Below, in pieces: positions 1-64,000 of a DNA stretch of 64,000 nucleotides. Location of the stretch: positions 1 to 64,000 of the forward strand of contig JABSSW010000064.1 of NCBI GenBank assembly GCA_018902385.1, written 5' to 3'. Made by a program: the position numbers and the translations under genes. Origin of the DNA: Physcia stellaris (Eukaryota > Ascomycota > Lecanoromycetes > Caliciales > Physciaceae). Numbering within the stretch: position 1 is the first letter of the stretch; the number at the start of each line of letters is the position of its first letter. The notes beneath the pieces are model-generated. The model saw only the letters and a program-made list of their open reading frames with translations, was not told where the DNA came from and made no database searches.

Positions 1-617
1 ATAGGCCAGTAATAAAGCGGTTTTATCGCGAGTTTCTCGTAGCCTTCCCTGATATCGTCCAAGTAAATTGTGTGCATCTCGTAACCCTCTGCTCGCGGGC
101 CCTGCATTAATGGCACTTCGACATTCAGGGGGCTTTTTTGTGTAATCTCGATCCATGCTTTTTCCGGGTATGATAGCGGCTCATGGAAACGGACTTCGGC
201 TGGGATCCAGACGATGGCGCCCAAGTACAGCAGTACTAGACATTGATCAACGCTTAAAACCAAGTTGGCACCTGCTGGCTTTCGCTGATCCAAGCCTCTT
301 TCATGGCGTCGTATTTGGCGTAATGCGGAGGCAATCGGTTCCCAGGTCTGGAATGAGTATCGAGCGAGCGGCCGGAAGGCTTCCAGCGTTTTTGCGTCGT
401 ACATGAATTCAATCATGGGTTCGGTCTTGGAGATATCGATGCCCCGGCAGGATAGCTCTTGCAGGGTCACTGACGTGAAAATCTCGGGTTGTGCGGAAAG
501 ATAGACAGCGTGGTAATCAGGCGATGCATGAACGAGATTCTGGAGAGTCTGGACATCGGAGATGTTGTTCAGGATTGATCGCTTGAGTTCTGCTGGAATG
601 GTTTCTAGGGTCGCCAT
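1..617 (-). CDS. F-box-like protein, 3' end cut by window edge
   Basis: The reading frame is open from an ATG at 617 to the window edge (about 205 residues, no stop). Near the N-terminus it reads IPAELKRSILNNI, then a leucine-rich NLVHASPDYHAVY stretch and a conserved EIFTSVTLQEL block. The same three blocks occur in the genes at 7.2-7.9, 16.5-17.2 and 21.0-21.8 kb, so this is one member of a dispersed paralogous family. The N-terminal block looks like a short F-box (LPxELxxxIL), which would suggest an SCF ubiquitin-ligase adaptor; that role is inference. A likely 5'UTR intron lies just upstream (minus strand 679 to 633, donor GTAAGC, branch CTAATGAC, acceptor CTACAG), ending 15 bases before the ATG. 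Real gene: fairly sure; function: weak. Confidence 0.75.
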   Translation of the reverse strand, partial: MATLETIPAELKRSILNNISDVQTLQNLVHASPDYHAVYLSAQPEIFTSVTLQELSCRGIDISKTEPMIEFMYDAKTLEAFRPLARYSFQTWEPIASALRQIRRHERGLDQRKPAGANLVLSVDQCLVLLYLGAIVWIPAEVRFHEPLSYPEKAWIEITQKSPLNVEVPLMQGPRAEGYEMHTIYLDDIREGYEKLAIKPLYYWP

Positions 618-679
618 TTTGCTTGGAGACAACTGTAGGTCATTAGAAGTAATGCAGAAAACGTGCAAAATCTGCTTAC

Positions 680-1595
680 TAGTGTAGAGAGTTGACAACG
701 GTAATACAACCGTGGAGTTTTTTGGATCTTCTCAATCTTGTTTGGAAACTGCAAGGAAATGGTGGAACCAGAAGATAGATATTGCCTTAGTCGAGGTATG
801 TCAATGAGTCGTGAAAAGACTTTGTCTGATGCTGTGACAGCTCAAAATTTTACCTTGAAATTAGCAATGTCACATATGTCACTAGTGACTCGATTGTCGG
901 GGTGATGAAGGCAGATTACTTCAGCCAGAGATGATGAATACATTACCCCATCCATCAGACTCAGCACCATTGGTCATATACTGATGGAGTCACAGTTGCA
1001 ATTAGACCCCGTTCTCTACATTGATTTTATTCTCTGCCATCGTCTTGAAACGTCTTGAAATTGTTCGATGACCCTTAGAAAATACCCAATGTAAGTGGTC
1101 GATTGTGGCCAAAGTGCAGGACAAAATGACAGTAAAATGGTAGAATAGTGTGACTATTCAGAACAGTAGTATCATTCCAAAATTAGGGAAGATACCGTCC
1201 AAAATAACGAGATTGAGATCAAGTAGGGCGATCGATTGGCTGGATTTGATGCTCCTCTTGTTGGTGTTACCGTCCATGGTCTCCTGCAGTATTCCCACGG
1301 TTTCGGAGCTCCAGGTTAATATGGTGGAGTAATAGAGACTTAGGAAGGAACTAATCTTGAATCGATTCCAGCAAATCAAATTGTCCTCTACACGTGATCT
1401 GCGCGCAGTCCGTTGATCCGATTGACTAAGCTCGTTTTCCTGACGCCTTGGCAAGGAAACGGAGGAAAAGAATGAAAAGTGAAAGCAATGTCAATATTCT
1501 CGTTGTCGTGCCAAGTCGTTACAGTCCCAACCGCCTGGATTCCTCCTTTGCATCAATAACGACCCATCCCCTAACCTTTCCATCGGGCGCCAGTA
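680..1595. other. intergenic, no gene seen
   Basis: Only short unsupported frames are present. The stretch separates the upstream side of the F-box-like gene from the 3' end of the lipase gene. I see no repeat or RNA gene in it. Confidence 0.5.
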
Positions 1596-2993
1596 TCACC
1601 TGATCTTGTCCCAACCCCCATCCTGACCTGTTTCTAAATGTTGTTCACCCTCGATTTCCATATCCAGCGCGCTCGTGTCTGCGATGGTTATCCCACTTTT
1701 TCTCAAGGATTCCAGCATAGCTCTGACATTCAATCGCAGCGTCCTTTCGGGCTCGTCGGTTTTTAATGCTTTCTTCGTGAGCCAAGGAAACAGGATGCCA
1801 AAATCGGACTGTGACAGATGTGCAGAGGAGACGGGATAGAAGATGTATGGTACAACATGGGTTTCGGACACTGGATCGGAAAGAATATGAAGGGTATGCC
1901 GTAAATTATTCGTCCATTTGTAGAAGCCATGAGATAGGATAGCTAGAGGAGGCGAGGCAGGAGTGCCACAATTGGCCGGGAGCGGCTTTTCATAAAGTGC
2001 GGCTGTCGAGGTCCCTGAGAGAGGCATGGCCCAGAGATCGAGGAGGGAGACGGGCGAAGCAGATGTGATCTGCTCAGTTAGGGCTTTCCCGGGGTAGGGA
2101 TATAGTACTGTTTCTCTATGGTAGACAGATTTGAGGAATTGTACTATGGTCGCTGCACCGAACGAGTGGCCTGCCCAGGATATCTTGCCGGGTCTGTGGA
2201 CGTCAAGCCGGGACTTGAAAGTCTCGAGAGTGTGGCCGGCTTCGGAGGCCTGGGTGTTCGTCATAGAGGTTCCTTCATCGATCTTGAGTAGAGCATCGTG
2301 AACGACGCCTATTTCCCAGCACCGAACTCTTAACTGTTCGTTTCTTCCAATCTCAACTTCAGGCGTAGACTCGTGCGGGTAATATTGGTATTCCACGGCT
2401 TTCAGCATGCTTTTGGCATCATCCTTAATGAAGGAAACTGGGGCACTTCCATCTCGGTGATCTGGTGCGACCACGACGATGCCGTGACTTGCCAACGATC
2501 CACAGAGGTGACTATATGCGTTTCTTGATCCCCCAAGCCCATGCGAGAATATCATGACAGGCCATCGGCCATTCGTCTTGGTTGGTGGTTCAAGAAGTTT
2601 TGCATCTCGAACGGCAGGGATCGTGGTGTATTGGATCAATCGTAGGAAAGGTACCCACCTGCACAGGTCAGCACTGTCAATTCTCAAAAGAGCCTGATGT
2701 GACACCCACGTGAGAAGGGAGGCAAGCCAGGGCTTGGCTTGCAGGAATGAGTAATACGCCTTGAGGTATTGGCTTTGGGGATCAGGCATCCAGTGTATAT
2801 GCTGCACCTTTTTCGTATCCACTTGGCAAGGATAGAAGAGTCGGAAGCTGGAGGTGGTGATCTTGGGATTAGGGGCGGGGCAGGACGTTGAGAGTTCAAG
2901 GGTAGGTATCTCGACGTCCTGCGAGCCGACTTTATAGGGGCCTGTGTAGTCTGGGAAAGAGGGAATCGGGTTTAGGTGGCCAAGGAAAGGCAT
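1596..2993 (-). CDS. platelet-activating factor acetylhydrolase-type lipase
   Basis: Single-exon gene of 465 residues from the ATG at 2993. It belongs to the PAF acetylhydrolase (isoform II/plasma) alpha/beta-hydrolase family, which cleaves short or oxidised acyl chains from phospholipids. Visible marks: an N-terminal FLGHLNPIPSFPDYTGPYKVG block typical of fungal members; an oxyanion-side FSHGLGGSR motif near residue 150; the nucleophile elbow GHSFG with Ser about 277; a LLDLWAMPL stretch that probably carries the acidic residue (about 319); and His about 392 in SSAHLSQSDFGILFPW. No signal peptide or membrane anchor is evident, so it is probably intracellular. All three catalytic positions are present, so it looks functional. 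The exact substrate is not readable. Confidence 0.88.
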   Translation of the reverse strand: MPFLGHLNPIPSFPDYTGPYKVGSQDVEIPTLELSTSCPAPNPKITTSSFRLFYPCQVDTKKVQHIHWMPDPQSQYLKAYYSFLQAKPWLASLLTWVSHQALLRIDSADLCRWVPFLRLIQYTTIPAVRDAKLLEPPTKTNGRWPVMIFSHGLGGSRNAYSHLCGSLASHGIVVVAPDHRDGSAPVSFIKDDAKSMLKAVEYQYYPHESTPEVEIGRNEQLRVRCWEIGVVHDALLKIDEGTSMTNTQASEAGHTLETFKSRLDVHRPGKISWAGHSFGAATIVQFLKSVYHRETVLYPYPGKALTEQITSASPVSLLDLWAMPLSGTSTAALYEKPLPANCGTPASPPLAILSHGFYKWTNNLRHTLHILSDPVSETHVVPYIFYPVSSAHLSQSDFGILFPWLTKKALKTDEPERTLRLNVRAMLESLRKSGITIADTSALDMEIEGEQHLETGQDGGWDKIR

Positions 2994-3871
2994 GTTGGTG
3001 AGCACGCGACCCAGTCGACAGGTGGAACGAATGATTATCTTTAATCAAGGGAAGGTGATGTGGCGATTCAGCGAGGGGGAATGGAATGATCGAAGGCATC
3101 GTGAAGGCTGGCCAAGGATACAGTCATATACATATGGAGTGGATGAAGTCACCGCGTAATCGCGAATTTGCCATCAAGCCGTCGAGGTAGCATTTACGCC
3201 GAACCTCGGTAGCTTAGCACCCGGAACCGCTTCCGGTGTGCCAAAAGGGTTAGACTAAGTAGAATTGCGCTACGAGGACGGGCCGAGGGGGGCGCCACAA
3301 ATTGGAAGCCAAAAGTAATTACGTCATATCCTCTGCTCAAGCCAATGCTGTCTCATTCCAACAGACTGAAAGCACTTCCTCGTTCAATCAACAAATGTGT
3401 GATACAGCACGCCTTTCATGAAAGAGTTCAACACTCATATCTTTTCTGGAAAAGCCTACGATGAGCGGCTATTGGATACGAATCTTCAAGTCGCCGAACG
3501 CGATATCAGGGATTGGCCTGAATTTACGTTACTTGGAGGACTATGCAGTCAATATACACATTCTCGGATGTACTTGTACAGGCCAGTGAGGCACTCCATC
3601 AATGCTTACATCGATTACTTAGGTAGTAAGCTTCATGAAAGCACGTGACTCAGCTTGTGTCAAGCCAAAATTTTATTGGCTCACTCCAGTAACCAAGAAC
3701 TTATCCATGATCTGATGTGATGCCTCTGATGCATCGCCACTAATATGTTCATTAGGTAAGGTTAGAGACGATACCATATTCTGATTGCAATTGGCAAGCA
3801 TCCAGGCCGACGAGCATCAAGTCTTCAGGGCCCATAACCTGGGCAAACTCATGGAGAAATTTGGCAGCCTC
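2994..3871. other. intergenic with hairpin and repeat fragment
   Basis: Presumed promoter of the lipase gene, then the 3' flank of the HNH gene. It contains a short GC-rich hairpin near 3220-3242 (CACCCGGAA / TTCCGGTGTG arms) and, near 3712-3760, a fragment resembling segments at 5.83 and 10.34 kb. A 76-codon frame at 3418-3648 has no supporting feature. Confidence 0.45.
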
Positions 3872-5184
3872 CTAAAGCGCTGCGTATTCAATATCTCTAC
3901 TGGCAATGTCTTTCGCTGCTAGCTCCTCTCCTTCTTCGTCCGCCTTTTTGCTCTCTTCGACCTGATCAAATGTTCCACTGTATCTTTCTTCGGCGTCTTT
4001 ATCGCCAAGATAGTGACCAAGCTTGCGGACCATTGACTTCTTCAGATATGGGCCTGGTGTCGCCCAGACGACCCCAGTTCTCTTGTTGAGGAAGTTCTCC
4101 GCCCAATCCGACTTTTCATACTGTGAGTAACTTCATGTTAGCATTCCGATGAATAGAGAGACTTGACTCAAAGCGAAGAACCTACTTTTTGATAACGAAG
4201 AATGGTAGTAACAAAGTGATAATACAAATATCGTGCAGCTGGTCGGTGATCATTTTTCCATACTAGTCGTCGCTCCAGATCTCTGTATTTCATATCACTG
4301 TCGCCAACATTGTGATTCCGTAAGGCTTGATTCATCAGAACAAACTTGTATTCTGGGGTTTCGTCGGCGGCAGTGACATCTGGGAGAAGGATGAAATCTC
4401 CCCTGTCAAATTGGGTTTCCAAGTAAGAGGCCATAGTTATTCCATTTCTTATGGACCATATCATGTCATAGCCCCCATCTGGTTCGCCGAACATGTAGCC
4501 GACATTTTTAAACCCCAGATGGTGAGGCACGATATGAGCCGCGGTTCTCGCGCTGCTATCCGCGTATCTTTGCATAATCGGACACCATAGAAAATTACTG
4601 TTCTCGGGATCATGGCTGTTGTAGTGAGCTCTTACCGCCGCCTTCCATCGTTTATGCTGTCTTTGGTCGCGCTCTTCCCATCCTGCTGGAGCCTCTTCAG
4701 TTTTGAAGATTAGCGGCAACAAATTAGCATAGGCAGCTAGCATGTCCGGTTCATCGTCCACGCTAATCTTCTCTGCGAAAGCAGTTTCATTTCTTCGAAC
4801 CGTGATAGCTTCTTGAGTTACTTTTGCCTTGCTTTCGAAGCACTCTTTCGTCAATCTATGATACTCATCTCTACCTAGCTTTCCTGCTTCATGTGCTTCA
4901 CGTAGACCTTCGAACAGGACAGCGAACTTTTCTTCTTCCAAATCGAGACACTGCCTTTTGGTTTCTATGAAGTCTTTCGAAGAGTTCTTGCTTGAGACAG
5001 TAAGCAGAGAGTGAGTACGCTTAATATTATGATCAATCTCTTTCAATTTTTCCTGCTTAGATGTGGCGGTCAAGGAGGATACTCTCTCAGGAATAGTAAA
5101 CTTAGTGACGTCGTAATTGTGATGGGAACTCATTGAGTCCCCAGTCTTGCTTTTGCTCTTCTTTGGGCTACCTTTTAATGACAT
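3872..5184 (-). CDS. HNH-endonuclease-domain protein, two exons
   Basis: Exon 1 runs 5184 to 4186 and exon 2 runs 4120 to 3872; the 65-base intron (donor GTAGGT, branch TGCTAACATG, acceptor CTCACAG) keeps frame, giving about 415 residues. The N-terminal half is Lys/Ser-rich and then helical and charged (possible coiled coil, about residues 45-150). The C-terminal half carries an HNH-like core of the kind found in many fungal proteins: W-C-P-I near 'NFLWCPIM', then AAHIVPHHLG, then IRNGITM about 30 residues on. The Cys...HIVPH...RNG order matches the fungal HNH_2-like group, whose members are predicted nucleases of mostly unknown role. Exon 2 adds an acidic tail rich in Glu/Lys that a single-exon reading would miss. 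Start chosen at the first ATG in frame. Confidence 0.75.
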
Positions 5185-7209
5185 TGTGATCTGTGACAAA
5201 CCGAAGACGTATTAAGACAGCTGTAAAAACTTTGGATTGAAGACAAGGTTACACAGGTATCAAGATAGCTTTAGACTCGAAGATTCAACTAATTCATAAA
5301 CTCTATCTAGAGTCCCATTTTCTGTTGGGAATGCTTGGCACCCGCTGCGACCCTTGACGTCATTCGAACTGAACACCGGCAGAGCGGGTGAAAGATTCCA
5401 CTGATGGATTGATTTCTCATACCCATTATTCAAATTCAGAAGGTCGATTTTGTTTATCTGGATGATATGAGGGACGGCTATGAGCGGCTGGATGTCAAGA
5501 TGTATCGCTATTATCGGCATTTGTCCGTGTTCTGTACTAAGACCAATAAATGGAGGGATTGGATAGCCAGCGAGGATCACGCTGGATGTTATCGGGATTG
5601 TAACTGCAATTGAACGGAAGGTTTTGGGCTGTGTCAGAGTTATAGTCTACCGTTAACTGATTAAGTCCTCTGGAGCTGAAATTGGAATCGCCCATGTCGA
5701 GTCGGGAGCTGTGGTATCACCCTTGTCAAAACGACTTGCTCAGTATGTAATATTAGCCACGCATCTTTTGACATGAAGTACTCTTGTGCTATAAGTTCTG
5801 TTATAGTGTTTCAAGTCTTATCCCAAGGTCTGGTGTAATGCGATCCTGCCTCTCATGCATCGCCATCAGTACATTCAACATAACGAAATTGGTATCTTGT
5901 CTTTGGTACAAAGCATGCATTGATTACGTAAAGATGATATGGAACGAAAACGTCATCTTTTAATTTCGTCCTAAGTAGGGTATTCGTAGATCAATTGGTA
6001 ATCCATCACCCGAACGACTGAAATTAGTTATGAAGTCTGTCCACGACTCTTTCTACGAAGAATAGATTTCCAGCCCAAAGTACGACCCAGCCAAGCGAGA
6101 GATAGTCATCAGTGTAGCACAATGTCTGGCACTCTTGACGATCGAGAACCTCGTGGCTTGGGAGTTCAGACTTGATCCCCGGGACTCAGTAAAAGATTGG
6201 GACAACTCGATCGCGAATAGGTCCCGCGGTGTCTTAACGGCCAAGACACGTGGACTCGCGCTTCGATGTGCGTCAGTACCGACTTATGAGGACCGTGGGA
6301 TAGTGGGATGACTGGCAGGCCTTGTTCGAGAAGCGCACGGCGGTGATGCGTAATTTGGGGGCGGCAAGTGGGAGTTTAGACAATATCGATAACTAGATGG
6401 AGAGCCTTAGTCATGAAATTTGTTCAGCAAACGTTGAAAACTGAGTTGCTATATACACATACATCCAGCTACTGTAGTTTGAGCTTTTAATCTCTGTGTC
6501 ATTCACCGACCTTGTTTCTTAGGAACAGTCATCTAGAATTCCACTGAGTCTGCTTTGTTATCAGCTATTCCGATAGGAATCCAAAGCATGGACTTCAGAA
6601 TCAGTTGGCGAAATCGTCGTTCAACGACATGATGAGTCAGGAGTCCCGATTGATCTGTAGGGACCTCTCAATCGCATGCTTTCTGAGCGTATTTCCATCT
6701 TTCTGAGAGGGATCCAAGTGGGGGAAAAAGGAGTTTCTCATGGCTCGATACTCAGGGATACTCGCTTCTATACCTTAGCTTCGAGAGATCTGCGAATACC
6801 CAATCTGCAATGAAAACAGCAAACGTATGTCTATTTACTGTTGTATTCATATATATTGTGTGAAGAGCGGGCTCGTAGTTTGTCACAAGGGTTTATAGAT
6901 CTCTTGATGCATGAGAGGTAAGACAGTACCTACCACACCAGAGAATAGCTCATGATCGACAAGTGTCCAGTTGGAAGAACACCAGATTGTGGATATTCAC
7001 AGGCTAGCAGAGGAGTAGTTTTTTTCTACTCTTAATCAATAGAATATCTCGGACGCACGCTAAACTAGCTGATAATCGAAATGTAAAGTGTGGACGGCAG
7101 ATCAATTCAGACACGGATTTCCCAGCTGTTATGGAGAAGGTCGTCACTCAGAGATCATGACCTCTTAGTCGTTGCTTGTTCGATCAACTGCCTGGATAAT
7201 GCCACGATG
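5185..7209. other. intergenic, 2 kb, no supported gene
   Basis: It holds the promoter side of the HNH gene and a dispersed repeat copy near 5829-5990. The 106-codon frame at 5260-5580 begins with GTG, has no recognisable domain and is not called. The rest shows nothing I can support. Confidence 0.45.
5829..5990. repeat. dispersed repeat, copy 2
   Basis: Shares a GGTCTGGTGTRRTGC...TGCCTCTCATG segment and a downstream CATCWTYTKATTYCGTCC segment with 10347-10498; a shorter match sits at 3712-3760. Copies are diverged and lack obvious terminal repeats. Confidence 0.4.
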
Positions 7210-7896
7210 TCATTGACGATCCAAATCAATCTGGCAACGCCACTCTTCAGCACTGAGTACATCACCCGATGGCGAGAGTCGCTGATCGATGGGCCAGCCC
7301 CGGCCAAGAAGCGCAGTATTACAAAAGACCCTCAAACTGTGTGAGAGCCGAAGAGCATCGGTAGGCTTACGAGCAATCAACACCGACCAAGCCTCATCTC
7401 CCGATCCGTAGCATATAATTTCCACCTTCCATGGTACCAGCTCTCGGATTTTCAACAACGAAAGGCACTGCTCAATGCTCAGTTTGAGAACTGGAACCGT
7501 ACTCGAGTCGCGCCAGTGGTCGTTCAGCAATTTGAAATGGTTGTAAATGGCCCGAAGCGGGGCTCTACATTCAACGGCAGGCAGGTCTTTGCGGTCCATA
7601 CGCACTTCGCAGAGAACTACTGGATTTAAAAGGTCGACCGAACGAGCTTTCAGCTCGGCGACTGTGACGGCCGTAAAGATTTCGGCACGGGCCTTGAGGT
7701 ATGAGCCGTGGAACGCGGGAGATGCGTGGACTAGTGATTGAAGGGAGTGGATGTCCGGTACGTTTGTAAGGATTTGGATTTGGAGTTCCACTGGTAGGAG
7801 CTCTAGAAATGGAGGATGATTTGGTTCGTTTGAGAAGGCCTGGATAGATTTAGCCCATATGCTGGTAGAAGTGAAAGTAGAATGAGCTGTTACCAT
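7210..7896 (-). CDS. F-box-like protein (dispersed family)
   Basis: The encoded protein has LLPVELQIQIL (short F-box-like), NVPDIHSLQSLVHASPAFHGSYL, EIFTAVTVAELKARSVDLL and a C-terminal LSIEQCLSLLKIRELVPWKVE block. All are shared with the 16.5-kb and 21.0-kb genes. The ATG at 7896 is followed at once by GTAACA, and a CAG lies 54 bases on. Removing those 54 bases (7893 to 7840) gives M-A-F-S-N and 210 residues, matching the ATG-then-intron layout of the paralogues. Because 54 is a multiple of three, the unspliced reading is also open, so splicing is inferred only by analogy. An SCF adaptor role is possible but unproven. Confidence 0.72.
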   Translation of the reverse strand: MVTAHSTFTSTSIWAKSIQAFSNEPNHPPFLELLPVELQIQILTNVPDIHSLQSLVHASPAFHGSYLKARAEIFTAVTVAELKARSVDLLNPVVLCEVRMDRKDLPAVECRAPLRAIYNHFKLLNDHWRDSSTVPVLKLSIEQCLSLLKIRELVPWKVEIICYGSGDEAWSVLIARKPTDALRLSHSLRVFCNTALLGRGWPIDQRLSPSGDVLSAEEWRCQIDLDRQ

Positions 7897-7920
7897 GATT
7901 GAATGTAGTGCTTGATGCAC

Positions 7921-9771
7921 TTGTAATTGTTCGCTACTGAGCCGGTAGGAATTATGTTTTCAAGTTCTTACGGGCAGGCACCAATAGCTCCCAAATTCAG
8001 ACTTTGATAGATGTGTTTGTTGAGAGCGAGTGAAACTGTTTTGTGACACAGGATCCTTGACCTGATAGTTCTCCTAGTGTCTAGATCTTCAACATTTTCA
8101 GCCCGGCTATTTCAGCGTAAATTGCAATTTTCTAAGTCAAGCATAAACAGAAACTTATCGACACCTGCAAATATGTTTCACTCTAGATATTCTTCCTCAT
8201 CTTCGACGACTGTGAAAAACTTAGTCTAATCGATTACGATTAAACCCTTGTGAGGAAAGGAAGTTGGTAATGATCATAGTCGTCAAAATCTTCCTGTTGT
8301 AGTTGAACACGGTTGTTAGTACGAGATGCCTGTGAATGGACTACTCATTGCTCGACATGTACTGCTGATTCTCACCAGTATCGAACCGCAGGTCCTCTTG
8401 GACAGCGGAGACACTAAGCATTAGAAGGTTGCCGGCGGCTAATTTCCTCTACGTACGAGGTACTTGAAATAAGGTTCTGGTCGTTTCACAGTCGTGATCC
8501 CATTACTTGATGCCATCGGATAAGAATCTGCACTACCTTGTCTGTGTCCTCGTCTTTCCCAACAGCCTGTTCCTCCACCCACTCGAAATCTCCGCCCAGT
8601 CAATCTCGGCCTGCTGGACAGGGGTATCTATGCAGGGAAGGCGCATGTATGCCCAATCGTCAGAGGAAATGCTCAGACATTCTGCTCCTTATATTGTAGG
8701 TCGCCGCCCATTATGTTCCATCTTCTGTTTCTCAATCTTCAGAACTTTTTGGTTTCCGTCAATCCGCCACTAGGAGGTCGTTTCATGTACATGTCAACTC
8801 CATAGCCCGGTCGTGTCAGATAGGGGGAGTTAGCCGGCGATGCTACTGCCCAGCAGAACCCTTGGTGGTGTATTTCTTGCATAGGCGGTGCTCGCTGACC
8901 AGAGAAACCACCGAAGTCTCTGTACAGAAGCCTTCAGGGGCATTAGCTATACTATGCATCCGAACACCCTTGCTTTCGCCCACCTCACTGTAACAGCCCA
9001 TCTGTGGCTATTAGGGTTATGCTGGTATGGCAGGCTGGAAGATCTCGACCTATTTTGGCACCAACGAGTCTGCTAATGTTCCTCGGCCAGAAGATTCTAG
9101 CAACGGCAGATACTAACCACGCACGTACAACCATAGGTAGGATGACATCTGTGTTCTCATATTTGCATAAAGCGCCCATTGAATATTTGCTTTTGGGAGA
9201 GTTCAGGTGCAGTGCCGACTTCATGACGTGGCTTTCATTTTCTTCCACCCCCATACGAATGGCCACCAACTCTTAGCGAATGTTTGAGAATCCCATGTCC
9301 TTCTCATCCGGTTCTGATCCGATTCTCCAATGCCGAATGACCGATCTCCACGTCATTGGCCGCCATTGTAGATACCGAAAAGTGTACCGAAGCTTCCAGT
9401 GTCACCCCCTCAGTCATGCTGGGCCGAACAGCGAATGGACAATAAGCCCGAGCATATCCGTACATGATTCCGAGGGACTGGAACCAATCTTTTCACCACA
9501 ATGAACTGTGCGTCCAGATTACTACACCATCTGGCTTCAAAATTCAAACCAAATTCGGTGATTTCAATGCCCATTTCCAGTACACCCTACCCCACAAGCA
9601 GTACTGAGCAATTTTCGCAACGAAATTCCACTTCCTGCGACCGCTTACCTCCGAAAGGCTCCCCCGATTCCCAGGAAGCTGGTGTTCATCATTATCGTGC
9701 AGGCATTCGCATGTGGCTTCTGGGTGCGTTACCAAGGCCAAGTTGTTTAGCAACTCGCCACATCTTGAGGA
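7921..9771. other. intergenic with dispersed repeat
   Basis: About 1.9 kb without a supported gene. It contains the 8608-8950 repeat, whose second copy lies at 47057-47397. The remaining frames on both strands are short and overlapping, with no domain. Confidence 0.45.
8608..8950 (+). repeat. dispersed repeat, copy A (partner at 47057)
   Basis: About 340 bases align in the same orientation with 47057-47397. Shared blocks include GGCCTGCTGGACA at the left, a GAGTTAGCCGGCGATG block, GCATAGGCGGTGCTCGCTGA, and CAGAAGCCTTCAGGGGCATT at the right. I estimate three-quarters identity by eye. A short shared frame (LAD..NH.S..TEAFRGIS) runs through its end in both copies. No terminal inverted repeat is seen; class unknown. 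Confidence 0.65.
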
Positions 9772-9778
9772 TATTTAA
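9772..9778 (+). promoter_or_regulatory. TATA-like box of the hydrophobin-like gene
   Basis: TATTTAA lies about 106 bases upstream of the ATG at 9884, followed by a pyrimidine-rich leader. This is inferred from position and base pattern only. Confidence 0.3.
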
Positions 9779-9883
9779 GGACGGAGCTGGTGCCATTTCC
9801 GAAGGCCAACTCTCAATTCCTGCACAAGCCTGCCAACTCGCTCATTTCAGTCTCCTTGCAAACTGGGTGGTACCTTCCGCACG

Positions 9884-10268
9884 ATGCTTTCTTCCAAGCT
9901 TCTCATTGCGGCCCTTATGTCAGGCTTTGCAACTTCCACGCCAACACCAGCCAGCTCCGCTTCCGCGCCAACATATAGCTGCCCGCCACTCCCCGTGGGA
10001 GAGCAAGTTCTGTATTGCTGTGCCGAGGGGTACCTCGGTGTCGCTGGAGAGAACACTGCCACAGGCACCGACTGCGCCCTCTCGTCTGGCGGCGTGGGCC
10101 AAGAAGGAATGTGTACCGACGCCGCGAGGGGGCTACCTCTTTGCTGTGCTGTCGTTGTAAGTGCAGTGACACCGAAGGCCATGGATGTGGTTACTAATTG
10201 CTTAGGTTGGCCCGCTGCCGATCGTTGGAATTCCAGTGACTGGATGTGGAGCGCCGAAAAAAGTGTAA
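9884..10268 (+). CDS. hydrophobin-like small secreted cysteine-rich protein
   Basis: Two exons, 9884-10156 and 10206-10268. The 49-base intron (GTAAGT, branch ACTAATTG, CTTAG) keeps frame, giving 111 residues. The N-terminus is a signal peptide (MLSSKLLIAALMSGFATST). The mature part has eight cysteines in the hydrophobin order C-CC-C-C-CC-C. Spacing is about 11, 17, 12, 9 and 16 residues between successive groups, which fits neither class I nor class II exactly. The last cysteine (VTGCGAP) is supplied only by exon 2, so reading through the intron loses it. Hydrophobins self-assemble at water-air interfaces on aerial hyphae and spores; that role is inferred from the pattern. It could also be another eight-cysteine effector-like protein. 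Confidence 0.78.
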
Positions 10269-11771
10269 TTAGAGACAAATGCTGGCGAGGAATGGAACAT
10301 TGCTGGAGGAAATCATAGGTTCATGTAGAGGAGCAGGTCAATCCATGGTCTGGTGTGGTGCTATCTTGCCTCTCATGTACTCTAGTTTCATCACTGATAT
10401 ACCCGTTGTGACGAAATGCGTACCCATTCTTGACACAACATTGAAAAATAACGGGAAAGAGACATCATCTTCTGATTCCGTCCCAAGTCGGGTGATCTTA
10501 GCTTCCTCATGATTGAAATTTGAAACTTAGCACCATAAGTGCTAGGCCATGGGATAAAAATTCATGTAGACCATGATATTCGAGCCGTCGCTTATACAGC
10601 TCAGTATGTCAATAGCGGTGGCTACTTCGGGAGCTGACACGTTTACACCGGTATGCACATACTAATCCAGATGGAAATCTAGCCTCAAGACTGAAATGAA
10701 CAAGTTTCCCTTCCTTTTGGGATCTCGAGCAGGTCCGGAAGCAAATCCTATTGAATTTTCGAAGTCAGTATTGTTAGATAGAGTTGTTTCAGGGGAGAGA
10801 CATGTCTCAGGAAGTTCACGATTGTCGTTGACTGCACAGTCATCATTTTGAGACTCGGCAAACAGTACAAGAAGGGAATGCACTTACAGCGTTGGTCACC
10901 GTACCAATTGGAGGGAACTTCTCCAGATTGTAGCCATAAGCGAAAAAGATGAAATGACGCTATGCAATGGACCCGTCCTTGAAGCCATCGATCTTGAGCT
11001 CCATTCTAACATGATAAGACTGTGGCTGGTGGCGAATTTTGACAATCACTGGATCATCCTTGGTTGGAGAGACCGCCGAACGCGACTCCACCTTCCATCA
11101 AAGGCGAGATGTCAACGCGACGCCAATGTGCTCTATGCTTCTTGGGTGCAGCTGATGTTGATGCTGAGCTACGCACTGTTCGCTCTCTGGCGGTGCAACT
11201 TGAGGAGCGATGTTCGTTGCGTAAGCATTCCACAGACCAGGCCTACATTTGAGCCCCATTGCGTTGCAGCTAGAAGATTGTGTGAATTTGTTCATTTGGT
11301 TAAATTGTGGTGTAACAGTTGTCATATTACATACCACCAGGCAACAACCGCTTTTTTCCCCCAAGGGTTTACGAGTCTACGAGGTGAGTGAGAAAGGTAA
11401 ATACTTGACAATCATCGTACGCTGTAGCTATGGACCTAGTCGACAGTAAGGTCGGATCCATCGATCTAGAGCACGATGTCAAAAACAGAGCCTACCTGGA
11501 AAAACTCCTAGCTATGCCATCCGCTAAGGGGGGAGATGTTCGATCTTACCAGAGTCTCTCAAACGAGAACAAGTGCACATAGCCCCAGGCAGATTACCAA
11601 TCACCTTCTAATGTCCATTGAAACAATCCCACCTGGCTCCACACAGACTGTTTAAGACACCGATAAGCGGGTGCCCAGCATCTAGAGATCCATGTCAATG
11701 ATTGCGTTGGACCCCCTTGTTCTCTTTGGCAGTATTCAATTTCTGCTTCATCACAAAGGACTTTTAAGCGT
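10269..11771. other. intergenic, 1.5 kb
   Basis: It contains a dispersed repeat copy near 10347-10498. Several overlapping frames on both strands at 10.95-11.45 kb have no domain or splice support. It ends at the 3' end of the minus-strand F-box gene. Confidence 0.45.
10347..10498. repeat. dispersed repeat, copy 3
   Basis: Resembles 5829-5990: GGTCTGGTGT..TGCYATCYTGCCTCTCATG at the left and CATCATCTTCTGATTCCGTCC at the right. A GCTCAGTATGT motif occurs near both copies (about 5740 and 10597). Confidence 0.4.
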
Positions 11772-13217
11772 CTACTGATCCCAAGAGCCGTCCCAGGCAT
11801 GTGCAGCGTTGGGAGTATTTTGTTTGACAACAACAACTTGCACACCCGCACGTTCCAGGTCACCTTTCGTTCTTTGAACTTTAGACTCTGCTTTGCAGCA
11901 CAATGTAACTTCAGTCAACAACGGGAGAGTTTCCTGCTTCACCTGGTCTAAGCCATCGAACATATCTTCCACTAATGAGAATTGAATCTCATTCATCAGC
12001 ATTAGCAGTCTGAGTCTCTCGAGGGTGGCTGGGAGAATTTCAAAGAGCTTCTTTGGATGTCGGATCGGCGGAATATTCAGAAAAGGACCGTATCTCCCTG
12101 CGAGTAGTTTGTCATTTACTCCACACTCTTGTTCCCCTACAAGTAGACACGCGGAGAACTCAAGATATCTAAGACTTGACAGCCCCTTGAACGAGTCTAG
12201 CGCTGTTAGACTTTTGTTGAACGCAGCTGTTGTGAGGCAAAACTTTTCCAACTGTGGACCAACCTCCTCGCATACAGCTTTCAAAAATGCACCACCGTTC
12301 CAATAGTGTCCGGCTCCTTCGTGGTTTCCACAGTGCTGCCATTTCAGAGATCGGAGATGCGGTAAGGTTTGTAAGAAGTTTCGTATGTGGGTCGCGCTGA
12401 CTGCGGAGTCGGTCACCTCTACATCCCTGACGTTGGAAGAATGACCATCGTATGGCCAAAGGAAATCACTGCTTGGGTAACTTGCATCGGAATGATGGTC
12501 CGCTTCCAGATGGTAGCCCACAAGCCTCCTCATGGAAGGCAATGCCAGAAATGGGATCGAAAGATGGAGTGGTATGTTCTCGTGAATGTCTTCATAGTAC
12601 ATATATAGGGTATGAAGCGCCGACAAAGGCCTGTAGGTGCTGAACAACCGAGGTTTGAGTAGACCACTTTCTGAGCTTGCTATGGCATTTACTACGTCGG
12701 AAAGCTCGCCATGCTCAAGGAAATCCATTAAATACAGTATTTTCAGATTCAGACACCGTGCCAGCAACATGGCAATAATAGGTGCAATCTTACCGGCAAG
12801 AATATGATCGCGCCACTTTGGAACATCTGCCTCGGACAAAAACGAACAGTGAATCAGATAGTCAAGTTCTTGGCCGACTATCTCGATCGTCGTATCGTCA
12901 AACTCAACGGGTTTATCCACTTCCTTTGATCCGCGCAGAACCTGAACGTACTTCGGTGCGGCAGGAGAAGCCGTAAGCTCACGCAATAAGGTTTCATTCT
13001 GTTTAATGACTCTACTGCGACTGTTGCGGTGTAGTGTACTGGTGTACCCGACCGCAATGGAGTTCCATTGGCGCTTGAGAAAGTTGTGCCTGACTATAGT
13101 CGGTCCCGCTAGACTATGTAGCTCTCTGTTCGCTAATGCAAAGGCTTCAAATCCGTCGGGGGGAAGTTCATCGATGATGCGCACAAGCAGTTCGTTGGGT
13201 AATGCGAGGAGAGGCAT
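11772..13217 (-). CDS. F-box protein with LRR-like region
   Basis: Single exon of 481 residues from the ATG at 13217. The N-terminus is a clear F-box (about residues 2-45): LLALPNELLVRIIDELPPDGFEAFALANRELHSLAGP. The remainder has irregular leucine-rich segments (LNLKILYLMDFL, LRSLKWQHCG, LRYLEFSACLL, LERLRLLMLM) typical of fungal F-box/LRR-like proteins. The expected role is substrate receptor of an SCF E3 ubiquitin ligase through Skp1 binding, with the substrate unknown. It is divergently oriented to the F-box gene starting at 13675, with about 460 bases between the start codons. The first frame position upstream is GTG, so ATG 13217 is preferred. Confidence 0.8.
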   Translation of the reverse strand: MPLLALPNELLVRIIDELPPDGFEAFALANRELHSLAGPTIVRHNFLKRQWNSIAVGYTSTLHRNSRSRVIKQNETLLRELTASPAAPKYVQVLRGSKEVDKPVEFDDTTIEIVGQELDYLIHCSFLSEADVPKWRDHILAGKIAPIIAMLLARCLNLKILYLMDFLEHGELSDVVNAIASSESGLLKPRLFSTYRPLSALHTLYMYYEDIHENIPLHLSIPFLALPSMRRLVGYHLEADHHSDASYPSSDFLWPYDGHSSNVRDVEVTDSAVSATHIRNFLQTLPHLRSLKWQHCGNHEGAGHYWNGGAFLKAVCEEVGPQLEKFCLTTAAFNKSLTALDSFKGLSSLRYLEFSACLLVGEQECGVNDKLLAGRYGPFLNIPPIRHPKKLFEILPATLERLRLLMLMNEIQFSLVEDMFDGLDQVKQETLPLLTEVTLCCKAESKVQRTKGDLERAGVQVVVVKQNTPNAAHAWDGSWDQ

Positions 13218-13674
13218 TGGAATTATTTGACGATAATATGACACTAGAAGAACGTTGCCTACCTCAAAGCCACGGCTCGGGCTTTAATGCGAAGAATGAA
13301 TGCCAGTATACCGTAAGTGACCCAGTTATGGCATCGCCAACTGCGAAACGGTATAGATGTAGGCACGAGACCTGACACGGCGCGGCCGGCGGAGTGTTCT
13401 GCTATTGAGGGGGAGCAGGGGCTGTGCCTGAGGTCTTTTTCGAGTTATCATATGCTTCGTCTAGATCTCTTAACAGACAATGAGAGCAATATAAGTCTCT
13501 TGAAAAGGTTTCCGGTGCCAGTGAAAAACGAGGCTCTTAAACTCTTCATCGGGTCCAACTGGTATCCATATGTGCCAATGATGTCATCAGAATTTGCCAA
13601 GGATTGCCAAGAAGTGCTGTAAACAAATCCCTTGCGCGGTCATTCCCTCACGCCTACCTCAACTTTAAGACGAC
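13218..13674. promoter_or_regulatory. shared upstream region of two divergent F-box genes
   Basis: The 457 bases lie between two start codons on opposite strands and must hold both promoters. No clear TATA box or named site is visible. Confidence 0.4.
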
Positions 13675-15294
13675 ATGGCTCGTAAGAAAGGCAGACAACC
13701 GCTTCAGAAACTTTCTTCGAATGCTCCCCAGAATCCCACCGAAAAAGATCCCCAGCAGCTGAAGGTTAAAGATTATGGCAGTAAAGACACATCGCTAGAA
13801 TCCAGGTCGCGTAAAGCGCCCATTTCTCCTGAGTCTCACAGCAGCATTAAACGTCCTAAGACCCTCGCTGGGCCTCTTTCTCCACCGAGATCTCACCTTG
13901 ATCGGCTACCTCCTGAGATACTGCACGCGATCTGCGAACAATTGTTCGAGGATGACATCCCAGCACTACGACTGCAGTGCAAATACCTTTGCGAGGCCGC
14001 TACCCCACATTTTCTACATTCGGTAGATGCTCGATTCAAGAAGACCAGCATCGAGTCCCTACTTGCCCTCTCGAAGCACCCTATCCTGAGCCACAATGTC
14101 GAGACGATCAGTTACGAACCCAACATGGTGCAGAAAAAGTCACGGTTGCAATGGGAAAAGGGTTCTAGTATGGTAGGCTTCAGCCGTCGCATACATGACT
14201 TCCCTCATCCTCCAAAGCAATCCGCCTCGGAGCGAGAATGGCGCCTGTTTCATCGCACTTCGAGGGCAGTGATTAGACATGAGATGGAGCAGAAGCATAC
14301 TCAGAAAGAGCTGGATCTTGCGTGGCCTATATACCAGCGATATTTGCAAGAGCAGGATGATATGATTAGACAAGATTACGCATGTCAAGATCTCCTCCAG
14401 GCATTCCAAGGCTTCCCGAATTTGTCTGCCATTCACATCAACTATGGCTGGGGCTTATGGCCTGGCTACGAAACGTTGAATCCTTTCGACGATGGTCTGT
14501 GCAAGGCTACTAGTCATAATAGTGACGCTGGTGACACAGTCCGGGGACTCAAAGAGTTGATGCCCTTATTGCGAATGCTATGTGGAGCTAGAATCAATCT
14601 ACTCAGCTTTAGAGTTGGCTGCTTAAATTGGAGGTTTTTTGAAAGGTGTGGAAACGATGGTGAACATGCCGATTTCTTCGAAAAATTGAAGCAAATGGTG
14701 GCATGTCTGAAAGACTTCAAACTCGTTATCACAACCTGGTCAGACTTCGATACGGATGACGCAGAGATTTATGAAGAAGAGGTGATCAGATGCCGTGAAT
14801 ACCTGGCGAACGGGCTTCTCGGCCGCCTGCTTGCAGCAGCACCAGATCTTCGCAAGCTTGCAATTAATTTCGATGAGTATGAGCAGGAATGTCCTATTAA
14901 TTTCAGGTACATAGTCCTGGACACGTATTGGTCGCACTTGCATACCATCGACTTAGACAGCGTCGACACCCATGAGGAAGACTGGATGCTTTTTTTCGAG
15001 CGACATGCAAGTACGATCAAGTGCTTGTCTCTGAGCATGGTCAGGCTTCTTGAAGGTGAATGGGCCGATGTTCTTGAGCGTATGCAGGGACTGCTGGATC
15101 TTGATGAAGTGCATTTTGGTGATCTGTTTAGCGATCGACCATGGCAGTACTGGGCCCTCGGACCGCGGGGCTACACCAGCAGCAGGGATGACAGCGCTAA
15201 GGAGAATCAATTGCAATGGGCGTTAGAGGGTTTCATGGTTCATGGAGGCGAGTGCCCACTTCGGGACGAGTTGTCCGCTAGCGGGCAGATCTAG
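13675..15294 (+). CDS. F-box protein
   Basis: Single exon of 539 residues. The first 75 residues are basic and Ser/Pro-rich (low complexity, possibly a nuclear or disordered tail, with KRPK at about 61). An F-box follows at about 76-120: LDRLPPEILHAICEQLFEDDIPALRLQCKYLCEAATPHFL. The long C-terminal part contains leucine-rich stretches (LRMLCGARINLLSFRVG, LLAAAPDLRKLAINFDEYE, LHTIDLDSV, IKCLSLSMVRLLEGEW) in the usual style of fungal F-box proteins that sense unknown substrates. Probable SCF adaptor. It is not closely similar to the divergent neighbour beyond the F-box. Confidence 0.82.
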   Translation: MARKKGRQPLQKLSSNAPQNPTEKDPQQLKVKDYGSKDTSLESRSRKAPISPESHSSIKRPKTLAGPLSPPRSHLDRLPPEILHAICEQLFEDDIPALRLQCKYLCEAATPHFLHSVDARFKKTSIESLLALSKHPILSHNVETISYEPNMVQKKSRLQWEKGSSMVGFSRRIHDFPHPPKQSASEREWRLFHRTSRAVIRHEMEQKHTQKELDLAWPIYQRYLQEQDDMIRQDYACQDLLQAFQGFPNLSAIHINYGWGLWPGYETLNPFDDGLCKATSHNSDAGDTVRGLKELMPLLRMLCGARINLLSFRVGCLNWRFFERCGNDGEHADFFEKLKQMVACLKDFKLVITTWSDFDTDDAEIYEEEVIRCREYLANGLLGRLLAAAPDLRKLAINFDEYEQECPINFRYIVLDTYWSHLHTIDLDSVDTHEEDWMLFFERHASTIKCLSLSMVRLLEGEWADVLERMQGLLDLDEVHFGDLFSDRPWQYWALGPRGYTSSRDDSAKENQLQWALEGFMVHGGECPLRDELSASGQI

Positions 15295-16530
15295 AGTAGT
15301 TGCTTCAGCTACGATGGAGCTGACAGCGACTGGTTGGCAAGTTGGAATGAAGGATGGTAGAGCGCTCAAGAGATATGAGTTGTCCAACGAGAGTTCGTGC
15401 ATGCCTCCACGCGGTCATGGGGCTTTGATAGCATGGATCAACACTTCTGGCGCTTTCGAAATCCATGTACGTACAATTTTTAAGAATGCATTGCTTCCGG
15501 AGTTCTGTCCAATATCTTGGCCCCATTCACACCTTCCACATTTTTAAGAGATCACAAACTTCAACACCTGACAAAGACCTTCGTCGTCCAAACACTCCCT
15601 TCCTTTCACTCTTTGAAAAGATTCTGCCGCTGCACATTCATAGCGCCTGCTTTCGCTGCGGCTGTCGCTGTGCTACCAACAGCGACGCATCGGCAGCAGC
15701 CCACCAGGCACGGTGGCTCTTTCGAGACTCCTGCTCTTGTATCGCAGTGTGAGCTTGGGAGTTTGGTACGCAGGGGGATGACTGCAAATCTCCAGTAGTG
15801 CGTTGTGGACTCCATCTCTAACAGTGAGACAGCACAACTCAGAGTTCCGGATGCTAGATCACTGCCTTGTTATTGGCACGATGTTCCGCGACCTTGACAT
15901 TGTGGCTTTGGCCCACCGGTCAGTGTTTACCCGGGAAATCGGCTTAAGCATTAAGATCGGCTTAAAGCACGGGCGTGAATATTTCTTAATACGCGAGTGT
16001 TGCGCGATATGCAGACTCCGCAGAGGAATCGCTCAAGCTGTCATGGCGTAGCTAGTGTCTGATCTAAGCAGAGCCCGAGTCAAAGTGCTCAGTCTATACA
16101 GCAAAGGTTCGCATGGCAATGTAGGTTCGATTATCCTGATAGTTGCTCTACTGGACATCAGATTAGACATAGGTGTCATATATGCAGATATCTAAGATTG
16201 CGAGACGACTTGGATCCTGCCCGGCCGAGGTTCCTACTGAAATCGGTAAATTTGGTATTCTTCATATTCTTCATATTGCTGTCACACTTGGTGTTTCTCT
16301 CAATTGGCATTGCTAGATGAACATCAACACAGTTCCGTGACCAAGTGAATTGACCACTGGCACCATATTGATTGGTTGTGTTTCTCAGCACACTTAGCCA
16401 ACCTTCAAGGTCTCACCAGTCCAGTCGAGTGCCTTTTTCTTCCTTCTTTTCCCCTTGAGTCTACCTTTACGAACGATAGCACGGCCAGACCATTCAACAA
16501 GTCTCTGCCGATCAACTCGAGCATCTCATC
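15295..16530. other. intergenic, 1.2 kb
   Basis: A 93-codon frame at 15517-15798 with a basic, Ser/Thr-rich N-terminus is present but has no recognisable domain and is not called. Nothing else is supported. The last about 100 bases (pyrimidine-rich, 16430-16460) look like the leader of the F-box-like gene. Confidence 0.4.
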
Positions 16531-17235
16531 ATGGTGAGCATTAAAGTGCATGTGTTCTAGGTTGCTCTGATACTGAGAATGCAGGTTGCCTCATCAAGCC
16601 CTCTGGAATCTCTGCCAGCGGAATTGAAAATGCAGATACTTCTCAGGATAAACCACACCACATGCCTACGTAACCTGGTTCTCGCCTCACCATCCTATCA
16701 TGCTATTTATCACTCAGAGCGCGATAAAATATTCACCGCCGTGACTATCAAAGAATTGACTGCTCGCTCTGTCGACATCCTTGCGGCCTACGATGTCTAC
16801 CAAGTAGTCTTTGAAGATGAACCCACGTGGGAGGGTTTCAAAAACATACAAGCGGCAATGACTATCATCTATGATCGCTATCGTAGTCCAGATCTTGAAA
16901 AGAAAGCCAGCTACCCTGTCCTAAGCATCGAGCAAAGTCTGGAGCTGCTTCACGTCCAGAAACTTATACCATGGGAGACAGAGCTCATGCCAGACAGACG
17001 CGAACCTAGTAAGAATGTCCTGACGATTCGGATTCCGAAGGACACACCCAACAGAGCGCCTCATATCGTGGTGTGCTGCGCCGACCGCGTCGTCTTCGGG
17101 CTTGATACTTCTCAGTCATATTATGGCTATGAGATGTGGCGAGGTGAGATAGGGCCATCCCTGGTGGATACGAAGGAGCATTTGCGATGGTATTATGACC
17201 CAACGGGTCATTGGTGCAAGGAATCCTTGACCTGA
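16531..17235 (+). CDS. F-box-like protein (dispersed family), ATG-only first coding exon
   Basis: The ATG at 16531-16533 is followed directly by a donor (GTGAGC). The intron ends at GCAG, 16584, leaving exon 2 at 16585-17235 in phase 0: M-V-A-S-S-S-P-L-E-S-LPAELKMQIL, 217 residues. A downstream ATG at 16579 lies inside the proposed intron in the same frame. The protein has the family blocks: LPAELKMQILLRI, LRNLVLASPSYHAIYHSERDKIFTA, VTIKELTARSVDIL, and LSIEQSLELLHVQKLIPWETE. It is the best full-length reference copy in the window. It is F-box-like at the N-terminus; the rest has no named domain that I recognise. Confidence 0.78.
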
Positions 17236-18451
17236 TTTGCAGGAACTGAGAAAGGAGTCTATCGAGGGGAACTCCAGCACAGAGTACCAAGGATGCATTG
17301 CGCATAATGGCTATTCATCCAAAAGAGCAAGGTGCCTCGAAGTCGGCTCTGATTTGTTCTAAACCCATTTCAACTACCCAGAAGCGACTATTTGGTGTTT
17401 ACGGATGTTTTCATGCATGTTCTCAATTGTTCTTGCCCATGATGCGACAGACTCGGTATTGTGAGCTCCCTGGCATTAATTATTGCTCACCTAGCTCGGC
17501 TTCAATTCTTTCTCTCATTGTATTTTTCGTATCTTCTTCGTTTCAATCAGGCATTGAGGGAGTCACGTCAAACTCATAGCTCATAAGTCTAATACCCAGT
17601 TCTTTTGCCATCAAACAACATGCAAAGTTATTCAACACTTGGTCGAAGAGGATCGAAGTTGCAGTGGCCATCCAATACGCGATCGCTCAAGGGTGAGAAA
17701 AGTATGATGACTCAGCATTCGCAAAGTTTCCCCCATTCGACTTAGCCGAAGGTCAGGAGTCAGGACCCTCCTGCGCTAACCAAGTCGTTCTCGCCCGGGC
17801 TTCCCCTCTGTCATCCCCATCGACCAACCACCAAGCCTCTTCGTCTACCTCGCGGCCTGTCAGATTGACGACAAGCTTCACGATTCCAGATTGAGCGTAC
17901 TAAATAGAATCCGGGGTCTCTCGATCTTCGTCCTCGACCGTCAAAATGAGCTGGGCCGCTTACTAGTGCTGCGCTGTTCAGCCCTAATCTTCATCCCACG
18001 CAGTAGCCTGGGCCGATAATTGGATGTGCTGAAGAGGATTCTTAAGCGAACCTTCTTAGATCAAGGCTAGCCCTATCACATTCGATATGCCGAAGGCGAA
18101 ATCTCGCCTCTCTCCCAGATCACCACCATGATCTCGACGAAGTTATGGCATGTTCAAGGATTCGAAAGTGCATCTTTTTTTTCTCTCACTTCAAGTCTAG
18201 TAATCCTAAACCTGTGACGTTTGGTATATGAAAGCTCGGTATATGCGCTGCTCACCCGCCTTGCTGCTCAGGTGAAGCATGGCTTCTAGCGCGGGCGAAG
18301 ATGACTAGAAGATGCTAGACCTGCAGGAACGGTTGTTCAGCGTTTGATTAGTAGACAGGAGAATCCTACGACAGTATATGAAGGGGCTCATTCCCCGACT
18401 TCTTGATCTCAAGTTGAATACCTATCCCTACAGTCTGTGCAAGAAGATACA
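17236..18451. other. intergenic, 1.2 kb, promoter side of permease gene
   Basis: No supported gene. It lies between the F-box-like gene and the amino-acid permease. Short frames only. Confidence 0.45.
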
Positions 18452-20593
18452 ATGGGACTCCCGACGGCCGATGACAACGGCATGGAAAAGTCACCTTTCC
18501 CTACTGAGGTTGAGGTACTTTCAGAGGCTGAGCGTGACGTGCAAGCGCTGGCTCGCCTGGGAAAGAAGCCCATCTTGAAGGTATGGTTGCGGCTCTCTTT
18601 AGTACTACTCAGAGAGTGTTAAGATGACGGCCTTTAGCGACGCTTCAGCTTTCTCTCGATGCTGGGCTTCACTTGCACCATCTTGGTTACATGGGAAGCA
18701 GAGCTAGTGTAAGTTTCAGCCTAATACAGACAACCCGAGTATGATTGTGCTGATAAAGGTGTAGTGTCTATACCATAGGTTTGACAAAGTAGGCCAAAAA
18801 CCCAAAGCATCACTGTAGTTACACGCTGACCCTTCTCCCACGCACAAAGTGGAGGCTCTGCTGGGCTGATCTATAGCTACATATTCACCTTCATTGGGAG
18901 TATAGCTATTTATACAACCATGGGTGAATTAGCATCCATGTAAGAGAACCATCAATGGGCTTTTTGGAAGCAAGAGATTTAACGAAGACCAAGGGCTCCA
19001 ACATCCGGAGGACAGTACCATTGGATATCAATGCTTGCCCCTTCTTTTTGCAAGAAATTTGTCAGTTATATTACGGGTACGCTTGAAAATAGCCTAAATC
19101 TCGCTCTGTGAATGAAAAAGGAGACACTGATACCACATTCTAGGCTGGCTCGTCATCTGTGGCTGGCAGGCGATTCTTGCAGGCAGTGGCTACCTCGGCG
19201 GTAACATGTTGGTAGCACTTGCACAGCTAAATTATCCTGATTACGCGCCTCAATTGTGGCAAGCAACACTGGCGTACTGGGCTGTGATGGCTCTTGCTAT
19301 TCTTATCAATGTCACGGCCAGCAAAATTCTGCCGAAACTCGAATCGTTCATACTCGTTCTCCATCTTGTGGGGTTTTTGGCGGTACTGATCCCATTGGTG
19401 CATGTGAGTAACCATCGCTGCGTAGATCTAGAGGTTGATGCTAAGCTTGATCAGTTGGCTCCCGAAAAAGCGTCGGCTCGTGACGTGTTCACAAAATTCA
19501 ACAATGGAGGAGGTTGGTCCACCACGGCTTTATCCGTTTTCGTAGGCCTTCTTGGAAACGTATTCGCCACTTACGGTACTTGTTCTTCTCCATAATCCCA
19601 CTGGTACTCGGCTGATCAAAGATGCTTAGGCACCGACTGCGCAGTCCATGTTTGTTATTTTTTACTAGCTTGATGCCACTAATCAGGGGACTGACGATCG
19701 ATTGCAGATGGCAGAGGAAATCCATAACGCTAACGTGGTCATTCCATGGTGTATATTATCTACAACCATTCTTAATGGTATCTTAGGATTCGCAATAATA
19801 ATTGCGATGCTGTTCGTCACAGTAAACATCGACTCAGTCCTCGAAAGTCCAACGGGTCTACTTGGCTACCCATTCATGCAGGTCTTCCTTGATGCTACAG
19901 GCTCGGTATCTGGCGCATCGACCATGATCTGTATCGTCATTATTATGATGCTCTGCGCCACTATTGCTTTTTTGGCCACGTCATCCCGTATCGTTTTTGC
20001 CTTTGGTCGCGATCGGGGTCTCCCTTTTTCGCAAACCATGGCTAAGGTATGTTGCCCTGCGCTGCTCATCGTACCTTAGGTAGAGCTAAGGAAGATACTT
20101 CTAGGTCGGATCCAAAAGCGCTATCCCGATGTACGCAATAATTGTCATGGCTGGGGTTTCGTGTCTGATTGGACTGATCAACATCGGTTCTGCCACCGCC
20201 TTCAATGCCGTGATCTCACTTGGTGTGAGCTCTCTCTATGCTTCTTACGTCCTCACCGAGGCGTTTCTGCTCTGGCACCGTGTAAGAGGAAACGTTCGGC
20301 ACCCCAGGCAAATGGCTGGTAGCACGTGGCATGCAAATGAATTAGTGTGGGGCCCATTTCACTTACCTGGCATCTGGGGCATACTAATCAACGCTTACGG
20401 GGTTGGATACGGTATCATAGTCATTATCTTCAGCTTTTTTCCAACCACCGCCAACCCCAATGCTGCGCAGATGAACTACAGCTGCCTCATTACTGGATCG
20501 GTCATGCTTTTTGCACTCATGTACTATTACATCTATGCGAGGAAGGTGTATACCGGACCAGTAGTCGAGACAGCACCGTATCAAGTGTCATAG
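18452..20593 (+). CDS. amino-acid/choline permease, APC superfamily
   Basis: Nine exons join in frame: 18452-18580, 18638-18708, 18759-18788, 18850-18939, 18994-19076, 19144-19575, 19630-19649, 19708-20046, 20105-20593, giving 560 residues. All eight introns have GT..AG ends; two exons are tiny (30 and 20 bases). The protein is a fungal amino-acid/polyamine/choline transporter of the Hnm1/GABA-permease type with about 12 membrane segments. Marks are LGKKPILKRRFSFLSMLGF, GLTNGGSAGLIYSYIFTFIG, GELASMAPTSGGQYHWISML, GWLVICGWQA, CAVHMAEEIHNANVVIP, and FAFGRDRGLPFS. These are conserved at every splice junction, which supports the model. It would act at the plasma membrane as a proton-coupled importer; the substrate is not readable. 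No frame break is seen. Confidence 0.88.
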
Positions 20594-21047
20594 ATTCATG
20601 AGGGTAAAGGGCTTGTGTTACTCAGTAAGGCGGCTATCCGATTCAAAGTCTTTCCCTATCGGCGAGAGATACGGTCCCCAAGGATCCGGAATAGCACTCT
20701 AGGATCTTAGAACTTACTTGATCCAATTAGTGTCCAGTCAGTACTCTTTGTTACATCAATTTCTGTCTAAGATCATGAGGTGACACTCAAAAGGTGTAGG
20801 TGTCTGAATGTCACGAGTCACAGCCGACAACGTGTCATTGATGATTTCATGAATGATGTATTAGTCAGCAGTTTTGCGTTGAGACTTCATCCTTGGTCTA
20901 ATTACATATAGACTATGATGTTTCCTAAAGCAAACATTTAAGCTTCTTCTCTCAGCTACAGCTTCATCTTTCTCGCCCAACTCACACTCTCTTCTCTTAA
21001 ACGAGCAACACTAATCGCAAATATTATCTCTGCAGCTCTTCTTCATC
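20594..21047. other. intergenic, 450 bases
   Basis: Permease 3' flank followed by the pyrimidine-rich leader (20941-21045) of the next F-box-like gene. Confidence 0.4.
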
Positions 21048-21805
21048 ATGGTGAGTATGCCTTTATCGCGTCGCCGCAAGTGATCACTAATCGGAATCAG
21101 GCCTCGACGGACCAAGAAAGTTTTCTCGAAGCTTTGCCTGCAGAGCTGAAGCTCCAGATATTGTCCCTCATGTGCGACACTGCAAGCCTGCGCCACTTAG
21201 TGTTTGCCTCAACCTCATACTATTCGGTGTATTGTGCTTGTAAGTCGACTCATATAGAAGCCGTTCTCTTTTGTCTTTGGAACCTCTTGTACTAGCTCTA
21301 CAGAGTATGTCAAAGCAAGTCTTTGTGACAACGACCCTTACCTGTCAATGACTATTAAGATAGCTGTCAAGAGCACTAGAAGCTAATTTCCACTTTATCT
21401 ATAGATCGCGATAAAGTTTCAACCACCGTCACCACGAACGAACTCGCCGCGCGAAAAGTCCACATCCTACCCCCCGAAAACGAGAAGTGTCTCATTTGCC
21501 TCCTCGGGGTCGATACAGACTACAACGAAGTCGTAAAACTAGTCAATGAGCTTTACAGTGTCGTAATCTCCATTTATGACTACTACAGCCTTCCGTCCAA
21601 GAACCCTCCTATCTTGAGCGTACAGCAGTGTAAGGCTCTGCTTCAGATCAAGTGCATCTTACCCTATGAGCTTTGGAGGGATGAGTTGGATGGGGAATGG
21701 ACTGTGGGCGTCAAGTACCCGGAAGATAGGGTCAGGGTGTTTGGTGGTGAGGAAGGGGTTTACTTTAATGTGTATAGAACACCTCCTTTGGTTGGAAGGG
21801 AGTGA
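21048..21805 (+). CDS. F-box-like protein (dispersed family), three exons
   Basis: Exons are 21048-21050 (the ATG alone), 21101-21239 and 21405-21805, giving 180 residues. Intron 1 (50 bases) has GTGAGT and a CACTAATCGG branch. Intron 2 (165 bases) starts GTAAGT and ends CTATAG. Spliced protein: MASTDQESFLEALPAELKLQ at the start, then TASLRHLVFASTSYYSVYCA, then YRDKVSTTVTTNELAARKVHIL across the second junction, then LSVQQCKALLQIKCILPYEL. These align with the single-exon body of the 16.5-kb paralogue, which confirms both introns. It is shorter than that copy at the C-terminus. Function unknown beyond the F-box-like start. Confidence 0.75.
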
Positions 21806-22795
21806 GTTCCCGGGACAAAACACAAAACCGCAGAGAAACGCTTTCGATCGCCTGATCCGACAGTCAAGTGTGAGATGGATTAGCCGCTTGAAATGGGGAT
21901 AGCAGGAAGTCATTCTCGGGATGTTTTGATGTCAAGCTTGCCATCTGCTCAGAGGCATGATAGTCGAAGAGCATAAATATGTCATACAGCGAATAAGCTT
22001 ATTATACCTTCACTCTTTACCAGCTCTCCGAATCCACCAATCCAACCCCCAAACTTGATATCGCTACCAACCCAGTAATACTAAACATGAAGAGATCGAA
22101 TCTGTCCCCTTTATCCCATATTGCAGACATCGCTCAGCATTGCCCGACCCCCTTTCCTCATCTCCTTCCAACGCCATCCTGCCCCTTTCTCTTCACGTAA
22201 AGGAGCCAACACATCGATCAGCATTCTCCAGAGCCAAAGGACCTTGAAGTCTCCCAATCCAGAATCAGAAAACCCGTAAGAGTATTTGCGCCACAGAATG
22301 ATAAACAAGGGTTTCAGTACTTTTCATGCCCCCTTTCTCACATTCTATTCCATCTGCAGCTACGTCCGGCTCCATTTGGCCCCTCGTACTACTAGTTCCT
22401 AGGTGTTGGTAAGCAACGTCAGATTCCCTGATGGCTTCTCAAGACCGTGTGATATGGTACGGAGACCACTTAGCGGCTCGGAGAATGAACAGTCATCTGA
22501 GACCTGAGTCAGTCTTTGTGATGAGCAGGAGACTGAATGTTAGCACCACCGGGAGACTTTTGCATCACTACGGAGCAGGCGGGAGGTGTTCAGTTGCGTT
22601 GGATTACATGTTACTTTATCAAAAGATTCACAATAGAAATCAGTCACCTGATGACGAGACATGCTTCCCGAACGACCCTAGTATATCAATCTATCATTCA
22701 CTTCACAAACCCCTGCGACGCCTTTTCAGTACTGAGTCTAAACCCACCTGTCTGTCCCGTACTACGTACCAGGTATTCCATCCACCCAACCCGCA
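21806..22795. other. intergenic, 1 kb
   Basis: Frames at 22.43-22.88 kb are proline-rich or short and have no domain. The last part is the leader of the truncated F-box-like copy. Confidence 0.4.
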
Positions 22796-23069
22796 ATGGT
22801 AGCCCACCCCCCAAAACCCCCAAAATCCCCACTCCCACTCCCACTCCCAGCCCTCCCCCTCGCTCGCCAGGCTAGACTCCCTCCCCGCAGAACTCAAACG
22901 AATGATCCTCCTGCACCTAACCTCTCTATCGGCGCTCTACAACCTCATCGACGCTTCCCCGTCCTATCGAGCGGTCTTCGTAGAAGATAACCGCAAAGAT
23001 ATTTCGATAAGGAATACGATACTGCTGTCCCTTTGGCATTTATTTGAGCATTTATGGGCTGTGTGGTGA
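22796..23069 (+). pseudogene. truncated F-box-like family member
   Basis: The ATG (22796-22798) is followed by GTAGCC and a C-rich 52-base intron ending CCCAG at 22850, the same ATG-then-intron layout as the paralogues. Exon 2 (22851-23069) reads PSPSLARLDSLPAELKRMIL, then LTSLSALYNLIDASPSYRAVFVEDNRKD, then diverges and stops after about 74 residues in total, where family members run to 180-217. A GTGAGT at 23065 could be a further donor, but no matching C-terminal exon is recognisable downstream. The conserved VTxxEL and LSxxQ blocks are missing. Probably a decayed copy. Confidence 0.55.
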
Positions 23070-24430
23070 GTTCTTCTTCACCAAATCTGGGGAAATGTGA
23101 GAGAGCTGGAGAGGCTGATGGGGTTCTGAGCAGTTAACCCCGGGGGGTGTTGAAGGCAAAGGGAAATTGGGGTTCAGGACAGTTGCATGCGCCACTGGCT
23201 GTTTGGGAGAGGCTGATTGATCCTAGTGAGGACATTGCGCGGAGAAGGCAGCTGAGCGGCGGGGAAAAAAGTGGAGAGCGGAGTAGGACAGTGTGGCGAG
23301 CAACGAATTGACCATGACCGAGCCATGACTGTTGCGACTTTGTCGGCTCCGACTCTCCCTCCATGCTAGCTGCGGTCAAGTCTCGTAGTGTCTCGAGCAT
23401 GCACGCTTCGTATACAATAGCAGCAATAACGAAAGGCATATTACACCGCCAGGTTTTCAGGAAATGACGTCCTGAATCCGGATCTGATGATGCTGTCCAT
23501 GCCATAGTTCGCCAGGGGCGTACCGACATCCACGGACTTGTATACTTCAAGAGCACTATGGTAGGTAGCTGAAGTGCACCCGGATGTGGTCCGGCATCCC
23601 ATCGGCAAGCGTCCGCCCCTTCCACGCGCTTTTGCCACTCAGGCGGATAATTAGTTTGTGTTTGCCACGACCTGTTCGCCTCGTCGTCTGGGATGCTAGC
23701 GAGCAGGCTAGCGTCCAGCGTGTGTAATGGAGCGGAGCACGGGCGAGACGGGGCGGAGAACGGGGCGGAGCGGAGTATGATAATTCCGTAAGATACTGTA
23801 GGTTTGGCACACTAGGGATGTGCAGAACGCACTGGAATGTCTTGGCATTAAAAAAATTTTTTTCGCACCCCGCACCAGATTTCGGTGCATCTTTTGAAAT
23901 TTTCAAAGCTTTTTGCTATTCAATTTGACGAATAACGATTACAATCTAATATTGTGCATACAAATTCATACATATTATGATGAATTGTTTGATTATATTT
24001 GATTTTTTCAATTGTGAACATTTTTCGTCATCATTGTGAGTGACTTTGCAACGAACTTTTGGTGAGGGGTGCGGGAAAGTAAAAATGTTTTTCGCCAAGA
24101 GATTCCAGTGCGTTCTGCACATCCTTAACCTTCGGAATTAGAGGCTTTAGGAAGCATAAACCCGATGTCGAACGATCTCCGCCTGATCACTAGACAGCAG
24201 CATTAGTAATGAGAGATTCGGCAAGGAATAAAGGATTTGGTATGGATAATAAAGTGGTTTTGTTAATCATGACTCTGCTCGCGTTACATCGCGCTGCTCT
24301 TTCTTGACCCCATACGTCCACTCTTCAATTTCCAGACCAGCTTTCGTCGCACACACCTTGACAAGAAGAAGGCGTTCTTCTATCGAATAGCTCCAATTCC
24401 GCCCCGGCTCGCATCTATTACACGATAGAG
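23070..24430. other. intergenic with MITE
   Basis: It contains the 311-bp MITE (23815-24125), preceded by a GGGGCGGAG-rich patch at 23735-23780. A 163-codon minus frame at 23134-23625 has no recognisable domain. The final 180 bases precede the aldo/keto reductase ATG. Confidence 0.45.
23815..24125. mobile_element. MITE-like DNA transposon, 311 bp, TA target duplication
   Basis: The left end GGGATGTGCAGAACGCACTG and the right end (read in reverse, AGGATGTGCAGAACGCACTG) match over about 31 bases, with mismatches only at the first base and one internal base. Imperfect matching continues through a CGCACCCC block to about 75 bases. Both ends are flanked by TA, as expected for Tc1/mariner-type insertions. 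The interior is AT-rich and has no coding capacity. The near-perfect ends suggest a rather recent non-autonomous element. Confidence 0.85.
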
Positions 24431-25558
24431 ATGCCCCAGCTCGCCGGTAAAGAAGTCGGTCCCATTGGCTTCGGCCTGATGGGATTGACCTGGCGAAACA
24501 CACCCTGCCCTCAGGAGCAGGCCTTTGAGGCGATGCGCGCCGCCCTCAAAAATGGATGTGCGTGAGCAAAACAGGTCTCTCCTCTCCATCGCGACCCTGG
24601 CTAAGCCTTATCACGCCAGGCAACTGTTGGAATGGAGGCGAGTTCTACGGGCCACCCGACTACAACAGTCTCGTGCTCCTGGAGAGGTACTTCTCCCAGT
24701 ATCCCGAAGACGCGGATAAGGTCATCATCAGCATCAAAGGCGGCTTGAATCCCAAAACGCACCAGATCGATGCCTCGCCTGAGAACACGCGACGGACTCT
24801 CGACGACAGCATTGCCCAGCTCAAAGGCCGCAAGAAGCTCGACTTGTTCGAATTCGGCCGCCGCGACCCAGCGGTGCCCATGAAACTCACCTTTGATGTT
24901 ATCGATAAGGAGTACGTCCAAACCGGGAAGGTGGGAGGCATCTCGCTGTCGGAGGTGCGGGCCGAGACGATCCATGAAGCTGTCAAACACACCAAAGTCC
25001 TCGCCGTAGAAGTCGAACTCTCGCTGTAAGTCACCCTGTCACCCAATTGGCCCCGATGCAACGGTTGTATTTGCGCTGACCGACGTGAAATGAAAGGTTT
25101 GCTACCGAGGTCCTGGAAAACGGCGTCGCGGCCGCGTGCGCCGAGTACGGGATCCCGCTGATCGCTTACTCGCCCATTGGCAGAGGCATGTTGACGGGCG
25201 AGTTCAAGAAGTTGGACGACGTCCCCAGGACTCGTTGTTACGTCAGTTCCACTTCCCCCGCTTCCAGAAAGACAACTTCGAGCGCAACCTACAGCTGGTC
25301 GAGCAGGTCGAGGCGATCGCGAAGAAGAAGGGCTGCACGCCTGCCCAGCTCGCTATCAACTGGACCAGGGCGCTGTCGAGGCGTCCCGGCATGCCGACTA
25401 TTATTCCGATCCCGGGCGCGACGACGGTGGGAAGGGTGGAGGAGAATAGCAAGCTGATTGACATTGAGGATGAGGAGATGGCGCAGATTGACGCTATTTT
25501 GGCCAAGTTTACGCCAGCCGGCGAGCGCTACCCTGCCGCCGTTGCGACAAACACTTGA
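24431..25558 (+). CDS. pyridoxal-reductase-type aldo/keto reductase, frame disrupted
   Basis: Exons are 24431-24557, 24620-25025 and 25097-25558. Introns have GTGCGT/GCCAG and GTAAGT/GAAAG ends. The protein begins MPQLAGKEVGPIGFGLMGLTW, then WNGGEFYGPPDYNSL with the catalytic Tyr, DKVIISIKGGL with the active-site Lys, LDLFEFGRRDP in the usual 'ARVD' position, FATEVLENGVAAACAEYGIPLIAYSPIGRGMLTGEF, and GCTPAQLAINW / IIPIPGATTVGRVEEN near the end. This matches fungal pyridoxal reductase (AKR8 group), which makes pyridoxine from pyridoxal with NADPH. In exon 3 the frame changes near 25226-25232, where KLDDVPxDSLLRQF is expected. The pattern fits one missing base in a CCCAGG run. It is either a recent pseudogene or a sequence error; all downstream motifs remain conserved, which favours a recent or artefactual break. 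Confidence 0.82.
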
Positions 25559-26709
25559 GATGTATGGTATTTCATCGTCGGGTGGGATCAATCCAACCAT
25601 GGGAATAATAATGTCCAAAGAGGGTTTGTTCCCTTGATGGCTGTTAAGCTAACAAGGTATCTTCTCCATCATGCATCAACCCGCTTTCAGAAGACTGTTA
25701 TTTTCTTTAGCAATGCGCGATACTTTGGGCCGAGGGGCGTTTCCTTCCCTACACTCCTCGGACTGGACAGCATAGTGTCATCATACTGTGCATTAGCGGC
25801 CCCCAATCTGTGACATGGGCATCAAGAATCCCGATTCCAGTGCAGATGCAAATGTAAGCACCATGATAAAAGAAGCTGAGGTGATGTCACTAATCTACAT
25901 CACAGTGCAGTACTCGTAGGAGTACCACTGTGACACTTGTCTGATGTGCTGTAGCGTTGTCTCGAACCCTTTCCTGTATGGAATGCCAAGCCTCGTCTTG
26001 CAGAAAATATGCCTCATGAGCATGGAAGTAGTCCTCTCAATGCAGTTCCTGAGTAAAACCAGCCACTGGGCAGTTTGGGTATGTGAGTGAATGACGGGAA
26101 CTGAGGTGGATTTATTTGATTAGCATGTTTCATGACTCGTGTTCCTGAGTGCGGAGTTATTTCCGTCATTACACAGCGGAATAAACTCCGCCTTCCCAGC
26201 CTGTTTTCTACTGGCCAGACAGGTCAAAGCGTAAGTAGGCTCGTGTCCTTTGCCCTCAAAAGTCAGGAATGGAACGACCATAGCACTTTGAGAAAAGTTG
26301 CGTACCAAAGCTAAACGGCTTTTGAGCATGGCCAATTACCTTATACGGCTGGGCTTCGTCCCTTTCAGCCATAGCCTACCTTGTAGCATACTATCCGTGT
26401 ATGGAATCTCGTATCACAGGGCATGCATGGCATTCTGCTGCATGCACGACCTGATCTCCTCACAGTTGCTTTCTCTAGCTGCTTTCGTCAGTGACTTCAT
26501 GATGTAGTACTCCACCTTCCCCACACCGGAAAGTCCAACAGTCGGGGTCGAGATGAGCTCATTACTACAAGCAATACAAGAAGGCAATATATGTTTCGTC
26601 CGTCCTTTACATCTTTCCCGTCACTATCATCCCTGAACAACAATCATCTGCAATTCTTTCTGACACATCTTGTGTTTGACCTTCAAGTCTAAAAGTATCC
26701 TTCTCTACG
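25559..26709. other. intergenic, 1.15 kb
   Basis: No supported gene; short frames only. The last 100 bases (pyrimidine-rich, with CATC repeats) are the probable leader of the CFEM gene. Confidence 0.45.
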
Positions 26710-27465
26710 ATGTTGTCCTCTCTCTTTCTTCTCCTTACCCTTCTCCTCTTGACTACCGCCCAAAATCTCGGCGACCCAACACTCCTGCGCTCTTATCCCC
26801 CCTGCGCACCAATTTGCGGCGGTACAGTCCTCCAGACCGGCGTCTGTGCCCCCGCCAACACTCTCAGTTGTCAGTGTTCGGCCGAGTTCCTCGCTCAGTC
26901 AATTGCCTGCGAAAAGGTCTCTTGCTCCCCCCAAGATTACGACAAGACGCAGACCCTGACGCAAGAACTATGCGGTCCGCTCTACGCAAACGGTACTGTC
27001 TCCAACTCCACCGTCTCCGCCGCCGTCGCTAGCTCGACTGCCGCTGCTGCAGCAGCAGTCGCGGGGAAAGACCCCACGAAGTCTGGCGATTACCCTCCAT
27101 GTGCAGACAAATGCCAACGGCAGTTTATAACAAGCAGTAACTGTGGAAATATCGCCAACGCAAGCTGTATCTGTAGCAATGTTGGACTGGTTAATCAGAT
27201 TGCAAGCTGCGAGGCCGCCACATGTAGTGATGAGGATCAGGCGAATGCCCGGTATCTCGGGTATAAGCTTTGTACGCCAGTCGGTGGACTCGGAAATGCG
27301 TCTGAGGTGGTGAATCAGACTGTTGCGACGCAGACGCCTGGGCGGGGCATTGGCTCAGAGCCCACTTCGACGCCCTTTACAGGAACTGCTGTGGGGCGAT
27401 GGGGTGGATCGTTGTCTTGGGCCATCTTTGCCGCTGTACCGGTGGTGGTGCTCTCAATGTTGTAA
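26710..27465 (+). CDS. GPI-anchored protein with two CFEM domains
   Basis: Single exon of 251 residues. A signal peptide (about 1-17) is followed by two tandem eight-cysteine CFEM modules. Module one is about residues 32-93, from YPPCAPICGG to TQELC. Module two is about 131-192, from YPPCADKCQR to LGYKLC. Between them lies an Ala/Ser linker with NGT and NST glycosylation sites. The C-terminus has a Thr/Pro-rich stretch and a hydrophobic tail (GSLSWAIFAAVPVVVLSML) typical of GPI attachment. CFEM proteins sit in the cell wall or membrane and serve in haem/iron capture or host interaction. The Asp usually found between cysteines 3 and 4 (the haem-iron ligand in Candida Csa2) is Asn in both modules here, so haem use is doubtful. 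Confidence 0.88.
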   Translation: MLSSLFLLLTLLLLTTAQNLGDPTLLRSYPPCAPICGGTVLQTGVCAPANTLSCQCSAEFLAQSIACEKVSCSPQDYDKTQTLTQELCGPLYANGTVSNSTVSAAVASSTAAAAAAVAGKDPTKSGDYPPCADKCQRQFITSSNCGNIANASCICSNVGLVNQIASCEAATCSDEDQANARYLGYKLCTPVGGLGNASEVVNQTVATQTPGRGIGSEPTSTPFTGTAVGRWGGSLSWAIFAAVPVVVLSML

Positions 27466-28173
27466 GCAGAACGGGTGGTGGGTATGTTCGCTCGACGACT
27501 CGAACGCTTTACTGGAGCATCATCGTTGTGCATTCCCTCATTGATGGATTACGTGTCAAGAAATTTCTTTCGAGCGTGTGTCATTGTCTTTTTCCATACT
27601 ATGCAGCTAGCGTATTGCTTGATAGGGTGATGGTAGCTAAAGGGCTTGGCATGGTAGAATAGTTCTGCTATTTTAGCTAGTCGTTCTACGAGCAAGCAGT
27701 GCAAGCATTAAACACCTGTTTTCTACCGCACGCTGGGTGTACGATTGCGGAGCAGGTCTCTTGGTGTAGGTCTTCCGAAAGGACTTGCTGATGGTTAAGC
27801 GTGAGAAAATGGGCACTTCCGGGACTGACCTCCATCTATCTCTGGATATGCCGCAGGAAAGAATTTGTCTATAATCTCGACCCGCTGAACCTCCTAACAG
27901 CATGCTCGAGGAGGAATCTTCCATCGCATGACACTGACAGGAGGCTTCAAATCTAGTGGTCACGGATTGCTGACGGCACGACCTTACTTAGTGACGTAAT
28001 CGATTTTAAGACAGTAACAGTTATGAAATTATAGGCAGGAAACTGTGAATGATGAAATCAAGAACAACATTCCATTTCTGAGGTCGAATCTGTAAAAGTT
28101 TGAGAACTGTCAAGAGACTTCCTTTTTGTGCTTGTCGGCAACCCTGATTTATTACTCGGACGCTTGTTGAGGC
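27466..28173. other. intergenic, 700 bases
   Basis: CFEM 3' flank and carboxylesterase promoter side. No gene, repeat or RNA seen. Confidence 0.45.
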
Positions 28174-29835
28174 ATGAGGGTTTTCCAGCATTCAAGTCTT
28201 GGTCTCATACGAGGAGTTGAAGTCAGCGAAAGATTAACGCAGTTTCGGTCGCTGCCATACGCTACGATCAAACAGCGTTTTGCTCGCTCGCAGCTCCTCG
28301 ATCACTTACCTAAGCAGCACGGGAAAGAAATCTTCGATGCAACTCAAGTCGGTCCTGAGAGCATTCAACCCTTCGGAGCTGCGAAAACCGACGCAGACTC
28401 TAACCAGCTGCCCTCAGATATTATTACTGGCGACCAACCACAAAGCGAGGACTGCCTGCGTGTAACAATTACCGCTCCAACAGACAGCCTGAACCACAAC
28501 GAAGAAAGATTACCCGTGCTGGTCTTCCTCCATGGCGGCGCCTTCTTTCTCAATTCCGGTGAACGTCCTTACTACTCGCCGATCAACTTCCTCACCCAAG
28601 CGATCTCGGAATCCCAACCCCTCGTCTTCGTCTCGGTCAATTACCGTCTCGGCGCTCTCGGCTTCTTTCATTCTTCCCAAGCACCAGCTCTTATTCCCCC
28701 TAACAACGGTCTTCACGACCAACTCCGAGCGTTCGAATGGATCGCAAAGCAAATCTCCGGCTTCGGCGGGGATCCAAACAACATCACAGCAATCGGCCAG
28801 TCTGCTGGCGCCGAGAGTCTATCTCTGCACAACATCAGTGGACAAGAGACCCCGCTGTACAAACGCAGCATCACCTTCTCCGGAACACCCGTGACAATGC
28901 CAGCAAAGACCCCAACGGAGCACGAAGCGAATTTCCGTACGCAAGCGAAGAAGCTGGGCCTAGATGCTGATCCGAAGCGAAATAGTGCTGAACTTGCTGA
29001 GGAAATGATCCACAGTGTATCGGTTGATGCTATTCGCGATCTCCATTTCGTCGGGGCGCCCTGCTCTTCAAGCGAGAGTATGCCCTATGCGAGACCGACG
29101 ATGGAACTCAGTCGAGCGGGGCCCAAGACGACGGTGACTTGGCTAGAGAGTCAGATTGTCAGTGCAGCCGGATATGACGGGAGCATTAGTTGGATCATCA
29201 CGAAGAACAACCCAAATCGGAAAGACCATGCAAATAATTTTAGGGTTCTCGCGAAGGAGGTGCTGGGTGAGTACGATGCGACCAGACTGTGCGAGCTATA
29301 TGGGATTGTCGCGAGAAGTGGCGGTGCTACTGAAGAAGAAGACGACGAAGATTTGACCAAGATCTGCCAGTTTGAGAGTGACGTAGGATTCATCTGTGCT
29401 GCTGAGGCTGTGGCGGACGGCTTCCTAAAGAGCAGCGAGAGTAAGACAATGACCTTTTACCAGCTCTTCGATTTACACAATCCATTCAAAGGATACTTGG
29501 AGGCCGGGCAATATACGACGCATAGCTGGGATATTGTTGCATTGTTGGGGGCGTACGATGAGAGGCTGAATGAGGAGTATCTCGGCGTTGTGAAGGAATG
29601 GAGAACCACAATCATTGAGTATTGTGTTTCCGGGAAAGCGCCCTGGGCGAAGTATCAAGACGGAAAGGGGATGTATGTCAGCACGGATGGACTTGAAGTC
29701 AAAGCTTTGGAGCTGCTACCTGGTGCTAGACGGAGATCAGGCTTGAGCGACATCGCAAAGAATGTACACGGGTCCAGAGGATACGATCTTCTATGGGAAG
29801 GTGTATGTAGGCGCTGGTTGGACAAGGGTGAATGA
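28174..29835 (+). CDS. type-B carboxylesterase/lipase family protein
   Basis: Single exon of 553 residues. Family marks: SEDCLRVTI (about 91-99), the oxyanion-hole HGGAFF (about 120-125), VSVNYRLGALGFF, and the nucleophile motif AIGQSAGAES with Ser about 210, all in the right order. A late THSWDIVALLGAY stretch is in the place where the catalytic His region is found. There is no signal peptide, unlike secreted members, so it is probably cytosolic. The family hydrolyses esters, amides or thioesters; the substrate is not predictable here. Length is normal for the family. Confidence 0.87.
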   Translation: MRVFQHSSLGLIRGVEVSERLTQFRSLPYATIKQRFARSQLLDHLPKQHGKEIFDATQVGPESIQPFGAAKTDADSNQLPSDIITGDQPQSEDCLRVTITAPTDSLNHNEERLPVLVFLHGGAFFLNSGERPYYSPINFLTQAISESQPLVFVSVNYRLGALGFFHSSQAPALIPPNNGLHDQLRAFEWIAKQISGFGGDPNNITAIGQSAGAESLSLHNISGQETPLYKRSITFSGTPVTMPAKTPTEHEANFRTQAKKLGLDADPKRNSAELAEEMIHSVSVDAIRDLHFVGAPCSSSESMPYARPTMELSRAGPKTTVTWLESQIVSAAGYDGSISWIITKNNPNRKDHANNFRVLAKEVLGEYDATRLCELYGIVARSGGATEEEDDEDLTKICQFESDVGFICAAEAVADGFLKSSESKTMTFYQLFDLHNPFKGYLEAGQYTTHSWDIVALLGAYDERLNEEYLGVVKEWRTTIIEYCVSGKAPWAKYQDGKGMYVSTDGLEVKALELLPGARRRSGLSDIAKNVHGSRGYDLLWEGVCRRWLDKGE

Positions 29836-31415
29836 ACTTCAAGTGAGAAAAGGTTGGATCACGCCTGATAGAACGAAGGCTGGGATCAGCCCTATTCCCT
29901 TGTAGCTTTACTTGGGACCATTTCGACGTTGAGGGGCCCGAGGAATGACTCTTACACGGAACAGCTCTTAAGAAACATGCTTCGTTCAGGATCTCGAGGA
30001 CAATTACTGAGTAAAAAATCGAAACCGCAGGAAGCGTCTACAAGAATCATCTATCTATCAAAGTCATAAGATATCATCCTATCCGTTGCAGAACAACGAC
30101 GAACTGATAAATGAGAAGAGGAATGAGCTCCAGCACGACAACAACTTGATCAATTCGAAAAAGAAAAAAATCTCGTGATTGTTCATACGCCAGGACCATT
30201 TCTATCAATCAAGGACCATAAGTAAAGGAGTCGAAATGTTCGAACAGTGCCTTCGAGCTGCTTCCTGTTTTCAACATCTGCTCATCGATCGAGTCTTACC
30301 TAAATTAAGTAGGATCTTGCAACTTTTTGAGAGCGATTCGGACGAAGCACAAACGAGACAGAAAGTGGTTGTGCAATCGAAGAACTTATGGGAGGGAACA
30401 AGAATCAATCTCCTCAGCATGCTAAAAATTATGAACTCTTTTTGTTGCTGAAGCGTGGTAGTATGTGTCTGCCAAGGATCAAGGGACATCCGATCTTGGA
30501 AGCTTCAAGTCGGTGGACCAGCGAAAACCTCGATGGAACATTGTCAAGTTGATTGTTTTCGACAAGATGTGTTCAGCGCGATGAATTTACCCTAGGATAT
30601 GACAAGATTGACGATGTAGCAAGGCCGGAATGATTCTGGGAGCATCCGACTCGAGATGGTCGAACGTCGCTTATCGATCATCTCATACCTTCCCAGCACT
30701 GTGTGTGGTGGTCAAAGATAATACAACAATATTGACTCCAAGGGAACGGCATTTAGCTCTAAATTGCTTATATAAGGCTCTTCTAGTGGCCTCAATGTTA
30801 GGACCCGTTCTCAACAGGACTATTCAGAAGCCTTTTTCCACCGTCCACTTGGGCTAATTGGTCGCCAAGACCTGACCTCCACGAAACCACCAATGGGCCA
30901 ACTGGGCTTTTGGGGGCCAAAGGAAAAGCGCCCTTCCAGGTGTTTCCTACAAATGGGGTCCCACTTCCCCAAGGGGAGTCCCATTCGGTGGCATTCCTTG
31001 CATTTCTTATCTATCTAATCTTGTTTTCATACCACGCAATGGTGGGATCAGGCTCGGAAGCCGCCTGAGGGTTTACGACATGACAGCTCCCAAAATGAGC
31101 CAAGTGGGCCTCGAAAGAAATATAGTCTAACTATCTTTGTTCATGTTCGGATGAATGCATCAAAGATGGTCTAAACCTTCAACGAATGAGCACATTGAAC
31201 ACCGCTCAAAAATTCCTCCGGGTCACCAAAGAAAAGGGAGAATATAGTGGCTTCGTTGGGGAATTCGTCTCGATTTGCAAATGTTACTGTCAATTGCCAA
31301 GGCCAAGAGCGGTGCCAATTCTGCACGTGCTTGTCCGAGAATGAGGCAACTTCCGTGATGATGCAGCCAGTCATATTTCTTGGGCACCAGTTCAAAATTT
31401 GCAAAGGTCCGTTTC
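29836..31415. other. intergenic, 1.6 kb
   Basis: No supported gene. A G/C-run patch at 30880-31010 includes a small hairpin (CTTCCCC-AA-GGGGAG at about 30967-30981). Other short frames lack domains. Confidence 0.4.
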
Positions 31416-31769
31416 TCAGCCCGCACAACCCAGAAAGCACTCAATTATATGATCTCCAAAATGTCGTTCCCATTTATCAGCCCGTCGTCTCTGTGACTCT
31501 GTCTGCTGATGACGCTCTGTCCACATGCGACGATGGAAATGCTTGAGCCGTGTAGCCCATTTCCCACGCTTCGGCTGATTATTTTCGGATTGAGTCTGCG
31601 GGGTCGCTGGATACTGGACTTGAGCCCGTGGAGTCGCGATTGGTCTGGGATAAACGTGGTTTCCTGGGACGTAGGTACTTGTGGTGCTGCTACCGAAATC
31701 GAAGCCGTACACGTTGGCATTGCTGCCGAAGCCGTCGCGGCCGGCTAGGGAGATTACTTGGGCAGGCAT
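31416..31769 (-). CDS. small hypothetical protein (tentative)
   Basis: An ATG at 31769 opens 117 residues beginning MPAQVISLAGRDGFGSNANV, with a basic middle (KRGKWATRLKHFHRRMW) and a hydrophobic end. I recognise no domain. Upstream on the same strand is a good donor (CAG|GTAAGTCTC at about 31818) after a coding-like stretch containing a GVDFLGIRK reading. This may therefore be the last exon of a longer, partly decayed gene extending to about 32.1 kb. Low certainty. Confidence 0.3.
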   Translation of the reverse strand: MPAQVISLAGRDGFGSNANVYGFDFGSSTTSTYVPGNHVYPRPIATPRAQVQYPATPQTQSENNQPKRGKWATRLKHFHRRMWTERHQQTESQRRRADKWERHFGDHIIECFLGCAG

Positions 31770-32129
31770 GTTGAGAAGAGGGAGTAAGGCAGTGATTGAA
31801 TAACGAAATGAGACTTACCTGCTGTACTTTCTAATCCCCAAGAAATCCACGCCGCAAATTGGCGTATGCCAAGGTGAAGATCGCCGATTGTCAACCACTC
31901 GTAAGGCACTTTAGATGGGCATTACGTTGTCATTGGTCGGCTTAGCGAAAACACTCAGCAGGCTAGGGATGTAGATGTAGCCTTGTGAGGAAATGGCACC
32001 CTGCTCGCGGATTCTTTTACAACCCCGGGACATCCGGTTCAGCTTTCCCACCGCGCCTTGTTCACCAACAATGATGAGCATCTGGATGAAGCGATCCATA
32101 GCGGCCGCGAAATCCTAAGACTCACTATC

Positions 32130-32290
32130 TTGCAAGGGAGCGCTATGCAGACTCCACTGAGCAGCGAATGGCTCACTCATTGAAGGCCAGGATCCTACAC
32201 GGGAAGTTCCGTGGGACGAAGAATGTTAACGATGCCAACGATGCGATCGTCACCTACCAGCAAGCATTAGCGGTGATTCCGAGAAATTAA
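32130..32290 (+). pseudogene. TPR-type repeat remnant
   Basis: One frame reads a helical repeat (LKARILHGKFRGTKNVNDANDAIVTYQQALAVIP) of the style found in fungal TPR proteins (FRRT.N..D...AI...Q.AL). It starts and ends abruptly with no ATG or splice site. It is likely a fragment of a larger lost gene; the surrounding 32.3-33.2 kb holds only short frames. Confidence 0.4.
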
Positions 32291-33199
32291 TATTGTCGAG
32301 TCAAACTTCTTATCCTGCTTGTAAGCATGTATGACGTTAAGAACGAGCAGATCGACGAAGAGGCTAGCCTTCGTTATCAATGAGGAGTCATACAAACTGT
32401 CTCGAGAACCTACGAAATTAGGCCAAAACATATTGCCAATCTTTGCATACTTTCAAAGTTCGTCTTCGCTATCGATTTCATAGACCATGTTGAGGAAGCA
32501 CTAGAGGAAGTAAGAAGAACTCGACATGAATGTTCCAAACCTCACAAAGAAGAACATCGGTTCACTTTATCTTAGGTCTCGATGATACCCAAACACTATA
32601 TCTTAACACGCGAAATCAAACGTTTGGGCGATGTCGTGCACTGCGGAGTCACGGCCATCGAAGCGTACAATGAGATGCTCGATATCACCCACACAAGGAT
32701 AGCTTTGCAGTCACTTAAATTTCTGCGCCCTAATTTGACAAAGTTTCTCCGGGAGATGGCAAAAACCACGTCTCGTGGTTTAGCAGTAGCTCAATCTTCC
32801 GAGCGACTGTACAAATCATAGGACCCAGCTCAAGATTTTCGTCAGACATTAGACGACCTCATTGTCATGTAGCAAAAGTATGGGCGAGGAATTTAAGTAC
32901 TGTTTGACAATTTGAATTCAGACCAGAGAATTTCCGAAGAAGAGATTAATGCTCGGATAGAAGTCCGTGAGCGTGAAAAGACCAAAGAACCGAAAATGGA
33001 GATAAAGAGTGCTGCTTTGCTACGTGACTCTGACAAGATTCATTACGTAAATCCACATACTACTCGCAAGAAGTTAGCGATTGATCCGAGCAATCAACGT
33101 AGCATTCTTGACATGATAGCTCTCATCGGTTCTGGACTTCTCCGATCTGACGAGGGCCAGAAGATGTCTACGTTCGCAGAGTGTGGTGTTGTTACTTGG

Positions 33200-45834: not shown

Positions 45835-46002
45835 TAGAAACTAAGTATCCCATGCCCTGGCAAGGGGGTGGCACTCTTTCTCTAGGTACATTTTTGGGGC
45901 TTCCCCCGGGTATTCTGCTGCCGGGCGCTACCTAGATAGCACTTGAAGTTTACTATCAATTTCCAATGAAATACGGGGTCACCTTCTGTACTCTCTACTT
46001 TG

Positions 46003-46725
46003 TCAGTCATGATAGTTGGTAGCTTTGTGCATACTCACCATTGTGTGCACGCTCCCAGCTATCGCTCCCTGGGGACTCCAATTGTCGCAGGCTCCCCGAC
46101 CATTGACGTTAGGTGATGGAGGGTTTGGAAAGTCCGAGTCCGTGTCCAGCAACAATGATGTTCTCGATTTCAAGATGGTTGCGACTCCTCGACGTAAAGC
46201 CAGCCTATTCTTCCCGATAGTCTCAGTTCGTCGCAGGTTTGGGAGGAGGTCAAGACGAAGCTCAGGTGCCGTACCTTTGTTCCAGTGCCCCCGCATAAAG
46301 GCTTCGCCGTCCGCCCAATATCTATACGCAGCATACTCCTTCTCTCTATTGCTAGGATCGACCTTCGACACTGATCCCCTCGCTGCAGGGTTTCTCCAGT
46401 GGATCGTCTCAGTGGGGCGCTTTGAAAGTCTCATTATAAACCTTGGTTTATGACTGTTATAGTCTGGTTCAATTTGTTCATAAGAAACCTCTCCTAGCCA
46501 GAGCTCCCTAGTTCCATAGAATGAGATATCTCCGTGCGTTGTAATTAGAAGCACCATAACAAAGGGCGCTAGCCAGCTCGTGGCAATGCTGTTAATCTTC
46601 GTCCACGAATTGGGGTGATGTAGCATCACCACAGATTTGAAGAGGATTGGAGCAAAGATCTCGTGGAGTCGCCTGACTAACGAACGCCTACAGAGCATCA
46701 ATTGAACAATCACCTCATCAGTCAC
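46003..46725 (-). pseudogene. F-box-protein remnant
   Basis: A 240-codon stretch has no ATG at its start. It begins TDEVIVQLML ... SLVRRLHEIFAPILFKSVVML, which resembles the end of an F-box and the 'F..I..PLLFKSV.L' segment common in fungal F-box proteins. The rest (LRLDLLPNLRRTETIGKN) has no clear domain. Probably the surviving part of a lost F-box gene; it could also be an exon of a gene I cannot complete. Confidence 0.4.
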
Positions 46726-46864
46726 ACCACTGAATCAAGAAAGTGGCGTCACTTCACAACATTTCACAATCAAAGTTCAAGATCAATAGAAACCTTCCAC
46801 TGCGTCCTTGACTCGTCCGTGTCCAGGAAACCTGCCGCTTCATCATGCAGCGCTCCTACCCATC

Positions 46865-47042
46865 ATGGTATGCTCCCTGTCATTACAATTTCCCCATCCA
46901 CTAACCTGCATTCCAGATCACTTCACCGTCACTGGATAGCTTGCCCCCAGAGCTAAAGTACATGATCCTTGATAATATTCACGACTTCGAAACGCTATCC
47001 AGCATCGTCGATGCGTCACCGCAGTATCATCGAGTATACTAA
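46865..47042 (+). pseudogene. truncated F-box-like family member, ATG-only first exon
   Basis: The ATG (46865-46867) is followed at once by a 49-base intron (GTATGC, branch CACTAACCTG, TTCCAG). Exon 2 reads ITSPSLDSLPPELKYMILDN, then IHDFETLSSIVDASPQYHRVY, then stops after 42 residues in total. This ends where the 21.0-kb paralogue has its second intron. What follows (TATACTAATTC...TTTTACAG) looks like the branch point and acceptor of that intron with its 5' part gone. A dispersed repeat begins directly after, at about 47057. The copy is therefore cut off, possibly by the repeat. Confidence 0.55.
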
Positions 47043-47056
47043 TTCTTTCATTTTAC

Positions 47057-47397
47057 AGTCGGCCTGCTGGACATGAGTGTTGATGCGGAGAAGACGCATC
47101 AGTGTTTAACGGTCAAAAGAAATACTTAAACCTCCTGCTTGTTGAACTGCAGGCGACCGCCCATTATTTTCTGTTCTTCGTTCGTTCTTCTAACTTTTCT
47201 TTCGTTGCTCACTCGCTTCTGAGGGGTTGTTTCATGTGTATATCAATTCCATAGCCCAACCGCGAAGATAGAGGGAGTTAGCCGGCGATGTTAATACCCA
47301 GCAGGGCCTATGCGGGCGTTTCTCTTGCATAGGCGGTGCTCGCTGATAGGGCCAACCACCAAAGTTTTTATACAGAAGCCTTCAGGGGCATTAGTTC
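47057..47397 (+). repeat. dispersed repeat, copy B (partner at 8608)
   Basis: Same orientation and block order as 8608-8950. It abuts the truncated F-box-like copy at its left and the 3' flank of the WD40 gene at its right. Diverged from copy A by roughly a quarter of positions. Confidence 0.65.
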
Positions 47398-47642
47398 GGT
47401 CGGCCTCTGCCCCCCTTCAAAGCGCTTAGCCACCTCGGCCACTGGAGGTGCACCTCAAGTCTGCATCAGCCTCGCAGTCCAAGGCCTTGGCCAGCAGGAT
47501 GATCTGGGAATTATCTATGGCGCTTGATGCTCTCGCAGGGCGTTCGTCATCTGGGCGGCCCCAGGTTTGTTTGTTTGAGAGTTTTGCCGTGTAAGACGTC
47601 ATTCTCATTGAAGAACCTTGTATGGGCTGCTGATTTGAAATA

Positions 47643-49553
47643 CTAGATATGAGGAGGAGCAACCGTGCTACTGAAATGAAAGAATGTGACTATACCAGCC
47701 TCACTTCCAAGAACTAGAAGATTGTTATGAATGGCATACTTGTGTGGTCGATGATTATGCGGGAAGTTCAAGACATTGCAGCCCCTATATGTCACCCACT
47801 CTTTCTTCGTGTCTATTGCGTACGAATCAGTAATTGAGACTGATTCATGACCTGAAGTATTGAAGGGCGGCGAGATCCGAATGAGACTGTTGATTGTTTC
47901 TAACTGGGATCCCTCTGCATCGAAAGAGAGCTTTCCGCCCCAAAATAGTTCGTGTTGTTGAATTATGGACTTATCGTTTATATTCCACACTTTGACTGTT
48001 CTGCCGTCCGCAATTGCCATAAGCTGACCGTCTGGGGAGATTGTCATAGCCTCAACCGGAAAACCATTAAATTCAAGCGGACTAAGCGTAGTTTGACAAG
48101 TACCTGTGCTCACGTCCCAAAGCTGGACACGATCATCAATCGAAACAGCCAAAGTCTTGCTATCAGCAGAAAAGGCTAGTATGATGTACTCAAAACCACA
48201 ATCTGGATCACCGTCGGAAATATCGAAGGATTCCCATGTGGCTGTATTCCAAATTTTAATCACTTGATCTTCTGATGCGGAAGCCAGAATAAGCCCGTCC
48301 GGAGAAAAAATGATTGCACTCGTAGGCGCTTGATGACCCTCTAGCGTGACTTGGGATACACTTGTAACTGAGTAGTCCCAAAGTCTAATGGTACCATCGG
48401 AAAATCCCGACGCTAAAATTTGACTGCTAGGAGAGAAAATCAAGGTTTCCACACGCGTGTAAGAGTTACCTTGCTCATTGAAGACGTAATTTCCCACTCC
48501 CATAGCTGAATCCCACCTTACGATAACCGAGTCAGACCCTGAAGCAACAAACTTGCCACAGGGAGAGAAGACTATAGCAGTTATAGCAAGAGGATCAGCG
48601 TCAAGCTGATTCGAAACTGCCAATTTAGCTGGGTCCCAAAGCCGCACAGTCCTGTCACGGGATCCTGTAGCCAGAAGATGGCCGTCGCGAGAAAAATTCA
48701 TCGCGAGGACATCGTTGGAATGACCCTCAAGAGTGCTGTGCAAATCTCTCGTTACTGGATCCCACAAACTAACACTGATACCAAAGGATACGGCCAGCAA
48801 TCGTCCATCGGGAGAAAACCTCGTAGGTACGTCTTCGGGCCGCCCGTGAAGCACCGGCATGACGTCTTCTATGATACTCTTTGATGTTCCCGTAGCTTGA
48901 TCCCAGATCCTAATAGTTTTGTCATCAGAAGATACGGAGACCAGGAATTGTTGGTTGGGAGAAAAGACTATGGAATCGATCATGCCTGAATGACCTTCAA
49001 GACAGTGTTTTATGATGCCCTCAGACGTATCCCATAGATCAATAGAATGACCATTAGATTCTACAGAGGCTAAGAGCCGATCGTCAAATGGGTCGAAGAT
49101 CATTGCATGGATCTTTGTCGAATGATTGAGCGTATGTAGAATTGTACATGCAGACGAGTCCCAGATTTTGATAGTCATATCGAGGGAACCTGATGCTAAG
49201 ATCCAGGGGCGAAGAGGAGCAAATGCCATCAGATTAATTTCCTCTAAATGACCTGCCAGACTGCCTCGTGCCACTCCTATGAGTGGGTCCCAGATTCGAA
49301 TGGTATAGTCAATCCCTGATGCAGATGCTAGCAAACGCCCGTCCGAGGAAAAGGTCATTTTAGTAATGCGATCGTACTGTTCTTCAATAATGCCTTGGGA
49401 GATCCCTGTAGCCGGATCCAAACTTCTGATAAACATATCAACAGTTGTAGCAATGAGGAGCTGATTGTTAGTTAGGAAGAGTAACGCATAAGAATGTCTG
49501 CGGAGTCTGAGTTGAGCCTGCCTTGCGATATCGTCTTGTATTGTGCCTCTCAA
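47643..49553 (-). CDS. WD40 propeller half of a STAND (NLR-like) receptor
   Basis: An open stretch of about 636 codons with no ATG of its own at the start, made of about ten or more WD40 repeats. The repeats have clear hallmarks such as MTFSSDGRLLASASG..TIRIWD, IVFSPNQQFLVSVSSDDKTI, MNFSRDGHLLATGSRDRTV, IFSPDGLILASASEDQVIKI and MTISPDGQLMAIADGRTVKV. It sits directly downstream of, and clearly belongs with, the RelA/SpoT-NACHT half at 49.58-52.18 kb. Together they make one STAND-type gene of roughly 1,500 residues. In such proteins the WD40 propeller is the ligand-sensing part that releases the NACHT switch. The last about 70 residues (after ISPPFNTSGHESV) are a non-canonical final blade. Confidence 0.82.
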   Translation of the reverse strand: MRGTIQDDIARQAQLRLRRHSYALLFLTNNQLLIATTVDMFIRSLDPATGISQGIIEEQYDRITKMTFSSDGRLLASASGIDYTIRIWDPLIGVARGSLAGHLEEINLMAFAPLRPWILASGSLDMTIKIWDSSACTILHTLNHSTKIHAMIFDPFDDRLLASVESNGHSIDLWDTSEGIIKHCLEGHSGMIDSIVFSPNQQFLVSVSSDDKTIRIWDQATGTSKSIIEDVMPVLHGRPEDVPTRFSPDGRLLAVSFGISVSLWDPVTRDLHSTLEGHSNDVLAMNFSRDGHLLATGSRDRTVRLWDPAKLAVSNQLDADPLAITAIVFSPCGKFVASGSDSVIVRWDSAMGVGNYVFNEQGNSYTRVETLIFSPSSQILASGFSDGTIRLWDYSVTSVSQVTLEGHQAPTSAIIFSPDGLILASASEDQVIKIWNTATWESFDISDGDPDCGFEYIILAFSADSKTLAVSIDDRVQLWDVSTGTCQTTLSPLEFNGFPVEAMTISPDGQLMAIADGRTVKVWNINDKSIIQQHELFWGGKLSFDAEGSQLETINSLIRISPPFNTSGHESVSITDSYAIDTKKEWVTYRGCNVLNFPHNHRPHKYAIHNNLLVLGSEAGIVTFFHFSSTVAPPHI

Positions 49554-49578
49554 AGCTCCAGTGGATGTGTCCCAAAGC

Positions 49579-52175
49579 CTAATGCTGGGGGTTCAATAAA
49601 TGCAGAGGCCAGAAACTGGCCATCCGGGAAAAAACCACTTCAATGGGCTTCATTGCATGGGTTTCAAGTGTTTGCAGCGAAACAGGCCAAGCCCCTTCAA
49701 CTTTCGGTAGGATTTCAATCCATTTGGGCGACTCACATGAATGCATACGTCTGATACTACTATTTTCCGGGCAGAAAACAATGGCAGAAATGTAGATCTG
49801 AAGAGGTGCCAATTCAAGTACAGGCCTGAATTCAAAGATAAATCGTCGTGCCTCGTTCACAAAGAAGAAGACAGACTGCTGCCTGTTTGGCACTAATGGA
49901 TTGGAAATCAGCAGGCAAGGTAAAGAAAACTCTCTCACGATGTACCTACCATCTGCATAGACCCTAGCGATCTGATGGCAAGTATAGCCTCAGATAACTT
50001 TCTCAAGAGAGTAAGTGCCTCGAGCCAATGAAGGAAATGGACTCGGAAGAACTCAAGGACCAGGCAATGTTCGCCCAAGACAAAAGTCTCCTGGCTAATT
50101 GTGCCAGCTTGGTGTAGATGATCAACCCAGTAGACACAGGCATATTGAGCGTAGAGGGGAAGACGAACTCCTATGCTGTCGCGCTCAATGTCGCAGAGAC
50201 GATATCCTGGCGTTCGCAAGTTACAGATGTCTTTCCGCAATGTACTTGACATCAATTTCATGCAAAGACGAGTTATACTAGCATGTTGATGATTTCGTCC
50301 CGAAGGGAAGACTTCTCTTCTTTCGTCGTCATCGAGGTAGTCTTTTGCCGACTGATGGACTAGATAAACAATCTCTCCCCGAATAGTTAAAAAAGAACCG
50401 CAGAGTCCCACCAAATCTTCGACATTTTCATGACCAGGCAGTTTCGCAAAGATGACGATCTCTTGCAAGTGTAACGGTCTTAAGGCGAGAGTGACTGAAC
50501 TGAGAATTCGTTGGGAGAGCTCAACATCATTCCGATCCTCCTGATGAACGACCATCTTCAGCATCCTTGCGTAGAGAGGCATCAGTCCCGCAGGTAACTT
50601 TTCAAGCAAATCCCTCACTTTGTGCTGTCGCACCTTAAAGAGCTCCTTGCACACCAGAGCCACCCAAAGAAAGGTGTCTTCTGCTTTTTCAAGGAGAACC
50701 CTTCGAACAAAGATCTGCAGCCTACTGCCATATGACTTCAAGTCAGCCAATCCTTTAACTTTGTAGTCTATGAAACTGTGGACAGCACGAGCCACGTGCT
50801 TAGAATTAAGCTCAAGACTGGTGTGCAATTGACGACCGTGTCCTAACCGCTCCGTAAAAGCTGGTTCGTTGCGGCTTGTCGTGAGCCACTTGACCTTGGG
50901 CGATATCTGGGACTCTCCACAAACGATCCAATCCAAAAGCTCATGAATCTTTACGTCGCATTCATCTAGAGCATCTACCATAAGAACAACATTCTCGAGG
51001 CTCTCGTCTTTCAGTATATCAGATAGAATGGTTCGCAAAGCATACAATACGTTTGGACCTTCAAATATCCGTGCTCCTGCCCCATCGTAATACTTTCGTA
51101 CATGACGGACAAGCTTTTTCTCTTGATCGACAAGAAGATATATCAAGCCTCTTAGTACCGCAACGGTGGTATTAAGGTCAACACTGGTGTTCTGACAAAA
51201 GAAATAGGCTAGCACATTTAATCCAGGTGAATGATTTAGCTTTTTGGTCACCTCGGAGATGAGTGCCATCATCATCATAGTTTTCCCTTTGCCTGGATCA
51301 CCATGAATCCAAAGCAGCCGGGAATCATCACGATCCCACCAGTCAACAAAAGCTGCATCATCCAGAACCCAAGAGCAGGAGCCTTCCAGCAACTGATCTT
51401 TGCTTGCTTCGATCCTCTGTTTGTCATGTCGGGGATCTGTCAGCCGCAAGTCGCGTATGCACTGTTTATCATTTTCGTCAAGGCGCACACTGGCTTCTGC
51501 AGCTTGAATCGCTTTTGGTAGGTTCAGGTCCACATCAGTCTGTTCCAGCGAAAGCCTCGCGGTGGGAAGAAAATGCCTATTGAACATTTCGAGACCTATC
51601 TCGCCAAGATTCGCAACTCCTTTCAGCAATTCGAGACTTGCGACAACATCCTCGCTGGACTCCCCATGTAGTTTTTTGTATTCAGTGTCATGTGCCACAA
51701 TGGCATAACCCCACATAAAAGGTGTCATTAATTGGATCTCGATAAAAGGATTACAGGCTTCCGGCTTAACAGGGTCTTTCTGAGTTAAATGGAGATGGCG
51801 ACCACCGTAGCCACGAAATCGTGACTGGAGGTTTACCGATCGCTGTCCAGGCTTTGGGTGTTGGATCTGACCTCTAAGTATAAACTTCTGCTTCAAGATA
51901 TGCTCGACACGTTGGAAATGGCGGCTCTCGGCCAGAATGATCCTCCCAGCGACCAGATCAACGATATCAGCGACGTTGTCACTTTCGTCATTGTAATTTT
52001 TGTTTCGATCTTTCAGCTTCTTTTCTAGTGAGTACACCTTCTTCACTCGAAAACTCAATAAACACTGAAAATCTTTGAGTACTTCTTCACACAATGCCTT
52101 CACCTCCTTCTCTATGCTTAGGTATTTCTCATAATCACGTGCAAATGCCGTAACAAAATCGATAATGGCATCCAT
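49579..52175 (-). CDS. RelA/SpoT-NACHT half of a STAND (NLR-like) receptor
   Basis: Starts at the ATG at 52175. Exon 1 ends at 49950; a 71-base intron (GTAGGT...GGCAG, 49949-49879) leads to the NACHT-WD40 linker QSVFFFVNEARRFIFEFRPV. Domains: residues about 40-170 resemble a RelA/SpoT (ppGpp-synthetase-like) nucleotidyltransferase, with DIVDLVAGRI (Asp73, Arg78), FRGYGGRHLHL (Tyr123), FIEIQLMT (Glu146) and AHDTEYKKL (His162, Tyr166). Residues about 285-500 are a NACHT NTPase, with Walker A GDPGKGKT (292-299) and Walker B LMVDALDEC (398-406). Between the linker and the WD40 part (about 49.64-49.58 kb) the frame changes about twice in a homopolymer-rich stretch while the WD-like reading stays recognisable. 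So the gene is recently broken or mis-assembled. No hydrolase HD domain is present. Predicted intracellular non-self sensor with a nucleotide-making effector; inference. Confidence 0.8.
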
Positions 52176-52588
52176 TACGCCAGTAGACCGTAGCGGTCGC
52201 AGCAATGTGTACTAATTCGCTCGAAAACAAGTTTCAGGTATGCTTAGCATAATCACAGCCGAACTGAAAAAGAAGAAGATTTGGATTTGTACGGGGTAAA
52301 ACTGGAGCTAGCAAAGTCTCGAGGTGAGCCTCGGGCGTTTAAGCATGCACGTCGACACCATCGGGCGTGCTCCGAGACTGGAGGGATATGCATGGTGTGG
52401 TGGTACAAAGTTGGCGGTGCAGGGCGGTTTACGAACCTGAAAATATGAGGGTCCTTGACTGCTGGAGCAGCTATAAGTGTCCAGTCCCAGAGCTCTAAGT
52501 ACGGAGGGCGACTTCTATTCGCATTTGGTTTGAAACCCGAGCTTTTTAGACCAAGAAAGCTGGTACCTCATATTTCTGGGCTTCGGAG
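52176..52588. promoter_or_regulatory. upstream region of divergent NLR-like and CorA-like genes
   Basis: 413 bases between start codons on opposite strands. No named site recognised. Confidence 0.4.
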
Positions 52589-54135
52589 ATGGACAAACCG
52601 ACCAGCCAGAACAAAGGTGGCTCGTATAAATCATTCGTCGCCGCACATACCCAACGAATTTCATGTCTTCGGAATTTGCTTGCATTCCTCCAAAATGACA
52701 GCACTTACGCTTGTCGGATCGTCTGTTTAGAGTTTTCCTCTGCGACAAAGGTGCCAGATTGCCGAAGCCTTAATCTCATGCAACTTATACTGTTGCTCCG
52801 TAACGAGAACACAGAGACTCGTGACGTAAAAGGCCGGATTTTGATCATTGAAGACTTGTCCAATGACGTCGTCGAGATACTAGGATCGATGCTGGGTATT
52901 GACCCTCTATTCTTCGCATCCCACATCGATAGCTTCGAAGACCAGATTGCAACAACAAGGCCTTCGACAGCTATCTTGCCATCCACCCTGAGATCACAAA
53001 ACTTTGTGAACCTTCCCTACCATCGTGTAGTTGAATTAGAGCTTGGAAGTCTCGAATCTGAGAAAGGGTTGCTCCGAGACATGAACGTCCCCCGGAAAGT
53101 GGCGATTCTGCCAACGCTCAAGGGCATCAACGTCGGGCTTGCACGAAATTGCTGTTCCATCTTGAAGACCGAGACCAGGGATGGGCTCTGGCTAGGTGAA
53201 CTAGACACTAATTGCCATCGGAATTCGTAAAGAAAGCTAACGTTTGAGTAGGAATACTCCTTGTTGACCCACCTATAAGTAATTACTATGTGTCAAGACT
53301 TCGAGCTACTAGTGGCGCAACCAGGCTTGAGCTTCAAACAAGGCTCTTTCAGGGTGGCTTTCAGGATTTCCTCTCATGTCCTTCGTCACTTGACCTGATC
53401 AACCCTGAATCTAGCCAAACGTGGTCATCTCCACTGGATTATCTCATCCGCTGCTGGAAAACCCAAGAGCCACCTGGTTTTGATAAGAATTGTCCAACCC
53501 TGTTTTGTCTTTCGTCTTATCCTTTGAGAATGATTGCCGCCGAATGGATGACGTACTTGGAATTGATGTATCATAGCATCAAACAATATGAATATTCCCC
53601 CGATACTGCTCTGGCTGCACTCGGACAGATCACCATACTGAGCGCGGATATGCACGCTCTTCAACAATGGGCTCGTCGCAGTATCGCATCAGCAAACAAG
53701 ATCCGCTATGTGATCAAATACTTGGAACACCGGATGACTAAAGAAGATGACAAGGAACACGCAGCCTTGTTGATCGAAGACTATAAACTCATAGCTTCAG
53801 GCATTAAAACTTACAGTCATCGACTAGGAGCTCTGGTATCCACCGCTACTTCCTTGATCCAGGCGATCGACTGCAGAAGGTCGCTCGCAGAGACGGTTAA
53901 CATCTCACGTCTGACTTATCTAGCTTTGAGCTTTCTTCCTTTGACTTTTGTATCTGGTCTCTTCAGTATGAATGACGGGATTGCGCCGGGAGGTGGACTT
54001 TTTGGGCTTTATTTTGCGGTCGCAGTTCCTCTCAGTGTGTTGATACTTTTGTTCGTATATTTACCTACTAAGCCGCTTGGGGTCCTAATAGCACGACTAC
54101 GTAATTCGAGGACTATGCGGGGAGTTGTAGGTTGA
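52589..54135 (+). CDS. CorA-like magnesium-channel family membrane protein
   Basis: Two exons, 52589-53195 and 53252-54135. The 56-base intron (GTGAAC, branch GCTAACG, GAGTAG) joins WLGELD-free LWLG to ILLVDPPISNYY in frame, giving 496 residues. The N-terminal half has the usual fungal CorA-like blocks: RILIIEDLSNDVVEILGSML, IDPLFFASHID, STLRSQNFVNLPYHRVVELE, MNVPRKVAILPTLKGINVGL, and ARNCCSILKTETRDGLWLG. The C-terminal end has two membrane segments with the pore signature region LTFVSGLFSMND, where CorA proteins carry GMN; here Gly is Ser but Met-Asn remain. Coiled-coil helices precede it. Probably a plasma-membrane cation channel or a derived sensor. It is the last intact gene before the AT-rich tract and shows no sign of mutation spreading into it. 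Confidence 0.85.
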
Positions 54136-54648
54136 ACTTGAAAAGCATTCGTAAGTATTCGTACTGATTTACAGAGATATACTTTCACTATAGAGGATGT
54201 TACCGTTGCAACGCCCGGATACCAGGAACAGAAACACCCTCATCTTCTTAATGGCTTCAGTAAACGTCAACAATGATGGTCCCGATGTATTACATCAAGT
54301 TACGGAGTACCCTTGGCGTAATATGCACACTATACTTGGTGGATGGATATATTACATCGAGCTTCGCATGGCAGGATGATGATTTGTAAGTCTGAAGTCG
54401 CTTGGGAGTCGAGATCGGTGCTGGATTCCGTCAAGCATCGTTCGCCAGAAGAAGTGGATCCAAGAGCCTACGAGCAGGAGCTTAGACATTCAGCACATTT
54501 CAGTCCTCGGGCCGTCCAAATGTGTGCATACAGCCTTAAAATCAAGGACAAGGCTGGATGAAATACATTAGAATCTCAGAGAATTGCATGTCAAGATCCA
54601 TTCGAAAGCCGTTTTCCTGTCATGACGCTAATGTTGCGTACTTCCTTC
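54136..54648. other. intergenic transition before the AT-rich tract
   Basis: Ordinary base composition with no supported gene; ends at the sharp composition change near 54.65 kb. Confidence 0.45.
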
Positions 54649-55108
54649 GTTGCTATGTCCAAAATTCTTGATGTTTTGAATTTGATCGATTTGTAAATTT
54701 TTGCATAAACGAAATAATTTAACAAAACAATTTTCAAAATTGATTTTTTTTTTTGTTTTTGCGATTGAATTATAAAACGAAAAACAAAACATTTCGAACA
54801 AAAATGACAAACAAAATTTTATAAAAAAATAATAACGTCGAAAAGAATAAAAAAATAAATAAACAAAAAAAAAACATGAAATATTAATTTTTTATTTAAC
54901 GAAAAAAGTAATTGTTTTAATTGTTTTTTATTTCGTTATTTTTGCATTAATATTTACGTTTAATTTGAACGAATTAATATTACGTATTTTTTTCGTTGTT
55001 ATATACAAAATTTTTGATTTTTTAAATTTGATTGAATTGTAAATTTTTTGCATAAACGAAATAATTTAACAAAACAATTTTCAAAATTTGATTATTTTTT
55101 ACAATTTC
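54649..55108. repeat. direct-repeat pair at the tract edge
   Basis: About 105 bases at 54649-54752 recur at 55003-55108 in the same orientation; shared TTTTTGCATAAACGAAATAA and TTTAACAAAACAATTTTCAA. The left copy, next to normal DNA, keeps a few CC/CT pairs that the inner copy has lost. They may be the ends of a small (about 460-bp) degraded element or LTR-type fragment. Confidence 0.55.
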
Positions 55109-55739
55109 AAAATATGTTTGTTACGAATAATTTTCACATAAAGTTGAAATTAAAATATTTTAATCAAAAAAAAAATTAACGTTTTCGCAAAATTTCGACA
55201 CGAATATATATTTTATTTTTTGATTTTTGTTAAAAACGATTTCGAAAATGATTTCAAAAACGTCACGTAACAATTTCAATAAAATTAACGATGTCAAAAC
55301 AATCAAAACGAATATGTAAAATTTTTTCGTATATTTTTTTTAAATAATCGATTATTTATTTATTCACAATTGCATTAAATATTATTTTTTTGACATTTTT
55401 TAAATAATAACAATTCAATCATTTCATCAATCATATTATTATTCAATACGTTTTTTCGTAACAAATGATAATATTATTCAAATTATCGATTTTTTGATTT
55501 TTATCGTCAAAAATTAATTTTTTGCAATAGACAATTGAATGACAATTCGTCGAAAACGCGAAAATTTTATTATTGCGAAACACATATCGCATCGAAAACA
55601 TTGCGCGAAATCGAAAAACACGATAATGAATATGCATTAATATCATTTAATTGTTTGCAACAATTTAATCTTTGAATATTTAATTAATATAACATTTAAT
55701 TATCAAACATTTAATCGCATAATATGTTAAAATACAATT

Positions 55740-58700
55740 TTTATTGAAAAATTTATGAGTGATTATCATTTCATTGTTTTGAATTTCGTTATTCTTGTAA
55801 CATACATGCAGATGAAACACAAAAAATGTGCGAATGTCAAAACATTAATTTCAACAAAAACGCATTAATTTTGTTTTCGTCAAATTATATCAATTGAATT
55901 TTGATTGCAACACATTTGCGAAAATTGTATTTTTAACATTTTTTTACAACAATCGTTTGTGTTTTTTGTTTTGTATTTTAACGAATTCAATTTGAAATTT
56001 TCGTGCAAATTTTTTCAACGCGACGAATTTTGAAATTTTTTCAACGATGTGATTTTTCAACGATACGTAATTTAGAACTTTTTCAACGATATGTTGTTTA
56101 AAATTTTCGAACAAACTTTTTCGATGACGTAAATTTTGTAAAATTAAATCATACATCGATGCGAAGATTGCAAAAACGAACGAATCGAAATTCGATTATT
56201 TGTTGACGTTAAAATGTGACGTAAAATCGAAATGTAAAACGTGCGATCGAACATTTGAAAAATTGCGACGTTCTGAATTTTTTCATGAAATAAAACATCG
56301 ATGTGAAATTCGATATTTAAAATTGAATAAAAAATACATCATGAAACAAATATCAATTGTTTGAATTTTGCGATAACGAACGAGAATGCGAATCACATCA
56401 TGTAACATCATTGTGTTTCAAAATTTTCAAATATTTTTTGCGACATCAATGAATCGATATTTATGCGATTTGACTGTAAAAAGTTCATAAAATATGTCGA
56501 CGAAATGCGCAAAACTGAAAACGATCGAAAAATCGATATGAAAAATGATGCATCGAATGCGAACAAATTTTTGCGAACATACATCGATGCGAAAAATGCA
56601 AAATCGAATTTTTTTGATTTGATTAAAATTTGTCAAAAAATCAAATCGATTAATATGCGAAAAAATCAAATATTTTTATTGTTTGTTTTTTTTGATCGAA
56701 TTTCTGTTTTGCAAAATCGAAATGTAATATGATTGCATAATACGTTTTTTCGAAACGATATTATATGATTTCTTGTCATAAAAAACTGTATAATACGTTT
56801 TTTCGAAACGATATTATTCGAACGTAATCGTTATGATTAATACGTTTTTTCGAAATTGTATTGTTTTCGATTGTTTTTGTTCATTTTAACGATTGTATTC
56901 ATTTTTTTTTTCGAATTTATCGAACGATTGAAATTTCATTAAATAATAAAAAATAAAAACGATAATCAATCGTGTTAAATCAAAACGAAACAATCAATAC
57001 AATTAAAAATATATCATTTTTACATTAATGAAATCAAATAAACAAAACATACAACAATTTTTAAAGTTTTTTCAAATCGATCAACGATTAATAAAAAAAA
57101 CGAACGAACAAAACAACAAACAAACAACATGTTTTAATTTTTTCAGAATAATGATTTTTTCGAAAAAAAATCAATACTTTTTCAAAGTAAAATGAAAAAA
57201 AACGAAACGTCAATAACGCATTTTCATGAATATTTCATTGTTTTCAATTCTGAAAACATTTGACATGATTCAATCGATAAATCGATAAATAACAAAACGT
57301 TTTTGACAATGTTTGCAAACAAAAAACGAACGAAAAATTATTGAAAATCGAAAAAAAAACGAAATAAATGAAATCGAATGAAAAATCGAAAATTGACGCG
57401 AAAAATTTTCGCGAACATGTGTTGATTCAAATGTTTCGAATTTGATCGATTTGAAAACAAATAAAATTATCGCATAAAAATATGACGTAATGCGATTTTG
57501 TATGAAATCACATTTGTTTTTGAAATTGTTGTCACGATTGCATTTGTCAAAACTTTTCGAAAAAAACGAACGCATTTGATATCGTTGCAAATCAAATGAA
57601 TTCGACTTTTTAACGAACATGCGATAAAAATTATTCACGATCAAATAAAATTTCGATGATGTAAACGTTCGAAACGAAATAAACGAACAAATAATGTTTG
57701 CATTTTTCGAAAATTTGCACATCGATTTGAATGTCGCAATCGAAAAGTGAAAAAATTTCGATGTCACGATTGATCGTGAGACGATTTTTGTTCAAAATAT
57801 CGATTTTTTTGATGTTTCAATCGACGAAAAATTTGACGAAAAAATAATTAATGATTCGATTATTGATTTCGATAACACGAAAAATAACGAAAAAAATGAC
57901 GAAATGATCGATTGAAACGACGAAACAAACGAAATAAAAAATGAAATCACATATTCAACAAATTGTTAAACAAATTTCGATTTTGATTTTTTTGTATGAC
58001 AAATACGAATATATTCGTGAAATTTGATGTTGTTATCGAATTTGATCGAATGTTTGCAACGTTTGCAAATATATTTTTTTGTTCGTTTTTTGATTAAACG
58101 AATTTTTTTTTTGTTTTGTCAATTGTTACATTTTTTTTTGAATTTGTTCTTGATTTCCAACTCATGCTTTCGTAAATGATAATTTTCTTGTGTTTTTTTC
58201 GCTTGAATGAATCAACTGCATTTCGAAACATTAATTAAATTTGAATTGATATGTTCGTGATACAGCGATCGAAAATTTTGCGTTTTCGAATCATTCGCAT
58301 CGACGCAATTGCAAAAAAAAAATGATCAAAAAAGAAAAGCGAACGACGATTCGAAGATGAAAAATGCGAAATTCGCAAAAATACGAATCGTCATTTTGAT
58401 TGAATAATAAATACATAAATTTCGCGAAAAAATTCGAATAAATATACGCGAACTCGTAAAATAATCGTAAAAAATTTCGATAAATAAACGAATTCGCGAA
58501 AAAATCGTAAAATAATCAAAATGTTCGAAAGTTGATTTGTATCAAAATATTAAATGTTGTTAATGCAATTAAATCAATTTTGATTTGACAAAATTGAATA
58601 TTTTCAATAAAATTGAATATTGTTGAAATATTGCAAATTTTGTTGTATCGTTCGACGATTAAATATTACGTGTTCATGACGTGTTGTAATTGATATTAAA

Positions 58701-58929
58701 TGTAACGAAAATTGTTAATTCGATTTTCATAATTTATTGAAAAAAATCATGAATAATTATCATTTTATTGTTTTGAATTTCGTTATTTTTGTAACATACA
58801 TACAGATGAAACATAAAAAATGTGCGAATGTCAAAACGTTAATTTCAACAAAAACGCATTAATTTGATTTTCGTTAAATTATATCAATTGAATTTTGATT
58901 GCAACATATTTGCGAAAATTGTATTTTCA
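55740..58929 (+). mobile_element. degraded repeat element, left arm of palindrome
   Basis: About 3.2 kb bounded by two direct copies of a roughly 195-base sequence (about 55740-55942 and 58735-58929), as LTR-type elements are, though no reverse-transcriptase or gag signature is recognisable. The interior holds remnants of C2H2-finger-like readings (about 56.2 and 57.3-57.7 kb) and three copies of TAATACGTTTTTTCGAAA at about 56738, 56791 and 56838. It is heavily broken by RIP-like mutation. Family unknown; an old, dead, possibly non-autonomous LTR-like element is the best guess. Confidence 0.5.
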
Positions 58930-61900
58930 ACAATTTTCGCAAATGTGTTGTGCAAATATTGCAATCAGAATTCAATTGATATAATTTGACGAAAAAAAAA
59001 CTAATGCGTTTTTGTTGAAATTAACGTTTTGATATTCGCACATTTTTTGTGTTTTCATCTGCATGTAATTTATTAAAATAACGAAATTCAAAATAATAAA
59101 ATGATAATTATTCATGATTTTTCAATAAATTATAAAAATCGAATTAACAATTTTCGTTATTACATTTAATATCAATTATAACAATAACATGTCAAAACAC
59201 GTTATGAACAATAATAATTAATTGCACGCAATACAACAATGTACACGCAACAATAATCAATTCAATGAAATATTTAATTTAGTCAAATCAAAACGATTTA
59301 ATTGCATCGAGCAATATTCAATATTTTGATTCACACGATCAATACATTCAATATTTTTAATTACGTCGATAACATTTATTTATTCATTTTACGAATTTTT
59401 CGCGAATTTGTTTATTTATCATTCAATCAAATTAACGATTTCAACATTTACATTCGATTTGACGATTATGTCATTTTTATCAAAATTATCAATTTTTTCG
59501 AATTTTGTATCAAAATTGTACGCAAAAATTCGAAAATTGCGTTTTTTATTTTATTTTTTGCGTCATCGTCACGAATAATCGAATTTATTTTTTCGATATT
59601 AAAATTTTCGTTTTTTTCGATTCGTGTATCAGATATCGTATGTAAACATTCAAAAATACATTCATTATTATTTTTATTTTTGCGAAATTTATAATTTTTA
59701 CGAATTTCATATTTTTCATTTTCGAATCGATTTTCGTTTTTTTTTTTGATCGTTTTTTTTTTTGCATTTGCATTTTCGCGAATGTTTCGATAATCAAACA
59801 AAATAATTTTCGATCGATATATTACGAACACATAAATTCGATTTTATCGATTGTTCAAAAATGCAATTAATTCGTTCAAACGAAAAAATATCAAAAAAAT
59901 ATCTTGTGCGAAAACACGAATTGCAAATAAAAAACAAAATCAAACAAAAAACGAAAAAATTATTGAAACAACAAAAAAAAACTCGTTTGATCAAAAAGAA
60001 ATTGAAAAATATATTTGTCGACGTTGCAAAAACAATACGAAATTTAACAACAACATCAAATTTCACGAATATATTCGTATTCGTCATGCAAAAAGTCGAA
60101 ATTTGTTGTTTCATTTGTTTTCGAATCGAATTTTTTTAAATTTTTCGATCGATTATTTTTATCGTTCACGTCATCGAAATTCATATTTTTTTCGATGTTC
60201 GAATCAAAAATTGTACGCGAACGTTCAGAAAATATATTATTTATTTCGTCGATTGCAACATCAAAAAAATCGATATTTTGAACAGAAATCGCATCACGTT
60301 CAGTCATTGCATCGAAATTTTTTCGTTTTTCGATTGCGACATTCAAATCGATGTGCAAATTTTTAAAAAATACAAATATTATTTGTTCGACAATTTCGTT
60401 TCGTTTTTTTATCGAAATTATCGAGATTTTATTTTATCGTGAACGATTTGTTTCACATGTTCGTTGAAAAATCGAATTCGTTTGATTTGCAATCAAGTCA
60501 AAACAAATCGTTATTTTTTCGCAATTTCGACAAATGCAATTTTGTCAACAAATATAATTTCATACAAAATCGCATTACGTCATATTTTCATACAATAATT
60601 TTATTTGTTTTCAAATCGATCAAATTCGAAATATTTGTATCAATTTACGTTTCGATGAAATATTCGATTCGCACGTCATTTTCGCGAATTTTTCGATTTT
60701 TTTTTTTTCGATACGTTTTTTTTTTCCAAAAATTTTTCGTTCGTTTTTTGTTTGCAAACATTGTCAAAAACGTTTCGTTATTTATAAATTTATTGATTGA
60801 ATCACGTCAAATGTTTCAAAATTGAAAACAATAAAATATTTATGAAAATACGTTATTGACGTTTCGTTTTTTTCATTTTATTTTGAAAAATATTGATTTT
60901 TTTGAAATCATTATTTTGAAAAAATTAACATGTTGTTTGTTTGTTTTGTTCGTTCGTTTCTTTTTATTAATCGTTGATTTATTTGAAAAAAACATAAAAA
61001 TTATTGTTTTAATGAATTCGATATTTCGTTTTTTTCGTTTTATTTCGATTTGAAAAAGTTAAAAGTTGTTGTATGTTTTGTTTATTTGTTTATTGTTTCA
61101 CGAATTGATAGAAATTTATTTTTGTTGTTTCGTCTTGATTTAACACGATTGATTAATCGTTTTTATTTTTTATTATTTTTGAAATTTAATCGCTCGATAA
61201 ATACGAAAAAAAAATAAATACAATCGTTAAAATGAACGAAAACAATCGAAAACAATACAATTTCGAAAAAATGTATTAATCAAGACGATTATTTTCGCAA
61301 ATAGTATCGTTTCGAAAAAACGTATTATACAATTTCGTATGACAAAAAATCACATAATATCGTTTCGAAAAAACGTATTATGCAATCATATTACATTTCG
61401 ATTTTGCAAAACAAAAATTCGATTAAAAACAAATAATGTTGAAAATATTTGATTTTTTCGCATATTAATCGATTTGATTTTTTGACAAATTTTAATCAAA
61501 TCAAAAAAATTCGATTTTGCATTTTTTGTATCGATGTATGTTCGATGCATTCGATGCATTATTTTTTTTATCGATTTTTCGATCATTTTCAGTTTTTCGC
61601 ATCGTATCGACATATTTTATGAACTTTTTACAGTCAAATTACATAAAAATCGATTCATTGATGTCGCAAAAAATATTTGAAAATTTTGAAACACAATGAT
61701 GTTATCAAATCATGATGTGATTTGCATTCTCGTCAAAATCGCAACATTCAAACAAAAAATACTTGTTTCATGATGTATCGTTTATTCAATTTCAAATATC
61801 AATTTTCGCATCGATATTTCATTTCATGAAAATTCAAAACACGATTGCAATTTTTCAAATTTTCGATCGCACGTTTTACAATTCGATTTTACGTCATATT

Positions 61901-62370
61901 TGAAATCAATAAATTATCGAATTTCGATTCGTTCGTTTTTGCAATTTTCGCATCGATGTATGATTTAATTTTTTCGAAATTATATCGTTGAAAAAGTCAT
62001 ATCGTTTTGAAAAAATTTCAAAATTTATCGTTTTGAAATAATTTGTACGAAAATTTCAAAACACGCATCGTTGAAAAAAATTTGTACGAAAATTTCAAAT
62101 TAAATTCGTTAAAATACAAATCAAAAAACATAAACGATTGTTGTGAAAAAATGTTAAAATACAATTTTCGCAAAAATGTGTTGTGCAAATGTTACAATCA
62201 AAATTCAATTAATATAATTTGACGAAAAAAAAACTAATACGTTTTTGTTGAAATTAACGTTTTGACATTTGTACATTTTTTGTGTTTTCATTTGCATGTA
62301 ATTTATTAAAATAACGAAATTTAAAACAATAAAATGATAATTATTCATAATTTTTTCAATATAATATCAA
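58930..62370 (-). mobile_element. degraded repeat element, right arm of palindrome (inverted copy)
   Basis: This is the reverse complement of the left arm. The 195-base end sequence appears inverted at about 58930-59130 and 62155-62370, and internal stretches pair in mirrored order (for example about 57.3 with 60.75 kb, 56.2 with 61.93 kb, 58.03 with 60.07 kb). It is about 250 bases longer than the left arm. C2H2-finger-like readings occur at about 60.0-60.1 and 60.72-60.8 kb. Heavily broken, with the same mutational pattern. Confidence 0.5.
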
Positions 62371-63059
62371 AATTTATTTTTTACACGAATTACAATTTGT
62401 CAACATTTTTCATTTTTAAAAAATTATCGAATTTTTTTATCAATTTATTAAAATTAATATTTTTGCATTCGCAATCATATATGTTTTTTAAAATTAAATT
62501 TTTTTATTAACGAATTTTTTTAATCGACAATTAATCGTATCAATATTTTATCGTATCGAAAATGAAAAATGTCGAATTATTTTTGATCGAAAATATATAT
62601 TTTAATAAACGAAATCGTCAAATTTTTAATTGTTTTTATTGTTATTTCGTCGTATTCGTTAACAAATGACATTATATCAATTTTTTGCAAATTTATTTTA
62701 ACGTATATTTTGATTGTTTTTGCATTCAAAATTACAAAAAAAAAATTGAAAAACAAAATTTTTGCAATCGAAATCGATCGAATCGTCAAAAAATATTTTA
62801 ATCGAACGTTATTTCGTTTAATACAAAAACAAAAAAAAATCGTCAAATTCAAACAGAAAAAATTCGTTTAATCAAAAAAACGTGCAAAAAAAAACAACAA
62901 ATTTAAAAACACGTTTCGTCGAAATAACACGTTTCGTTGCAATACGTTTTGCAAAACAAATTCATTTTGTTAAAAAATTTGCAAAGTTTTTGCAATAACA
63001 ACAACAATCGAAAAAATTTGTTAAATCGAAAAAATACATCGAATTAAACAAATTCGCAT

Positions 63060-63640
63060 TGAAAAAAAACGTATAAAAACATTTGCATGCAAACGTTGCA
63101 ATGCGAAATTTTCGAACAATACGAAATTTCATTATTATATCGAAAATTATTATGCGAAAAAGTTTGCAAAATTCGCAACATTTATATTAAACGAATTCGC
63201 AAAAATTATATCGATTACAACATTTGCATTAATAATATTTTTTTATATTTTGAAAACAATGATTACGATATTTACATTTTTTGTAACATTTTTATTATCG
63301 AATGAATTAATATTGTTGTTCACATTATTTGTTAATCATTTAAAATCGATTTTCGATATTTTATTTTTATTAATTTTATTTGTTATATCAATTGCAATAT
63401 CAAAAAAATTAATATTTTGAATCGAAATAATTTTACGTTCAATTATTGTATCGAAATTTTCACGTTTTTCAATTTTTATATCAAAAAATTTATGCAAAAC
63501 GTTGAAAATTGTAACAATTGTTTGTTTGTTTATTTCGTCGTTTAATTTTTTTCAAAAATTAATATCAAAATATTAATATCAAAAATCGTATTTTATTATC
63601 GATGATTTGTTCGAAATATTTGTTAAAAAATGCACGAAAT
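63060..63640 (+). repeat. third partial copy of the degraded element
   Basis: Matches about 59990-60420 in the same orientation. It includes a finger-like reading CKRCNAKFSNNTKFH at about 63.09 kb against CRRCKNNTKFNNNIKFH at about 60.02 kb, and a shared ATATCAAAAAAATTAATATT-type stretch. It continues the family toward the window edge. Confidence 0.5.
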
Positions 63641-64000
63641 TAAATTTATTATACATCAAAAAAATAAATCGTTTTCGAATTTTTTCAATCAAATTAAAAT
63701 TTCGATTTATTTTATGCGTGCAATCAATCAAAACAATTCGATTAATTAAAATTCGAAAACGTTAAATTCGAAAAATTTTTAACAATATACGTTTACGAAA
63801 TCGAATCGTATTAAATTTATTTTCAATAAATAATTTAAAAATCGATTATTTTATTATATAAAATATCGATTTTTTCTCGTCGTTTATTTGTATCAAAAAA
63901 ATCGATTGTTTTAATATACAAATTGTTTTTAATTTTTGATCGTTCATTTTATTTATTTATTTTTCGAATTTTTTAAACATTTTTGTTTCATATTACAATT

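Follow-up and report, generated by a model that had tools for sequence, protein, structure and literature searches.

In the lichen-forming fungus Physcia stellaris, cytosines followed by a pyrimidine (CpY) have been converted to thymine on both strands of repeated DNA, and this has gone nearly to saturation while only 1–3% of A/T sites changed. RIP is recognized, scored and attributed to RID by the base 3' of the mutated cytosine, and here that base is almost always C or T; CpA and CpG are largely spared. We studied a tract at the right-hand end of the window (the whole 64,000-nucleotide stretch of DNA that was analysed), and we consider it quite likely that this tract is a graveyard of transposons hypermutated by a repeat-directed, RIP-like defence that changes C to T before a pyrimidine. 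The evidence supports a RIP-like process, which is a weaker claim than RIP in the strict Neurospora sense.

A tract almost free of CpC and CpT

A preliminary description of the region 54649–64000 had stated, from two 300-base hand counts of CA, CG, CT and CC, that CpT, CpC, ApG and GpG are almost absent while CpA is kept and CpG is in excess. Counts of all 16 dinucleotides agree with both the statement and the hand counts. The region has a GC content of 22.9% and contains only 3 CC, 0 GG, 35 CT and 43 AG dinucleotides, together with 552 CA (observed/expected 1.32), 497 TG (1.22), 507 CG (4.12) and 684 TA (0.49); CA and CG are near their genic density. In 500 base-preserving shuffles of the same region the expected numbers were 129.5 ± 9.7 for CC, 117.7 ± 9.8 for GG, 425.8 ± 14.7 for CT, 401.2 ± 15.3 for AG and 122.8 ± 9.1 for CG, so chance is excluded as the source of the bias. 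The control interval 42000–54000 (GC 48.4%) lacks the depletion of CpT and CpC: there CC, GG, CT, AG, CA, TG and CG all have observed/expected ratios of 0.86–1.13.

The boundary is sharp. In a scan of positions 53001–56500, the best change point in CpY density is at 54668 (0.232 per base to the left, 0.0087 to the right), so the tract described earlier is real but begins 19 bases to the right of the start first given. CpY dinucleotides occur at 54653, 54659 and 54667, and the next one only at 54844. We therefore place the mutated tract, with both strands affected, at 54668–64000 and beyond, and the unmutated genic flank at 42000–54667 (dinucleotides near expectation, as counted over 42000–54000). 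The tract runs on past the end of the window without a break as far as contig base 104,000, and two further samples of 400 bases, from 110 kb and 116 kb, are of the same mutated type. A direct repeat of about 125 bases on the forward strand straddles the edge: its left copy (54629–54752) aligns at 87.3% to its right copy (54975–55100), which lies within the mutated tract, and the interval 55000–55101 matches 54654–54752 at 90%. The left copy has CpY in its first 40 or so bases and none in the rest.

Repeats and relic frames are found inside the tract. Positions 55742–56500 are part of a member of a dispersed repeat family, matching about 40 further places on many contigs at 78–90% identity (at least 47 matches were found, and 40 of 355 candidates were scored). 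Among eight aligned copies of this family, all eight have no CC, seven have no GG and the eighth has one. If CpY is the target, tryptophan codons (TGG) would become TGA and glutamine codons would mostly be kept, so that dead elements would hold long frames broken mainly by TGA. An example is the minus-strand frame at 57003–57965, which stays open for 320 codons only when its 6 TGA codons are read as tryptophan, as expected if TGG became TGA while glutamine codons were spared. Pfam does not recognize this frame, and Pfam searches of four relic frames (three from the tract and one from locus L018, with TGA read as tryptophan) gave nothing above cut-off; the window has no Rfam match at the gathering threshold. 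A search for 5.8S, made with rRNA pseudogenes in mind, found a single copy.

Direction and context of the mutations

We read the direction of change from two retrotransposon families that retain unmutated copies; the mutated copies compared are multi-copy elements. In seven mutated copies, C-to-T change has removed 95–98% of CpC and 75–93% of CpT sites but only 4–11% of CpA and 2–4.5% of CpG sites, figures to be read with the knowledge that the six mutated copies of one family are mutually related, so that their sites do not count as independent. L029, the eighth copy and a more diverged one, has lost 87–88% of CpC, 83–84% of CpT, 23–24% of CpA and 19–21% of CpG. Transitions are thus mainly at CpC and CpT and not at CpA, which bears out the earlier proposal of C-to-T change before a pyrimidine. 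That proposal named CpT first; both contexts are hit, but CpC is hit harder, mutating at about 1.4–2.5 times the rate of CpT. Which base precedes the mutated C has little effect, and per-strand counts are similar in copies L039–L042, so both strands are hit. In several copies the loss of CpA (up to 10.8%) exceeds the background of reverse changes, and a weak CpA activity beside the CpY activity is possible.

The change was fast. Between the mutated copy L030 and the unmutated copy L035 there are 521 CpY transitions and 13 changes at 977 A/T sites; 95% of CpY sites in L030 have changed, against 1.3–2.6% of A/T sites. Because L030 is near saturation at CpY with so few A/T changes, the mutation was a burst and not slow decay. 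In the six mutated copies of the other family, C:G to T:A is likewise virtually the sole mutation. The gypsy-type copies L034 and L035 (3.4 kb, 95% identical) have no CpY mutation, though L030 is a mutated relative of theirs, and L033 is likewise unmutated. In Neurospora RIP, a threshold of length and identity puts long, similar duplicates at risk; the process here misses some repeats or has yet to reach them, and L034 and L035 are perhaps recent or escaping copies.

Extent in the genome and RIP indices

We sampled 395 half-kilobase windows and compared 144 AT-rich windows with 250 normal ones (GC ≥ 0.40). CpY is depleted in every AT-rich window, and the normal windows are unaffected; in these samples the mutation is confined to AT-rich repeat blocks, which is an association only. 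From the sampled GC (about 0.50 in genic and 0.24 in mutated DNA) and the published genome-wide value of 43.3% (PMC7513301), we infer that roughly a quarter of the P. stellaris genome is affected. CpG density is 56 per kb in mutated and 54 in normal windows. Decay by methylation and deamination of CpG was considered and rejected, since CpG density is not lowered in mutated windows and CpG has an observed/expected ratio of 4.12 in the tract. A weak CpA activity would also fit a minority of the AT-rich windows, at least 6 of them, in which CA and TG together number 34–42 per 500 bases; the lowest normal window has 47.

It had been predicted that indices built on CpA and TpA would miss the tract, and they do. 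Published cut-offs for RIP are TpA/ApT ≥ 0.89 and (CpA+TpG)/(ApC+GpT) ≤ 1.03 (PMC10998396, PMC6180176). From near the change point to the end of the window these ratios are 0.517 and 1.379 (difference −0.862), compared with 0.670 and 1.311 (difference −0.642) in the genic flank. Both cut-offs are passed by none of the 144 AT-rich windows and by 9 of the 250 normal ones.

Candidate mutators

The preliminary description had suggested looking for methyltransferases of the RID and DIM-2 types, and the genome encodes a DIM-2 homolog (E = 4.6e-188 to the solved DIM-2 chain) and two RID-family methyltransferases, which we call RID-A and RID-B. RID-B has a Pfam DNA_methylase match (E = 2.2e-33) and the catalytic PPCQ, and the RID-B of Heterodermia models as a BAH plus a methyltransferase domain, fitting RID/Masc1 architecture. 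RID-B forms a separate clade with a different stretch directly after the catalytic PCQ. One position in the stretch that follows PPCQ is Q in all 28 RID-B rows of the tree and H in all 72 other rows (usually within A-H-T), so RID-B departs from the other RID-type sequences compared, which have H at this site. Of those 72 rows, 51 carry in addition the pattern D/N-D/E-x-x-N.

The mutator is probably a C5-cytosine methyltransferase of the RID family, which would be triggered by repeated DNA and would act during the sexual cycle, as RIP does in Neurospora, where it falls between fertilization and meiosis. Within that family our favoured candidate, put forward tentatively from sequence comparison, is RID-B itself, with an altered target rule: its loop may recognize a pyrimidine, rather than adenine, 3' of the target C. 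The association of RID-B with the context draws on one genome and on a name-poor database, and because both RIDs and DIM-2 occur together in that genome, no single enzyme is singled out.

DIM-2 might be the mutator instead of RID, bound to heterochromatin and methylating CpY, with deamination of 5-methylcytosine following. Besides the presence of the homolog, Neurospora DIM-2 is said to prefer CpT, and older, heterochromatic repeats are reported to need DIM-2 for RIP (PMC13297926). We think this unlikely: the same source describes methylation in all CpN contexts, a poor fit to the sparing of CpA and CpG (PMC13297926), and L030 was saturated at 1.3–2.6% A/T change, faster than a slow deamination of methylated cytosines would allow.

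It is far less likely that the pattern is a mixture of ordinary CpA-type RIP and strong CpT activity. Mixed CpA/CpT RIP has been reported for Botrytis, Sclerotinia, Magnaporthe, Colletotrichum truncatum and Anisogramma, so that CpT-rich signatures are already in print (PMC4352252, PMC6180176, PMC10998396), and alignment counts had CpT-to-TpT dominant in RIP-capable fungi (PMC7882544) and also in Neurospora Tad1 (PMC2621366). For the copies and windows that we examined, a mixture is disfavoured by the mutation of only 4–11% of CpA against 75–98% of CpY in seven copies, by TpA, which is not raised (observed/expected 0.49), by the failure of all 144 AT-rich windows at the CpA-based cut-offs, and by the rank of CpC, which is foremost here yet last in the orders given for N. 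crassa and T. reesei (PMC5496416).

An AID/APOBEC-like cytidine deaminase acting on repeats could account for C-to-T change on both strands. Such deaminases exist in animals, and they take their preference from the base that precedes the C. Here the 5' base has little effect and the 3' base decides, so this reading too is disfavoured and very improbable. An APOBEC_N search found no match in the P. stellaris genome, but also none in any control genome, and so is uninformative. Hardly credible is an artefact of AT drift, selection, assembly or basecalling: the assembly contains Nanopore reads but Illumina reads were also used (PMC7513301), it holds unmutated copies of the same families, and AT drift would not spare CpA and CpG yet leave 3 CC and 0 GG in 9.3 kb.

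Comparison with known systems

The RIP-like process that we favour shares with Neurospora crassa RIP the C:G to T:A change on both strands of repeats, the sparing of genes, and the presence of RID and DIM-2 homologs. Unlike Neurospora RIP, which depletes CpA/TpG and enriches TpA, it keeps CpA and TpG and does not raise TpA, its new stops are mainly TGA, and CpA-based indices fail to detect it. Clutterbuck (2011) reportedly surveyed RIP contexts, and a similar case may be included there. The order of contexts is CpC > CpT >> CpA, CpG in P. stellaris and CpA > CpT > CpG > CpC in Neurospora (PMC5496416).

CpT is also targeted in Botrytis cinerea, Sclerotinia sclerotiorum and Magnaporthe oryzae, as reported by Amselem et al. 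(2015), where the CpT preference was proposed to depend on a RID motif (PMC4352252). In those fungi CpA goes with CpT, whereas in P. stellaris CpC is the leading context and CpA stays near background; CpC is not mentioned in the text of that study (PMC4352252). Among Lecanoromycetes, Cladonia rangiformis has low-GC blocks of transposable elements with sharp borders, as in P. stellaris, and we found no mutation context in the parts of that report consulted (PMC12542154). Cladonia metacorallifera and Gyalolechia flavorubescens, placed in the same class by the taxonomy dump, were scored as RIP-positive (5–9%) in an index-based scan that P. stellaris tracts would fail (PMC7882544). CpG-type decay in Tuber and Microbotryum and MIP-like methylation, in which C5-methyltransferases are thought to be involved, share the C-to-T bias in repeats (PMC4352252). 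Unlike CpG-type decay, the process in P. stellaris leaves CpG in place.

Implications

The changed, near-saturated and almost CpA-free context amounts to a natural switch of specificity in one species. A genome that encodes RID-A, RID-B and DIM-2 together makes it testable which RID residues set the context and whether RID itself is the mutator. A strongly affected genome can escape index-based RIP surveys. RIP-like defences have been concluded to share a CpA preference (PMC12543289). We suggest, with some reserve, that RIP specificity may be evolvable and may have flipped in one lichen lineage through RID-B, a second RID whose catalytic loop has been rewritten. If so, the shared CpA preference would be partly an effect of the search method (PMC12543289), and genomes classed by index as having no RIP may hide RIP in other contexts.

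CpY loss in sampled windows

Physcia stellaris (Lecanoromycetes, Caliciales, Physciaceae) is a lichen-forming fungus. We examined an assembly of 43.97 Mb in 147 contigs; the genome paper describes a slightly larger one (46.57 Mb, 184 scaffolds), made from Nanopore and Illumina reads of an axenic culture derived from an ascospore, and in its available excerpts does not mention RIP (PMC7513301). In the rDNA (L043:2306-3154, contig C41), the small-subunit rRNA match extends over 849 bases for 484 model positions, which suggests a small-subunit gene with an insert of about 365 bases.

The near-absence of CpC and CpT that the preliminary description had reported for 54649-64000 was confirmed by counts, shuffles and change-point analysis, the last of which places the tract at 54668-64000. 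We then counted dinucleotides in 500-base windows from 20 ten-kb loci (L013-L032), leaving out 5 of the 400 windows because they had more than 50 N. Twelve of the loci were picked blind to composition (three around methyltransferase genes, eight arbitrary, and the genic part of the window); the other eight adjoin the tract (four) or surround copies of the window's repeat (four). GC was below 0.35 in 144 windows and at least 0.40 in 250, with one intermediate (GC 0.37), which is normal. All 144 AT-rich windows are depleted of CpY (C before a pyrimidine), and none of the normal ones: CpY averages 13.5 per kb in AT-rich windows and 250 in normal ones, compared to 117 and 137 for CA+TG, and 56 and 54 for CG. 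CpG is as dense in the tract and in the AT-rich windows of L017-L020, L026 and L029-L032 as in genic DNA, so these blocks show no sign of methyl-CpG decay. All but two of the AT-rich windows (142 of 144) come from the eight loci near the tract or its repeat, and the two from arbitrary locus L026. One stretch inside a mutated block (L020:1001-3000) is very AT-rich yet retains 24 CC, and is neither clean nor saturated.

The contig (C64, 226,887 bases) extends well past the window, which covers its bases 1-64000. Further along it, mutated sequence makes up the samples at 110 and 116 kb and again all six at 194-224 kb, with 12 normal samples between them (122-188 kb). The last six lie near the contig end (226.9 kb), so tracts of this kind may be places where the assembly breaks. 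There is a direct repeat at the edge, with its left copy at 54629-54752 and its right copy at 54975-55100, and the change point (54668) falls within the left one. Ordinary sequence gives way to converted sequence within a few tens of bases, where repeated DNA starts, a form of edge that is as expected of a homology-guided process.

Indices built on CpA and TpA had been predicted to overlook such DNA, and they do: both standard RIP cut-offs were passed by none of the 144 AT-rich windows and by 9 of the 250 normal ones, and the substrate cut-off alone by 9 AT-rich windows. CA+TG is 34–42 per 500 bases in at least six AT-rich windows (the lowest normal window has 47), and there may be mild CpA loss in places. 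Several windows within L017:3501-8500, where CpY is gone, have 34–40, perhaps a sign that the oldest DNA slowly loses CpA. RIPCAL provides indices for each of the four CpN contexts (PMC2621366), so a suitable index already exists.

Direction and context of mutation in retrotransposons

From 150 listed reverse-transcriptase matches, whose stops are by eye mostly TGA, we extracted ten loci, four of them with normal GC (L033-L036). L033 (GC 51%) aligns with L039-L042 over up to 3.5 kb and has 23 other matched places listed, some being pieces of a single copy. It has no CpY mutation but is not intact, its own frames being split over three phases. Tabulating C-to-T changes by the following base showed that CpC and CpT are nearly the only targets, both in this family and in L030. 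In six mutated loci (L039-L042, L044 and L045) compared with L033 on both strands, C-to-T change affected 95.4–98.2% of CC, 74.8–86.6% of CT, 3.6–10.8% of CA and 2.4–4.5% of CG; the opposite transitions (T to C, A to G) were about 1–2.5%.

The second family contains mutated L030 and two unmutated references, L034 (C5:1166521 region) and L035 (C12:60312 region), which are gypsy-type, 95% identical and without CpY mutation, and have long open frames. Against L035, L030 has changed at 275/283 CC, 246/266 CT, 25/263 CA and 8/276 CG (A/T sites, 13/977), and against L034 at 259/270, 245/266, 28/266 and 11/268 (A/T sites, 26/994). Where the references agree, the values are 98.0, 92.9, 8.3 and 1.2%. 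In L029, a more diverged copy, they are 87–88, 83–84, 23–24 and 19–21%, so CpA and CpG loss grows with age or divergence. L034 and L035 differ from each other without context bias (2.0–4.9% in each context), and their codon differences (76 synonymous and 7 non-synonymous in 691 codons) indicate that purifying selection acted on both. These two elements escaped or outran the defence, and their relative L030 was destroyed. For the window's own family (8 copies, no reference, 28 pairs pooled), C/T differences occur at 472/557 CpT, 561/2830 CpA and 207/1827 CpG, with no CC left for comparison.

The coding comparison used the six relics and L033. Within the L033 reverse-transcriptase frame, taken by itself, 41 of 42 TGG sites turned into TGA; stops arose at 1 of 54 CAG, 0 of 18 CAA and 0 of 24 CGA sites. 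When every plus-strand frame of 150 codons or more is included (some of these frames overlap, in different phases), the counts were 142/154 for TGG to TGA, 7/186 for CAA to TAA, 4/214 for CAG to stop and 2/87 for CGA to TGA, and 145 of 168 new stops were TGA. Relic frames can therefore remain open when TGA is read as W.

Constraints on the mechanism

The 3' neighbor of the target C decides its rate of change. With four related copies pooled (L039-L042, against L033), the identity of the 5' neighbor makes a difference of no more than about 8 points within any one context. The second 3' neighbor matters less still, except in CAC and CCC: CAC changed at 14.8% (CAA, CAG and CAT, 3.9–7.0%) and CCC at 90.2% (other CCN, 97.2–98.9%). 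Deaminases of the AID/APOBEC type read the base 5' of the target C. A rule set by the 3' base fits a reader of the C5-methyltransferase type and does not fit such a deaminase. Besides DIM-2, the genome encodes RID-A, on contig C5 (1,184,035 bases), and a second RID-type gene, RID-B (L013, about 3910-5562; C6), which belongs to a separate clade, has an altered stretch after the catalytic PPCQ, and is also found in Heterodermia.

Surviving fractions in the seven less diverged copies imply a mutation rate at CpC about 1.4–2.5 times that at CpT, which in turn exceeds the rate at CpA by a factor of at least some 15 (of about 7 in L029). In partially mutated L038, CC+GG is below CT+AG in all ten 350-base blocks, consistent with CpC being attacked first. 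Saturation at CpY with only 1.3–2.6% change at A/T sites points to a burst.

Relation to known RIP

A survey of 1,239 genomes concluded that a preference for CpA is common to RIP-like defences (PMC12543289). The order of preference is CpA>CpT>CpG>CpC in Neurospora and CpA~CpG, then CpT>CpC, in T. reesei (PMC5496416), and CpA was the site of 240 of 242 mutations in a Z. tritici duplicated region (PMC10294615). CpT has been described as a target of RIP before. It is seen alongside CpA (PMC4352252, PMC6180176, PMC10998396), dominates alignment-based counts for RIP-capable fungi (PMC7882544) and for Neurospora Tad1, reaches high levels in some repeats of Stagonospora (PMC2621366), and is elevated in the rRNA pseudogenes of Neurospora (PMC5555474). 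A CpC-led process leaving CpA nearly untouched was not found in the open-access literature searched. The process in P. stellaris works like RIP but lacks the CpA preference of the classical form; it is real, widespread, nearly saturated and RIP-like, with an altered dinucleotide rule.
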